This document shows positions 1 through 64,000 of a DNA stretch of 64,000 nt, piece by piece. Positions within the stretch are counted from its first letter, which is position 1; each line of letters opens with the position of its first letter. Location of the stretch: NCBI RefSeq assembly GCF_002729955.1, contig NZ_PBYA01000032.1, forward strand, positions 62,001-126,000, read 5' to 3'. Source of the stretch: Salinisphaera sp. GTDB lineage: Bacteria > Pseudomonadota > Gammaproteobacteria > Nevskiales > Salinisphaeraceae. A program made the translations under genes and the position numbers. The notes beneath the pieces were generated by a model, which saw nothing but the letters and a program-made list of their open reading frames with translations, was not told the origin of the DNA and searched no databases.

Positions 1-1740
1 GCCCCATGCCCAACACACCGCCTGCCAAGCAGATCGGTCAGTATTGATCGATGTCCAGGCCTGCGGCGGCATATACACATCGTCGCCGTTCAATCGCTCA
101 ATAACCCGAGCGCCGAGGTTTTCAAGCACCTCCGCATCCGGCGGTGTGTCCGACATGGCGCGGAAACCGACCGCGCAAAATAAGGCCTCAGCCGCTCCGA
201 TGCTCGCGGCATCACCCGACTCCGCCGTCAACAAGCGCCGACACACATCGTTCAACTCGCCGGCAGTCAGCAGTGCGAGTGCATCATCGACGACGGGGCG
301 TCGGGTTGCATCGAAATACAGGTGGCCCCACGCCGTGTGTGGTTGTTGAATGATCTGCTGTACAAGTTCGTCCCGCGCGACCAGATGAGCGAGGAACCTC
401 GGACGCAACTGCCACTCTGCCAAGTGATTCTGGTGCAAAAATTCTGTATCGCTTAGATCGGGACGCGGCGACTCACTCAATCGATGTTTTATCTGCTCAG
501 CGAACATACGGCGCTTGTCGCCGTCCGCCTCCTGCGCGATCGCTTCGATGAGATCATCCGATTCGCCCGGGTGACGACTCGCGCTTGAAATTCCTCGCCA
601 GGATCTTGCATCGATCGAGCGCCCCCACGGCACGTAGGCCGCCATGAGCCATTCGACGACGATCGCTTTGAAATCGGCGCGCCCGTCCGGCCTCGAATCA
701 CCGATCAATTCGAGAAGCCGCCCGCCTGCGATACGCTCACTCATTCTCGGCAGATTGCGGCTGCCGAATCGGTGCGCGAAACGACAGATCGCGATCAGAT
801 CGGCGGGCGTATCAATCAGGTTTTGGTCCCCCGATTCAGCCAGCCAGCGCTCGATGTGTTGCGGATCAAACCCTGGGCCCTGCTCTCCGAGTCGTCGATC
901 AATCCACTGAAGCAGGCGCGAGCGCCAGTCAGCGTGCAACTGCCAACGGTATTGCTTGAGCGTCCCCTCGTCGACGAAGGGCCCGTACTGGGTCAGGCGC
1001 AATCTCGCGCGTTCATCGGTCGAGGCCGTTTGATAGGTCCAGCTGTATACGCTCTTCGATTCCCGGTCTTCCCGTTCCTGGAATTCGAAGGGCGCACATA
1101 CGAGTACGGCGCACTCCGGATGTTTGTGTGCCAGTGCCAAAGCGTCGCGCTCGCCCGCGGAATCGCTAACGTATAGGCACACGGCTTGCGCCTGCGCGAG
1201 CGGTTCGCGCGCGGAAGCTACAGTTGAAGCGGTTCGGCACGCGTACGGCGAGTGCCGTTTGAGACGCTCCCAGAAAAGGGTACGCCCGGTTCCCGACGGG
1301 ATATGCAGCCACGTAACGCCCGGCGCCAGCGCGCCAGTGCGTAATCCGCTCACAGGTGATCCGAACCAGCTTCGAATCTCTGTGTCGGGGTCGTCGCCAG
1401 CAGAGGTTGTCCAATACCCAATGTCGCACGGCGACTCCCGCGTAAGATCGAGCGGCCTGAGCTCTGGGAAATCGTCGAACGAATAGATCGCGCGGCCGCG
1501 GTCAGCCGCATGGAGCCCCAGGTCTTTCGATGAACACTCGAGAAAAGCAGTGAGCTTTTCGACAAAAGCATCACGCTTTAGCCACCAGTCAGTTCGACCA
1601 CGGTCGAGTTCGCCGAGCTTTACCCCCAACGAGCGTGGCTTGGGCCAATTCTGATCTGGAAACCGCTCGCATAGCTGCGCGCCTAGTTCATCGAACGACG
1701 CCACGTTGTGGTTCGCCATTGCCTGTCTGACTAATCCCAT
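1..1740 (-). CDS. Large unknown protein, C-terminus beyond the left window edge
   Basis: The frame is open without a stop from the ATG at 1740 down to base 1 (580 codons) and continues out of the window. The start is well marked: GGGAGGTG lies about 6 bases upstream of the ATG. Residues 36-76 read like a small XRE-type helical DNA-binding segment (RSLGVKLGEL ... KLTAFLECSSKDLGL). Residues 145-154 (LHIPSGTGRT) look like a weak or degenerate P-loop lacking the Walker lysine, followed by hydrophobic strands (AVCLYVSDS, CAVLVCAPFEF) as in NTPase folds. The rest is helical and rich in Arg, Glu and Trp. I do not recognise the family. It is divergent from the MBL-fold gene at 1895, and the two share a palindrome-rich control region, so they may form one unit. 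A degenerate STAND-like NTPase is possible but unproven. Confidence 0.8.
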   Translation of the reverse strand, partial: MGLVRQAMANHNVASFDELGAQLCERFPDQNWPKPRSLGVKLGELDRGRTDWWLKRDAFVEKLTAFLECSSKDLGLHAADRGRAIYSFDDFPELRPLDLTRESPCDIGYWTTSAGDDPDTEIRSWFGSPVSGLRTGALAPGVTWLHIPSGTGRTLFWERLKRHSPYACRTASTVASAREPLAQAQAVCLYVSDSAGERDALALAHKHPECAVLVCAPFEFQEREDRESKSVYSWTYQTASTDERARLRLTQYGPFVDEGTLKQYRWQLHADWRSRLLQWIDRRLGEQGPGFDPQHIERWLAESGDQNLIDTPADLIAICRFAHRFGSRNLPRMSERIAGGRLLELIGDSRPDGRADFKAIVVEWLMAAYVPWGRSIDARSWRGISSASRHPGESDDLIEAIAQEADGDKRRMFAEQIKHRLSESPRPDLSDTEFLHQNHLAEWQLRPRFLAHLVARDELVQQIIQQPHTAWGHLYFDATRRPVVDDALALLTAGELNDVCRRLLTAESGDAASIGAAEALFCAVGFRAMSDTPPDAEVLENLGARVIERLNGDDVYMPPQAWTSINTDRSAWQAVCWAWG

Positions 1741-1894
1741 AGCACCTCCCGGTTGCGCGTCGAACTATATCGTCGAAACGCCGACAATGCATTGATTAAT
1801 GCACCGGTGCATTGCATTGCATATTAATTGCATTGTTGTAGCGCGCATTCCAGAGTGCGATTGCGATCACGCACTACCAAAAAGGAACCACGCT
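1741..1894. promoter_or_regulatory. Divergent control region with TGCATT palindromes
   Basis: The gap between the two divergent genes carries a perfect 16-base palindrome, AATGCACCGGTGCATT, at 1798-1813. An 8-base palindrome AATGCATT lies at 1786-1793, and further TGCATT hexamers lie at 1813-1818 and 1829-1834. Such spaced dyads usually bind a dimeric regulator. The HTH-like N-terminus of the minus-strand neighbour is a candidate binder (inference). Confidence 0.55.
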
Positions 1895-3604
1895 ATGGAA
1901 ATTCAATTCTTAGGCCCGCTCGGCAAAGTCACGGGGTCCTGCGCCTGGATGCGCGACACTGCCAGGAACTGGAGCTTTCTTGTCGATTGCGGCATTCAGC
2001 AAAGCGAGGCCACCGCGAAAAGCTGGAACGCCGGAGACCATTGGCCCTTCGAACCGAGGGATCTCAAGTTCGTCCTACTCACACATGCGCATGTCGACCA
2101 CTGCGGCCTGATACCCGAGCTCTATAAACGCGGCTTCTCGGGCACGGTCTATTGCACAAAGGAAACGGAAGAACTCGCGACGCTGTTGCTCAAGGACGCG
2201 GCGAGTTTCCCTGACACGCCGTACACGCTCGAAGATGTCGGCAGCGTACGGTGGCATACCCCGAACGGCGATACGCGGTTTGGTGACTATCACCCGGTCG
2301 ACGATGATCTGTTCATCCGCTTCTTTCCCAGTGGCCACATCATCGGCTCGACCAGCATCACCGTGCTGTGGGGCCCACCGGGCGGCGATCAACGCAGCAT
2401 CGTGTTCTCCGGTGACATCGGGCCCGGCTCGAAAGATCACGAAGTCCTTCCACTCCTTTGCTCTAGCCAGCATCCGGCACCAGCGAATTTCGCTGTGCTC
2501 GAATCCACTTATGGCGACAAGAACAGATGCGTTGAACAACGATCGCCCGAGGCCCGTCGCAACCGGCTACGCGCCCTGCTCGATCGCGTACTCGAATCAA
2601 ACGGGACCGCCGCGATCACTGCCTTCGCCGTCGGGCGCACCCAGGACATCATGTTCGACCTGCATCACATCGTCGCGAACGCCCCAGACCAGTACGGTGC
2701 GATCGATTTCGTGCTGGATTCACCCAGCGCTCTCGCGGTGAATGACATAACCCTGCGTGCGCTGCGCAAGACGCAGACTGTCCAACATACGGGCAAGACG
2801 TTCTCGACGTGGCTCGGAAAACAGCTCTTTCGAGAGCTCGACCTCGATCACAAGAACGCCGGAGATGTTCGGTCAGCTCTGGCGATATGCGAGATGGTTC
2901 TCGGAGCCGACCGAGTTGCCGCCACAAGAATCCTATCGGGTAACCCGGTCGCTCGCGCCTGGCGCCCCCTCTTCCGAGTAGCCGAAGACCGAAACGAAGA
3001 GATTCGCCAAACCGGCAACCGGCCCAGAGTCGTCTTGATGACCTCCGGCATGGGCGATGGCGGGCCGGCCGCACACTGGCTGCCATCGCTTGCACGCCAC
3101 CCGCGCAACCTGATCGCGCCTAGTGGTTACTGCGCCCCTTCGTCAGCTTGCGGGAAATTTCTCGGGGTGATGAATAGTTCTCCTGGCGATCGTGCACTCC
3201 GTCACGATGAGGTCCGTTGGACTCAACCAAACGGTGACCACATCGCAAGCTTACCCGTTGCCGAAATCAAGGCGGAAGTCCGCCTTCTTGACGGGTACTC
3301 GGCGCACGGCGACCAGTCCGACCTGGTGAACTGGCTATTCCATACGTTCAAGGAAGAGACCGACCAAGTGATGGCGCCGACCGTGTTTCTTCAACATGGC
3401 GAAGACCGGCAGCGTCGCGCTTTGGAAGACGCGCTCCTACAACGCGCAGACGATTGGGGTCTTGATGTCGATATCTTGAAACCCCATGAGCCTGACGCCT
3501 GGCATGACCTCGAACACGCCGCAAACACGACAGTTGGTCGCGAAGAACATGATCGGATTCGGCGACAAATCCGGGCGTTGCAAAATCAGCTATCCACGAT
3601 GTAG
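1895..3604 (+). CDS. MBL-fold beta-CASP family nuclease (CPSF/RNase J-like)
   Basis: A 569-residue metallo-beta-lactamase fold protein. It has the metal-binding motif THAHVDHCG at residues 63-71, a further His in SGHIIGSTS (about 146-154), the FSGDIG Asp near residue 173, and the beta-CASP C-terminal signatures TSGMGDGG (about 383) and GYSAHGDQSD (about 465). This order is typical of the KH-less beta-CASP nucleases related to CPSF73, which hydrolyse RNA (sometimes DNA) with two zinc ions. The ATG at 1895 is preferred over an upstream start at 1799 because AAAGGAA precedes it and the family begins at this MEIQFLG strand. It is isolated from ribosomal or RNA-decay genes and is divergent from a large unknown gene at the edge of a defence island, so a host-defence or toxin-like RNase role is plausible (inference). 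Confidence 0.88.
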   Translation: MEIQFLGPLGKVTGSCAWMRDTARNWSFLVDCGIQQSEATAKSWNAGDHWPFEPRDLKFVLLTHAHVDHCGLIPELYKRGFSGTVYCTKETEELATLLLKDAASFPDTPYTLEDVGSVRWHTPNGDTRFGDYHPVDDDLFIRFFPSGHIIGSTSITVLWGPPGGDQRSIVFSGDIGPGSKDHEVLPLLCSSQHPAPANFAVLESTYGDKNRCVEQRSPEARRNRLRALLDRVLESNGTAAITAFAVGRTQDIMFDLHHIVANAPDQYGAIDFVLDSPSALAVNDITLRALRKTQTVQHTGKTFSTWLGKQLFRELDLDHKNAGDVRSALAICEMVLGADRVAATRILSGNPVARAWRPLFRVAEDRNEEIRQTGNRPRVVLMTSGMGDGGPAAHWLPSLARHPRNLIAPSGYCAPSSACGKFLGVMNSSPGDRALRHDEVRWTQPNGDHIASLPVAEIKAEVRLLDGYSAHGDQSDLVNWLFHTFKEETDQVMAPTVFLQHGEDRQRRALEDALLQRADDWGLDVDILKPHEPDAWHDLEHAANTTVGREEHDRIRRQIRALQNQLSTM

Positions 3605-4665
3605 CGCCACGAAAGCTAGAGCCACCGACAGACGTTTACATCCCGGAGCCGCTCCGGTATGTCGACTGCGCCCTGAAGACGCGCCGCAAAGTGCCAATCG
3701 AAGCTTTGCGGGGCGTCTCCTACAGACTCGGTCGATCTTCGCTGTCTCAGCGAGCCAGAAGCTTCTGCAGCGCACCGCGGCCGCGGCTACTATCCCGGCC
3801 GACGTCGCTGGTGCCAAGTAGAAAAGGACTCCGGTTCGTGTTCAGCAGCTTGCCAATTCGAAATGCGTGCGCCGCGATATAGCACGCCCGTGAATCGCGC
3901 GTCAGCGCCGAATTGTGTTCTTGCATCGGCTCATACGCATAGTATTTAATCTCATGTTCCTACTGGCTAATTCGGCACCAGTAATCCCTTTCGAGCCGGA
4001 TACGCCGCCCGTTTAACCTTCGCTTTTACAATAAGATTGGGCATGGCTCATGGATCTGTTTACGCAAGCCGAGGACAAGATCTCAATGCTAGAACCGACG
4101 GGTCCTGAGGGCGTGGATTGTAGCCCCGGCGGAGGATCTGGCATAAGCAGCTGGACGCCCTAGTACAGTGCGAATTGCGTCGCGACTTGATAGCGCCGTT
4201 CGTCATTCCTCTGCAGCCCGGCCGCGGCAACTGAACCCGCCCAGTTTCGATTCAACGCCTGCTGTTCCCGGGAACGCGATTGACCGGTCGGACCGGCACC
4301 ACCAACGCTGTACACCAACACTGAGGCATGGTGCGACGACTTATCGGCCGCAGGTTCGCTGGCCGAAGAAACGACATTGCATGAGTTGATTACGTACTCG
4401 GCATGCGACAGTGAAACTCTCAAAGTTTCGTATGGAAATATCGTGACGGGCCACTGCAGAACCGGCGCCTATTACGTCCACGAGATCGTCCAATACGCGT
4501 CACTTTATCTTGCCGAGTTTCAGCATCTCATCAACCGACGCTGTAACTCGCCCTCCATTGGTGCCTCGGTCAGCGAGCCGCTGCCATCACAAAGCCATGC
4601 GCCGCGCCGAGAGTACAGGTAGCCAAGCTGCAACTAATAAAAACGTACTGGGAGAAACCCGGACC
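3605..4665. other. Non-coding stretch between the MBL gene and druH
   Basis: No convincing gene is visible. Short open frames here have no recognisable domains and lack ribosome binding sites. An imperfect hairpin at about 3681-3718 (CGCCGCAAAG pairing with CTTTGCGG) may be the end of the MBL transcript. The stretch is more AT-rich than the core and looks like accessory junction DNA. The druH promoter is probably in its right part. Confidence 0.5.
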
Positions 4666-7600
4666 ATGGTCGATGCTTCAAGTCTTCAATATTCACTTTG
4701 GCTCGAGAAATTTATGCAGCGACGCTTCATGCGGCAACCGGACCAGCGGCCGCTATACGCTTATCAATGTAACCGTGATGAGTACTTCGAGCTTTTGAAT
4801 TTGCTGAAAAGGCAGGGTGCGAACGCAAGCTACGACGAAAACCGCGCCGCTTGTGCCGCATTCGTGTTGTTCTGCGCGGAATGGTACCGACGTGACTATC
4901 AGCAGAATTTTGGTTGGAGCTGGGATCAAATCTGGCAGCGGCTGGGCTACGAATTATTGCCAAATGCACGCGCCACAGTTGTCAGCAAAGGCTTGGAGGG
5001 CTACTGGAAGCGGCCCTTGCACCGTTACGACAGTGGCACACGGAATTTCCTAGGCTCCCTGTTCAGCGAAGGCGGCCTACCGTTTCAAGTTCTGCGTCAA
5101 GGAGATAACCGCTTCCAGACGTTGTTCGAGCGCACGCTCGCGCAATATGACGAAGCCCGGTTGCTGGGCTATGACACCTTTAAACACGTCGAACAGCAGC
5201 TCGAGCGTATCAATCTGCCGGCGGTCTTCTCGGAAGCCGTTTCCGTGCAGTTAATAGCCGAGATGACTGACCAGCTAGTGGCCCTGGTCAGGGAGTACAG
5301 GCTAACGGATACCAACGACCCGGTAGGCCATCTGGACACCAATAACCCTAGGTGGCGCGAACAGTTCCCACTGCCGCTGGATGACACGACCGGCAACAGG
5401 CTACTGAACCACCTGCTTAACCGAGCGACCAGCGAGACCAAAAAACGCAAACGAGACGATTCAGCACTTTGGCAGCATCTTTGGCGGCCCAGCCAGCCGG
5501 AACACCTTTGGTTTAAGGTCAATCTGCCGAAACAAATTAGTTTCCGACTCGAAACACAGCCGTCGACTACCCGTTTCGAGCTGGCTATTGTCGAAGGCGA
5601 GCAGTCGATCAAGGCGATAGGCCCCGGATATGCGGCGCTCGATGACTTGGTAGCCAGAATCCAGCTCCGCAATCCCAAAGTGATCGGCCCGCGCCAGTCC
5701 AGTCATCTGCCCCTTGGTCTAGTAGCCATGGCGGGCGGGATAGTCATTGCCAGCAGTCAGCTTACGGGCAGTGATGTTGCACTGGGGGAAGTGCCTCTAG
5801 GCTTTGAAAGAGAAGGCGACGATTGGCAGCTCTGTGGCCAAGCTTCGCTAGACACCGCAAGCGAAGAGCTCCTGCTGGCCCTACCTGCGGGCAGCGTTAT
5901 CGAGGATCTCGAAGTGGTCGAGGGCCAGCCGGAAATTATCCCAATGCCGGAGATGCTGGGGCTCGTGGCTGTAAGGATCTGCGGCAAGGCCGAGCTGAAG
6001 CTCAACGCAGATGAGTCCTACCGGATTCGCACGGGCCACGGCTCAAGTGGCGATCCGGGACTGGCGCTGGCCGGGGAATCCGTCGGTTGGGCTACCCAGC
6101 CAGCGCTGTCCTTCATAGGCCTACCGAAACCAAGCTGGAAGAACTCCGATCCGCGTGCGCAATACGATACCCGGCTGCTCATAGGCGGTCACGAACCTGG
6201 AAGTGTCGGTGCAGAGGATATGTTGGGCGTTCGCTATGTCACCGTTCGCAACCGACAGGGCGATTCGCTACTGCGACGCAAGGCGGGAATCCTGCCGACC
6301 GGTTTTCGTCTACAACTGCGCCCCGGGGATACCGCCGGACAAGGCAGTGTTTTGGTGTTTTCATCCCGGCGCGTTCTGCTCGATATCCAAACCGATACGG
6401 TCACCACCCGGCAGATAAGGCATGACGACCATACCGAGTTGCGGCTAACAGCAAACAGTCTCCCACCGGTGGAACTGCGGCTGACTGTAACCCCTAGCCT
6501 TCTAGCAGACCCCATAGAAATTACCTTGCCTTTTCCGGGGACCGGCTGCCTCGGTTTCGATAAAAAAGGCGATAAGCTGCAATCGGTTCTATCGTTTGAC
6601 GACCTACTGGGTAGCCGCCTTCTTTTGTTCGCAAAACCGCAGGCCGCCACCTGGTTTGTCCTTGAGTTGACCCTAAGCGGCTCGCTAGCAAGACACGTTT
6701 ATTGCCGCTGGTCCTACCAGGTCATCAACAAGCCGGTCGAAATCAGCCTATACAACTTGCGCGAGCAAATTATTGATCTCATGTCGCTCAGCGGTGATAT
6801 CGACCAGACGGTGGAATTACGGATATCCTCGCCCGGCGTCGGAGACAAAATCTATCGCATACGTCAGCACTCGGCAGAGCTGGTACTAGACCGTAATCGC
6901 GGGCTGCTAGCCACTTCCGGGCTCAATAAAATTAACGACGCATTCCCCGAGCCGGCTCTGATGCTATTGCATGACCCCCATCAGCGTGCACGGTTGCTGG
7001 TTTCACGGACCAGCCAAGGTACCGATGTCGGTACTTACGAATTGCCGGCCACTTTAGACAGGGACGGCCCGTGGCTGGTCGTGCCATCGACGTCGGATTC
7101 TTTGTCCTTCCGGCCAATTTTTCTGCCAGGCAACTGGCAGGCACCCGCCACGACCCGACCCTCCAGCAGTTTACAAAGCGCAGTACTAAATTTTGATCCG
7201 ACGGCCTCGGCATCTTCGAGTCCTTTCATTCCTGTACTGAACGCCATGGCCGAAAACCCGTTGCACAGTGGCTGGCAGTTCCTGCGAGCACTGTACGATC
7301 AGTATGGCTACCTGCCACTCGCCACTTTCGAGGTTTGGAAGGCGCTGGTACACCACCCGCAGGCTTTGGCTATGTCGTTGTTCAAGTTCGAGATGGACCC
7401 CAAGTTTCTTGGCAGGATCGAAACAGAGTTCCCGATCCTCTGGGAGCTTTTTCCGATCGCTCACATACAACAAGCGCTTCGGGCCTTTAGCGTTTTTCTC
7501 GCCGAAAATGGCGTTAGACCCGAGGCTATCGACGAAATTTCAAACCGCTATCTGGAGCAACTCGGTGCAACACTTCCCAGCTATGGCGGAAATGTGCAGG

Positions 7601-7986
7601 CCTACCTGGGTGGCGACTTATCCAGTTCGCACATGAATGTTCCGTACGAGGCATTCAAAGCCGTCTTGCATAGCTGGCATCAGGAGTTGATCAGGGTCCA
7701 CAGTGAGGATCAGTGGCCAGAATTTTATGGCAGCGAGCTCAAACAGTGGCAGCGGAGCCAACAGGAAGCCGTTATTGATTTCGATACCACCATGAGCTTT
7801 CGCAACGCGGTGGTCTATATGCCCATGTTCGCTGCGGCAGTGGCCAGCGGTGATGCCGAACTTGGCGATATCTTTAGTGAAGACAGAAAATCCGTTTTCT
7901 TCCTCCGCCAGGTTCGGGATTTCGACTCGAACTGGTTTACATCGGTTTACCAATACTGCCTGCTAAAGCGGCTCGCACGTTATTAA
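4666..7986 (+). CDS. druH: DruH-like protein of a Druantia type III defence system
   Basis: A 1106-residue protein with no catalytic motif I can recognise. The N-terminal 250 residues are helical, the middle is beta-rich with many short strands, and the C-terminus is helical again. The start at 4666 is chosen because GGGAGAAACC lies just upstream; the frame is open further back to 4510 but that part is low complexity and has no ribosome site. The call rests on context: Druantia type III is a two-gene system of a large uncharacterised DruH followed by the giant DUF1998 helicase DruE, and this gene directly precedes such a helicase with a 16-base gap in the same direction. Lengths and order fit that pair. 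It could instead be another helicase partner protein, which a profile search would settle. Confidence 0.72.
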   Translation: MVDASSLQYSLWLEKFMQRRFMRQPDQRPLYAYQCNRDEYFELLNLLKRQGANASYDENRAACAAFVLFCAEWYRRDYQQNFGWSWDQIWQRLGYELLPNARATVVSKGLEGYWKRPLHRYDSGTRNFLGSLFSEGGLPFQVLRQGDNRFQTLFERTLAQYDEARLLGYDTFKHVEQQLERINLPAVFSEAVSVQLIAEMTDQLVALVREYRLTDTNDPVGHLDTNNPRWREQFPLPLDDTTGNRLLNHLLNRATSETKKRKRDDSALWQHLWRPSQPEHLWFKVNLPKQISFRLETQPSTTRFELAIVEGEQSIKAIGPGYAALDDLVARIQLRNPKVIGPRQSSHLPLGLVAMAGGIVIASSQLTGSDVALGEVPLGFEREGDDWQLCGQASLDTASEELLLALPAGSVIEDLEVVEGQPEIIPMPEMLGLVAVRICGKAELKLNADESYRIRTGHGSSGDPGLALAGESVGWATQPALSFIGLPKPSWKNSDPRAQYDTRLLIGGHEPGSVGAEDMLGVRYVTVRNRQGDSLLRRKAGILPTGFRLQLRPGDTAGQGSVLVFSSRRVLLDIQTDTVTTRQIRHDDHTELRLTANSLPPVELRLTVTPSLLADPIEITLPFPGTGCLGFDKKGDKLQSVLSFDDLLGSRLLLFAKPQAATWFVLELTLSGSLARHVYCRWSYQVINKPVEISLYNLREQIIDLMSLSGDIDQTVELRISSPGVGDKIYRIRQHSAELVLDRNRGLLATSGLNKINDAFPEPALMLLHDPHQRARLLVSRTSQGTDVGTYELPATLDRDGPWLVVPSTSDSLSFRPIFLPGNWQAPATTRPSSSLQSAVLNFDPTASASSSPFIPVLNAMAENPLHSGWQFLRALYDQYGYLPLATFEVWKALVHHPQALAMSLFKFEMDPKFLGRIETEFPILWELFPIAHIQQALRAFSVFLAENGVRPEAIDEISNRYLEQLGATLPSYGGNVQAYLGGDLSSSHMNVPYEAFKAVLHSWHQELIRVHSEDQWPEFYGSELKQWQRSQQEAVIDFDTTMSFRNAVVYMPMFAAAVASGDAELGDIFSEDRKSVFFLRQVRDFDSNWFTSVYQYCLLKRLARY

Positions 7987-8002
7987 ACAAAAAAAACAGA
8001 CG

Positions 8003-11000
8003 ATGAATAACTATTTTGCCAATCTTTCCAGCCAAGCGCTTTCGCGAGCTACGGAGTCGACACTAAGCATTCTGGGTATAACCGATCCCGCTTTGCGCGC
8101 GCACTTGGGCGATATTATGAGCCGGGATCCCGGCAACGCTGGATCTTTTCTAGCTCCGCCCGTTTTCGAGCAGATGTTTGGCTGGGAGACCTCTCCACAA
8201 ACCATGAACGACTTGGCGACCGACGGCAGCATGCTAAGCCGGGAAGTCGTTAATTCTCTGGACAACGCCGCCAATGGCAGATATCGATTCGGCGCGGATT
8301 GGCAGCCGTTCACCCACCAACTGGCCAGTTGGCGGTCGCTTCTGGAAAAAAAGCACTCGGTCATAGTGACCAGCGGCACCGGTTCGGGCAAGACAGAATG
8401 CTTTATGGTGCCGGTACTTGAAGATCTTCATCGCGAGTACGTCGCTCGCGGCAGACAGCCGCTAGAAGGTGTACGTGCACTGTTCTTGTATCCACTTAAT
8501 GCGCTGATAAATTCCCAACGGGAGCGTCTGGATGCCTGGACACGGGGCTTCGGCAACGGTATCCGCTATTGCCTTTACAACGGTAATACCGAGGAAACCG
8601 CACGCAATCGGGCAGAACAGGCACAGCGGCCCAACGAGGTGCTGTCGCGCCAGCTGATGCGGGAGAAACCCGCGCCCATTCTGGTAACCAACGGCACCAT
8701 GCTGGAATACATGATGGTGCGTCAGGTAGACGCCCCCATCGTACGAAAATCGCGAGCAGAAAAATCGCTGCGGTGGATTGTGCTCGACGAAGCCCATACC
8801 TATGTCGGTTCACAGGCGGCCGAACTGGCGTTACAGCTACGCCGGGTGATGACCAACTTTGGTGCCGAGCCGGAAAACATTCGCTTTGTGGCGACTTCCG
8901 CCACTATTGCCGGCGACCCCGACGCCACCCGACGTCTGAAACGATTCCTATCGGACTTGTCTGGCGTAGCCGTTGCCAATATCGACGTCTGGGACGGACA
9001 AAGAGTTACGCCAGAACTCCCGCCCTGCCGAAGCCGCACCATGTCGCTGGACGAACTGGAATCGATACCAGCGGATTCTCCCAAAGACCGCGAAGCGAGC
9101 AAGCTCCGCTACTACGCTTTGGTCCATAGTCCGGAAGCGCGCCGCCTGAGGGGGCTCGTGGTAGATGCCGAAAAGCCGTTGACGCTGACCGAGATTATTA
9201 CACGCATGCACGGCAATAGCGGTTGCAAGCCCTCGCCTCAGGAAGCCTTGCGCTGGCTAGATGTCTGCTCCGGAACCCGTCCTGCATCTGACAAACCGGC
9301 GTTTTTGAAGCTCAGGGGGCACTTTTTTCAGCGTACTACCCATGGTTTGTGGGCATGTTTCGACGCCAACTGTTCAGCCAAGAGAGGTACTTCTCTGGAG
9401 AATGGCTGGCCTTTTGGCTATGTATACCCTACCCAGCGGCAGACTTGTACTTGTGGCAGCCCGGTATTTGAGCTGGCTTTTTGCCATGACTGCAATGAAC
9501 CTCATTTACTCGCTCGGGATGCCTACGGCCGCCTGATGCAGTGGGAAGGCGTAAGCATCGACGAATTTTCGTTACAAGAGGAAACGCCGGCGGACGATGA
9601 TCAAACTATCGCCGGTACCAAGGGAGACCATATCCAACCTCAATTGGCGCTGTGCCCCGCGGCCAACGCTGGCGAGAACTACCTTGCCCAGTGCTTTGAT
9701 AAGCGCACTGGCTCCTTCGATTCGGGATCCGGTGACCATGTCCAGCTGGGACTAAGGGACTCCGACCCAGAGTGCAGCCGGCCTGGATGCGAATACAGGG
9801 GTTCGCACGGCCGCCAAACGTTCAGAAGGGCACTGTTGGGCGCCCCCTTCTATGTCAGTAGCGCGGTGCCAACCCTTCTTGAGCATTGTAAGGATTTCGA
9901 ATCCTCGGATTACGGAAAGCAATCGCTCCCCGGGCGCGGGCGCCGACTGATCACCTTTACTGATAGTCGGCAAGGAACGGCCCGCATGTCGGTACGCATG
10001 CAGCAGGAAGCCGAACGTAGCCGCTTGCGCGGTCTGGTCGTGGAAATACTGAGCTGGCACCAGCGCCGGCACGCGCAGGAGGTTGAATGCTCTCCCGATC
10101 TAGATGCCGAAACGCTCCACGGGTTTATAGCCGATGCCCGAAAAAAAGCAGACCTATTCCGCAATCTTGGCTTACATACCCAAGCGAAGCGAGAGGAGCA
10201 GAGCATAGATGAATTCCGACAGAAGCTGAATACGGCAACCGGCAATAAGCCTCGCATCCCGCTCATATCGCTATCGTGGGGAGAAGTAGTTAACGAATTA
10301 TCGAGCAAAGAGGACATCAGAAGCTCGATCTTGGATCACAACCGTTACTTGGATCCGGAAACTTTCGGACGAGACGCTGGGCCTCTTAAGCTTTCGGAAT
10401 TGTTGTTGTTTCGAGAGTTCGCGCGCCGGCCGAAGCGACAGAATAGCCTCGAGACGTTGGGCCTCGTCAAGCTAGGTTATGCCGGCCTCGAACACATAGA
10501 CCGCTCTCCCGAGCGTTGGGAACAAAACGGGTTGACGCTCGACGACTGGCGCAGCTTTCTTATCGTTGCGCTAGATTTCTATGTTCGAGAGAACACCTAT
10601 GTACAAGCCGACCGGGACTGGACCCGGTGGGTAGGCGCACACTTTTCTCCCAAGACGCTGAGAACCCCCCTCTCCGAAGAGAAAGATGAGATTCGAATCA
10701 AACGCTGGCCGCAGATTCGAGGCGGCTATTACTCGCAACGGCTGATAAAACTCTTGCTGTTGGGCGCCAATCTGAGTCCGAGCGACACATCCCATGTCGA
10801 TCTGGTGAACAGTTGGTTGCAGGCGGCGTGGAAGCAGTTGACTCAGACCACTTTCATTCTTAAACCCGACGGCAACCAATACTCTCTTCCTCTCCAGAAC
10901 ATACGATTCTCCCTGACCGCCAGGGCTGACGTCTGCCCGGTAACCAACAAACTGCTGACGACTAGTTTCAAAGGTCTGACCCCTTACCTTCCTGCGCACA

Positions 11001-14000
11001 TTGATTTCTCGCGGTCGGTTGACGAACTACGTGAGCGCTACCGCACCCTTCCGGTCGAGATGCCCGAGATCTGGCGGTTTGACAACTCTCAAGAGGACTA
11101 CGACACCGGACTCAGAAAGATCCGAGCCGAGGTCGGCCATGATCCGCTGATAGCCAGTTTGCGTGACGAAAACCTTTGGACAGACATCAGCGACCGAGCG
11201 ATCGAAGGCGGTTTTTACTACCGCACTGCTGAACATTCCGCGCAACAGTCCGCAGGCCGTCTAGAGCAATATGAAAGTAAGTTCCAAAAGGGACAGGTCA
11301 ATGTATTGAACTGTTCAACAACGATGGAAATGGGCGTCGATATCGGCGGTATTTCCGTGGTGGCCATGAATAATGTACCGCCCCACCCAGCGAACTACCT
11401 GCAACGCGCCGGGCGCGCCGGGCGCGGCAGCGAATCCAGGGCCATAGCCTATACGCTCTGCAAGAACAACCCGCACGATCAGCAGGTTTTTATGAGGCCG
11501 GAATGGCCATTTGAAACCGCGATACCGGCACCGGCTGTCGCATTGAATTCGGAGAAACTGGTGCAGCGTCATGTCAACTCGCTGCTGCTGTCGGATTATC
11601 TTTGCAACATCGTCGCCCCCACGCGCACCGAAAAAACGAAGCTGAACACGGCGTGGTTTTTTCATAACGAGGCTGGCCCGTCCCATTGTGATCAATTTAT
11701 GGAACGTCTAGCACAGGCCGAGCTCAAGTGCCTCGACGAAACGCTCCATCGGCTAGTCAAGCGAACAGCTTTGGACGGCATCAAACCCCATCGATTACGG
11801 CAGTATTCCCTCGACGCTATCAAAAAGCTCCAGGAACGCTGGCAAGAAAGCTACCGTAATCTCAGCGCCCAAGAAGCCAGCGCCGAACCCAAGACGCCCT
11901 TCCGGAAGCGTCTGGAGATCGAAAAATCCCGGCACTGCCAAGAATATCTATTGCGCGACCTCGCGGCCCGAACATTTCTGCCGGGCTATGGGTTTCCTAC
12001 GGACGTAGTCAATTTCGACAATTTCACAATCGAAGACTATCTCAGGGAAATGAGGGGCGAAAATAACGAGCGAGAAGATAATATCGCTCGCTACAAAGGC
12101 CTGCCCTCCCGCAACCTGGCGATTGCAATTCGCGAATACGCTCCAGGCGCCGAAATTGTTCTGGATGGGCGGGTTTTCACGTCGGCCGGGATTTCCCTAC
12201 ATTGGCATAATTTGTCAAGCGAGAGTAAGGAAGCCCAGAAGATGGATACCGCTTGGCGTTGCGACGTGTGCGGCCAAGTCGGCTACGAAGAAGGGCTTGG
12301 CCAGATGTCGGAGCTGACCTGCAGCAATAACCGATGTCAGAGTCTCATCAAACCGAACAATATTCGCAAGGTTTTACAACCGACCGGGTTTGTAACTGAC
12401 GCCTATGCACCGATTTCCAATAACGTGCAGCGCCAGAAGTTCATCCCCGTCGAAACGCCTTGGGTTTTCGTCCGCGCCACGCCCGTCCCCTTACCCAATC
12501 CGGCTCTCGGCGACATGTCTTTTGCTCATGATGGGCGGGTTTTCCATTACAGCGCCGGGGAGAATGGCCAAGGTTATGCCCTATGTCTGGGTTGCGGACG
12601 TGCTGATTCTATGTCGCCGCAGGGTGAATACCCGCCGGGGTTGAGGCCAAGCCAGAATCACTTTCCACCCCGGCCCGGCAAGGAGGATAAGGACAGCAAT
12701 AACCACCGTGTCGCCTGCCCCGAAAGCGGTAATGTAAGAGCCGGCATTTATTTAGGGACGATCTCGACAACCGATGTATTCGAACTGATTATCCGTAACC
12801 CCGAGACAGGCGAGTATCTTCTGGATTCCGATAAGGAATGCCAGCAGATCGCCCTGACCCTAGCCGTGGCCATGCGGGCAGCGTTAGCCGGGACTCTAGG
12901 CATATCTAGAGATGAGCTGGGTTACGCTACCCGTCCAAGTAAATTACCGGAAGGCCAAGCGGCTCTTGTCCTCCAACTATTCGATGTCGTGAGCGGCGGT
13001 GCGGGCTTTTCCAGTAGCGCGCCGGAACACGTGGAAGCGCTCTTACTTGGCATGGCGAAGCAGCTGGAATGTGAATTCTGCGAGACCAGCTGTAGCGAGT
13101 GTCTGCTTGACAGCCAGACACGCCATGATTTCAGCATGCTGAACCGCAAACTTGCGCTGCAATGGCTGGGCCAAAATTTTACGCGCCACGTAGCGTTGAC
13201 CCGCGATGATCAACTCGGGTTGGAAGATGCGAGATACTGTCCAGGCAGCATGGAAATCGTGCTGCGACGGCTGATCAATCGCGGAGCGCATAAAGTCAGT
13301 CTGCGGGCCACGGGCGACGCTTCCGAGTGGGATTTGTTGGCGCCACAATTTAACAAGGCCATCCAGCAGTACTTGTTCAACGACGAACTCGAAATCGACT
13401 TGCTTCTGCCCGACCACATCGGAGACCAGGTGCTATTGCAAGACCTCGACCGCCTAAGGTCTTTAGGGGCCAGAATTGGCTTGGCCAATAAGCGCCTGCC
13501 TCAACCCGTTGCCGCCCAGGTTTTCCTCGATGGAAAGATCATCACGCTAGCCACTGGGGACACCCGGGCTACCGTGCCGGGAGAAAATTGGCACCAAGCA
13601 GGTGAGATTGTCGTATCGTCCGAATCCTGTCCGGCGTTCGAATTGCAACCATTCGATTTTCCAGATACCAATCTGGCTCCGGTGGCAATCATTCAGATCC
13701 GCGATGAGGCCAATGCGCCTTGGCGGAGATTCGGTAGCCGTTTTTGGAACGCAGTCATAGCACAATGCCCTGCTGCGTCCGAGTTGCTGAAAGATGCAGC
13801 GGTGAGCCGTATTTGGTATTCAGACCGTTACATCCAGAACCCAGCTGCGGTTGCAATCCTCGGTTCTATTCTGAGTTATTTTCGCGGGAGGTTGACGCCC
13901 GATGCACATATTGGTGTCCACACGCTATTCAAATCGGGGAAGTGGGCCGGACGAAAGACTTTCGAAGACTGGGCAGCGCAACAGGACTTCGAGCTTTTCC

Positions 14001-14326
14001 TCCATAGCTGGGTCAGCACTATTTTAGATAAACCCGTGGACGTGACCGTAGCAACCTCCAACAGGGATATTCCGCACCACCGCAAACTGGGCATTGAGTT
14101 TTCGAGCGGCAAAACATTGGAGTTAAGGCTGGATCAGGGCGTTGGCTACTGGCAGCTATGGTTTCGCAACCGCCGCGATGCGCTGTTTGATTTTGACCAA
14201 ATCGTCGAACGGCAGCTGGTAGAGATGGGTGAGAAGCTCAAATACGCCGATGTCCAAAACTCAACAGATAAATGGCCAACCGATATATTTGCGGAGGTTC
14301 TTACCTCAAACCTGTATGGTGAGTAG
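8003..14326 (+). CDS. druE: DruE-like giant DEAH/DUF1998 helicase (Druantia type III)
   Basis: A 2107-residue superfamily 2 helicase. Visible parts in order: Walker A GTGSGKT (residues 125-131), DEAH box in VLDEAHTY (about 262-265), motif III ATSATIA (about 299), a Cys-rich zinc segment near 450-500 (CTCGSPVFELAFCHDCNEP), motif V MEMGVDIGG (about 1110), motif VI QRAGRAGRG (about 1134-1142), a second Cys cluster CDVCGQVGYEEG (about 1420), and the DUF1998 cysteines CEFCETSCSECLLD (about 1690-1703). About 350 unrecognised residues follow. This size and layout are characteristic of DruE, the marker protein of Druantia anti-phage systems. DrmA of DISARM shares the helicase plus DUF1998 theme but is shorter and sits with drmB, drmC and a methyltransferase, which are absent here. 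The start ATG follows an A-rich stretch without a clear Shine-Dalgarno, suggesting coupling to druH. Confidence 0.88.
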   Translation: MNNYFANLSSQALSRATESTLSILGITDPALRAHLGDIMSRDPGNAGSFLAPPVFEQMFGWETSPQTMNDLATDGSMLSREVVNSLDNAANGRYRFGADWQPFTHQLASWRSLLEKKHSVIVTSGTGSGKTECFMVPVLEDLHREYVARGRQPLEGVRALFLYPLNALINSQRERLDAWTRGFGNGIRYCLYNGNTEETARNRAEQAQRPNEVLSRQLMREKPAPILVTNGTMLEYMMVRQVDAPIVRKSRAEKSLRWIVLDEAHTYVGSQAAELALQLRRVMTNFGAEPENIRFVATSATIAGDPDATRRLKRFLSDLSGVAVANIDVWDGQRVTPELPPCRSRTMSLDELESIPADSPKDREASKLRYYALVHSPEARRLRGLVVDAEKPLTLTEIITRMHGNSGCKPSPQEALRWLDVCSGTRPASDKPAFLKLRGHFFQRTTHGLWACFDANCSAKRGTSLENGWPFGYVYPTQRQTCTCGSPVFELAFCHDCNEPHLLARDAYGRLMQWEGVSIDEFSLQEETPADDDQTIAGTKGDHIQPQLALCPAANAGENYLAQCFDKRTGSFDSGSGDHVQLGLRDSDPECSRPGCEYRGSHGRQTFRRALLGAPFYVSSAVPTLLEHCKDFESSDYGKQSLPGRGRRLITFTDSRQGTARMSVRMQQEAERSRLRGLVVEILSWHQRRHAQEVECSPDLDAETLHGFIADARKKADLFRNLGLHTQAKREEQSIDEFRQKLNTATGNKPRIPLISLSWGEVVNELSSKEDIRSSILDHNRYLDPETFGRDAGPLKLSELLLFREFARRPKRQNSLETLGLVKLGYAGLEHIDRSPERWEQNGLTLDDWRSFLIVALDFYVRENTYVQADRDWTRWVGAHFSPKTLRTPLSEEKDEIRIKRWPQIRGGYYSQRLIKLLLLGANLSPSDTSHVDLVNSWLQAAWKQLTQTTFILKPDGNQYSLPLQNIRFSLTARADVCPVTNKLLTTSFKGLTPYLPAHIDFSRSVDELRERYRTLPVEMPEIWRFDNSQEDYDTGLRKIRAEVGHDPLIASLRDENLWTDISDRAIEGGFYYRTAEHSAQQSAGRLEQYESKFQKGQVNVLNCSTTMEMGVDIGGISVVAMNNVPPHPANYLQRAGRAGRGSESRAIAYTLCKNNPHDQQVFMRPEWPFETAIPAPAVALNSEKLVQRHVNSLLLSDYLCNIVAPTRTEKTKLNTAWFFHNEAGPSHCDQFMERLAQAELKCLDETLHRLVKRTALDGIKPHRLRQYSLDAIKKLQERWQESYRNLSAQEASAEPKTPFRKRLEIEKSRHCQEYLLRDLAARTFLPGYGFPTDVVNFDNFTIEDYLREMRGENNEREDNIARYKGLPSRNLAIAIREYAPGAEIVLDGRVFTSAGISLHWHNLSSESKEAQKMDTAWRCDVCGQVGYEEGLGQMSELTCSNNRCQSLIKPNNIRKVLQPTGFVTDAYAPISNNVQRQKFIPVETPWVFVRATPVPLPNPALGDMSFAHDGRVFHYSAGENGQGYALCLGCGRADSMSPQGEYPPGLRPSQNHFPPRPGKEDKDSNNHRVACPESGNVRAGIYLGTISTTDVFELIIRNPETGEYLLDSDKECQQIALTLAVAMRAALAGTLGISRDELGYATRPSKLPEGQAALVLQLFDVVSGGAGFSSSAPEHVEALLLGMAKQLECEFCETSCSECLLDSQTRHDFSMLNRKLALQWLGQNFTRHVALTRDDQLGLEDARYCPGSMEIVLRRLINRGAHKVSLRATGDASEWDLLAPQFNKAIQQYLFNDELEIDLLLPDHIGDQVLLQDLDRLRSLGARIGLANKRLPQPVAAQVFLDGKIITLATGDTRATVPGENWHQAGEIVVSSESCPAFELQPFDFPDTNLAPVAIIQIRDEANAPWRRFGSRFWNAVIAQCPAASELLKDAAVSRIWYSDRYIQNPAAVAILGSILSYFRGRLTPDAHIGVHTLFKSGKWAGRKTFEDWAAQQDFELFLHSWVSTILDKPVDVTVATSNRDIPHHRKLGIEFSSGKTLELRLDQGVGYWQLWFRNRRDALFDFDQIVERQLVEMGEKLKYADVQNSTDKWPTDIFAEVLTSNLYGE

Positions 14327-15125
14327 CGGGCCCAGGTATCTTTCGCGATGTCTGCTTGGTCATCTGTACAATTTACGGCTCTAGCTCATTCGGCTGAATG
14401 ATGTTACGCGTTACACCACGGTCATCGGCGATTACATCGCCGTGAATCTGACAGTGTGCTGCGCTCGCCGCGTCGATTTCTACCGCGCCAAAAAGCGGAA
14501 TACGCGGCTTCCTCGGCCGCATGCGCGCCGCGCATCACCATCCATTCGTGGCTGCCACGAATAGCATGAAGAAACCTAGAGGCGCTCGCTTTAAGGGCCG
14601 TGGTCGGAGTGAGCGGTGTCACTTGCAGGTAGAAGCCCCGTAGGTCGCGCCGACGATGAGGTCTTGGCCCGCGGCGTTCGGTTTGAGTGACTGGACGAGA
14701 GCTCTCATTCTTTTAGCTCCGCTCCCTCGATAGACCCTGTAGCGGTAGCGATTATGGCCTCAGCATTGGGTTAGTTACTGATCCAGCCGGGGGTTTCTGC
14801 TACAACCTGCCCTATTGAAGGGCTAACAATGCGCAATATGCCGCATCTGCATTGCGACGTAGCGGACCGCACAGTTTGGTTCTCCAAAGGCGGTTGGCGA
14901 GGCACAACGAACGCCGATCACGAGACCGCCTATAACGTTCTCAATTCCGGCAGTCACATTTCTCGCCAGTGGCGCGTCAGCGCAACTTGCGCACGATTAA
15001 ACGTTCGGCTCCGTCTGCAAACGCTCGCTGTTTCGTACGGTTGTCACAATCGCAATGAAAACCTTCGGCGACGACTGCACATCTGCAGTACATTCGCATT
15101 ATCCAACAACCGCCTAGGAAATCCT
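14327..15125. other. Intergenic junction between Druantia and the restriction-modification operon
   Basis: There is no intact gene. It contains a minus-strand stretch that looks like a broken integrase start (listed separately) and otherwise unassigned sequence. It separates two independent defence modules and probably marks where separately acquired segments were joined (inference). Confidence 0.5.
14610..14708 (-). pseudogene. Remnant of a tyrosine integrase N-terminus
   Basis: From the ATG at 14708 the frame begins MRALVQSLKPNAAGQDLIV. After a frame change it continues DLRGFYLQVTP, which together resemble the N-terminal arm of integrases (KPN..GRDLIV ... LRGFYLQVTP). Nothing like the core-binding or catalytic domain follows. 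The reading depends on joining two frames, so the call is tentative. It points the same way as the intact integrase at 26-27 kb. Confidence 0.35.
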
Positions 15126-15315
15126 ATGGCAGCTTCGAAGACAGCGACGCTTACATTAAGGATCGATCCAGGCGTAAAGGAAGGCCCTGCGACGGCTAGC
15201 CGAGCAGGAACACCGCAGCCTCGCCAATATGGTTGAGGTCATGATCCGCGACTATTGCGCGGAGAGGCATCTCGCTGTCCCCCGAGCAACAAGCGGTGCT
15301 CCCCTCGAAAAATGA
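15126..15315 (+). pseudogene. Frameshifted ribbon-helix-helix (antitoxin-like) gene
   Basis: The frame opens MAASKTATLTLRIDPGVKE. One extra base near 15180-15186 then breaks it. Reading on in the next frame restores a normal ribbon-helix-helix continuation, LRRLAEQEHRSLANMVEVMI, ending at the TGA at 15313-15315. The total span of 190 bases is 63 codons plus one base, as expected for a single-base insertion. Such small RHH proteins are DNA-binding antitoxins or regulators. No toxin gene lies beside it; hsdM begins 70 bases downstream. It may be a true pseudogene, or a sequencing error in a short G run. Confidence 0.65.
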
Positions 15316-15385
15316 CAGAGAGATGCAGTAGCGCAGTACTGCGAAACGCAATCAACTTCACCGTCAGAAGAACCAATCGACCTGC

Positions 15386-18154
15386 ATGGCCATTAAGAAA
15401 TCCCAGCTCTATTCCTCCCTCTGGGCCTCCTGCGATGAACTGCGCGGCGGCATGGACGCGTCGCAGTACAAGGACTATGTCCTGTTCATGCTGTTCATCA
15501 AGTACATCTCGGACAAGTACGCCGACTACGACGGCTTCGAGCCGCCGGTGGTCATCCCGAAGGGCGCCAGCTTCGCGGACATGGCCAAGCTCAAGGGGCA
15601 GAGCGACATCGGCGATAAGATAAACACCCAGATCATCCAGCCGCTGATCGACCACAACACGCGCCTAGCCCGTAGCGACTTCCCAGACTTCAACGACCCC
15701 AACAAACTTGGCGAAGGCAAGGCGATGATCGATCGCCTCACGAACCTGATCGGCATTTTCCAGAAGGCCGAGCTAAACTTCGCCAAGAACCGCGCCGACC
15801 ACGATGACATCCTGGGCGATGCCTACGAATACCTGATGCGCCACTTCGCCTCGGAGTCCGGCAAGAGCAAGGGCCAGTTCTACACTCCGTCCGAGGTCAG
15901 CCGCGTGATCGCGCAGGTCATAGGCATCGCACCCGAGAACACCACCGCCCGCACCGCCGCGTACGATCCAACATGCGGTTCGGGCTCGCTGCTACTGAAA
16001 GTCGCGGCCGAGTCGGGCAACCCGATCACGCTGGAAGGCCAGGAGAAAGACGTGACCACGGCCGGTCTGGCCCGCATGAACATGATCCTGCACGACTTCC
16101 CCACCGCCACCATCGTGCAGGGCAACACCTTGGCCAATCCCAAGTTCAAGGATGGCGAAAGCCTGCGCACCTACGACTATGTGGTGGCCAATCCGCCGTT
16201 CTCCGACAAGGGCTGGAACGCCGGCATAACACCCACCGACGACCCCCACCAGCGCTTTGCCTGGGGTGCGCCGCCAGCCAAGCAAGGCGACTATGCCTAC
16301 CTGCTGCACATCGTCCGCGCGCTGAAGAGCACCGGCAAGGGCGCGGTCATCCTGCCCCACGGCGTGTTGTTCCGCGGCCACGCGGAAGCGGCCATCCGCA
16401 AGCAGCTGGTGCGCTCGGGTTACCTCAAGGGCATCATCGGCCTGCCCGCCAACCTGTTCTACGGCACCGGCATCCCCGCCTGCATCCTGGTGCTGGACAA
16501 GGAGAACGCCCCCGCCCGCAAGGGCATCTTCATGATCGACGCCGCCCGGGGCTTCATCAAGGACGGCCCCAAGAACCGCCTGCGCGAGCAGGACATCCAC
16601 CGTATCGTCGACACCTTCAAGAAGCAGGCCGACACGCCGCGCTATGCCCGCATGGTGCCCTTCGACGAGATCGCGGACCCGAAGAACGATTTCAACCTCA
16701 ACCTGCCGCGCTACATCGACAGCAGCGAGCCCGAGGACCTCCACGACATCCACGCCCACCTCAACGGCGGCATCCCGCACCGGGACATCGACGGCGATGA
16801 CACCGCCATCCCGCCCGTGCCGGGCCTTGCCCGCTACTGGGCCGTGCTGCCGTCGCTACGCCGCAGCCTGTTCCGCGACAACGGCCACCCCGGCTACGCC
16901 GACCTCGCCGTCGAGCCCGACCGAATCAAGCCCACCATCGTGGAGCACGACGAGTTCGCCGCCTTCCGCGCCGAAGTCACCGCCCGCTTCGCCAAATGGC
17001 AGACCGACAACAGGCCGCGGTTGAAGGACTTCGACCAGGGCGGCAAGCCCAAGGTGCTGGTCACCGACATCGGCGAGGCCCTGCTCGACACCTTTCGCTC
17101 CATCCCGTTGCTGGACCCCTACGACATCTACCAGCATCTGATGGACTACTGGGCCGAAACCCTGCAGGACGACGCCTACGAGATCGCCGCCGACGGCTGG
17201 GTGGCCGAAACCCGCCGCGTGCTCGAAGAGGTCAAGAGTGGGAAGAAGAAGGGTGAGATGAAGGACAAGGGCTGGACCTGCGACCTCATCCCCAAGTCCT
17301 ACATCGTCATCCGATACTTCGCGGACGAGCAGGCCAAGCTGGACGACCTGCGCGCCCAACTGGATGCCGTGGCCGCCAGCCTGACCGAACTCGTCGAGGA
17401 ACACGGCGGTGAAGAGGGCGTGCTCAAGGATGTCTCATCGAAAGGCGATGCCGAGGACGCCTTCACCCAGACCCTAGTCGCCGTCTGGAACGAGGACGAC
17501 CCGGCCGCCTGCGGGCAGTACACCACCCTGATGGAACAGGCCGGCGAATACGCCGCCGAGCTGCGCAGCCTCACGGACCACAGCCACCTTTCCGCCCTCA
17601 AGAGTAGCAAAGGCAAGCTCACCCAGAAGTCTGTTAAGGACCGCCTGGCTGCCACCGGCGATACAGCCGAGCAGGCGACCCTGCAGCGCTATCTGGATGC
17701 GGATAGTCAGCAGAAACAGAACAAGAAAAAGGCCGACGGGTTGCTCGCGAAGGCCGAACAGCACTACCGCAGCCGTCTGGGCGAGACCCCACTACCGGAG
17801 GCCCTCACCGATCTCAACGCCACCGCCACCTATCTGGGCCTGCTCGACCGGCAAAGCAGACTCAAGAGCCAAGTCAAGGAGGCCGACGCCGTCCTCGACC
17901 AGCTCGCCTACGAGAAATACCCCCAGCTCGGCGAGGACGAGATCAAGACGCTGGTGGTGGACGACAAGTGGCTGGCGGCGCTGGATACGGCCGTGCAAGG
18001 CGAGTTGGAGCGCGTCTCCCAGACCCTCACCGGCCGCGTGCGGCAGCTGGCCGAGCGTTACGAGACGCCGTTGCCGCAGATCGTCAATCGTGTCGAAGAG
18101 CTATCGGCACGGGTAGATGAGCATCTGAAGAAGATGGGAGCGGTATGGGCGTGA
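15386..18154 (+). CDS. hsdM: Type I restriction-modification methyltransferase subunit, long form
   Basis: A 922-residue adenine-N6 methyltransferase subunit of the HsdMS complex. The N-terminal helical HsdM_N domain (YSSLWASCDELRGG) is followed by the SAM-binding motif DPTCGSGS (about residues 194-201) and the catalytic NPPF (about 269-272). The family is usually about 500 residues. Here roughly 400 more residues follow, largely charged and helical with coiled-coil character, probably contacting HsdS or HsdR. It is the first gene of an hsdM-hsdS-hsdR operon and overlaps hsdS by 10 bases. With HsdS it methylates host DNA and directs HsdR. Confidence 0.95.
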   Translation: MAIKKSQLYSSLWASCDELRGGMDASQYKDYVLFMLFIKYISDKYADYDGFEPPVVIPKGASFADMAKLKGQSDIGDKINTQIIQPLIDHNTRLARSDFPDFNDPNKLGEGKAMIDRLTNLIGIFQKAELNFAKNRADHDDILGDAYEYLMRHFASESGKSKGQFYTPSEVSRVIAQVIGIAPENTTARTAAYDPTCGSGSLLLKVAAESGNPITLEGQEKDVTTAGLARMNMILHDFPTATIVQGNTLANPKFKDGESLRTYDYVVANPPFSDKGWNAGITPTDDPHQRFAWGAPPAKQGDYAYLLHIVRALKSTGKGAVILPHGVLFRGHAEAAIRKQLVRSGYLKGIIGLPANLFYGTGIPACILVLDKENAPARKGIFMIDAARGFIKDGPKNRLREQDIHRIVDTFKKQADTPRYARMVPFDEIADPKNDFNLNLPRYIDSSEPEDLHDIHAHLNGGIPHRDIDGDDTAIPPVPGLARYWAVLPSLRRSLFRDNGHPGYADLAVEPDRIKPTIVEHDEFAAFRAEVTARFAKWQTDNRPRLKDFDQGGKPKVLVTDIGEALLDTFRSIPLLDPYDIYQHLMDYWAETLQDDAYEIAADGWVAETRRVLEEVKSGKKKGEMKDKGWTCDLIPKSYIVIRYFADEQAKLDDLRAQLDAVAASLTELVEEHGGEEGVLKDVSSKGDAEDAFTQTLVAVWNEDDPAACGQYTTLMEQAGEYAAELRSLTDHSHLSALKSSKGKLTQKSVKDRLAATGDTAEQATLQRYLDADSQQKQNKKKADGLLAKAEQHYRSRLGETPLPEALTDLNATATYLGLLDRQSRLKSQVKEADAVLDQLAYEKYPQLGEDEIKTLVVDDKWLAALDTAVQGELERVSQTLTGRVRQLAERYETPLPQIVNRVEELSARVDEHLKKMGAVWA

Positions 18155-20034
18155 GCCGAGACGTGATGGAAGTGCGGGATGCTTCGGCAGGCTATCCGCC
18201 ACTGGTAGATATGCCATTAGTGCTAGAGGGCCACGTTGAACTAGGCGCGGTTACTCAGTGGTTGTCGGGTGGGACACCCAGTCGTTCGGTAGAAGCCTAT
18301 TGGCAAGGAGAAATTCCTTGGATTAGCGCGTCAACTCTTCGGAAAGTGGAGGTCACGCAATCAGACCAGTGCGTTACACCCGAAGCTGTAGTAACTGGTA
18401 GCAAGATGGCGCCAATTGGTTCAACCCTTCTTTTGGTAAGAGGAAGCGCGTTACATAAAGAAATTCGAACTGGGATAGTCCGCACACCTGTTTGCTTCAA
18501 CCAAGATGTAAAGGCCTTAATTCCGAGTAAGCAGCTATATCCAGAGTACCTTACATATTCACTTCTAGGCCGTGAAGGCGAATTATTGAAGCTTGTGAGT
18601 TCTGCTGGGAATACAGCAGGGGTTTTGGACACCAAACTTGTTCAATCCTTTCGGGTATGGCTCCCTAGTTTCGACGAACAACGCGCCATCGCCACCGCCC
18701 TGAGCGACGTGGATGCCCTGCTGGAGGAACTGGACCGCCTGATCGCCAAGAAGCGCGACCTCAAGCAGGCCGCCATGCAGCAACTCCTCACCGGCCAGAC
18801 CCGCCTGCCGGGGTTTGAGGGGGAATGGGAACAGACCGTGCTTGATGAGCTGGTAACGTTCCTTTCTGGCGGGACTCCATCGAGGGGCAACGATACGTAC
18901 TGGGCCGGTGACATCCCTTGGATCAGCGCAAGCAGCCTTAGAACTTTTCACATTTGGCGTTCCGAAAGCAACGTCACGGAAGATGCTGTGGTGGCAGGTA
19001 GTAGGATGGCTCCAATAGGGGCAACGCTGTTACTCGTGAGGGGCAGCGCCCTCCACAACGAAATTCTTGCTGGTTTAGTTAAAAAACAAGTTTGTTTCAA
19101 TCAGGATGTTAAAGCGCTCGTACCGAAGAAACGGTTGCTCCCGAAGTTTCTTACGTTTCTGCTTCTCGGGAGAGCAAACGAATTATTGAACCTGGTGAGC
19201 TCCGCCGGGAATACCGCGGGTGTGCTGGACACGAAAATCCTCAAGGCATTTGACGTTCACCTCCCGAGCCTCCGAGAACAACAGGCTATCGCAGATGCAT
19301 TGACGGATTTGGACGACGAACTGGAAGCCCTGGAGCAACGCCGCACCAAGACCGCCGCGCTTAAACAGGCCACGATGCAGGAGCTGTTAACTGGGAAAAC
19401 GCGGCTGGTCGACCCCGCTGTGCAAGACCAGCCGGCGGAGAAGGCCCAGCCCAGTGGCCGCAAGGCAAACATCTATTTCATGCGAAGCGTGCTGGCTGCC
19501 GAAATCGTCGACCAGTTGCACGCGGAGCCGACCTTCGGGCACGTCAAGTTCGAGAAGATGCTGTTCCTCGTGGAGCATCTGTGTGACGTGGATACCGGCT
19601 CCACCTATCACCGCAAAGCCGCCGGCCCTTACGACAACCGGGCATTGCGCTCGATCGACAGCCAACTGCAGAAGCAGCAGTGGTTCGAAGCGCGCAAGGA
19701 AGACGGACGCTACCGCTACGTACCCCTGAACCGTCGGGGGAACCACAAGACGTACTTCGTTCGGTACTTCGCCGCGGTCAGTGACACGTTCGAGCAGGTG
19801 TTGGATAGTTTTCGGCACATGGACACCGAGCGATGCGAGATCGTGGCGACGCTTTTCGCCGCATGGCGCGACCTGCTACACGATCAGCCCACGGTGTCCG
19901 ATGAAATGATCGTGCATGAGGTGTTGAACAATTGGCACGAATCCAAGCAGCGGATTCCCGAGGATCGCTGGCTGAAGGCCCTCGCCTGGATGCGCGAGCG
20001 GGGATTCGCTCCGGAGGGTCGACGGTATGAATGA
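18145..20034 (+). CDS. hsdS: Type I restriction specificity subunit with duplicated TRDs and extra C-terminal domain
   Basis: A 629-residue DNA-recognition subunit. Two target recognition domains are each followed by a helical spacer: TRD1 about residues 30-190 and TRD2 about 232-415. The two TRDs are strikingly alike (SGGTPSR, IPWISAS, MAPIG.TLLLVRGSALH, VCFNQDVKAL, SSAGNTAGVLDTK in both), so both half-sites of the recognition sequence should be the same or nearly so. The TRD-coding DNA is visibly more AT-rich than the spacer-coding DNA, as expected for exchanged modules. After residue 440 an additional domain of about 180 residues begins (KFEKMLFLVEHL ... AAGPYDNRAL). It recalls Panacea/DUF4065-like helical domains, but this is tentative. 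The gene overlaps hsdM. Confidence 0.93.
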   Translation: MGVSRDVMEVRDASAGYPPLVDMPLVLEGHVELGAVTQWLSGGTPSRSVEAYWQGEIPWISASTLRKVEVTQSDQCVTPEAVVTGSKMAPIGSTLLLVRGSALHKEIRTGIVRTPVCFNQDVKALIPSKQLYPEYLTYSLLGREGELLKLVSSAGNTAGVLDTKLVQSFRVWLPSFDEQRAIATALSDVDALLEELDRLIAKKRDLKQAAMQQLLTGQTRLPGFEGEWEQTVLDELVTFLSGGTPSRGNDTYWAGDIPWISASSLRTFHIWRSESNVTEDAVVAGSRMAPIGATLLLVRGSALHNEILAGLVKKQVCFNQDVKALVPKKRLLPKFLTFLLLGRANELLNLVSSAGNTAGVLDTKILKAFDVHLPSLREQQAIADALTDLDDELEALEQRRTKTAALKQATMQELLTGKTRLVDPAVQDQPAEKAQPSGRKANIYFMRSVLAAEIVDQLHAEPTFGHVKFEKMLFLVEHLCDVDTGSTYHRKAAGPYDNRALRSIDSQLQKQQWFEARKEDGRYRYVPLNRRGNHKTYFVRYFAAVSDTFEQVLDSFRHMDTERCEIVATLFAAWRDLLHDQPTVSDEMIVHEVLNNWHESKQRIPEDRWLKALAWMRERGFAPEGRRYE

Positions 20035-20176
20035 CCGCGGTCCACACCTATTGCGATGAGTCGTGTCGTCTTGAGCATGCCCGCCCGTCAGCGATGGCGC
20101 TGGCCGCAGTGCCCCGCTCTGCGTCCACGTGGCCGGCAAAAGCTCGAGGGCTGGCATTGAAGGGGGAGATCGAACC

Positions 20177-23100
20177 ATGACGTTATCCGCTGCTCGCCCC
20201 GAGCGGGCGACCCAGGATCGAGTTGTGGAGCTGTTCACTCGACCGACAGATTCTGGTGGGTTGGACTACCGCTACCTGGGCGACCACAGGCGGCGCGAGA
20301 ACAACCGCGCCATCGAACCGGAGATTCTACGCGCCAGCCTGTGGGACCGTGGCTATTCGGAGGCACATATATCGGCCGCTCTGCAGAAGCTGGAGGCCGC
20401 CGCCGATGTCACCGGCGTAACGCTGTATCAGGCCAATCTGCGTACCTACAACCTGCTGCGTTACCCGGTGAAGGTGCTGCTGACGCCCGGCGAACCGCAT
20501 CGAGATGTGCACCTGATCGACTGGGAGCAGCCGGAGAACAATGACTTCGCGCTGGCCGAGGAAGTCACGCTTCGGGGTGCCCATGAACGGCGGCCCGATC
20601 TGGTGCTGTACCTCAATGGCATCGCGATCGCGGTCATCGAGTTGAAGCGCAGCTCGGTAGAGGTAGCGGACGGCGTGCGCCAGCTCATCACCAATCAAGA
20701 AGCGATCTTCAACCAGTCGTTCTTCAGCCCGGTGCAGGTCCTGTTCGCGGGCAGTGACTCCCAGGGGCTGCGCTATGGCACCACGGGAACGCCCGAACAG
20801 TTCTTCGTGCAGTGGAAGGACGAGGAAGGCTGTGCCGACCTGGCGCCCGGAATGCTGCTGGACAAGCCGCTGGCCCAGATGTGCGAAAAAGCGCGACTGC
20901 TGGATCTAATCCGCAACTGCATCATCTTCGATGCAGGGCAGAAAAAGGTGCCGCGGCCGCATCAGTACTTCGGCATCAAGGCCGCCCAGGCGCGTATCGA
21001 GCAACGCGAAGGCGGCGTGATTTGGCATACCCAGGGCAGCGGCAAGAGCATCCTGATGGTGCTACTGGCCAAGTGGCTGTTGGAGCATGATCCCGAAGCG
21101 CGCATCCTGGTGATCACGGACCGTGACGAGCTGGACAAGCAGATTGTCGGGGTTATGCGTAACGCCGGCGTTGTGGGCGAGGATGCCCCCTCGCCGCGAA
21201 TCACTTCGCGGGCGCAGTTCGTGGAGACGCTGCGCGCCACGACACCCCGCCTGCTCTGCGCCCTGGTGCACAAGTTTGACCCGGGCGATCTGAATCACGA
21301 GCCGCCGCCGGTGAGTGGGCGCGTGTATGTGTTTGTGGACGAGTGCCACCGTACTCAGGGCGGTGCCATGAACCGCCAGATGAAGCGCTGGCTGGCGGAT
21401 GCCATCTTCATCGGATTCACCGGCACGCCGCTGCTGCGCAAGGACAAGCAGACCACGCGGGAGGTCTTTGGCACCAACATCCACACCTACAAGTTCCCCG
21501 AGGCCGTGGCCGACGAGGTGGTACTCGACCTGAAGTACGAGGCCAGGGACGTGCCGCAGCGCTTGACCTCGCCGCAGGCCGTGGACGCCTGGTTCGAGCA
21601 GAAGACCAAGAACCTGAATAACTACCAGAAAGCCGTGCTGCGCAACCGCTGGGCCACTATGGAACAGCTGATGAGCGCCGCGGAGCGCAAGCAGCGCATC
21701 ATCGCCGACATCATCGAGGACTTCAGCCTCAAGCCGCGGCTTAACAATAACCGCGGCACGGCCCTCCTGGTGGCGAACTCGATCTACGACGCCTGCCATT
21801 ATTTCCGGCTGCTCCAGAACACATCGTTCGGCCCGTACTGCGGCCTAATTACCTCCTACGAGCCGAACGCCAATGCCATTAGCCGCCAGCCGGCCGATAG
21901 CGACGAGCGCTACAAGTTCGACACGTATACCCGGTACGTGCTCGCGGACGGCCAGACCACCGGCCAGTACGAGGACGAGATGAAGCGCCGCTTCATCGAG
22001 GAACCCACCAACTGCAAGCTGCTGATCGTGGTCAGCAAGTTGCTCACGGGCTTTGACGCGCCGTCGTGCACTTATATCTACCTCGACCACGAGCTGCGCG
22101 ATCACAACCTATTCCAGGCGATTTGCCGCACCAACCGTTTGGACGGCGACGATAAGGACTACGGCCATATCGTCGACTTCAAAAAGATGTTCGGCGACGT
22201 ACAGCAGGCCATCGCGGTCTACAGCTCCGACGAGCTGGATCAGGAGGATGGCGGAACCACCGGCAACAATATCGACCTGAAGAACTGGCTAGAGGAGGGG
22301 CGAAAGAAGCTGGACGCGGCGCGCGAGGGACTGAAGTATCTATGCGAGCCGGTGGCCTCACCCCAAGGCTTCGAGCAATACCTGCGCTACTTCTGCGGCA
22401 ACCTGAATGATCCGGAAGCGCTAAACCGCACGGAGCCTCTACGCATTGCTTTCTATAAGGCCACGGCAGCCTTCGTGCGCGCCTTTGCGGGCATTGCCCA
22501 GAACCTGGATGACGCGGGGTACACCGCTGGCCAGATCACCGAATTGAACAACGAGGTGGCGTTCTTCAGCGACGTGCGCGCGGCTATCAAGCGGCATGCT
22601 GGCGAGGAGCTGGACATCAAGCCCTATGAAGCGGACATGCGCCATCTCATCAACACGTATATCCAGGCCGATCCCGCCGACGACCTTGGCACGGTGGACG
22701 ACTATTCGTTAATCGAGCTCGTGGTAGAAACCGGCATCCACGACGCCATTGCACGCAAGCTCAACCAGAAGGGCAAGCTCAATCGGAATGCGGTGGCCGA
22801 GGGCATCGTCAACAACGTGCGCAAGACCATCATCCGCGACCAGCTTACCGACCCGCGCTTCTACGAGCAGATGTCCAAACTGCTGGAGGACCTAATCGCA
22901 GAGTGGCGCAGCGAAACGACGTCATATCAGGCCTTTCTCGAGCGGGCCGAGGCGCTTATCAAGCAAATGCATAGCGGCCAGAACGATAAGGATGTGCCTC
23001 CAGCCCTGGCGGACCGGCGGGAGGCGCTGGTGGTCTACAATAACCTGCCGAACATTCTCGCGGCTGGCGGCCAAGCTCAGGAAATCCGCGAATCAAACCC

Positions 23101-23296
23101 GGGCTATGCAGACCCGCTGATCAGTATCGCGCTCGAAATCGACCATGCCATGCGCGAGCAAGCGCCGGCTGGCTGGAACGGGGACCAAGCCAAGGAAAGC
23201 CAGGTTCTGAATGCGCTGTTCCCGATCATGAAGCGAAACCGAACCACGACCCGCGCCCTATTCGATCTGATCAAAAACCAAGCCGGCTACCAGTGA
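20177..23296 (+). CDS. hsdR: Type I restriction endonuclease, motor and nuclease subunit
   Basis: A 1039-residue HsdR. The N-terminal PD-(D/E)XK nuclease is visible as [20 protein letters not shown] with the ELK triad around residues 154-157. The translocase has Walker A QGSGKS (about 286-291), DECHRTQ (about 387) and FTGTPLLRK (about 410). It cleaves unmodified DNA after ATP-driven translocation together with HsdM and HsdS. GGGGGAG about 10 bases upstream supports the ATG at 20177 over longer open frame upstream. A 142-base gap separates it from hsdS, and its stop overlaps the GTG of the next gene. All key residues I can place are present, so the system looks functional. Confidence 0.95.
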
Positions 23297-24006
23297 CCGA
23301 GACCATCGAACTCGGCGAACTTTCGATCCAAGTCACGCGCAAGGCCGTCCGGAACGTGCACTTGTCTGTGCATCCGCCGGACGGTCGCGTAACTCTGACG
23401 GCGCCATCGAACACCCGCCTGGACGTCGCCCGTGCCTACGCCATCTCGAAGCTCGAATGGATCAGAGCACAGCAGTCGCAACTACGCGAGCAGCCACGCG
23501 AGACACCACGTCAGTTCGTACGGCGCGAAAGTCATTACGTTTGGGGCCGCCGTTACCTACTGGATGTGGAGGAACGCGACGCCGCCCCGGGTGTCCACCT
23601 AGACCATCGGCGCATCACGATCAACGTAAGGCCTGGAAGCTCAACCGCCAAGCGGGCCGAGGTAATGCACGCATGGCACAAGCGACTGCTGCACAAGGCC
23701 GTACCGCCGCTGATAGAACAGTGGCAGCCCAAGCTAGGCGTAACGGTTTCCCGGTACTATCTGCAGCGAATGAAGACTAAATGGGGCAGCTGCAACGAGC
23801 GCGCCAGCAACATCCGCCTGAACACCGAGCTTGTAAAAAAACCGAAGGACCTGCTCGAGTACGTCATCGTGCACGAGATGGCACACCTGCTCGAGCCCAC
23901 GCACAACAGCCGATTCATCGAGCTACTTGATATCCACTATCCGTGTTGGCGTGAAGCACGATCTGAACTAAACGAATTACCGTTGACAGCGGAAGCTTGG
24001 CCGTAG
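23293..24006 (+). CDS. YgjP-type metallopeptidase-like protein (DUF45, M48 family)
   Basis: A 237-residue protein starting at a GTG that overlaps the hsdR stop (GTGA), so the two are translationally coupled. The zinc motif [15 protein letters not shown] (HExxH) lies near residues 194-208, and a preceding WGSC motif ([17 protein letters not shown]) is typical of the YgjP/DUF45 family. This family is often found directly downstream of hsdR in type I restriction operons. Its role there is not established; a processing or quality-control protease for the restriction complex is one possibility (inference). Confidence 0.9.
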
Positions 24007-24199
24007 GCTCACCGGTCCCAAAACTATTTGGACCGATAGCTATACGGTCTAGTGTTGCGAATAGCAGCATTCAACGTTTCCCATAACCTCTTACGGCAAT
24101 TCGTAACCCAGTGAGCGATTATTTGGATATGAGATTAAGGCGTTTATGTGACTCAAACCATAAATCCCAATGCGCCAAGCTCGCGCTCCGTTGGTGACT

Positions 24200-25225
24200 C
24201 TAGCCTAAGAATCCGATCGTACGCCGCGATTCTCCGATAATAAAATCGGCTTCACATAAGTCGGGAATAAGGCGTTTGCGGGCTTGTGTCTGCAAAGCCG
24301 CCGCGCCCATGCCGTCTATCAAACGCTTACGTATGGCACGTGGGGGCATATCCGCTAAGCGGCCCATTACGTGGTCCGGTAGCCTTGATCGAAAGGCCGC
24401 CCTCCAACCCGGATTCTGAGCCAGGATCCCTGCATAAACCGATTGTGCAATCGCCTTCAAGTCTTCCGCACTTGGGCCGTCGACGGTAGCCACATCAAAT
24501 CGCGAAAGAATCGGCTTGGGTATGGCGCCGAGATTATTGGATGTGGCAATCCAGATGACATGGGATGCGTCCATAGGCAAACCGACGTGCTCGTCGACGA
24601 ATTCGCTGGCCGTTCTCGTTTCTAGCAATTGATAGAGCGGCCCATATCCATCGAATCGCGCGTCAGTCGAAAGTTTGTCGACCTCGTCGAGCAGGACGAT
24701 CGGGTTCGCGCAGCGGCCACCTTGCAGGATCTCGTAAACACGCCCTGGCCGGCTGCCTTGCCAGCTTGGGCTGTTGCCGCCGAGCACGAAGCTTGCGGTA
24801 ACTGAAGAGCAGTTGATCACAGCGAACTCGGTGTCGAGTACTTCGGCGAGCATCCGAGCGAAGAAGGTTTTGCCGATGCCCGGCGGGCCATCCAGTAGCA
24901 ACGGCGGCCACTGAAGGACCGGGGGCAGAGCCAATCGGCAAAGCGCAAGCTGGCGTCGCAGACGATCGATGACCGGTGCGAAATTCGGTTGGCTTTCCAC
25001 CATTCCATCTAGCTGGTCGAGCATCGAGGACTGCACCAGCGCGAGTGTACGGTCCGAACCACTCATACGGAGCCGGTTGAGTGTTTCGCGGCGGGCCGAA
25101 CGACTATCCTCCGCTTCGAACGCCTCATGCGCCGCGTCCGTATCGAACACCTTGGCCAAGAGAGCGCGGCGACGGGCTGGCGGCTGTTCTCCTACACCTT
25201 TTTCATACTGCCAGAAATCGCTCAT
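24200..25225 (-). CDS. Lon-like AAA+ ATPase
   Basis: A 341-residue AAA+ protein with Walker A GPPGIGKT (residues 113-120), Walker B VLLDEVDK (about 177-184) and sensor 1 IWIATSNN (about 223). The order resembles the ATPase domain of Lon, without a protease domain. The N-terminal 100 residues are helical and may bind a partner. Its ATG overlaps the stop of the upstream OB-HD gene (ATGA), so the two are coupled and probably act together. It lies at the 3' end of a three- or four-gene unit beginning at the integrase. An accessory ATPase for the HD nuclease, or a defence ATPase, is inferred only from this pairing. Confidence 0.85.
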   Translation of the reverse strand: MSDFWQYEKGVGEQPPARRRALLAKVFDTDAAHEAFEAEDSRSARRETLNRLRMSGSDRTLALVQSSMLDQLDGMVESQPNFAPVIDRLRRQLALCRLALPPVLQWPPLLLDGPPGIGKTFFARMLAEVLDTEFAVINCSSVTASFVLGGNSPSWQGSRPGRVYEILQGGRCANPIVLLDEVDKLSTDARFDGYGPLYQLLETRTASEFVDEHVGLPMDASHVIWIATSNNLGAIPKPILSRFDVATVDGPSAEDLKAIAQSVYAGILAQNPGWRAAFRSRLPDHVMGRLADMPPRAIRKRLIDGMGAAALQTQARKRLIPDLCEADFIIGESRRTIGFLG

Positions 25226-26199
25226 ATGATTGCTCCCACCCAGTCTTGCGGAGAAACCACCGATTTGGGCGTGAGTCGGGCGAGCAGCTGGCCACGGTCT
25301 GTACTCGTATAGCGTTGCCAGCCTTCGGCACCTTGAAACGCGCGTTCACGCAGATCCTGTCCTGCGCTGAGCCGATCCATGGCCCTCACCAGATCTGTCA
25401 TCAAATAAGGCGCGTGCGTATAACTGCGCGCCGGCGCAAGAATCGAACGAAGGGCTGCCGCGCCTTCGCCCCAGTGCGCATCAAGACACGCCAGCGCCGG
25501 AGCGAGCACCTCCAGGTTGAGCGCTTCTGGGTCTGTCCCTTGCAGCGGGCTCATACCCACGGTGCTACGCGCGTAGAGCCGTATCTTGCCGATGTCGTGA
25601 AACAACGCCCCCACCACGGCCAGTTCACATTCACGCGCGGGCGTGCTATGAAGCGCGGCGGCGGCTGCCGTCGTTTCTGCCACCTGCACACTATGGATTA
25701 GCAAGCCGCCATCATAAGCGTGGTGGTGGGCCCGACTGCCCGGCACGCACATGAAAGGCTCCGAGACCCGCTCGTCCGCGAACACGCTGCCGACGAACGC
25801 GCGCAGCGCCGAGTCGTTCAAGCCATCGAGCAGTCCTTGCAGGCGCGCGAACGCCGGACGGCCATTCTCGGGCACCCAGGCCAGCGGGATCAGCGACCAT
25901 TCCGGCTGAGGCGTACCGTCGAGCCGCGTCAGGTCGCTGGCAAGCAGTTGTTTGCTGTCAGACGTGTCGACGATCACGCCGTCGAAACGGACCACGGGCA
26001 CGCCAGCCCCAACCTCCGAGCGTACGACGTGATCTGGCTCGTTTATCAAACAGTCAGCCTCTCCCGTGGCATCTGCGATGCGTATCACCGTCTGCTGCAC
26101 ACTTGCGTCAGTAGCTAGGGCTGGTCCTACAGCGAGCACGCGGTAACAACCTTGAACTGGACGACCGACGCCCGCGGGCCAATTTTTGATGCGCGTCAT
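25222..26199 (-). CDS. YhaM/TraI-like OB-fold plus HD-domain phosphohydrolase
   Basis: A 325-residue protein. The N-terminal 110 residues fit an OB-fold (TVIRIADATGEADCLI). An HD domain follows, with HHHAYDGGLLIHS (158-170) and FHDIGK (200-205). This layout is that of YhaM, a 3'-5' exoribonuclease also active on single-stranded DNA, and of the HD domain found in TraI-type proteins of integrative elements. The start at 26199 has GGAGGAGTG directly upstream, inside the end of the integrase gene; the integrase stop and this ATG are separated by only 2 bases. The gene is therefore expressed with the integrase and the AAA+ gene. Substrate unknown; single-stranded nucleic acid is likely (inference). 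Confidence 0.85.
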   Translation of the reverse strand: MTRIKNWPAGVGRPVQGCYRVLAVGPALATDASVQQTVIRIADATGEADCLINEPDHVVRSEVGAGVPVVRFDGVIVDTSDSKQLLASDLTRLDGTPQPEWSLIPLAWVPENGRPAFARLQGLLDGLNDSALRAFVGSVFADERVSEPFMCVPGSRAHHHAYDGGLLIHSVQVAETTAAAAALHSTPARECELAVVGALFHDIGKIRLYARSTVGMSPLQGTDPEALNLEVLAPALACLDAHWGEGAAALRSILAPARSYTHAPYLMTDLVRAMDRLSAGQDLRERAFQGAEGWQRYTSTDRGQLLARLTPKSVVSPQDWVGAII

Positions 26200-26201
26200 G
26201 A

Positions 26202-27395
26202 TCACTCCTCCGAATCCAGGCCACCGTTCATCGCGCCCGTCACGAACCGGTCGAATGCACTGCCATCTCGACGCGTGAGATTCGGCACGTAGCGCGAATA
26301 GACACGGAATAGCATCTCCGTGGTGGTGTGCCCCATCTGCCGCGCGATCCATTCGGGGTTCTCCCCTGCGGCGAGCCAGAGTGTGGCTGCGGTGTGGCGA
26401 CAGTGATACGGACGCCTCGGTGCGAGCTTCAGATATCTCAATAGCGGATACCAGACACGCTGCGTCACATTGGTCGTATCCAGCGGCGTGCCATCTCGCG
26501 TGACAAAGACATACTCGCCGTCGCCGGTGACCTTGTGCTGGGCCTGTAGCGCGTCGTATACGATGGACGACATGGCGATCTCTCGCTGGGAGCCATCGGT
26601 CTTCGTGTAATCAATCACGCCCTTATCAATCGTTTCTCTCACGAGTATCTGGCGTGCCTCCCAATCGACGCGTGACCATTTCAGGCCATGCAGCTCGCCT
26701 GTACGCATCCCCGTAAAGAACCGAAGCGTGTAGTACTGCTTGTAGTCGCTACGGACCGTGTCGAGGATCAGACGGACCTCCTCGAGTGAGAACGGCTGGA
26801 TATCTTTCCGGCGCAGCCGCAGTCGCTTGATATTCCGAACGGGATTCTGGAACTCGAAGCGGTCAGCTGCCTCCGTCATGATCATGTTCAGGATGCCCAT
26901 CAGGTTGTTGATGGTCTTTGGCGACAGCGTTTCGTTCCCCGAGCGGCCCGCGCACTGGGCGACTTCGGCTCTGAAGGCCAGCACCTCGGCTTTAGTGATT
27001 TCGCCGATCGGCCGGTCACCAAACGCGGGAAGCAGATGGCGATTCAGTACAGCCCGGTTGCCTAGAATTGTATTGCGGCGCCAGCGTATTTCGTTCTCGC
27101 GCCACCAAGTATCGACAAAGTCTCGAAACGTAGGTGTCGCAGCTGTAGCCAAAGGGCTTGAGGACGACACCTCGTCGCCATCAAAACGCACTGCCCGCCT
27201 GCTATCAGGGAAATATTTCCGATACTCAAAGGCACCGAGAGTAATTTCCGCATCCATCTTTTCGGCAACCGACTTCATTCGCTTCCTATTCGCTTTCGTA
27301 TCGTCGAGCGCGGTGTACTCACGACACCGAATGCCTCGATACTTGAAGTCGAAAAAGAGCTTGCCGCTGTCTTCTCGGCATCGGATGTTAACCAT
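26202..27395 (-). CDS. int: Phage/ICE-type tyrosine integrase
   Basis: A 397-residue site-specific recombinase. The N-terminal arm-type domain (VNIRCREDSGKLFFDFKYRG) is followed by a SAM-like core-binding domain (about 90-190) and the catalytic domain with Arg231 (FFTGMRTGEL), YHCRHT (330-335, Arg333), MGH (354-356) and probable nucleophile Tyr366. All catalytic positions are filled in the way usual for this branch. It is 0.9 kb from the 3' end of tRNA-Arg, the expected attachment site. The start at 27395 overlaps the excisionase-like gene by 8 bases. Downstream it is coupled to the OB-HD and AAA+ genes. Confidence 0.95.
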   Translation of the reverse strand: MVNIRCREDSGKLFFDFKYRGIRCREYTALDDTKANRKRMKSVAEKMDAEITLGAFEYRKYFPDSRRAVRFDGDEVSSSSPLATAATPTFRDFVDTWWRENEIRWRRNTILGNRAVLNRHLLPAFGDRPIGEITKAEVLAFRAEVAQCAGRSGNETLSPKTINNLMGILNMIMTEAADRFEFQNPVRNIKRLRLRRKDIQPFSLEEVRLILDTVRSDYKQYYTLRFFTGMRTGELHGLKWSRVDWEARQILVRETIDKGVIDYTKTDGSQREIAMSSIVYDALQAQHKVTGDGEYVFVTRDGTPLDTTNVTQRVWYPLLRYLKLAPRRPYHCRHTAATLWLAAGENPEWIARQMGHTTTEMLFRVYSRYVPNLTRRDGSAFDRFVTGAMNGGLDSEE

Positions 27396-27705
27396 TGCAC
27401 ACACCCCCGCCAGCCATCGGAATACCGGCGAACGCCATCGTCTTTGGCGGAGCGCTTTTAGCCGATGCGTCAGAAGCTGAAGAGGACGTAGGAGCACTTA
27501 TCGGCGCTGAGTCAGCTCGAACTGCGGGCTGCCTCATGTCCCGCTCTATCGTTTCCCAGATATACAAGATTTTTCGACCGCCGAACGGTCGAAAGTAATG
27601 CTTGCCCTCGATTAATACCGAATCCTTCAGCCGGTCGCGGATTGTGCGAACGTCGTAATGAATTCGCTCGGCCAAGGCTTCCGTCGTTAAGTACGTGTAG
27701 TTCAT
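27388..27705 (-). CDS. Excisionase-like HTH protein
   Basis: A 105-residue protein that begins with a MerR/Xis-like winged helix (LTTEALAERIHYDVRTIRDR ... GKHYFRPFGGRKILYIW) followed by an Ala/Ser/Pro-rich tail. Such proteins direct excision or regulate the integrase. GGAG lies 7 bases before the ATG at 27705, so this start is preferred over the ATG 12 bases upstream. It overlaps the integrase start by 8 bases and is transcribed from the palindrome-bearing region shared with the divergent repressor gene. Confidence 0.75.
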   Translation of the reverse strand: MNYTYLTTEALAERIHYDVRTIRDRLKDSVLIEGKHYFRPFGGRKILYIWETIERDMRQPAVRADSAPISAPTSSSASDASAKSAPPKTMAFAGIPMAGGGVCNG

Positions 27706-27739
27706 AATATGCTCCATCGGTTGATTCTAGACATCTTGC

Positions 27740-27818
27740 GTCGCGTTAACGCGACGACTGATGTCTATATTAGTCGACCGGTGTAGCTTGTCAATACTTT
27801 TCGTCGCGTTTGCGCGAC
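27740..27818. promoter_or_regulatory. Two palindromic operators between xis-like gene and repressor
   Basis: A perfect 16-base palindrome GTCGCGTTAACGCGAC lies at 27740-27755, and a near copy GTCGCGTTTGCGCGAC at 27803-27818. The first is enclosed by a further inverted pair, AGACATC/GATGTCT. They lie in the divergent region between the element's two regulatory genes, where a Cro/CI-like protein would bind to switch int/xis expression. The binding protein is inferred. Confidence 0.7.
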
Positions 27819-27834
27819 GTATGGAGCGTTAACT

Positions 27835-28056
27835 GTGATCCGCTTTAAGGTGAAAGAACTCCTCGCCGAAAAGGAATTCCAAGAGTCCAGAGTTATCACG
27901 CTCGCGGAAGTAGCGAAGGAGGCTGGTATTCATCGCGCAACTCTTTCGAAGATCACGAACGAGCGCGGCTACAACACGGGCACCGATAATGTAGACCGCT
28001 TGTGCGCTTATTTTGGATGCGAAGTGCAAGACCTGATGCACCGCGTGCCTGAGTAG
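27835..28056 (+). CDS. Cro/CI-type HTH regulator
   Basis: A 73-residue XRE-family protein with a GTG start. The whole protein is one HTH domain (ITLAEVAKEAGIHRATLSKI, residues 21-40) ending in the family-typical CAYFGCEVQDLM. It is divergent from the xis-int unit, with two matching palindromes in the gap, so it probably represses that unit and itself. It is the last gene before the tRNA-Arg boundary. Confidence 0.88.
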   Translation: MIRFKVKELLAEKEFQESRVITLAEVAKEAGIHRATLSKITNERGYNTGTDNVDRLCAYFGCEVQDLMHRVPE

Positions 28057-28256
28057 GCGGCCTGAGAGGATTAGCAGAGGCCCAAGGCCTCACTGTCGTT
28101 ATTGTATTTCGTCGCACGCAATCGCGGCTCAGCGTGGCCCCAGCTTGGCCCGCATAAGGCCCGGAGTGCTAGAAGCGCCGGCAACATATCTAGCGAGTCG
28201 ACAAGTCGAAGCCCGTCGTTGACTCAGTTCACGGCACTAACGCGATGATATTGCGC

Positions 28257-28292
28257 AAAAAAAAGACCAGTAGCAATCAACTACTGGTCTTT
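28257..28292 (-). terminator. Intrinsic terminator after tRNA-Arg
   Basis: A perfect 12-base stem, AAAGACCAGTAG with CTACTGGTCTTT, and a 7-base loop lie at 28262-28292. On the minus strand the stem is followed by a run of T (28264 down to 28257). It ends the csrA/tRNA-Ser/tRNA-Arg transcript and insulates it from the island. Confidence 0.85.
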
Positions 28293-28297
28293 CAGTA

Positions 28298-28374
28298 TGG
28301 CGGGCCCGGGAAGATTCGAACTCCCGACCTTGCGGTTCGTAGCCGCACGCTCTATCCAACTGAGCTACGGGCCC
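28298..28374 (-). tRNA. tRNA-Arg(ACG)
   Basis: A complete cloverleaf with acceptor GGGCCCG/CGGGCCC, discriminator G and encoded CCA at 28298-28300. The anticodon loop CTACGAA gives anticodon ACG. Its 3' end faces the integrase, so it is the likely attachment site of the island. No second copy of its 3' end is visible to the left in this window. Confidence 0.97.
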
Positions 28375-28388
28375 TTGACTGGTTGTCA

Positions 28389-28481
28389 TGGCGGAGAGGG
28401 AGGGATTCGAACCCTCGAAGGGGCTATAAACCCCTTACTCCCTTAGCAGGGGAGCGCCTTCAGCCACTCGGCCACCTCTCC
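28389..28481 (-). tRNA. tRNA-Ser(GCT)
   Basis: A 93-base tRNA with the long variable arm of class II tRNAs, acceptor GGAGAGG/CCTCTCC, and encoded CCA at 28389-28391. Anticodon loop CTGCTAA gives GCT. It lies 14 bases upstream of tRNA-Arg in the same direction and is probably co-transcribed with it; this pair next to csrA is common in gammaproteobacteria. Confidence 0.97.
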
Positions 28482-28648
28482 AAAAATCGTTGTCCTGCGA
28501 AACGCAATCGCCGTTCTTAAGCCGTTTGCGTCGACTGTTTCGACAAACCGACTCACCGGAGTAGCGGCCTTGCGAAAACGAACTCTCATTCGTTCAAGGC
28601 CGCGAATAATACCCGGCTAAGCCTTGCGGGTAAACCCCTTATGCCACT

Positions 28649-28828
28649 TCATTTGCGATCGATCGTCGATTCGTCGTCCTCGAACGACTCGTCAACGCTT
28701 TCCACCCGCACGTCGCGCGGCGCTTCGACGGCGATACGCACGCGTTCGCCATCGGTATCCAGCACCCTCACCTCGATCTCGTCGCCGATCTGCAGGCGCT
28801 CACCGGCGCGGCGTTCGAAGATCAGCAC
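28649..28828 (-). CDS. csrA: Carbon storage regulator CsrA, GTG start
   Basis: A 59-residue protein from a GTG codon at 28828: MLIFERRAGERLQIGDEIEV, then VRVLDTDGERVRIAVEAP, as in CsrA/RsmA. The beta-strand arrangement and RIAVEAPRDV.V end match the RNA-binding dimer that represses or stabilises mRNAs at GGA motifs. The tail is acidic (ESFEDDEST). It lies 9 bases downstream of lysC, in the usual alaS-lysC-csrA order. It controls translation of many mRNAs globally. Confidence 0.93.
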   Translation of the reverse strand: MLIFERRAGERLQIGDEIEVRVLDTDGERVRIAVEAPRDVRVESVDESFEDDESTIDRK

Positions 28829-28837
28829 GGGTCCTAT

Positions 28838-30112
28838 CTAGCCCTGTTCCGCGCTCGGCGTGAGCTCGCTTTCGACCTTCTTCGGCTCTTCGTCGAGCTC
28901 GAATTCGTCGTGCAGCGCGCGCACGGCCAGTTCCAGGTACTTGGTCTCGATCACGATGGAGATCTTGATCTCGGTGGTCGAGATCATGCGCAGGTTGATG
29001 TTCTCGCTGGCCAGGGCCTTGAACATGCGCGCAGCGACGTTTGCGTGCGAGCGCATGCCCACACCCACCAGCGACACCTTGGCAATGCCGGACTGGCCCG
29101 AGACTTCGCGCGCGCCCAGATCCTTGGCCGCTTTTTCGAGCAGTTCCTTGGCCGCATCGAAATCGCGGGTATGCACGGTGAAGGTGAAGTCGGTGAGCGT
29201 GTAGTCGCTGGACGAGTCGCCCGAGACGTTCTGCAGGATCATGTCGACTTCGATATTGGCCTCGCCGATCGGGCCGAGCAGCGCATAGGCGATGCCGGGC
29301 TTGTCGGGCACGCCGAGCACGGTGAGCTGGGCTTCGTCCTGGGTAAAGGCGATGCCGGAGATGATCGGTTCTTCCACTTGTTTCTCCAATGTAATGAGCG
29401 TGCCGGGGCCGTCGTCGAAGGTAGACAGCACACGCAGCGGGACGCCGTATTTACCGGCGAACTCGACCGCGCGAATCTGGAGCACCTTGGAACCCAGACT
29501 GGCCATTTCCAGCATTTCTTCGAACGTGATCTGCTCTAGGCGGCGCGCGCCGGAGACCACGCGCGGATCGGTGGTGTAGACCCCGTCCACGTCGGTATAG
29601 ATCTGGCATTCGTCGGCGCCAAGCGCCGCGGCGAGCGCGACCGCGGTGGTATCCGAGCCGCCGCGACCGAGGGTCGAGATTTCGTTGGCCTCGGTAATCC
29701 CCTGGAAACCGGCGACCACTGCCACATCGCCTTCGTCGAGCGCGCTGCGCAGATTGGCCGGTTCGATCTTCTGGATCCGCGCCTTGGAATGCGAGTCGTC
29801 CGAGACGATCGGCACCTGCCAGCCGGTGAACGAGCGCGCCGATACGCCGGTATGGCGCAGGGCCATCGACAGCAGCGAGATGGTGACCTGCTCACCGGTG
29901 GAGAGCAGCACATCCATTTCGCGCGGGACCGGACGGCCCTCCAGTTCCTCGGCCAATCCCTGCAGGCGATCGGTTTCGCCGCCCATCGCCGACACCACGA
30001 CCACAACCTGGTCGCCGTTGTCGCGATAGCCTTTGATCTTCTGGGCGATGCGCTTGATCTTGTCGACGGTGCCGACGGACGAGCCGCCGTATTTCTGGAC
30101 AATCAGTGCCAT
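28838..30112 (-). CDS. lysC: Aspartokinase
   Basis: A 424-residue single-function aspartate kinase, the first enzyme for lysine, methionine and threonine. The N-terminal KYGGSSVG nucleotide motif is at residues 7-14, and a GRGGSDTTA motif near 150 belongs to the kinase fold. Two ACT regulatory domains fill the C-terminal third (LGVPDKPGIAYALL and VGVGMRSHANVAARMF), as in lysine/threonine-inhibited enzymes. It lies between alaS and csrA, 63 bases after alaS. Confidence 0.97.
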   Translation of the reverse strand: MALIVQKYGGSSVGTVDKIKRIAQKIKGYRDNGDQVVVVVSAMGGETDRLQGLAEELEGRPVPREMDVLLSTGEQVTISLLSMALRHTGVSARSFTGWQVPIVSDDSHSKARIQKIEPANLRSALDEGDVAVVAGFQGITEANEISTLGRGGSDTTAVALAAALGADECQIYTDVDGVYTTDPRVVSGARRLEQITFEEMLEMASLGSKVLQIRAVEFAGKYGVPLRVLSTFDDGPGTLITLEKQVEEPIISGIAFTQDEAQLTVLGVPDKPGIAYALLGPIGEANIEVDMILQNVSGDSSSDYTLTDFTFTVHTRDFDAAKELLEKAAKDLGAREVSGQSGIAKVSLVGVGMRSHANVAARMFKALASENINLRMISTTEIKISIVIETKYLELAVRALHDEFELDEEPKKVESELTPSAEQG

Positions 30113-30175
30113 GGAATATCGCTTTCCTTGTCGGGCGCTGGGTCGCGCCGGTCATGAGTTCTGATAGGGCTAAGC

Positions 30176-32791
30176 TTACCCGAGTCGCTGCTCAATCCAA
30201 CCGTAAACGCTTTCCAGCGCTTCATCGAGCTTGCTCGCATCGCTGCCGCCTGCCTGGGCCATATCGGGCCGGCCGCCCCCCTTGCCGCCGACCTGTTCGG
30301 CCACGAAGTTGACCAGATCGCCGGCCGGCAGCGCCTTGCTCTGGCTCTTGGCCACGCCGGCAATCAGCGCCACCTTGCCGTCGCTGGCCGCACCCAGCAC
30401 GATCACGCCGTCGTCGAGCTTGTTCTTGAGCGCGTCGACGGTATCGCGCAGTACCTTGCGGTCGGCGCCATCCATGCGCCGGACCACCACCTGGGCGCCG
30501 CCGATATCGCGGGCGGCGTCGGCCAGATCGTCGCCCTGGCTGGCGGCAAGCTTCTGGTTGGCCTGGTCGAGCTGTTTTTCCAGCCCCGCCACGCGTTCGA
30601 GCATGCGATCGAGCTTGTCCTCGAGTTCCGACGGCGCGGCCTTGAGCCGGGAGGCCACACGGATTTCGCGGGCCATCGTGTCCTGAACCCACTTGAGCGC
30701 GTGTGCGCCGGTCACCGCCTCCAGGCGCCGCACCCCGGCGGCCACGCCCCGCTCTTCGGTGATCTTGACCAGGCCGATCGCGCCGCTGGCCGGCACGTGG
30801 GTCCCGCCACACAGCTCCACCGAATAATCGCCAAAGCGTACGACACGGACTTCGTCGCCGTATTTTTCGCCGAAGAAGGCCAACGCGCCTTCCGCGATCG
30901 CCTCGTCGTAGCTGCGGGTATAGAACTCGCCCTGAATATTCTCGCGCACGCGGGCATTCACCTGCGCTTCGATATCGGCCAGGGTTTCCGGGGTCACCGA
31001 CTCGAAATGGGCGAAGTCGAAACGCAGCCGTTCGGGGGCCACCATCGAACCCTTCTGGCGTACGTGCGTACCCAGGGTTTCGCGCAGTGCCGCATGCAAC
31101 AGATGCGTGGCGGTATGGTTGAGTTCGATGGCCTGACGGCGACCGGTATCGACCTCGGTCTCAACCGCCATGCCGGCAGCGAATTCACCGGATTCGACCT
31201 GCCCGAAGTGCAGGAACACACCGTTTTGTTTCTGGGTATCGGTCACCACAAAGCGTGCGCCGTCGGCATCGATCACGCCGTGATCGCCCAGCTGCCCGCC
31301 GGATTCACCGTAGAACGGGGTGCGATCGAGTACGACCACGCCCTCGTCGCCTGCGCCCAGTCGATCCACCGGCTGTTCGTTCTGCACGAGGCTGACCACC
31401 TGTGCACGGCCGCGGGTTTCGGTATAGCCGATGAACTCGGTGGGCGACTGCACGTCGATCTTCGCGTGGTAGTCGGCACCGAACTGGCTGGCTGCCCGTG
31501 CGCGCTCGCGCTGGGCCGACATTTCGGCATCGAAGCCGCGCGTGTCCAGGGTCAGACCGCGCTCGCGGGCGACGTCGTTGGTGAGATCGACCGGGAAACC
31601 GTAGGTGTCGTAGAGCTTGAACACCGTCTCGCCGGGAATCTCGGTACCACTCATGGCACCGATCGCATCCTCGAGAATGCGCAGTCCCTGGGCGAGCGTG
31701 AGCGCGAAGCGCTGTTCTTCCTGCTCGACCACGCGCTCGATCTGGGCCTTCGATTCGGCCAGTTCGGGGAAGGCCTCGCCCATGAGTTCGACCAGCGGGC
31801 CGACCAGCTTGTAGAAGAACGTATCCGTCGCACCCAGCTTGTGGCCGTGGCGAATCGCGCGCCGCATGATCCGGCGCAGCACGTAGCCGCGCCCTTCGTT
31901 GGAAGGCATCACCCCGTCGGTGATGAGAAAGGCGGTGGCACGGATATGGTCGGCCACCACCTTGAGCGAGGACTGCTGGGCCGGCGCGGCCTTGGTCGCA
32001 TCCACACCGACCGCGTCCGACGCGGCCTTGATCAGCGTCTGGAAGACGTCGATGCCGTAGTTGTCGTGGGTGCCCTGCATGACCGCGGCGATGCGCTCCA
32101 GGCCCATGCCGGTATCGATCGACGGGCTGGGCAGGTCGACCATGGTGCCGTCGGGCTGGCGGTCGTACTGCATGAAGACCAGATTCCAGATCTCAACGAA
32201 GCGGTCGCCGTCCTCTTCCGGCGTGCCGGGGGGGCCGCCGGCGATATGCTCGCCGTGGTCGTAGAAGATTTCCGAGCAGGGGCCGCAGGGGCCGGTATCG
32301 CCCATCTGCCAGAAGTTGTCCTTGGCGCCGATGCGCGAGAACGTGGACTCGGACACGCCGATTTCGTCGAGCCAGATTCGCGCAGCTTCTTCGTCTTCCT
32401 CGTAGACCGTGACCCAGAGTTTTTCCTTGGGCAGGCCGAGTTCCCCGGTAAGAAATTCCCACGCGAAATGAATGGCTTCGCGCTTGAAGTAGTCCCCGAA
32501 GCTGAAGTTGCCCAGCATTTCGAAGAAGGTGTGATGACGCGCGGTATAGCCGACGTTTTCCAGATCGTTGTGCTTGCCGCCGGCGCGCACACAGCGCTGC
32601 GACGATACCGCACGACTGTAGTCGCGCTTGTCGCGACCCAGGAATACGTCCTTGAACGGCACCATGCCGGCATTGGTAAACAGCAGCGTCGGATCGGAGG
32701 CCGGAACGAGGCTGCTGGAGGCGACGAATCGATGCTTGTGCCGTTCGAAATATTCGACGAAACGCGCACGCAACGCGTTGGTGGACATCAT
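30176..32791 (-). CDS. alaS: Alanyl-tRNA synthetase
   Basis: An 871-residue class II synthetase of usual length. The catalytic core begins [15 protein letters not shown]. The editing domain carries [13 protein letters not shown] (about 555-567) and CGGTH (about 658-662), both zinc-site motifs. The C-terminal coiled coil and DHHA1-like domain ([15 protein letters not shown]) are intact. The frame starts with two ATG codons, so the true start may be one codon later. It leads the alaS-lysC-csrA unit. Confidence 0.98.
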
Positions 32792-32880
32792 GGGCAGGCG
32801 CCTCTTACGAAATCAGCGGGAAGCAAATAGCGCGCTAGTTTAACAGAGCCTTTCGGCCTGCCCTACCACTGAACGCCCTG

Positions 32881-33180
32881 TCAGCCCGCCTGCTGGCGCA
32901 GGCTGTCGACCTTGTCCTGATTGCTTTGATCGCGGTCGCTGCGACTGCCCAGCTTGATCGTGGTGAACACCCGCGGCGCGCCCAGATCGTGAATTGCCTC
33001 ATGGCACTGCTTGAACGCAGCGAACACGTCGTCCCAGTCGCCTTCCACATTGGTGCCGTAGGCATGCGCGACCGGATTCAGGCCGGCGTTGTCGAGAATC
33101 GGCTGACAGGCAGCGATGAAACGCGACACGGACACGCCCGCGCCCATGGGAATGACACAGATTTCGGCGGTGATGTTCAT
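32881..33180 (-). CDS. MTH1187/YkoF-type thiamine-binding protein (DUF77)
   Basis: A 99-residue ferredoxin-like fold protein beginning MNITAEICVIPMGAGVSVSR, with NPVAHAYGTNVEGDWD and TIKLGSRSD typical of the thiamine-binding (DUF77) family. The ATG at 33180 has GAGGAGTG just upstream, so a longer frame is not used. It may buffer thiamine or related compounds. It stands alone between alaS and the repeat-bearing gap. Confidence 0.88.
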   Translation of the reverse strand: MNITAEICVIPMGAGVSVSRFIAACQPILDNAGLNPVAHAYGTNVEGDWDDVFAAFKQCHEAIHDLGAPRVFTTIKLGSRSDRDQSNQDKVDSLRQQAG

Positions 33181-33271
33181 GAGGCACTCCTCGGCGGCAA
33201 ACGCTTGGGCTGACAAGTTACTTGTTAACTATGCATGAACCGTAGTGGGCTATGCGCAAAGCAAGCAGGTG

Positions 33272-33311
33272 GTCCGCAAATGAACGCGAAGACACGCGAA
33301 TAAGGCGAAAG
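33272..33311. repeat. Dispersed 40-bp repeat, copy 1
   Basis: A 40-base stretch starting GTCCGCAAATGAACGCGAAG recurs at 63909-63948 with a single mismatch. An imperfect inverted copy lies 70 bases away (33384-33414), so the two can form a hairpin. This gap (33181-33552) holds no gene. Confidence 0.85.
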
Positions 33312-33383
33312 CCGGATCGCGCCATGCTACTTGGCTTGCTGTTCGCGCGGCATGCTCGACGGTTTACATGAAGTGCTGGCTCG

Positions 33384-33414
33384 TATTCGCGTTTATTGGC
33401 GCGCATTCGCGGAC
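33384..33414. repeat. Dispersed repeat, inverted imperfect copy
   Basis: TATTCGCGTTTATTGGCGCG and the following bases match the reverse complement of the copy at 33272 at about 25 of 31 positions. It faces the direct copy, suggesting a hairpin-forming intergenic element. Confidence 0.65.
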
Positions 33415-33528
33415 CGGTTTGCTTGTTGAGCACGAAAGGACGAGGCCGATCGTTGGCAACGCGCCCGATCTGCTGTGCACGCCACCTGCCGGCATTTGCG
33501 CGTGGTCACGCATGACTTGGCGCCGGCA

Positions 33529-33550
33529 GGCCGGGCGTCGACGCCCGGCC
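33529..33550 (-). terminator. Possible recX terminator palindrome
   Basis: A perfect 22-base GC-rich palindrome (GGCCGGGCGTC and its complement) begins 3 bases after the recX stop. No T run follows on the minus strand, so it may act only as a transcript end stabiliser. Confidence 0.45.
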
Positions 33551-33552
33551 GG

Positions 33553-34029
33553 TCAGTCGTCGAAGGCTGCGTTGAGCATATCCATATCGAAGCCGCGCCG
33601 CTGGAGAAACCGCATCTGCTTGGCCTTGGCGGGGAAGTCCTCGGGCTGGACGGGGCCGAAGCGTTTGGCGCGTACTTCCTCGGCGAGCGCGTTCCAGTCG
33701 GTTTCGCTATCGGCGAGCGCGCGCTCGATCTCTGCATCGTCGATCTGTACCGCCGCGAGTTCGGCACGAATACGCACCGGCCCGATACCGCGCGAGGCAC
33801 GCGACGACACCATGGCATCGGCATAACGGGCGGCCGACAACAGCCCGTCGTCGATCAGCTCGTCAAGAACCTCGGCCACCTGTTCCCGGTCGTGGTCGCG
33901 CTGGGCGAGCTTGTGTGCGAGTTCGGCCGGCGCATGCTCGCGGCGTGCGAGCATGTCCATGGCCCGTTTGCGAATGGCTGTGCGCTCGGCCGAGGGGTCG
34001 AGCGGTTCCTCGGCGTCGTGTTCCTGCAT
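33553..34029 (-). CDS. recX: RecX, RecA modulator
   Basis: A 158-residue all-helical RecX with the tandem three-helix repeats visible (RKRAMDMLARREHAPAEL; LIDDGLLSAARYADAM; RGIGPVRIRAEL). RecX binds RecA filaments and limits their activity. It starts 34 bases after the recA stop, in the classic recA-recX pair. An in-frame GTG 6 bases upstream could be the start instead of the ATG at 34029. Confidence 0.93.
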   Translation of the reverse strand: MQEHDAEEPLDPSAERTAIRKRAMDMLARREHAPAELAHKLAQRDHDREQVAEVLDELIDDGLLSAARYADAMVSSRASRGIGPVRIRAELAAVQIDDAEIERALADSETDWNALAEEVRAKRFGPVQPEDFPAKAKQMRFLQRRGFDMDMLNAAFDD

Positions 34030-34062
34030 TACCACTTAAAGACAGCGCCGAAACGCAGGCGG

Positions 34063-35154
<1,092 letters not shown>

Positions 35155-35237
35155 AGTTATCGTCGCTTTGTCGTTCGTGGATACGGTCGCCGCGCCGGCC
35201 AGGGCGAGGCAGTCAGGGTCCGTTCGCGGCCATTATT

Positions 35238-35783
35238 TCACACTGCCGGACGCCGCCGTGGGAGCGGCCATCGGCGCAATTCCCGATAGGCGCCCGGCTG
35301 GCCGCCCTCGCCGCTGCACAGCAGCGAAAAGTGCGCCACCGGCCATACGATCGGCTCGATCTGCTCCGCCGGCACGCGGGCAGCCCTGCGTCTGACGCTG
35401 ACATGCGGGCGAAAACGCCTATTCTCAATACTGCGAATTGTATTTTTATCCAGCGCCGCCGCCAAGTCCAGAAGTGGCTGCGGCGGGCTCGACGGTCCGA
35501 GCCAGGCGATCTGCGGGGCTTCGAAGGCACCCAGGCGGTCGAGAACGAGCGTGAACGCCGGCGCCTCGATCGCATCGGCCGCGGTGCAAAAGCGTGCCAG
35601 GGCCGCGGATTCGACGGCGCCGAGGAAAACGAGGGTGAGATGCAGACGCGGCGTTTCGATACGCCGGCCGTCCAGGCCAAGCCGATCCGCGGTGGTCGCA
35701 ATACGCTCGGCCACCGCGGCCGGCGGCATGAGCGCGAAGAACAGCCGCTGGCTGTCGCGCGGTGGTTCCGCCGCGGCCGTCAT
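35238..35783 (-). CDS. thpR: RNA 2',3'-cyclic phosphodiesterase ThpR
   Basis: A 181-residue 2H phosphoesterase (also called 2'-5' RNA ligase). The two catalytic motifs are HLTLVFLG (His48-x-Thr50) and HVSVRR (near residue 130, HxS form). It acts on 2',3'-cyclic RNA ends. It sits between pncC and recA, 21 bases after pncC, consistent with co-transcription of the three. Confidence 0.92.
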   Translation of the reverse strand: MTAAAEPPRDSQRLFFALMPPAAVAERIATTADRLGLDGRRIETPRLHLTLVFLGAVESAALARFCTAADAIEAPAFTLVLDRLGAFEAPQIAWLGPSSPPQPLLDLAAALDKNTIRSIENRRFRPHVSVRRRAARVPAEQIEPIVWPVAHFSLLCSGEGGQPGAYRELRRWPLPRRRPAV

Positions 35784-35804
35784 CGGCCGGCGCGGCGGCG
35801 GTAC

Positions 35805-36314
35805 TCAGCCGGCGTCGACACGCTCGCGCAGCCCTACCAGCGCGGCCACCACGCTCTGGCTGCGGACCTCGTCGCGCGAGCCGTCGAACTGATAGCGCAC
35901 CACTTCCGGCGGCCGGTTTCGTGCAAGCCAGCCGATGTAGACCGTGCCCACCGGCTTGTCGTCGCTGCCGCCGCCGGGGCCCGCGACCCCGGAAACCGCG
36001 ATCGCCCAGTCGGCCGGGCTGTGCGCGAGCGTGCCATCGAGCATGGCCGCCACCACCGGCTCGCTGACCGCGCCGTGGCGCTCGATGAGTTCGCCGCTCA
36101 CGCCGAGGCTGTCCTGCTTGGCCGCATTCGAGTAGGTCACGAAGCCGCGCTCGAACCATTCGGAGCTGCCGGCGCGGTCGGTACAGGCGGCCGCGATCAT
36201 GCCGCCGGTACAGGACTCGGCAGTGGCCAGGGTTTGCCCGCGGCCGGTCATCAGCGTGGCCAGCTGATCGACGAGCGAAGCAATCGAGGTCTGGGCGTCG
36301 TAAGGTACCGTCAT
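35805..36314 (-). CDS. pncC: Nicotinamide-nucleotide amidase (CinA C-terminal domain)
   Basis: A 169-residue stand-alone CinA C-terminal domain protein. The motif TAESCTGGMIAA carries the catalytic Ser, and AVSGVAGPGGGSDDKPVGTV is characteristic. It deamidates nicotinamide mononucleotide to recycle pyridine nucleotides. It begins the pncC-thpR-recA-recX order, common upstream of recA, and is divergent from mutS. The ATG at 36314 is chosen because the family starts here, although the frame is open 90 bases further. Confidence 0.93.
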   Translation of the reverse strand: MTVPYDAQTSIASLVDQLATLMTGRGQTLATAESCTGGMIAAACTDRAGSSEWFERGFVTYSNAAKQDSLGVSGELIERHGAVSEPVVAAMLDGTLAHSPADWAIAVSGVAGPGGGSDDKPVGTVYIGWLARNRPPEVVRYQFDGSRDEVRSQSVVAALVGLRERVDAG

Positions 36315-36520
36315 GGCTGCATTATGCCTAAGACATCGCCCGATTTGCGGGCTGTTGCCCGTACCGACTGACAATCGCGGTGTGGCCGAAGCGCGCAACT
36401 GCACACGCGCGCGGCCTGCCCCCAGGCTGGGTTCTGCGCGTTCTCCGGCGGGCGTCTACAATTGCGCGCTGCGGCCAGCCGGGTCGCCTTGCTTGTTCGT
36501 TTACCGACACAGACTGCTTC

Positions 36521-39148
36521 ATGAGCGCACGCCCCAGCACCGATTCGCGCACTGACGGCTCGGCCGGCGAGTACGCCGCGCATACGCCGATGATGCGCCA
36601 GTACCTTGGCATCAAGGCCGATTATCCGCACATGCTGCTGTTCTATCGCATGGGCGACTTCTACGAACTGTTTTTCGACGATGCCCACCGCGCCGCCGAA
36701 CTGCTCGATATCACCCTCACCGCGCGCGGCGAATCGGCCGGGCGCTCGATCCCGATGGCCGGCGTGCCCTATCACGCCGCCGAACAGTATCTCGCGCGGC
36801 TGATCGCCAAGGGCGAGTCCATCGCCATCTGCGAACAGCTGGAAGCACCCGGGGCGAGCAAGGGCCCGGTCAAGCGCGAAGTGGTACGCGTGGTCACACC
36901 GGGCACGGTCACCGACGATGCCCTGCTGGATGCCCGGCGCGCGAACCTGATCGTGGCCATCGCCCCCGCCAAGCGGGCGATCGGTATCGCGGTGCTGGAA
37001 CTGGCCCGCGGCGACTTCGCAGTGACCGAAGTCGCCGACGAAACGGCGCTGGCCGCCGAACTCGCCCGGCTCGATCCGGCCGAGATCGTGGTCAGCGAAC
37101 AGGCCTCGCTCGAGCTGCCCGCCGACGGCGTCGCCCTGACCCGCCGCCCCAGCTGGCTGTTCGATGCCATCAGCGCACGCCGGCGCCTGGAGGGCTTTTT
37201 CGAGGTGGCCCAGCTGGATGCCTTCGGCTGTGCCGACCTGCCGCGCGCCATCGCCGCCGCCGGCGCGCTTATCGACTACGTCGAGGCCACACAGCAGGCC
37301 GCGCTGTCTCATATCAAGAGCCTGCGCACCTATGCGGTCACCGATACGCTGGTGCTCGATGCGGCCACCCGCCGCAACCTGGAAATTGAACGCAGCGCCT
37401 CGGGCGATACCCGCCACAGCCTGGTCGGCCTGCTCGATCGCTGCGCCACCGCGATGGGCGCACGCGCGCTGCGCCGCTGGCTGGCCGAGCCACTGCGCAA
37501 TTTCGATATTCTGCGCCATCGCCATCTGGCCATCGAAACGCTGCTTTCGGGCAGTCATGCCGGGCTGTCGGAACGGCTCAAGGAAGTGCCCGACGTCGAG
37601 CGCATCGCCACGCGCATCGCCCTGGCCTCGGCGCGCCCGCGCGATCTGTCGGGCCTTAACCGCGCGCTCGCCGCGCTGCCGGCCATCCGTCGTACACTGG
37701 CCAGCCTCGACGCGCCCCTGCTGGCCGCCCTGCACGAACAGATCGACCCGGCCGACGAGGTACGCGAATTGCTCGAACGCGCGGTGGTGGCCGAACCGCC
37801 GGTGGTGGTACGCGACGGCGGCGTGATCGCCCGCGGTTACGACGAAAAGCTCGACGAGCTGCGCGATCTGTCGGCCAACGCCGATGGCTATCTCGCGGAC
37901 CTGGAAACCCGCGAACGTGAACGTACCGGCGTGGATACGCTCAAGGTGGGCTACAACCGCGTGCACGGCTATTACATCGAAATGGGTCGTGTGCATGCCG
38001 ATGCCGCGCCCATCGACTATCAGCGCCGGCAGACGCTCAAGGCCGTCGAGCGCTATATCACGCCGGAACTCAAGCAGTTCGAGGATCAGGTGCTGTCGGC
38101 CCGCGAACGCGCGCTGGCCCGGGAAAAAGCCCTGTATAGCGAGCTGGTCGAAACACTCGCTGCCCATCTGCCCCGGCTGCAGTCGATCGCGGCCGGGCTG
38201 GCAAGCCTGGACGTGCTGTGTGCGCTGTCACGCTGCGCGCTGGGTTATCACTGGGTCGCGCCCACGCTCACCGACGCCCCGGGCGTGCGTATCACCGGCG
38301 GGCGTCATCCGGTGGTCGAGCATTTCTCCGATACGCCATTCGTGGCCAACGACACCGAGCTCGACGACGACTGCCGCCTGCTGCTGATCACCGGCCCGAA
38401 CATGGGCGGCAAATCCACCTATATGCGCCAGACCGCGTTGATCGTGCTGCTCACCCATATCGGCAGCTTCGTGCCGGCCGAAGCCGCCGAAATCGGCCCG
38501 CTGGATCGCATTTTCACCCGAATCGGCGCGGGCGACGACCTGGCGGCCGGCCAATCCACCTTCATGGTGGAGATGAGCGAAACCGCGCAGATCCTGCACC
38601 ATGCCACCGAGCGCTCGCTGGTACTGCTCGACGAGATCGGCCGTGGCACGTCCACCTACGACGGCCTGGCGCTGGCACGGGCGGTGGCCGAACGCCTGGC
38701 CCGCCACAACCGCGCCTATACGCTATTCGCGACCCATTATTTCGAACTCACCCAGCTTGCCGAGGACTGGCCGGCGAGCCGGAACGCCCATTTCGAGGTG
38801 GCCGACTACAACAGTGGCGGCGAGCAGAAGCTGGTGTTTCTACATGCGATCCGGCCGGGCCCCGCATCGCGCAGCTTTGGGCTCCAGGTAGCCTCGCTGG
38901 CGGGCGTGCCGCGGAGCGTGATTCGCCAGGCTGAAAAACACCTGGCCGAGCTGGAAGCCCAGTCGCGTGAACAGTCCGGCCCGCAGCTCGGCTTGTTCGA
39001 GCCAGCGCCGGCCGAGAACAAGCCCGCCGAGCCGGACCCGGTGCACGAAGCCCTGGCCGAGCTCGACTGCGACGAACTCACCCCGCGCGAGGCGCTGGAA
39101 CTGCTCTACCGCCTCAAGCGCATGGCCGCCCAGACCGACCCGCACTGA
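36521..39148 (+). CDS. mutS: DNA mismatch repair protein MutS
   Basis: An 875-residue MutS. The mismatch-binding Phe-x-Glu is at residues 47-49 (GDFYEL), Walker A GPNMGGKS at 625-632, and Walker B DEIGRG near 704. The C-terminal QLGLF fits a sliding-clamp binding motif, and the terminal helix-turn-helix ([12 protein letters not shown]) is the tetramer domain. A TACAAT -10-like box lies at 36457-36462. The frame is open upstream to 36380 but the family starts at this ATG. It is divergent from pncC, a common arrangement. Confidence 0.98.
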
Positions 39149-39172
39149 GCGCGCGGGTCGTTGTCCGGTCGG

Positions 39173-39421
39173 TCACGCCATGGAAGTGGCGAGCTTGACC
39201 AGGCCGACCAGCAGCACCACCAGAAGCACGGTGGCCACCAGGCCCAGCAGGATGAAATGACTGGCCCGCCCGCGGGTGAAGTCGCGCTTGCGATTTTCGC
39301 TCGACTGCACCCCGAAGAAAGCGGCCATGACGCTCATCCAGCTCTGCCATAGTGTGGGCGGCCGCCGGCCATCTCCGGCCGGCGCGCCCTTGCTGTCATC
39401 CTTGTCGTTACGCTCAGTCAA
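39173..39421 (-). CDS. DUF2970 small membrane protein
   Basis: An 82-residue protein with a conserved block LWQSWMSVMAAFFGVQSSEN followed by one C-terminal membrane helix (FILLGLVATVLLVVLLVGL), matching the DUF2970 family. A TTG at 39421 directly after the preceding stop is taken as the start; an ATG at 39478 would overlap the upstream gene by 55 bases. Start is uncertain. Function unknown; it is probably coupled to the DUF2505 gene. Confidence 0.78.
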   Translation of the reverse strand: MTERNDKDDSKGAPAGDGRRPPTLWQSWMSVMAAFFGVQSSENRKRDFTRGRASHFILLGLVATVLLVVLLVGLVKLATSMA

Positions 39422-39423
39422 GG

Positions 39424-39924
39424 TTATTTGCCGGCGTACTCTGCGGCCATTTCGTTGCTGATATCCAGATCCCGCCATACCCGGCGCGTGAGCGGCCCGG
39501 AGATCGCTTTCTCAACGCGCCCGCCCAGCATCGGCACCTCGACCTTGATATTGAAGCCGAGCGTCATCTGGGCCTTGCCGCCGTTGTCCTTCATGCGCAT
39601 GTCGATCGCCACGTTTGCGGGCGTCTTCTCGAAGTCGATATCGATACGACCCTTGTTCGCGGCCAGATCCCAGCGGTCGGTCTGGAGCATGTCCACCTTC
39701 TTGGGCATGCGCGAACGGATCATGTCGGGCAGGTTCATTTCTTCCGTGCCAAAGCCGTAGCGCACGGTGATTTCGAACTCGTCCTTACCCTGGGTGGTAT
39801 CGATATGCTCGGCGCTGCGCCCGTCCAGGCGCTCGTACTTGCGCAAATAGTACGATTCGTCGCCGAACATCGTCATGATCACGTCGACGGGATAATCGAA
39901 ATCGTAGGTTTCTTCGAACTTCAT
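39424..39924 (-). CDS. DUF2505 family protein
   Basis: A 166-residue SRPBCC/START-like protein: MKFEETYDFDYPVDVIMTMF at the N-terminus and GFNIKVEVPMLGGRVEKAI near the end are DUF2505 hallmarks. The fold binds lipids or hydrophobic ligands in related families; the ligand here is unknown. It lies between the UbiB-like kinase gene and the DUF2970 gene, all on the same strand. Confidence 0.85.
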   Translation of the reverse strand: MKFEETYDFDYPVDVIMTMFGDESYYLRKYERLDGRSAEHIDTTQGKDEFEITVRYGFGTEEMNLPDMIRSRMPKKVDMLQTDRWDLAANKGRIDIDFEKTPANVAIDMRMKDNGGKAQMTLGFNIKVEVPMLGGRVEKAISGPLTRRVWRDLDISNEMAAEYAGK

Positions 39925-39971
39925 TCAGCGCGTTCCTTGTGCTTGCGGGTAACGATGAAAGCCGGGGCCGC

Positions 39972-41393
39972 TCAGTCGGTGGGGCGGTCCATGTCGTTGG
40001 CGGACGGCGAGCCGTCGTCGCGATACAGATAAGAGGCGAGCATACCGTGGGCATCGACTTCGGCATCGAGCACGGCCAGCAGTACGAACACGCCGCCCAT
40101 GCGTCGATGCAGGAAAACGATCTCGCGCGGTGGAATCCGGAACCAGCGCGAGATCGCCGCATCGGAAACCGCCCGCGATACGCGAAACGGCAGGTCCGAC
40201 TCGCCCCAGCGATAGGCGCCATCCGGGGTGGTGAGTTCATCCGGCGCGTCGTCGGCGAACGGCTCGATCATGAGCATACCGACCTTGGCGAAGGCATCGA
40301 AGACATGCTGGGGCGAATCGCGGCGCAGCAGGTTGATGCCGATCGCGCCGTCGATCAAACGCTTGGCGTCCTTTTCGAAGGCGCCGGTCACCACATCGTA
40401 GTAGGAGCCGAGAAAACGCGGTGCGAACTCGCGCGTGGCGCCGAAATCCAGCAGCACCATCTGATCCGGGCCATCTTCGCGCAGACGGATCTTGTAGTTG
40501 CCGAAATGCGGGTCGGTCTGCACGATGCCCCAGACGAAGAACTCGCGAAAGAACAGGTCCAGTGCGCTGCGCCCGATCTCGTCGCGGCGCGCCTGATCGA
40601 GATCCTGTACGGCCTCGCTCTGGACGTGGTGGGCGGCCTCATAAGAAGTCACCAGCACCGTTTCAGTGGAGTATTCCGGGAATACCTGGGGCACCACGTA
40701 GCGCTCGTCGCCCTCGAGGCGGGTGGAAAACTCGCGCGTCATGCGCAGTTCGCGGTCGTAGTCCACCTCGCGGTAGATCATCTCGCGAACCTCTTCCATG
40801 ATCGCGTTCAACTCCATGCCCTTGGGCACGAGCCGCGCCAGCCTCACGATCTGGGTCAGCGTGCGGATGTCGCTGTCGATGGCATCGGCCAGACGCGGAT
40901 ACTGGATCTTCACGCACAGTTCGAGACCGTCGGACTTGCGTTTGGCGCGATGAACCTGGCCCAGGGAGGCAGCCGCCATCGGCTCAGGATCAATCTCCAG
41001 CTCGGCCAGACGCTTCTTGCCGAGGCGTTCGACCACCACCGGCTCGAGGTCTTCCCAGGCGACCGGCGGACTGTCGTCCTGCAGGCTGCGCAGCACTTCG
41101 ATGGCCTCGGGCGGCATGAAATACTGGCCGTAGACGGACAGCATCTGGCCGACCTTCATCACGCTGCCCTTGAGCTGGCCCAGTTCGTCGGCGAGGAATT
41201 CGGCCTGCTTGACGTAGAACTCGCGGTTGCGTCGTTCCCGGTCTTCCTTGCTGCGGAACATATTGCCCAGCGTATGACCGGCGAACGACGCCCCCGCCAT
41301 CACGCCCATGCGGGCCATGGCCGCATTGCGGTCGAAGGAGCCCGTCTTGAGCTTGAGCGGCTTGCGGTCTTTACGGTCGGACTTGGAGGCCAT
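39972..41393 (-). CDS. ABC1/UbiB-like atypical kinase (AarF family)
   Basis: A 473-residue atypical kinase. It has the KxGQ motif MKVGQ (80-83), the Ala-rich loop AAASLGQVH (about 139), the VAIK-like lysine in CVKIQYP (about 165), catalytic TDPHFGNY (about 300) and metal-binding LLDFGATRE (about 319). Such proteins support ubiquinone biosynthesis or lipid-related ATPase functions. Here it is separate from a ubi cluster, so ubiB itself is not claimed. No predicted membrane anchor at the C-terminus. Confidence 0.9.
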   Translation of the reverse strand: MASKSDRKDRKPLKLKTGSFDRNAAMARMGVMAGASFAGHTLGNMFRSKEDRERRNREFYVKQAEFLADELGQLKGSVMKVGQMLSVYGQYFMPPEAIEVLRSLQDDSPPVAWEDLEPVVVERLGKKRLAELEIDPEPMAAASLGQVHRAKRKSDGLELCVKIQYPRLADAIDSDIRTLTQIVRLARLVPKGMELNAIMEEVREMIYREVDYDRELRMTREFSTRLEGDERYVVPQVFPEYSTETVLVTSYEAAHHVQSEAVQDLDQARRDEIGRSALDLFFREFFVWGIVQTDPHFGNYKIRLREDGPDQMVLLDFGATREFAPRFLGSYYDVVTGAFEKDAKRLIDGAIGINLLRRDSPQHVFDAFAKVGMLMIEPFADDAPDELTTPDGAYRWGESDLPFRVSRAVSDAAISRWFRIPPREIVFLHRRMGGVFVLLAVLDAEVDAHGMLASYLYRDDGSPSANDMDRPTD

Positions 41394-41492
41394 ACGTCAT
41401 GTCGAACGCTGGATAAAGGTTGGAGTCTATCAGGTCGCCCGCGCTTGTCGGATGGGGATCGATACCGATATTCGCGGCCGCGCTACGGGCAT

Positions 41493-41525
41493 AAAAAAAG
41501 GGATCCGGCGCTGGCCGGATCCCTT
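41493..41525 (-). terminator. Intrinsic terminator after tRNA-Met
   Basis: A perfect 12-base stem, AAGGGATCCGGC with GCCGGATCCCTT, and a 4-base loop, followed on the minus strand by seven T. It ends the tRNA-Met transcript 34 bases after the gene. Confidence 0.93.
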
Positions 41526-41558
41526 CCAACCTTCGACGAATCGAAGGTGCACGTCGCC

Positions 41559-41634
41559 TGGTGGCTATGGGTGGATTTGAACCACCGACTCTCGCATTAT
41601 GAATACGATGCTCTAACCCCTGAGCTACATAGCC
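41559..41634 (-). tRNA. tRNA-Met(CAT), elongator type
   Basis: A full cloverleaf with acceptor GGCTATG/CATAGCC, discriminator A and encoded CCA. Anticodon loop TTCATAA gives CAT. The paired first acceptor base pair argues against initiator tRNA. Elongator Met is preferred over Ile2, but only a tRNA profile would separate them. Confidence 0.93.
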
Positions 41635-41718
41635 GGAAAGCCGCGTAGTTTCTTCGCCGAGGCCCTTCGTGTCAACCCTTGAATGGCCGCCAACGATGGC
41701 CCGTGCGACAGCCCGTTT

Positions 41719-42810
41719 TCAGACGTTGAAACGAAAGTGTACGACGTCGCCCTCGACCATCACGTATTCCTTGCCTTCGAGGCGCTGACGGCCCGCTTCC
41801 TTGGCCCCTTTCTCGCCCTTGAGGCTGACGTAGTCGTCGTAACCGATGACTTCGGCACGAATGAAGCCGCGTTCGAAGTCGGTATGGATCACCCCGGCCG
41901 CCTGCGGCGCCGTCGCGCCGCGGCGCACCGTCCAGGCCCGGACTTCCTTGGGCCCGACCGTAAAGAAGGTCTGCAGACCGAGCAGTTCGTAGGCCGCGCG
42001 AATCACACGGTCGAGGCCGGGTTCCTCAAGGCCCAGATCAGCGAGGAATTCGTTCTTGTCATCGCCGTCGAGCTGCGCAAGCTCGCCTTCCAGCGCCGCA
42101 CAGACCGCGACCACCGGCGCGCTCTGGGCCGCGGCATGCTCGGCCACGCGGTCGAGCAGCGGATTGTTCTCGAAGCCGTTCTCGTCGACGTTGGCAACGA
42201 ACAGGGCCGGCTTGGCGGTGATCAGATGCAGTTCGCGTAACGCAAGGCGTTCGTCATCGCTGAATTCCATCGCCCGCACCGGCGCGCCTGTATCCAGATG
42301 GTCGCGCACGCGCTCGAACAGCTCGAAGTTGCGCTTGGCGGTCTTGTCACCGGACTTGGCCGCCTTGGCGGTGCGCTCGGCGGCGCGGGTGACCGTGGTC
42401 AGATCGGCCAGCGCCAGCTCGGTATCGATGGTTTCGATATCGGCGATCGGATCGACCCGGCCGGACACGTGCATGACATCGTCGTCGTCGAAGCAACGCA
42501 CCACATGCAGAATGGCGTCGGTTTCACGGATATTGGCCAGAAACTGGTTGCCCAGCCCCTCACCGGTCGAGGCGCCGGCGACCAGCCCGGCGATATCGAC
42601 GAACTCGATCGCCGTGGGAATGGTCTTTTCGGGGCTGGCGATACCGGCCAGCGCGGTCAGCCGCGGATCCGGCACGCTCACCACACCCACGTTCGGGTCG
42701 ATGGTGCAAAAGGGGTAGTTCTCGGCCGGTATTTCGGCCGCGGTGAGCGCGTTGAAAAGTGTGGACTTGCCCACGTTGGGCAAACCGACGATACCGACCT
42801 GAAGAGCCAT
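41719..42810 (-). CDS. ychF: Ribosome-binding ATPase YchF (OBG family)
   Basis: A 363-residue OBG-family P-loop protein: G1 GLPNVGKS (8-15), G3 [10 protein letters not shown], and NVDEN in place of the GTPase NKxD, the change that makes YchF use ATP. A TGS domain ends the protein ([20 protein letters not shown]). It binds ribosomes and affects stress translation. The order pth-ychF is conserved. Confidence 0.97.
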
Positions 42811-42886
42811 GTGAACAAACCTCTGATGGCGTTAGTGCAGCGCCAACGCAGGCGCATCGCGATGACGTGTTGTCGACAGTGCGGGA

Positions 42887-43480
42887 TTAGTCGCTGGCTG
42901 GCGCCTTGCGCGAATTCAGCCGCTGGGCGCCGTGATCCCAGCCCTTGTCGAGCGCAAGCTCCAGCGCGTCGATACCGGCATCGATGGCAGCGTCAATGGC
43001 AATCCGATCGTCCGGCGACGGCGTGCCCAGCACATAGGACAGTACCAGCGATCGATCGCCGGGATGGCCAATGCCGATCCGCAACCGCTTGTACTGGGTA
43101 CCGATCACCCGGGTGATATCGCGCAGACCGTTATGGCCGCCGTGGCCGCCCGACTGCTTGAACCGGGCCGTGCCCGCAGGCAGGTCGAGCTCGTCGTGTA
43201 CGACCAGCACGCTCTCGGGCGGGATCTTGTGAAAGGCACACAGCGGCTGCGCTGCATCGCCGCTGCGATTCATGAATGTGGCCGGCTTGAGCAGCCACAC
43301 GCTCGCGTCGCCCGACCCGTAGCGCGCCAGATCACCCTTGAACTTGCGTTCGGGCGAAAACGTCAGGCGCCACCGCTCGGCAAGGCGATCAGCCAGCCAG
43401 AAGCCGACGTTGTGTCGATCGCTGGCATGATCCGCGCCGGGGTTGCCCAGCGCCACCACGGCACGAATCGGATCACTCAT
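42887..43480 (-). CDS. pth: Peptidyl-tRNA hydrolase
   Basis: A 197-residue Pth, beginning VVALGNPGADHASDRHNVGF with the catalytic His in the RHNVGF motif. KPATFMNRSG and LVVHDELDLP are also typical. It recycles peptidyl-tRNA released from stalled ribosomes. It lies between rplY and ychF as in many gammaproteobacteria. Confidence 0.97.
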   Translation of the reverse strand: MSDPIRAVVALGNPGADHASDRHNVGFWLADRLAERWRLTFSPERKFKGDLARYGSGDASVWLLKPATFMNRSGDAAQPLCAFHKIPPESVLVVHDELDLPAGTARFKQSGGHGGHNGLRDITRVIGTQYKRLRIGIGHPGDRSLVLSYVLGTPSPDDRIAIDAAIDAGIDALELALDKGWDHGAQRLNSRKAPASD

Positions 43481-43528
43481 GCCGTTTCCCGAATGCGCAG
43501 GCGCAAGCCGGAGCGGGCGCGACGAAGA

Positions 43529-44269
43529 CTACTTGTCTTCGTCTTCGCCGGCGTCCTCGCCTTCCGCATCGTCTTCGGATTCGCCGTCTTCGGCGTCCTC
43601 GCCCTCGGCTTCTTCGGCAGCCGCGGCTTCGGCTTCTGCCTCTTCCTCGGCTTCGAGTTCGATCGCGGCACGGGGCACCTGCACGGACACTACGGTGCGA
43701 TCGGTCTGATCTTCCTCGTCGCCCATCAGTTCGACGATCTGGACGCCTTCCGGCAGGACCAGCTCGCTCAGGTGCACGGCGTCGTGCAGATGCAGCTTGG
43801 AGCAGTCGACTTCGATGTATTCCGGCAGATCGCGCGGCAGACATTCGATTTCGATGTCGTTCATGTTGTGCTGAACGATGCCGTCTTCGTCGGCCACGCC
43901 CGGGCATTCCTCTTCGCCCACGAAGTGCAGCGGCACGCTCATGCGCAGCGCTTCGCCGGCAACGATGCGCAGAAAGTCCGCATGTTCGATGAACGGCTTG
44001 GCCGGATGGCGCTGCAGGTCACGCAGAACCACTTCCTCGGTGCTGCCACCGTCGACGTGAATCTTGATGATGTGGGAGAAGAACGCCTCGTTGTCCAGAT
44101 GATGGTCGAGGTCGTTGTGCTCCAGGGTCAGCATCACCGGCTCGCCGTTGCCGCCGTAGATGATCGCCGGCACGCGGCCGTTGCGACGCAGGCGACGGTT
44201 CTCGGCGCGGCCCTTCGCGGTACGTTTTTCCGCATTCAGCTCGAAAGCTTCCATATCGATTCGCTCCAA
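43529..44269 (-). CDS. rplY: Ribosomal protein L25, long CTC form with acidic tail
   Basis: A 246-residue L25/CTC family protein. The N-terminal 5S rRNA-binding domain (RRLRRNGRVPAIIYGG) is followed by the TL5 C-terminal domain (HNMNDIEIECLPRDLPEYIE). The last about 45 residues are almost only Glu, Asp and Ala, unlike E. coli L25, which lacks the second domain altogether. Such an acidic tail is common in halophilic bacteria. It lies between prs and pth, the usual order. Confidence 0.97.
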   Translation of the reverse strand: MERIDMEAFELNAEKRTAKGRAENRRLRRNGRVPAIIYGGNGEPVMLTLEHNDLDHHLDNEAFFSHIIKIHVDGGSTEEVVLRDLQRHPAKPFIEHADFLRIVAGEALRMSVPLHFVGEEECPGVADEDGIVQHNMNDIEIECLPRDLPEYIEVDCSKLHLHDAVHLSELVLPEGVQIVELMGDEEDQTDRTVVSVQVPRAAIELEAEEEAEAEAAAAEEAEGEDAEDGESEDDAEGEDAGEDEDK

Positions 44270-44422
44270 TAATAAGGACGGTCACCGGACGTTCCGTCGA
44301 CCGCTCGATCGTTGTGTTTTATGGCGGGCCGCCGCCCACCGACTTCAAAAGACCGCGTAGTATACGCGCTTGGCCGGCAAATGCACGACCTGCGAGCGCG
44401 ACCGGCCCCGCGCCGAATACGC

Positions 44423-45376
44423 CTAGTCCACGTACAGCGTGGACACGGACTCCTCGTTGCTCACCCGGCGGATGGTTTCGGCCAGCAGCGCGGCGATATG
44501 CAGCTGGCGAATCTTGCCGCAGGCGGCCGCATCCGGCGATAGCGGAATGGTGTCAGTGACCACCAGCTCGTCCAGGCGGGAGTTGCTGATGTTCTCGATC
44601 GCCTTGCCCGAAAGCACCGGATGCGTGACATAGGCCTTGACCTTGGTCGCGCCCTGGTTCTTGAGTGCATCGGCCGCCTGGCAGAGCGTGCCGGCGGTGT
44701 CGACCAGATCGTCGACCATGATGCAGGTCTTGCCGCTGACGTCGCCGATGATGTTCATCACCTTGGCTTCGTTGGCCTTGGGGCGCCGCTTGTCGATGAT
44801 CGCAAGATCGGCATCTTCCAGACGCTTGGCCAGCGCCCGTGCGCGCACCACGCCGCCGACGTCGGGCGAGACGACAATCAGCTTTTCGTCCTTTTGACGC
44901 CAGATATCCCCGAGCAACACCGGCGAGGCATAGACGTTGTCCACGGGCATGTCGAAAAAGCCCTGGATCTGGTCGGCGTGCAGATCGACCGTAAGCACGC
45001 GATCCGTACCGACCGCGCCCAGCATGCTGGCGACGACCTTGGCCGAAATCGGCACGCGCGCGCTGCGCGGGCGACGATCCTGGCGGGCATAGCCGAAATA
45101 CGGAACGACCGCGGTGATACGCCCGGCCGATGCGCGATGCAGGGCATCGATGAGCATCAGCAGCTCCATGACGTTGTCGTTGGTCGGACGACAGGTCGGC
45201 TGGACGACGAACACGTCGCGCCCACGCACGTTTTCTTCGATCTCGACCGTGATCTCGCCGTCCGAGAACTTGCCGACATTCGCCTTGCCCACGGGCAACT
45301 TGAGGTAACCGGCCACATCCTTGGCCAACGCCGGATTGGCGTTGCCGGTAAAGACCATCAACCTGGAATCCGCCAT
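44423..45376 (-). CDS. prs: Ribose-phosphate pyrophosphokinase
   Basis: A 317-residue PRPP synthetase of class I length. The start is at [17 protein letters not shown]; the frame is open 108 bases upstream but the family begins here. Motifs: flexible loop [11 protein letters not shown] and PRPP-binding [16 protein letters not shown] feeds nucleotide, His and Trp synthesis. It is directly upstream of rplY, with tRNA-Gln upstream of it. Confidence 0.97.
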
Positions 45377-45749
45377 GGGTTCGTGCTGCCGTGCTGTCAA
45401 TTGAAGGTGAGCGGTCCGCGCTGCGGACGGTAATCGGGATGAAATGCTGGACATGCACGCTTGCCGCGCGCTGTTCAACCACACTCGTCGCGCGGCGCGT
45501 CACCCTGACCGGGCTCGCGCGCTGCGTCGATTTCATCCAGCCTTTGAGCTGTATTTACGTGTCCGCTCGCGCGTCACGCTTGTATGGCTGGGGCGGCAGG
45601 ATTATTCGGCATCTTGCGATGCCTCACCCTGCGGGCTCGTGCCGCTGCGCGTCACGATTCTTGCGCGCTTCGCGCGCTGCGTCGAACCTTGCAGGTTCTC
45701 ATCCAGCCGCCCCGGCTGTCCTTCGTGTCCGCTTACGCGGACGCTTGTA
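45377..45749. other. Region upstream of prs with degenerate tRNA-Gln copies
   Basis: There is no gene of recognisable family. A partial copy of the tRNA-Gln 3' end lies at 45578-45604: the 27 bases from CGCTTGTATGGCTGGGGCGG onward are identical to 45742-45768. The stretch before it repeats related sequence loosely, so this looks like a tandem duplication that has decayed. The ispE gene usually found between prs and lolB is absent. Confidence 0.6.
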
Positions 45750-45824
45750 TGGCTGGGGCGGCAGGATTCGAACCTGCGGTACACGGGATCAAAACCCGAT
45801 GCCTTACCGCTTGGCTACGCCCCA
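45750..45824 (-). tRNA. tRNA-Gln(TTG)
   Basis: A complete 75-base tRNA, acceptor TGGGGCG/CGCCCCA, discriminator G, and encoded CCA. Anticodon loop TTTTGAT gives TTG. It lies between lolB and prs, the place where tRNA-Gln is often found, and is flanked on both sides by broken copies. Confidence 0.96.
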
Positions 45825-46015
45825 TCTAACTTTCATCGTCTTCGTTCATTCGAATCCTGCCGCTGCGCGGAAGGACTCGAACCTGCGGGATTATCGCGCC
45901 TGCGGCACAGGGGGATCAAAACCCGATGCCTTACCGCTTGGCTACGCCCCATCTAACTTCATCGTCTTCGTTCGTTCGAATCCTGCCGCTGCGCGGAAGG
46001 ACTCGAACCTGCGTG
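45824..46015. repeat. Tandem duplication around tRNA-Gln
   Basis: The spacer beginning CATCGTCTTCGTTC and continuing through GGAAGGACTCGAACCTGCG occurs once after the intact tRNA (45835-45887) and again after the broken copy (45961-46013), with one base difference. The unit is about 127 bases. Confidence 0.8.
45862..45951 (-). pseudogene. Broken second copy of tRNA-Gln
   Basis: The 5' half, D-arm and anticodon arm (GATCCC with TTG anticodon) are identical to the intact tRNA-Gln. The variable region is then interrupted by about 20 extra bases, and the acceptor 3' strand (CGCCCCA) is replaced, so a functional cloverleaf cannot form. It follows from tandem duplication of about 127 bases: the spacer ATCTAACTT.CATCGTCTTCG recurs at 45824 and 45951. 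Confidence 0.8.
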
Positions 46016-46078
46016 AATCGAGAAAACTCTCTTCACCCGCGCGAAGGCCGCGTATTTTCTTGACTGCTTCGGCCGGTG

Positions 46079-46705
46079 TCAATTCGCGCCGGATACGCCG
46101 TCGACGTTGAACCAGCGATCGACGACGAGGCGAATGCGGGTTTCGCCGTTGTCGAGCACGATGCGCCGCGGCACGGCCGGCATGTTTTCCGGCTCGACAT
46201 ACTCGGGCAAGGACAGCGCCCAGCCGTTCTGTTCGAGCGAGATCATGCGCCCCTGGGCATTGACGCTGATGCGGTCGTAGTCGCCGGGCGCGGGCAGACC
46301 GCGCGCCCAGAAACGCAGCGGCTCGAGCGGGAACGTCCAGCCCAGCGTGCGCTCGACCAGCGCATCCGGTTCGGTGGTGACGAAGCGTTCGTCCTTGGTC
46401 TGAATGACCACGGAATCCTCAAGCGAGCCCTGTGCACGAAAGCCGCCTGCGCCCAGCGGGCCGGACAGGCGCACATCGAAGGTTTCGCCCTGCTGACGCC
46501 AGCTCAGATTACCCGTCCACCCCAGAAGCTGGCCGGTGGCCACCCGGCCCTGAAGCGACCAGACGTCGAAGTCGGTGAGCGCCTGCCTGTGTTCGGCCCA
46601 GGCAGCGGCATCCACGACGCCGGCTTCGGTTTCGGCGGGCTTGCGGATGATCGCGCAGCCGGAGAGTACGGCCGCGGCCAGGAGCAGAATAAGCAGTTTC
46701 TTCAT
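46079..46705 (-). CDS. lolB: Outer-membrane lipoprotein LolB
   Basis: A 208-residue lipoprotein. Signal peptide with lipobox LSGC (Cys17). Body fits LolB: WSLQGRVATGQ, NLSWRQQGETFDVRLSGPLG, and a C-terminal VDRW. LolB accepts lipoproteins from LolA and inserts them into the outer membrane. It overlaps the TPR gene upstream by 4 bases (46702-46705), so the two are coupled. Confidence 0.95.
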   Translation of the reverse strand: MKKLLILLLAAAVLSGCAIIRKPAETEAGVVDAAAWAEHRQALTDFDVWSLQGRVATGQLLGWTGNLSWRQQGETFDVRLSGPLGAGGFRAQGSLEDSVVIQTKDERFVTTEPDALVERTLGWTFPLEPLRFWARGLPAPGDYDRISVNAQGRMISLEQNGWALSLPEYVEPENMPAVPRRIVLDNGETRIRLVVDRWFNVDGVSGAN

Positions 46706-48483
46706 GGGTCGAGACGTTCGATGGTTTCAGTGAGCACGGGGTGGTCGGCGCTGTCGGCCATGGCACCCTGCCAGATACGCCGCGCCGCTTCGTGCTGGCC
46801 TTGTTGCCAGAGCACTTCGCCCAGATGCGCGGCGACCTCGGGATCCGGAAACTCCCGGTAGGCGCGTTCGAGATAGTGCCGTGCGGCGTCGAGGTTGCCC
46901 CGACGGTACTCCACCCAGCCCATGCTATCCAGAATGGCCGGGTTGTCCGGCTCGGCTTCGAGCGCCCGCTGGATATAGCCCGCCGCGCGCTCATAGTCGC
47001 TACCGTGGTTGGCGATCAGATAACCCAGTGCGTTGAGCGCACGCGCGTCGTCCGGCTCGCGCTCCAGCACGGTCTCGAGATCCTGCTTGGCCGCCTGAAT
47101 ATCGCCGAGGCGTTCATAGGCCATGGAGCGGCCATAAAGAAGCTCGGTGCTGTCGGGCACTTCGTCGAGGGCGTGATTGTAGATATCCAGCGCCGCGCGG
47201 GCCTCGTCGGCCTCATACAGCAGCTGGCCCTCGGCCGCGTAGAGCTGTTCGCTCAAGTCGGGATAGCTGTCGCGCAGTTCGCTCAGGCGACGCTGGGCGC
47301 CGGGCAGATCGCCCTGTATGAAGATCATGCGTGCCCCGCGCACCTGCCCTTCGAAGGCATGCCCGCCGTTCTCGACACGCTGATACCAGCGCTGCGCGTC
47401 GGCATAGTCTTTACGTTCTTCGGCAATCGTGCCGAGATAGAAGGCCGCGTCGTCGGCACGTTCGTTGTTGTCGTACAGGCGAGTTAACGCGGTCTCGGCG
47501 CGCTCGAGCTGGCCCAGACTCAGCGACAGGATCGCCAGGCCATAGCGTGCGTCGGTGTTGTCCGGCTGCAGTTCGATGGCCTGCTCGAACTCGCCGAGTG
47601 CGGCGTCTTCCTGATCCGCCTCGATCAGCAGACGGGCCAGTGCCAGATGGTATTGGGCGCGGCTGGCCGCATTGCCCGGCAGGCCGGCCACGAGCTTGCG
47701 CGCCTTGGCGGTTTCGCCGGCCTGTATCCAGACCCCGGCCTGCAACAGCACGGCATCATTCCAGTTCGGATCGAGTGCGAGCGCGCGTTCTGCCGCGCCT
47801 GCGGCGACCTCGGCCCGGTCGTAACGCAGCGCGACCACGCCCAGCGCATATTGTGCCGGCGCGCTATCGCTATCGGCCTGGGCCATGTCATTGAGCGTAT
47901 CGATGACCATGTCGGTGGCATTGGGTGCACCGCTGACCACATCGGCAAGCAGCCGGTAGCCGATATCCGGCGAGGCCGCGGCCGTAACCAGCGCCGGCGC
48001 GTAGTTCGCCAGCCCCTCGGCATCCTCGTTGGCCACCGCCATGCGCGTGGCCGTGCGCTGGGCGTCGAGCGAATCCGGTTCGTTGCCTGCCCAGATCTTC
48101 GCGGCCTTGTAGGCCATATCGGGCTGCTCGGCGAACAACGCAATACGAGTGGCACGCTTGGCCAGCGCCGGGTCATTGGAATATTCGAGCGCGGCCACAT
48201 ATTCGCGGGCAGCGAGATCGCGGTTGCCGCGCTGGATAGCCATCTCGCCGGCAAGCACGTGGTACTCGTAGGCTTCGCGCCGGCTCACCGGGCTTGGCTG
48301 CACGGCATTGGCATCGATACGCGTATCGGCGCCGGCAGGCGCGCTGCCAAGCTGGCCGGCACAGCCGGCCGCCAACGCCACGATACCGGCAAGCAGCAGC
48401 CCCGCCGCGCCCCGGTGCAGGCGGTTTCGCTGCACGCCGGTATCGGCCGCAGCCTTACCAGCACGGCATGAAAGTCGGTCCAT
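46702..48483 (-). CDS. TPR-repeat lipoprotein upstream of lolB
   Basis: A 593-residue protein with a lipoprotein-type signal (LAAGC, Cys41) and many tetratricopeptide repeats from residue 75 to the end, for example ALNALGYLIANHGSDYERAA and ILDSMGWVEYRRGNLDAA. The start at 48483 is taken because it precedes the signal peptide; the frame is open further. Proteins like this lie between hemA and lolB in pseudomonads and relatives. A scaffold role at the outer membrane is likely, but the partner is unknown. Confidence 0.88.
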   Translation of the reverse strand: MDRLSCRAGKAAADTGVQRNRLHRGAAGLLLAGIVALAAGCAGQLGSAPAGADTRIDANAVQPSPVSRREAYEYHVLAGEMAIQRGNRDLAAREYVAALEYSNDPALAKRATRIALFAEQPDMAYKAAKIWAGNEPDSLDAQRTATRMAVANEDAEGLANYAPALVTAAASPDIGYRLLADVVSGAPNATDMVIDTLNDMAQADSDSAPAQYALGVVALRYDRAEVAAGAAERALALDPNWNDAVLLQAGVWIQAGETAKARKLVAGLPGNAASRAQYHLALARLLIEADQEDAALGEFEQAIELQPDNTDARYGLAILSLSLGQLERAETALTRLYDNNERADDAAFYLGTIAEERKDYADAQRWYQRVENGGHAFEGQVRGARMIFIQGDLPGAQRRLSELRDSYPDLSEQLYAAEGQLLYEADEARAALDIYNHALDEVPDSTELLYGRSMAYERLGDIQAAKQDLETVLEREPDDARALNALGYLIANHGSDYERAAGYIQRALEAEPDNPAILDSMGWVEYRRGNLDAARHYLERAYREFPDPEVAAHLGEVLWQQGQHEAARRIWQGAMADSADHPVLTETIERLDP

Positions 48484-48723
48484 CGCCGGTTGATAGCACG
48501 GGCGTGCGCCAGCATGCTCGCCGCGGCCAGCCGCCATGAAGCCCTTGTGACCCGAAGTCGGGCAGCCCCCGGCTTCGGTTCTGGAGGGCGTTGAAAAACG
48601 GCTGCGCATCAGCGGTTTTCGTGCCGGGTTAATAGTATGCATAAGTCAATGATAGCGCGACGATCAAAGCAACGGCTACGCAAACCGCACCGCGCAGGCG
48701 ACGTGGCGCGGTAGAATAACGTC

Positions 48724-50037
48724 ATGACGCTGCTGACCGTCGGTCTGAACCATATCACCGCCCCGCTATCGGTCCGTGAGACCGCGGCGTTTCCGCCCGA
48801 GCAGTTCGATGCGGCGCTCGACGATTTTCTGCGCCTGCCGCATGTGTACGAGGGCGCGATCCTGTCGACCTGCAACCGTACCGAACTCTATGCGGTGACC
48901 GACGCGCCGGGCGATGGCGCGCTGCGCCACTGGCTGTGCGAACAGCGCGGGCTCAACGACGACGACATGGCGCCCTACTTCTATATCCACCGCGATCGCG
49001 AAACGGTGCGCCACAGCCTGCGCGTGGCTGCCGGGCTGGATTCGATGATTCTGGGCGAGCCGCAGATTCTCGGCCAGATGAAAAACGCCTATCGCAGCGC
49101 CCGTGCCGCGCGTGGCGCCGGGCCGTTGCTCACCCGTCTTTTCGAACACAGCTTCGCGGTCGCCAAACAGATTCGCAGCCAGACCGATATCGGCGCCAAC
49201 CCGGTATCGGTCGCCTATGCCGGCGTAAGCCTGGCACGCCAGATCTTTGCCGACCTGTCCGAAACCGCGGCGATGTTCATCGGCGCCGGCGAGACCGTCG
49301 ACCTGGCCGCGCGCTATCTTGCGGACGCGGGCGTGCAACGCATGATCTTCGCCAATCGCAGCGTCGAGCGCGCCCAGGAGCTGGCCACCCGCTATCACGG
49401 CTATGCGATCGCCCTCGACGATATCGCCGCCCACCTGGCCGAAGCCGACATGCTGATCTCGTCGACGGCCGCCCCCGGCTATCTGGTGAGCTTCGATGAA
49501 CTACGCGACGCGGTAAGACAGCGTCGACGCAAGCCCATGTTTGCCCTCGATCTGGCAGTGCCTCGCGATATCGATCCCGCCGCCGGCAAACTCGAGGATA
49601 TTTATCTATATTCGGTGGATGACCTGCAGAGCGTCATCGACGATAATCGCCGTTCGCGCGAAAAGGCGGCCACGCTGGCCGACGGCATGCTCGATGTGCG
49701 CATCGAGGAATACATAGACTGGCTGGATTCGCGTCAGGCCATCGATACCATTCGCGATCTGCGCGAGCAGGCCTACAACGCCCGCGAAGACGTGCTGGCC
49801 AGAGCCCGCCGGCGGTTGGCGCGCGGCGAGAACGCAGACGACGTACTCGCGTATCTTGCCCGCACGCTGACCAACAAGCTCATGCACGAGCCCAGCGCGA
49901 CGCTGCGCAAGGCACGAGGCGCCCATCAGCAGGAACTGCTGACCGGCGCCCGGGACCTGTTCCAGCTCGACAGCGAAACGCATGCACGCAGCCCGCGCGA
50001 ACCGGTTTCCAAGACGAACATAGAAGACAACGAATGA
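48724..50037 (+). CDS. hemA: Glutamyl-tRNA reductase
   Basis: A 437-residue HemA, the first committed enzyme of the C5 haem pathway. The catalytic Cys lies in [11 protein letters not shown] (about residue 50), followed by [17 protein letters not shown], a NADPH domain ([16 protein letters not shown]) and a C-terminal dimerisation domain. It overlaps prfA by 4 bases and is divergent from the TPR gene. Confidence 0.97.
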
Positions 50038-51119
50038 AAGACTCCCTGCGCGCCAAGCTCGAGGAACTGGTCGAACGCCACGAAGACCTCGCGCATTCGC
50101 TATCCGACCCGGAGGTTATCGGCAATCAGGACAAGTTCCGGCGCATGTCCCAGGAATATGCCCAGCTCGAATCGCTGGCAGCGGACTACCGCGCCTGGCG
50201 GGCACTGGTCGATGAAATAGCCGATCTCGAAGAGATGGAAAACTCCGATGAGGCCGAGCTGCGAGAAATGGCCGAAGCCGAGCTCGACGACGCCAGAGAA
50301 CGCCTCGTCGGCCTGGAGGCCGAGCTGCGCAAGCACCTTATCCCGCGCGACCCGAACGACAACGCCAATCTCTACCTGGAAATCCGTGCCGGCACCGGCG
50401 GCGACGAAGCGGCGCTGTTCGCCGGCGACCTGTTGCGCATGTATTCCAGCTATGCCGAGAAACAGGGCTGGCAGGTCGAGATCCTGTCCGCCAGCGAGGG
50501 CGAACACGGCGGCTACAAGGAAGTCATTTCGCGCCTGATCGGCACCGGCGCGTTTTCACGGCTGAAGTTCGAATCCGGCGCGCATCGCGTACAGCGTGTG
50601 CCTGCCACCGAATCCCAGGGCCGTATCCATACCTCGGCATGCACGGTCGCGGTGTTACCCGAAGCCGACGAGATCGAAGCGATCAAGATCGATCCCAACG
50701 ATCTGCGCGTGGACACCTTCCGTGCCGCCGGCGCGGGTGGCCAGCACGTCAACAAGACCGACTCGGCGATCCGTATCACCCATATCCCCACCGGGGTGGT
50801 GGTCGAATGCCAGCAGGAGCGCTCCCAGCACAAGAACCGTGCCCGGGCGATGAGCCTGCTGCAGACCAAGCTGCTGACCGCCGAACAGGACAAGCAGGCC
50901 AGCGAACAGGCCGCCACCCGCAAGAAACTCGTGGGCAGCGGCGACCGCTCCGAGCGTATCCGCACCTACAACTTCCCGCAGGGGCGCGTCACCGACCATC
51001 GCATCAACCTCACCCTCTACAAGCTCGACGACGTCATGGCGGGCAATCTCGAAGAGATCGTCGACGCCCTGACCAGCGAACATCAGGCCGATCTGCTCGC
51101 CGAAATGGGCGCGGCCTGA
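50034..51119 (+). CDS. prfA: Peptide chain release factor 1
   Basis: A 361-residue RF1. The stop-codon recognition motif is PAT (in [14 protein letters not shown]), and the catalytic GGQ is in [16 protein letters not shown] (about 235-237). It terminates translation at UAA and UAG. It is coupled to hemA and followed by prmC, which methylates its GGQ glutamine. Confidence 0.98.
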
Positions 51120-51129
51120 TCGCCACATC

Positions 51130-51981
51130 GTGACCTCAACCGTCGATGCGCTGCGCCGCGGTGCCCGCGACCGCCTCGCCGCGCATAGCGACAGCCCCGA
51201 TCTGGATGCGCGGCTGCTGCTCGAACACGTGCTCGGGGTGAACCATAGCTGGCTCGTGATCCACGCCGAAGACGACGTCGACGACGCCGTCTGCCAGCAG
51301 TTCGCCGCACTCGTTGCCCGGCGCGCGGCGGGCGAACCGCTCGCCTATCTCGTGGGCAGCGTCGGCTTCTGGACGTTCGAGCTGGATGTGTCACCGGCGG
51401 TACTCATTCCCCGCCCGGATACCGAAACACTGGTCGAAGCGGTACTCGAAGCGCACGGCCCCGAACCGCGCCGACTGCTCGATCTCGGCACCGGCAGCGG
51501 CGCGATCGCCCTGGCCCTGGCCGAGGAACGCCCGGCCTGGCGGGTGACCGCCACGGACGCAAGTTCGCAGGCGCTCGACTGCGCGCGCGCCAACGCGGCC
51601 CGGCTCGGCCTGGCCCGGCTCGAGTTCGCCCTGGGGCCCTGGTTCGAGGCAGTCGGCGACCGATGCTTCGATATCATCGTATCCAACCCGCCGTATATCG
51701 CCGCCGGGGACAGCCACCTCGCCGCCCTCACGCATGAACCGTCGACCGCACTTGTCGCCGCCCGGCAGGGATTGGCAGATCTAGAACAGATCATCGCCGG
51801 CGCCGGCCGCCATCTATCGGCGGGCGGCGCGGTCTACCTCGAGCATGGCGCCGATCAGGGCGCGGCGGTGCGCGCTATGTTTGCCGGTTGGCAGCACGTG
51901 GAAACCCGTCGCGACCTCGCCGGTAACGAGCGGGTGACCCGCGCGTTCGTCGATACACACGGCGGCGTACACCGCAGCTAA
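51130..51981 (+). CDS. prmC: Release factor glutamine methyltransferase
   Basis: A 283-residue SAM methyltransferase with a GTG start, motif I DLGTGSGAIAL (about 119-129) and catalytic SNPPYIA (about 185). It methylates the GGQ glutamine of RF1 and RF2. The gene starts 10 bases after prfA, in the standard hemA-prfA-prmC unit, and its stop faces the kai operon. Confidence 0.96.
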   Translation: MTSTVDALRRGARDRLAAHSDSPDLDARLLLEHVLGVNHSWLVIHAEDDVDDAVCQQFAALVARRAAGEPLAYLVGSVGFWTFELDVSPAVLIPRPDTETLVEAVLEAHGPEPRRLLDLGTGSGAIALALAEERPAWRVTATDASSQALDCARANAARLGLARLEFALGPWFEAVGDRCFDIIVSNPPYIAAGDSHLAALTHEPSTALVAARQGLADLEQIIAGAGRHLSAGGAVYLEHGADQGAAVRAMFAGWQHVETRRDLAGNERVTRAFVDTHGGVHRS

Positions 51982-51995
51982 TCGCCGCGCCGTGC

Positions 51996-52337
51996 TCAGG
52001 CCGATCGGGCCAGATGGGAGAGTTCTTCGAGAATATCCTCACGCCCGTAAAGGTCACCGACATAACGACTGACCGTCTCACCCTTTTCGATGATCAACGT
52101 GGGCGTGGCCAGAAGCCGGGACTCGAGCGCGCGCTCGGGTTCGCGGAGAACATCGACTATTTCGAACCGACTTTTATCCACGCTGTCGTGCACGCCAAGC
52201 AATTCCTCGATCGCGCGCCTTGCGCGACGGGAACTCGGCGCATCGCCCGCGACGAATAAACGTACGCGCGGCGAATCCGGTGACCCCTCTTTTTCCATCC
52301 CGCACTCTCCGGGTTCTACATCGCTCATTGTGTTCAT
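51996..52337 (-). CDS. kaiB: KaiB-domain protein
   Basis: A 113-residue protein. The N-terminal 22 residues are acidic and extra; the remainder is a clear KaiB thioredoxin-like domain: RLFVAGDAPSSRRA, VDVLREPERA, LLATPTLI and YVGDLYGREDIL align with cyanobacterial KaiB. In the clock, KaiB changes fold and binds the KaiC CI ring. The start codon overlaps the kaiC stop (ATGA), so it is coupled to kaiC and presumably works with it. No kaiA is nearby. Confidence 0.93.
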   Translation of the reverse strand: MNTMSDVEPGECGMEKEGSPDSPRVRLFVAGDAPSSRRARRAIEELLGVHDSVDKSRFEIVDVLREPERALESRLLATPTLIIEKGETVSRYVGDLYGREDILEELSHLARSA

Positions 52338-54046
52338 TCGTCGGAGAGCCGATGATCGTTTGCATCGGCACCGCGGCTGCGTAACAGACGTCCACGGTCA
52401 TCGGCGCGCCGGCGAACGTAATCCTCGGCCTGCTGCTCCAGTTGTTCGAGTTCCTGGCGCTGCTGCTCGAGCTGACTGTTGAGCGTCGCGATCTGCTCGC
52501 GGGTCTCGGCCATGCCAGTCTGCATCCGTTGTCTGTCGCGCTCGTATGCCTGCTGCTCTTCGTGCACCCGGGCTTCGACTTCCTGCTCCTCGCGCAGCCG
52601 AGCCGATCCCATTAGCATCTCGCCGCTCGCAATATAGACATCGGCCAGAGCCGGTCCGGTATCGTCGATGGTCAGCTCGCGTATCTGGTTCGAATGATTG
52701 ATGCCGCGCGCCTTGATCACCGACAGCGCGCGATTGCGCTCACCTTCATCCACGCGGTAGCTCACCCCGACCCATACATCGACGATATTGGCCAGATGGC
52801 TTTCCATATCTACCACGAAGGTCTGGCTCGACGAGAGCGCGGTCAGATAAAGGGTGATCCCGCTCGCCTTGGCAAGATCCAGCAGTCGATCGGTGACATC
52901 CACCGCCATATCCAGACCGCCAGACTTCACCAATGCCGAAACCGGGTCGATAATCACGTGCTCCGGCGCGAACTGGCGAATCGCGTGATGGATATCGATA
53001 TAGTGGGCTTCTGCGCTGGTGGCGCCGGCGAGCACACCGTGCATCTGCAGCAGACCGGCGTCGACATAGGGCCGCAGGTCGATGCTGACCGACTGCAGAT
53101 CCTCGACGATCTGATCCCCCGCTTCGTCGAAGCTGATATAGAGCACGCGCTCGCCGTTTTCTGCCATCTGGCGTGCAAAACAGGCGGCCAGGCTGGTCTT
53201 TGCTGCGCCGGGCGGCCCCGAAACCAGCACGCTGCTGCCGCGGATCAGCCCGCCCCGCAACATCGTGTCCAAACGCGCGACGCCGCTGCCGATACGTTCA
53301 TCGAATACCTTGGCCGTGAGCGGATAGTTCTCGCGCTCGGCCACCAGCACGCCACTGCTGCGGATGACGAACGGCATCTCGGCGCCGCTGCTCTCTCCGC
53401 CGCGCAGCTTGACCACCCGCAGGGTGCGCGCAAACGTGCGCTTATGCGGAATGTTGCGCAGGCGAATGACGCAATCGGCGACATAAGGCATGTCGCGAAA
53501 GTGGCCAACACCGATGCTGTCATAGTCATCGAGCTTGGCGGTCATAATCACGGCGACACCGCAATCCGTGAGCCAGTGTTTTAGCCGGAAAAGCTCGCGC
53601 ATCGCGGCCACCCGGTCGCCCAGCGTACCCAGCAAGGCGTCGAGCCCGTCGATGAGAACCCATCTTGCCCCGGTCTGCTTGATCTTGGCTTCGATGGCGG
53701 CCAGGAGGCCGGATATATCGAATTTACCGACGTTGTGAAATTCGTCCTCAACGCGTGCGGCCATCAGATGGATTTCGTTATCCGCGGCTTCGGCCAGCCC
53801 CCACTCGAAAGTGACGTGATTTTCGATCAGTTCGTCGGGGCCTTCTTCGAACCCCACCACAATACCCGGCCGGCCGGCGCGAGCGTTGTTCACGAGTATT
53901 TCGAGCGCCAGCACGGTCTTGCCGACACCGGTGGCACCATAGACCAGCGTAAGTCGGCGATCCGGCAGACCGCCACCCAGTAGCGCATCCAGACCATCCA
54001 CGCCCGTGGGCAAGCGCGAGGTTGCAGCGAATTTTTGCATCGGCAC
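52334..54046 (-). CDS. kaiC: KaiC-like double RecA-domain ATPase with C-terminal coiled coil
   Basis: A 570-residue KaiC homologue. CI has Walker A GATGVGKT (37-44) and the catalytic Glu pair in GFEEGP (67-68). CII has GPPGAAKT (277-284) and an Asp-Glu pair at 307-308 where cyanobacterial KaiC has Glu-Glu. The CII segment MESHLAN (414-420) aligns with TDSHIST of Synechococcus KaiC, so the Ser431/Thr432 phosphosites are Ala419/Asn420 here. From about residue 483 to 555 a Glu/Gln/Arg-rich coiled coil follows, in place of the short KaiA-binding tail. It should hydrolyse ATP but not run the known phosphorylation cycle. It is flanked by kaiB (overlap) and a GGDEF-EAL gene (5-base gap). Confidence 0.95.
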   Translation of the reverse strand: MPMQKFAATSRLPTGVDGLDALLGGGLPDRRLTLVYGATGVGKTVLALEILVNNARAGRPGIVVGFEEGPDELIENHVTFEWGLAEAADNEIHLMAARVEDEFHNVGKFDISGLLAAIEAKIKQTGARWVLIDGLDALLGTLGDRVAAMRELFRLKHWLTDCGVAVIMTAKLDDYDSIGVGHFRDMPYVADCVIRLRNIPHKRTFARTLRVVKLRGGESSGAEMPFVIRSSGVLVAERENYPLTAKVFDERIGSGVARLDTMLRGGLIRGSSVLVSGPPGAAKTSLAACFARQMAENGERVLYISFDEAGDQIVEDLQSVSIDLRPYVDAGLLQMHGVLAGATSAEAHYIDIHHAIRQFAPEHVIIDPVSALVKSGGLDMAVDVTDRLLDLAKASGITLYLTALSSSQTFVVDMESHLANIVDVWVGVSYRVDEGERNRALSVIKARGINHSNQIRELTIDDTGPALADVYIASGEMLMGSARLREEQEVEARVHEEQQAYERDRQRMQTGMAETREQIATLNSQLEQQRQELEQLEQQAEDYVRRRADDRGRLLRSRGADANDHRLSDE

Positions 54047-54051
54047 GGAGC

Positions 54052-56139
54052 CTATTCTTCAAGTACGGGGAACGAATCGTGTCGCAGCCTGCCGGTTTCA
54101 TCTCCCACCGGCAACAACTCGTGATTGGCTAGCAGCCATTCCAGATCGTCGGCCGCCAGCGGCATGCTGTAAAGATAGCCCTGTGCCTCTTCGCAGTGCC
54201 AGTGCTTGAGCCATCGACGCTGGGCGAGCGTTTCCACGCCCTCGGCGGTTACGCGGATGCCCAAGCTTCTTGCCATGGCGACGATCGTGCGGGTGATGGT
54301 CAAGTCGCCCTTTTCTGCGGGTATGCCGTCCACGAACGACTTGTCGACCTTCAAATAGGTAATGGGAAAGCGCCGCAGGTAGCTCAACGACGAATAACCG
54401 GTACCGAAATCGTCGAGCGCGACGGCCACACCCAGCGCTTGAAGCGCATGCAGCGTATCGAGCGTGGCACCGGCCTGCTCCATGAGCACGGTTTCGGTGA
54501 TTTCGAGCTCGAGATGGCGGCTGTCGAGCCCCGTTTCTTCGAGCACCGCGGCGATCTGATCCACGAGATCGGTCTGGCGGAACTGGCGTGCAGAAAGGTT
54601 CACGGCCACCCGCAGGTGATCGTAGCCGCGCTCATGCAGGCGCTGGAGTTCCTGACAGGCCTGGCGCAGCACCCAGTGGCCAATATCAAGAATCAAGCCA
54701 GTCTGCTCGGCGATGGGTATGAAATCCGCGGGCGACACCATGCCCAGTTCATCGTTTTGCCAGCGCAGCAGGGCCTCGATTCCGGTCACTTCGCCGGAAT
54801 TAACATCCACAAAAGGCTGGTAGTAGACATGCAGCTCATCGAGCTCAAGGGCGCGATGCAGGTTGTTGCGTAGCTGCAGCATCCAGTGCGCGTTGGCGTC
54901 CATTTCCGGGCGATAGAACACATAGCGGCCATGGCCGAGCCGCTTGGCCCGATACATCGCCATATCGGCATTGCGCAGCAACGTGGTCAAATCCTGACTG
55001 TCGTCGGGATAACAGCTGATGCCGATGCTGGCGGTCGTGAACACGGTCTGGTCATTGAGCGTGAGCGGCACTTTCAGCGTGTTCAGAATCCGGTTGGCCA
55101 CATAGGCGGCATCCTCGGGCTCGGCAATCGAATCGAGCAGAATCACGAACTCGTCGCCGCCTTGCCGCGCCACCAGATCGCGCTCGCCCACCGCGCTGCG
55201 CAGACGATCCGCCACATGGCATAGCAATTTGTCGCCCGTGGCATGGCCCAGCGAGTCGTTCACCGCCTTGAAGCCATCCAGATCGAGAAACAACAGCGCG
55301 AGATGACGCCCGTCGCGTTCGACCGCCATACGCGACATCTCGGCGCGTTTTTCGATCATCGTACGGTTGGCCAGACCGGTCAGCGTATCGTAGTGGGCGA
55401 GGTACTCGATGCGGGCCTCATAGGCCTTGTCGGCCGACAGATCCCGAAAAACGACCACGAACTGGGCCGAAGCGGTTTCTTCGCCGGGTGCAAGCGCCGT
55501 AATCTTGACGAAGGCCGGGTATCGCTGGCCATCGCGCCGTCGGTTGTGCACTTCGCCGGTCCAGCGTTTCCCGGGTGCCAGCCCATCGATCACCTGCGTC
55601 AGCAGATCGCTTTCATGCGACCCGCCGTCCAGCTCAAGAGATTGGCCGACCGCCTCGGCCTCGTTGTAGCCGGTAATACGGGTATAGGCGGTATTAAGAG
55701 CGCGGATTCTTCCATCGGCGCCTACCAGCACCGCAGCCTCGTCGATATGGCTTAACGCGATCTTTGCGATATCGCCTGTGTCATCGCCGGATGCCACGGG
55801 CAGTGTTGCGTTTAATCGGCAAACCACGCTCGCCACACGGCCATGATCGGGATGTTCGAACACACGGGCGTCGAGGCGCGCACTGAAGTCGAAACCGTCG
55901 GCGTGGTGCAGCGCGACCTCGATATCCGAACTACCCGCGTCGTTGATTCCGCCCGCCAGCGCGCGTGCCCGAGGGTCGCTGGTTTTCAGCCACTGGCGGC
56001 CGGCGAGCCCCACCAGTTCGGCGCGGGAACGACCCAGCAGGCGAGCGCCAGCATTGTTGGCTTCGAGAATCGTGCCGGTCAGATCCACCAGAAATAACGC
56101 GGCCGGGCTGTTTTCGACCAGATACTCGTACTCGGTCAT
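54052..56139 (-). CDS. PAS-PAS-GGDEF-EAL c-di-GMP signalling protein
   Basis: About 695 residues from the ATG at 56139; the frame is open to 56349, so the start is uncertain. Two N-terminal PAS domains (YLVENSPAALFLVDLTGTI; VLVGADGRIRALNTAYTRIT) precede a GGDEF domain (RQGGDEFVILL, about 325-335) and an EAL domain (GIEALLRW, about 452; ELEITET; DDFGTGYSSL; AEGVET). Both active-site signatures are intact. The product-inhibition I-site (RxxD before GGDEF) has Gly instead of Arg. It can therefore make or degrade c-di-GMP in response to a PAS-sensed cue. There is no membrane segment, so it is cytoplasmic. It leads the operon with kaiC and kaiB. Confidence 0.93.
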   Translation of the reverse strand: MTEYEYLVENSPAALFLVDLTGTILEANNAGARLLGRSRAELVGLAGRQWLKTSDPRARALAGGINDAGSSDIEVALHHADGFDFSARLDARVFEHPDHGRVASVVCRLNATLPVASGDDTGDIAKIALSHIDEAAVLVGADGRIRALNTAYTRITGYNEAEAVGQSLELDGGSHESDLLTQVIDGLAPGKRWTGEVHNRRRDGQRYPAFVKITALAPGEETASAQFVVVFRDLSADKAYEARIEYLAHYDTLTGLANRTMIEKRAEMSRMAVERDGRHLALLFLDLDGFKAVNDSLGHATGDKLLCHVADRLRSAVGERDLVARQGGDEFVILLDSIAEPEDAAYVANRILNTLKVPLTLNDQTVFTTASIGISCYPDDSQDLTTLLRNADMAMYRAKRLGHGRYVFYRPEMDANAHWMLQLRNNLHRALELDELHVYYQPFVDVNSGEVTGIEALLRWQNDELGMVSPADFIPIAEQTGLILDIGHWVLRQACQELQRLHERGYDHLRVAVNLSARQFRQTDLVDQIAAVLEETGLDSRHLELEITETVLMEQAGATLDTLHALQALGVAVALDDFGTGYSSLSYLRRFPITYLKVDKSFVDGIPAEKGDLTITRTIVAMARSLGIRVTAEGVETLAQRRWLKHWHCEEAQGYLYSMPLAADDLEWLLANHELLPVGDETGRLRHDSFPVLEE

Positions 56140-56613
56140 GTGCTGCCATATCTCCTGCGCGCCCAGCCTTCGCCAAGACACGTGATTACCCTGGCACATC
56201 TGCTTACGGCCAGCGCCCGCGGTGGGTAGGACCTCCGCGATATCCTCCCAAAGCGGCGGCTTTCGATATGCCGTGCATGCCATGGTTAGCCTCAGCCCTG
56301 CAGCGCGTGGCCGTGGCGCCCTCGCACCCATTGGGTCGTTTAAAAGCACGAAGAGGTATCAGTAAGATTACGCACACGACTACCGAGGCATACCCGAAAC
56401 AAGCCCGCATACTACGAATTGGTTACAGTCCGGACGTCAACGCCGCATGGATCGGCGCTGAACGCGCGGGCAACCCGAATTACCCGCGCATACGTAGCGG
56501 TGGTTCGGCGGCCAGGTGACGCACGATTCGTGCGCTGATTACGGCGCCCCACGGCGCCGACACCCAAGCGCGGCGCCGCACCAAGTTGAGTGCAGACGCG
56601 CGCATTGAAAGGT

Positions 56614-57627
56614 TCAGCCGAGTCGTTCGATTACGGCGTCGGTGAACCGCTCGGTGGTGGCATTACCGCCCAGATCGGGCGTGACGCGATCGTGCTCGGC
56701 AACCACCGAGCGCACGGCACGCCGCAGACGATTGGCGTTTTCGGGCTGGTCGACGTGTTCCAGCATCAGCGCGGCCGCGAGAATGACCGAGGTGGGGTTG
56801 GCAATGCCCTTGCCGGCGATGTCCGGCGCGCTGCCATGCACCGCTTCGAACATGGCACAGGTTTCGCCGATATTCGCGCCCGGCGCGAGCCCCAGCCCGC
56901 CGATGAGGCCGGCACACAGGTCAGAGAGGATGTCGCCGAACAGATTGGTCGTTACGATCACGTCGAAGCGCTCGGGGTGCATGACCAGCTTCATCGCACA
57001 GGCGTCGACGATCACCTCGTCGTGTTCGATATCGTCGTATTCCTCGGAGATCTGACGCCCCACTTCCAGAAACAGCCCGGAGGTGGATTTCATGATGTTG
57101 GCCTTGTGTGCCAGCGTGACCTTGCGACGCCCGCGTGCCCGCGCCATGTCGAAGGCGAAACGGATGATGCGTTCGCATTCGGAGCGCGTGATCACCGACA
57201 GCGCCTCGGCACGGTTACCATCCTCGGACACCTTCTGGCCCTGGCCGGAATACATGCCGCCGGTATTCTCGCGCACGGTGATGATGTCGAGATTGTTGTA
57301 GCGCGACTGCGTGCCGGGCATCGACAGCGTGGGCCGTACGTTGGCATACAGGTCGAAATGCTTGCGCATGGCCACGTTGACCGAGCGATAGCCCTTGCCG
57401 GAGGGGGTCGTTACCGGGCCTTTGAGCACCAGGCCGGTGCGCTCGATGGATTTCAGCGCAGACTCCGGCATGACGTCGGACTCGCCCGCATCGAGCGCGG
57501 CCTGGCCGACGATGACTTCCTCGTACTCGAATCCGGTATCCAGACGCTCGAGTACCCGCAGGGCGGCATCGACGATATCGGGACCGATGCCGTCGCCCTT
57601 GATGACTGTGACCGGCGTTTTGCTCAT
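56614..57627 (-). CDS. NAD-dependent isocitrate dehydrogenase
   Basis: A 337-residue decarboxylating dehydrogenase of the IDH/IPMDH family. Substrate residues [10 protein letters not shown] (the SxN pair of isocitrate enzymes rather than the LxL of IPMDH) and [15 protein letters not shown] point to isocitrate. [11 protein letters not shown] and [18 protein letters not shown] are cofactor and metal motifs of the NAD-dependent type. It makes 2-oxoglutarate in the TCA cycle. It stands alone between the kai operon and a divergent L,D-transpeptidase gene. Confidence 0.9.
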
Positions 57628-57826
57628 CTCGATTCCTCTAGGCTGGGGAAATACGGGAGGCGCGCCGCGCCTGCGCGGGCCGCCTGACCTCTTGCTGATT
57701 CCATCCTAGCACCGCATCGCCTGCCGACATGGCGCCGTAATTATTGGCACGCGAGCACAGCGCGCGGCAGAATTGCCTCGCGGGGCGCGCCGTGGCGCGC
57801 TTTTCGATTCTCAACACGAGCCGACC

Positions 57827-58354
57827 ATGCGCTTGAACGCGACTTCATACATTCGTCTGCTGCTTTTAACGCTCGCGGCGCTCGCGCTCGTGGCGCCGAC
57901 CGTCACCCTCGCCCAGGACGAATTCGACGACGACTTCAAGCCGCCGGTCGACCTGGTCGTGGTCATGAAGGCCAACCGGGTGATGTATCTCTACGCCAAC
58001 GGCGAGATGGTCGAGCAGTTCCCGATCGCCCTCGGCAAGAACCCGATCGGCACCAAGCGCAAGCGCGGCGACAACCGCACGCCCGAGGGCCTGTATTACC
58101 TCGACTGGCGCAATCCGGACAGCATCTTCCACCGCTCGATCCATATCTCCTACCCGAACGCCCGCGACCGAGAGGAGGCCGACGCCCGCGGCGTGGATCC
58201 GGGCGATCTGATCATGATCCATGGCCAGCCGGACTACGACGATCGCGAGCGCGAAGGCGACTGGACCAACGGCTGTATCGCCGTATCCAACCAGGCGATC
58301 GACACGATCTGGGACCGTGTCTACGACGGCACCCGAATTCATATCTATCCGTAG
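57827..58354 (+). CDS. L,D-transpeptidase (YkuD family)
   Basis: A 175-residue protein with an N-terminal signal peptide (LLLLTLAALALVAPTVTLAQ) and a YkuD catalytic domain: IHGQ (His132) and WTNGCIAVSN (Cys150). These enzymes form 3-3 peptidoglycan crosslinks or attach proteins to the wall in the periplasm. It is a short, single-domain member. The ATG at 57827 begins the signal peptide; an earlier frame from 57773 lacks that logic. Confidence 0.93.
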   Translation: MRLNATSYIRLLLLTLAALALVAPTVTLAQDEFDDDFKPPVDLVVVMKANRVMYLYANGEMVEQFPIALGKNPIGTKRKRGDNRTPEGLYYLDWRNPDSIFHRSIHISYPNARDREEADARGVDPGDLIMIHGQPDYDDREREGDWTNGCIAVSNQAIDTIWDRVYDGTRIHIYP

Positions 58355-58398
58355 CCGGGCCACTCAGGCCGGCCTGAACACGACGCCCGCCCGCGCCC

Positions 58399-59382
58399 AT
58401 GACGCCGCACGAGCCGCGCACGCCGAACGCGCTTCCCGCCGACAAGCGTAAGGCGCTGCGCCGCGCCCTGCGCATCGAATGGCTGACGCTGGTGTTGCGT
58501 ATCAGCGTTGTCGCCGTGCTTTATCTTGCGCTCGGCACGGCCCAGGCATTGACCGCGATCTGGCTGAAGAGCCTGTGGGCGCTGTTGCCGCCTCTGGCCT
58601 TCATCGTCGCCTGTCGTATCGAGCGCCTGCGGCCGACGCCGCGCTTTCCCTACGGCTTCTATCGCGCCGGTACCATCGCATTCCTGAGCGGCGCCCTGGC
58701 TCTTTCGGCGATGGGTCTGTACCTGCTTTACGTGGCACTGCGCGGGCTGGGCGAGCTCAAACACCCCGCGCTGGGCGCCCTGTGGTCGCAGCCGTTGCTG
58801 CAATGGCCCGGCTGGCCGGTGCTTGCCGCGCTGACCTACAGCATGCTCGTGCCGGTCATCGCCGGGCGTTCGCGCCAGCGCCTGGCGATCGATCTGCACG
58901 ACAAGGGCCTGTATGCCGACGCCACCATGGGCCGCGCGAGCTGGCTGGCCGGCGGCGCGGCGATTGTCGGCGTGGTCGGCATCGGCCTGGGCCTGTGGTG
59001 GGCCGACTTTATCGCCACCCTGCTCATCGGCGCCGATATCCTGCGCCATGGCGGGCGACATCTTTACACCGCCGTATGCGATCTCATCGACGAAGTGCCG
59101 CGTGAACTGGGGAGCAGCCGGGTCGATCCGCTCGGCGGGCGCATTCGCGATCGGCTCAATTCGCTGGCCTGGATCAGCGATGCCCGGGTCCGACTGCGCG
59201 AAGAAGGCCGACGCCTGACCGGCATCGCCTTCGTTTGCCCGCAGGCGGATACGCCAGCGCTGGTCACCCAGCTGGCCGAGGCACGGGCCGATATCCAAGC
59301 AATGGACTGGCGCCTGCTCGATTTCGAACTGGTGCCGGTAACCGGCGCACGTTGCGCGGATGCGATACGCACACCGCGCTGA
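58399..59382 (+). CDS. Cation diffusion facilitator family transporter
   Basis: A 327-residue CDF-type inner-membrane protein with about five to six membrane segments (ISVVAVLYLALGTAQALTAI; LPPLAFIVACRI; and others) and a cytoplasmic C-terminal domain. A conserved HDKGLYADATMG (about residue 167) matches the second metal-site helix HxxxD-type motif. The usual first-site HSxxD is not visible in the second helix, so metal or function may differ from zinc export. Confidence 0.85.
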   Translation: MTPHEPRTPNALPADKRKALRRALRIEWLTLVLRISVVAVLYLALGTAQALTAIWLKSLWALLPPLAFIVACRIERLRPTPRFPYGFYRAGTIAFLSGALALSAMGLYLLYVALRGLGELKHPALGALWSQPLLQWPGWPVLAALTYSMLVPVIAGRSRQRLAIDLHDKGLYADATMGRASWLAGGAAIVGVVGIGLGLWWADFIATLLIGADILRHGGRHLYTAVCDLIDEVPRELGSSRVDPLGGRIRDRLNSLAWISDARVRLREEGRRLTGIAFVCPQADTPALVTQLAEARADIQAMDWRLLDFELVPVTGARCADAIRTPR

Positions 59383-59428
59383 GGTTTGTAACCGGCGGCG
59401 CTCGTGCAGATAGATCGCGGGCGCTATC

Positions 59429-59869
59429 ATGCGCATCGTTTTGCTCAAGGAATTTGGCGTGTCCCCTGTAAAGATGAGTCGGATGCTGGCCACGCGCCTG
59501 CTCTTCGAAGCCCAGAAACAGCCGGATGCCGAAGTGTGTGGCTTTCTCAGCCAGCGCGACGGCATACCCTACGAAATCTATCCGGTCACAAACGTCGCGG
59601 CCGATCCGGCTCGGCGTTTTGAGATGGACCCGGCCGGGCAGATCGCCGCGCTGCGCAACATGCGTGACCGCGGCGAAGAGATGCTGGCGATCTATCACTC
59701 CCACCCCAGCGCGCCGCCCGAACCCTCCGTCCACGATCTCGAAGGCCTGGGCTATCCGCAGGCGCTGTATCTGATCATTTCGCTCAACATCAAGGGCGTG
59801 CTGGAAATGCGTGCCTGGCAGCGCGACGGCGATGCCATGCAGGAGCGCGTGCTCACGATTCTGGACTGA
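59429..59869 (+). CDS. JAMM/MPN-domain metalloprotease-like protein
   Basis: A 146-residue JAB1/MPN protein with the zinc motif complete: Glu35 (AEVCGFL), HSHP (90-93) and SVHD (Asp103). Bacterial homologues act as isopeptidase-like or sulfur-carrier processing enzymes. It stands alone, without a nearby ubiquitin-like or thiS gene, so its substrate is not known. A GTG at 59459 is an alternative start. Confidence 0.88.
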   Translation: MRIVLLKEFGVSPVKMSRMLATRLLFEAQKQPDAEVCGFLSQRDGIPYEIYPVTNVAADPARRFEMDPAGQIAALRNMRDRGEEMLAIYHSHPSAPPEPSVHDLEGLGYPQALYLIISLNIKGVLEMRAWQRDGDAMQERVLTILD

Positions 59870-59974
59870 TCGGCCAGCCGAACGCCCTGACCCGCCCTAC
59901 GCTGTCGGTCAGCCGCCGCGCTTTTTTGTAGAATCGCGGGCTGATTCGCTCATCGACCCAACCGGCCTTCGCCC

Positions 59975-61675
59975 ATGCGTCTATCCGCCTTTGCCCTGTC
60001 CACCACCAAGGAAACCCCGGCCGATGCCGAGATCGTGTCGCATCAGCTGATGCTGCGTGCCGGCATGATCCGCAAACTCGGCGCCGGCCTGTATACCTGG
60101 ACGCCGCTGGGCATTCGGGTACTGCGCAAGGTGGAGAGCATCGTGCGCGAGGAGATGGACGCCGCAGGCGCGCTGGAGGTGCTCATGCCGGCCGTGCAGC
60201 CGGCCGAACTCTGGCAGCAGAGCGGTCGCTGGGAAGCCATGGGCGATCTCATGCTGCGCATGACCGATCGCGCCGAGCGCCAGTACTGCTTCGGGCCGAC
60301 CCACGAAGAAGTCATCACCGACTACGCCAAGCGCGATATCAGCAGCTACAAGCAGCTGCCGGTGAACTTCTACCAGATCCAGACCAAGTTCCGCGACGAG
60401 ATCCGGCCGCGCTTCGGCCTCATGCGTGCCCGCGAATTCATCATGAAGGATGCCTACTCCTTCCATATGGACGAGGCCGACCTGGACCGCGAATATCAGG
60501 TCATGCGCGCAGCCTATGCCCGCATACTCGATCGCATCGGCCTGGACTATCGCATCGTCGCCGCCGACTCGGGCGCCATCGGCGGCGCCAAGTCCGAGGA
60601 ATTCCACGTCCTCGCTCACAGCGGCGAGGACGAACTGGCGGTGGCCGAGAACGGCGCCTATGCGGCCAATATCGAAGCCGCCACCACCCGCGCCAGCGAT
60701 ACCCCGCGCCCGGCCCCGGGCGGCGAGCTGCGCAAGGTGGACACCCCCGGCGTCGCCACCATTGCCGATCTGTGCGCTGCCCTCGAACTGCCCGCTGAAG
60801 CCACGGCCAAGGCGATCGTGGTCATGGGTGAGGACGACAAACCGGTGCTGCTGGTGCTGCGCGGCGACCACAGCCTCAACGAGATCAAGGCCGAAGGCAT
60901 CGACGGTATTGCCACCCCGCTGCAGTTCGCCGACGAATCGACCATTCGCGAACACTTCGGCGCCGGCCCCGGCTCGCTCGGCCCGGTGAACGTGAACCTG
61001 CGCGTGATTGCCGATTACGGCGTGCAGAACGCGGCCGACATGGCGGTGGGCGCAAACTACGACGGCGCCCATTTCGTGAACTTCAACTGGGGCCGCGACG
61101 CCGTCGAGCCCGAGTTTGCCGACCTGCGCAACGTCGTGGCCGGCGATCCGAGCCCGGACGGCTCGCCGCTGTCGATTCTGCGCGGTATCGAAGTCGGCCA
61201 CGTGTTCCAGCTCGGCGACAAGTACAGCCGCGCGCTCGAACTGAGCGTGCTCGACGAAAACGGCAAGTCGATCACCCCGCAGATGGGCTGCTACGGCTTT
61301 GGCGTATCGCGCATCGTGGCGGCGGCCATCGAACAGTGCTTCGACAACGCCGGCATCTGCTGGCCGACCGCAATCGCGCCCTTCGAGCTGGTCATCATTC
61401 CGATCAAGGCCGACAAGTCGGCGGCGGTACGCGAGGCCTGCGACAAACTCTATGCCGAATGCCGCCAGCTGGGCATCGACGTCGCCCTCGACGACCGCGG
61501 GCTGCGACCGGGCCCGATGTTCGCCGACGCCGAGCTCATCGGTATTCCGCATCGCGTGGTGGTCTCCGATCGCGGCATCGAGGCCGGCACGCTCGAGTAC
61601 AAGGGTCGGCGCGACAGCGAAAACAGCGAGATCGAATACAGCGTTGAAGCGCTGCGGCAAAAGTTGGGCCGCTAG
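59975..61675 (+). CDS. proS: Prolyl-tRNA synthetase
   Basis: A 566-residue bacterial class II ProRS. It starts [20 protein letters not shown], and has the core motif 2 region ([20 protein letters not shown]), an insertion editing domain around 230-380 and a C-terminal anticodon-binding domain. It charges tRNA-Pro and clears Ala-tRNA-Pro. The upstream TTTTTTGTAGAAT holds a -10-like TAGAAT. Confidence 0.98.
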
Positions 61676-61733
61676 ACGCCGATAACGATCGAGGATTGCT
61701 TACGATAGCCCGTGGCCATTCATGCCCGTATGA

Positions 61734-62408
61734 ATGGATGCGACGCGTATTGGGGGCGCGGGTTCGGCCGACAGGGGGGAGCAGGCTTTGTTCGAAACGT
61801 ATTCGCTGGCAGGCGTATCCGCCCGGCTCGTGCGCCTGGTTTCGGTGATGGCGCTCGGCTGGGCGCTGTTCGCGAGCACGCCCGCCCACAGTGCTGCCGC
61901 CCAGCCCGAGGCCGTCGATCCCGCCCTGCGTCAGGCGCTGATGAGCGCGGTCAAGGACTCGGCCACGTTCTCGAACCGCTTCGAAGCCGAAGTATGGCTG
62001 CTCGACATGTCCACGCGACTGCAACGGCTCATGCCGGACGTCGGCCGGCGTATGGCGCTGCTCAAGACCGTGCACGCCGAGGCGAGCCGCGCCGGACTCG
62101 ACCCGCAGGTGGTGCTATCGCTCATTCAGGTGGAATCGGCGTTCCAGCGCTTCGCCGTATCGTCGGCCGGCGCCATCGGGCTGATGCAGATCATGCCGTT
62201 CTGGATCGACGAAATCGGCCGGCCTGACGACAACCTCTTCGACATGCGCACCAACCTGCGCTACGGCTGCACCATTCTGGCGTTCTATCTCGACAAGGAG
62301 AACGGCGATCTCACCCGGGCGCTGGCGCGCTACAACGGCAGCCTGGGCGAGTACTGGTATCCGTCACGGGTGGCCAGCGCCCTCCAGGCCCGCTGGTACG
62401 CTCGCTAA
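61734..62408 (+). CDS. Lytic transglycosylase SLT-domain protein
   Basis: A 224-residue secreted protein with an N-terminal hydrophobic signal (LVSVMALGWALFASTPAHSA) and an SLT domain: catalytic Glu134 in LIQVESAFQ, then SSAGAIGLMQIMP and RYNGSLGEYWYP. It cleaves peptidoglycan glycan strands. This form is short, as in small MltC/EmtA-like or stand-alone Slt proteins. Confidence 0.92.
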   Translation: MDATRIGGAGSADRGEQALFETYSLAGVSARLVRLVSVMALGWALFASTPAHSAAAQPEAVDPALRQALMSAVKDSATFSNRFEAEVWLLDMSTRLQRLMPDVGRRMALLKTVHAEASRAGLDPQVVLSLIQVESAFQRFAVSSAGAIGLMQIMPFWIDEIGRPDDNLFDMRTNLRYGCTILAFYLDKENGDLTRALARYNGSLGEYWYPSRVASALQARWYAR

Positions 62409-62515
62409 ACAAGGTCTGACTGGGCTCTCGCGGGTCGTATTCGAGTCCGCCGGGCGTTGCGTTGTCGACGCATGCGCCGCAGGATAAGCCGCCGTTGAAC
62501 GACCGCTGGTACTTC

Positions 62516-63494
<979 letters not shown>

Positions 63495-63495
<1 letters not shown>

Positions 63496-63851
63496 TGCGC
63501 TGGTCTCGCTACGCACTGCTGCTGGCCGTACTCGGCAATATCGCCCTGATCGCGAGCCTGTTCTGGATTGCCGGCGTGCACACCATGGAGCGGCTGCTGC
63601 TGGCCTCGATCTTCAGCCTGCCGCTGCTGGCCTCGCTAAACGGCCTGGCCCGTGCCCGTATCTATACCGCGGCCTGGGCCTCGATGGCGGCGTTGTTCTA
63701 TATGGCCTATGCGATGGTGGAATATATCTCCGGCGCGCCCAGCATCGCGGTCGATCTTTGTCTTGGGGCAAGCATCGCCATGTTCGTGGGCACGGTGGTG
63801 TTCGCGAAGTGGGACGCACGCGAACGCGAAGCCCAGCGCCCTGACGCCTGA
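63495..63851 (+). CDS. DUF2069 membrane protein
   Basis: A 118-residue inner-membrane protein with four hydrophobic segments (YALLLAVLGNIALIASLFWI; LLLASIFSLPLLASLNGL; TAAWASMAALFYMAYAMV; VDLCLGASIAMFVGTVVF). It fits the DUF2069 family, often found behind wrbA. Function unknown. Its ATG shares one base with the wrbA stop. Confidence 0.92.
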
Positions 63852-63908
63852 GCATTGCCCTATTGATCCGTCATAAAGCGCGGCGCGCTGCGCTAACGCG
63901 GGCAGATT

Positions 63909-63948
63909 GTCCGCAAATGAACGCGAAGACACGCGAATAAAGCGAAAG
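63909..63948. repeat. Dispersed 40-bp repeat, copy 2
   Basis: Identical to 33272-33311 except one base; the first 32 bases match exactly. It lies in the gap after DUF2069 and continues into unassigned sequence up to the window end. Confidence 0.85.
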
Positions 63949-64000
63949 ACAGATCGTTCGACGGCCAGGCAGCCTGCGTTCAGACCAACTGCTGAACTTT

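Follow-up and report, generated by a model that had tools for sequence, protein, structure and literature searches.

The gene that directly follows the tyrosine integrase in the window (the whole stretch of 64,000 nucleotides that was analysed) encodes a protein of 325 aa, OB-HD, in which a predicted OB fold precedes an HD phosphohydrolase domain. From sequence comparisons, this gene appears to behave as part of the integration module in a widespread class of islands. Its linkage to the integrase is a new point: a literature search, with preprints and most subscription papers outside its range, found no publication on integrase-linked OB-HD, TraI_2 or YhaM genes. With moderate confidence, OB-HD may be regarded as a single-strand nuclease-like enzyme that is expressed with Int and Xis in the integration module of islands that have no recognised relaxase.

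On the minus strand, a small HTH-like gene is followed by the tyrosine integrase, OB-HD and an AAA+ ATPase; an XRE gene is transcribed divergently. The small HTH-like protein (27388–27717, minus strand; YLTTEALAERIHYDVRTIRDRLKDS...) occupies the excisionase position, has no Pfam match, and has homologues at 28 of 38 OB-HD family loci; an Xis-like function is presumed for it. Homologues of the XRE-type regulator (PF13443; 27835–28056, plus strand) are present at 33 of these loci. The integrase (26202–27395, minus strand) is composed of an arm-binding domain (PF12167, DUF3596; E = 3e-22) and a catalytic domain (PF00589; E = 8e-17). It shares the arm-binding domain with the IntBPP-1 subgroup of tyrosine integrases (PMC8138268), and the available part of the published account of that subgroup does not mention an HD gene. 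Since the integrase stop is at 26202, the OB-HD gene (25222–26199, minus strand; ATG at 26199, preceded by GGAGGAGTGATC, and stop at 25222) begins after an interval of 2 bases. The AAA+ gene (24200–25225, minus strand; ATG at 25225, stop at 24200) in turn overlaps the OB-HD stop by 4 bases (ATGA). Both spacings, and the operon-like arrangement with the integrase, are as reported in a preliminary description of this DNA.

Within the order, 19 of 85 genomes contain relatives of OB-HD; further ones come from assemblies of Geobacter, Shewanella, Pseudoalteromonas and deltaproteobacteria. The 38 loci considered here are the non-YhaM group of these relatives; they are drawn from one order and limited scans and are partly non-independent. 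At 30 of them, spanning several families and classes, an integrase of the type in the window lies directly upstream of OB-HD, in the same orientation and no more than about 450 bp away. The two genes often overlap and mostly have an Xis-like gene and a divergent XRE gene in front, and in half of the cases (15 of 30) a tRNA gene lies no further than about 1.3 kb from the integrase. The two genes again adjoin in an Aeromonas caviae record, here with a 4-bp overlap; an integrase-like ORF of 1120 aa lies downstream at this A. caviae locus (L189, 9048–12410, minus strand). In a reverse search, which overlaps with the search that began from the HD protein, 22 related integrases were counted in the order (E ≤ 1e-60; a truncated contig and a further fragment of an element already counted are excluded), and OB-HD comes after 18 of them. 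Since integrases of this kind also occur without OB-HD (in the remaining 4 cases, on an Acinetobacter plasmid of 12 kb and on a viral contig), OB-HD is not essential for the recombinase. Conversely, 6 of the 8 OB-HD loci that have no integrase present a divergent XRE gene directly before OB-HD. Relatives that are full-length and have an intact active site are present across Pseudomonadota and in deltaproteobacterial MAGs, and thus the gene is not a chance occurrence. Single-protein scans of viral contigs returned only HD proteins of about 200–240 aa, which are too short to contain both OB and HD domains.

Several loci depart from this arrangement. Integrase-less relatives (L104, L110, L111, L113 and L188) are found near UmuD/UmuC-like genes and, in the case of L188 on the Aeromonas plasmid pMC64A, umuDC and ssb are annotated nearby. 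At L099 (8290–10176), a tandem pair of OB-HD family genes is located behind a single divergent XRE gene.

The 341-aa AAA+ protein has the Walker A (GPPGIGKT) and Walker B (LLDEVDK) motifs and conserved sensor and Arg-finger residues. It matches PF00004 (E = 9e-19) and, as the best NCBIfam model, Lon (TIGR00763, E = 3.5e-30), in agreement with the Lon-like assignment made earlier. The Lon match is confined to the ATPase part (residues 109–262; profile positions 356–509 of 795), and the best PDB matches in a Foldseek search were all Lon (E = 4e-17). While it shares the AAA+ module of Lon, the protein ends after the ATPase domains without the C-terminal Ser-Lys protease domain, as a small free-standing ATPase on mobile elements. 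Whether the OB-HD/AAA+ pair accompanies integrases elsewhere had been put forward as a check; OB-HD does so and AAA+ does not: the latter follows OB-HD at only 2 of the 38 loci, the window and a congener (G083) whose AAA+ protein is 51% identical and retains the ATGA overlap. Relatives of AAA+ in the order adjoin genes with the sequence motifs of PPP-like or other metallophosphoesterases in 4 of 5 cases, and those on plasmids adjoin varied cargo. Given this low co-occurrence and the other neighbours of its relatives, a conserved two-gene system of OB-HD and AAA+ was ruled out. Judged by its distribution, AAA+ is a lineage-specific third gene, a local add-on whose product may load, remodel or switch the OB-HD enzyme. 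The conserved pair is therefore the integrase and OB-HD, and the term cargo, previously applied to OB-HD, should be given up.

Free-standing Lon-type AAA+ genes beside PPP-like (VGDIHG) and/or metallophosphoesterase genes were also seen at L121, L122, L123, L125 and L116 (9486–10621); such sets are possibly a cargo unit of two or three genes. The contig also has similar phosphoesterase genes immediately to the left of the window, with no adjacent AAA+ gene.

At the sequence level, OB-HD matches the HD domain (PF01966, E = 1.3e-4), TraI_2 (E = 9e-7) and a YhaM model (E = 6.5e-4). The names that such genes are given automatically derive from TraI_2, HD or HDOD matches, and one plasmid relative carries the name HDOD. 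The structure model is confident (pLDDT = 90, pTM = 0.87). It presents an N-terminal OB fold (approximately aa. 12–95) that sequence searches did not show, with RPA-type OB domains matching at a Z-score of about 12. The HD domain (approximately aa. 110–290) superposes on that of YhaM with a Z-score of 18.7 over 198 residues. The YhaM-like fold proposed earlier is thus supported by the model. The predicted metal ligands of the window protein, H169, H201, D202 and D275 (H...HD...D), are retained by 36 of the 37 family members. The sole exception, L093 (contig C14, 10769–11713), is a free-standing, degenerate second copy in the genome of the window with no neighbouring integrase. With RD in place of the HD motif and Ala in place of the first ligand His, L093 is probably an inactive remnant. 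A further His at position 224 is kept in 32 of 37 members. It is absent from the window protein, and both of the OB-HD proteins that have an AAA+ partner lack it, a possible sign of altered chemistry in this pair.

The YhaM/Cbf1 3'-5' exonucleases (NF010007; PDB: 9h3f, 9o7t) resemble OB-HD in length, in the order of the OB and HD domains and in their HH..H..HD..D ligands. A profile–profile alignment with YhaM-type proteins extends over the full length (282 columns, E = 3e-39). However, OB-HD reaches 18.9 bits where the family cut-off is 460. The GH and HHG motifs, invariant in the YhaM-type set (H221, H254 and H255 in alignment A2), are missing from it and, unlike YhaM, it adjoins integrases. 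No YhaM orthologue was identified in the host genome at the threshold used. In a tree of HD domains, the YhaM-type rows and the MOBH relaxase rows each form a group (100/100) that excludes the window protein; the integrase-linked proteins fall in neither reference family, and their deeper order is unresolved with several rows on long branches. While the comparison to YhaM in the preliminary description is sound with respect to fold, YhaM is not the only related family: the HD domain of MOBH relaxases defines a second, and OB-HD belongs to neither.

YhaM degrades single-stranded RNA and DNA from 3' to 5' in a Mn(II)-dependent manner (PMC11347170). Given that the OB and HD domains of the modelled protein are arranged as in YhaM, the OB-HD product is, by analogy, most likely a 3'-5' nuclease or phosphodiesterase. 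The OB fold would be expected to bind single-stranded nucleic acid and present its 3' end to the HD centre, where the metal is probably Mn. The metal centre of the window protein may differ since it has neither His 224 nor the HHG motif of YhaM. In the proposed module, a divergent XRE regulator would control an Xis-like gene, the arm-domain integrase and then OB-HD. As OB-HD would be co-transcribed with an integrase gene that it often overlaps, the enzyme would be produced when Int and Xis are, during either excision or re-establishment. Its substrate would be single-stranded DNA or RNA of the element itself or of a rival element, and its role may lie in DNA processing, exclusion or mobilisation.

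The island to which the module belongs is inserted at a tRNA-Arg(ACG) gene (28298–28374). The attachment site is 48 bp from the 3' part of the tRNA gene (28297–28344, minus strand) and has an identical copy on contig C9 of the same genome (16409–16456); no second copy was found inside the window. In a congener (G076), one side of tRNA-Arg matches 28289–33136 of the window at 88% and the other side matches C9 downstream of its att copy at 81%, so the site is uninterrupted in that genome. From the att copies and this comparison, the island runs leftwards from the tRNA gene, off the contig of the window (C32), and ends on C9. Contigs end inside the island, whose full length extends beyond the window. 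Adjoining the att copy on C9, a protein of 1762 aa (L160, 10952–16240) has a tyrosine-recombinase domain toward its C-terminal part (PF00589, E = 3e-5).

The island cargo in the window (1799–24006, plus strand) consists of a beta-CASP metallo-beta-lactamase (1799–3604), DruH (4510–7986) and DruE (8003–14326) of Druantia III, a type I restriction-modification set HsdM/S/R (15386–23296) and a YgjP-like peptidase (23293–24006), all on the plus strand. The best NCBIfam matches of the beta-CASP protein, aCPSF1 and Cas14, are both far under cut-off; its gene lies just before the Druantia III genes and may be a partner of that system. To the left of the window, an operon that combines DUF3584 with a weak match to MksE (L116, 2217–9273) resembles an SMC-like (Wadjet/Mks-type) system that was not picked up by PADLOC. 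With respect to OB-HD itself, no full-length defence model in PADLOC-DB 2023 fits (best E = 0.009, Cas3b), and the best match of AAA+ (TRIP13, E = 9.6e-12) is partial and reflects generic AAA similarity. With no PADLOC match, the two genes were rejected as a known defence system.

The island may be compared with relaxase-less defence islands that are moved by helpers, such as I55 of P. fluorescens (PMC12595487). Both have a tyrosine integrase, direct-repeat att sites, defence cargo and no recognised transfer genes. The I55-type islands target tmRNA with IntY/AlpA, unlike the tRNA-Arg site of the window island, and the searched text of that account mentions neither a phosphohydrolase nor a nuclease gene.

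OB-HD and the integrase have diverged together but at different rates. Over 28 loci, the mean pairwise identity is 54% for the integrase and 34% for OB-HD, and in the closest congener pair the values are 91% and 42%, respectively. The two identity matrices correlate (Mantel r = 0.49, p = 5e-4) which, with the lower identity of OB-HD, implies linked inheritance with a faster OB-HD. In the closest congener pair, DNA identity is about 80% up to the junction of the two genes and 62% after it; a recombination breakpoint was considered, and differing selective constraint would account for the drop equally well. The fixed catalytic residues in 36 of 37 members argue against decay. From these sequence data, the pace of divergence is more like that of an exclusion or conflict gene than of a recombination cofactor. 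An unlikely alternative is that OB-HD destroys incoming or competing DNA or transcripts, keeping relatives or phages from the occupied tRNA site, with the variable AAA+ adding specificity. Some integrase-less OB-HD loci have restriction genes as neighbours, again with a divergent XRE gene, and there is a precedent in Pif, a Nudix hydrolase of pSAM2 that confers conjugal immunity; in actinobacterial elements, nud and xre are clustered with genes for HD phosphohydrolases (PMC3218068). However, no defence model fits OB-HD, and its near-constant place behind the integrase together with the correlated divergence favour a part in the element's own cycle of excision and transfer.

It is improbable that OB-HD is a minimal MOBH-like nickase that acts at a transfer origin of the island, which a conjugative helper would then mobilise. 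As such, it would be a new HD-type nickase or strand-processing enzyme for relaxase-less tRNA islands, bridging the YhaM and MOBH families. OB-HD shares with MOBH relaxases (PF07514 TraI_2, NF041494) a location on mobile elements and the PAS..HHH..GGLL.H and HD..K motifs, and aligns with the MOBH profile over the HD region only (135 columns, E = 3e-16). The TraI_2 match exceeds the gathering score (28.6 versus 23.9 bits) over just 43 residues. The host genome has no match to MOBP, MOBF or MOBH relaxase models or to a T4SS coupling protein, and the MOBH genes that 19 of the 85 genomes in the order carry could supply help. Against this, the NCBIfam MobH match (E = 8e-7) reaches 28.2 bits where the cut-off is 200, and the protein forms a separate clade. 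It is also 325 aa in length with an OB domain before the HD region, whereas MOBH relaxases have no such domain and are about 600 aa, and no oriT is known for the island.

Control at the RNA level is distinctly improbable: a YhaM-type RNase would trim xis-int or cargo mRNA and so tune excision. YhaM removes a few nucleotides from the 3' ends of mRNA (PMC11347170), and the OB-HD gene lies inside the very operon to be controlled, but rapid divergence is unexpected for an enzyme that trims a conserved mRNA. That OB-HD is a neutral hitch-hiker, kept solely through its linkage to the integrase, is hardly credible despite broken or degenerate copies (L093, L102 and L167), since highly diverged copies could keep their metal ligands, as 36 of 37 do, only under purifying selection.

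How large defence-bearing islands move without transfer genes is an open question (PMC11389934). Conserved and apparently intact behind the integrase of such islands, the proposed single-strand nuclease-like OB-HD enzyme is a candidate for the missing step, be it strand processing, the exclusion of rivals or mobilisation. The fast divergence of OB-HD suggests conflict or exclusion, and its constant position suggests a part in the excision and transfer of the element. The OB-HD gene may also serve as a simple marker for locating islands of this kind, and the family connects the fold of a housekeeping exonuclease to that of a relaxase family.
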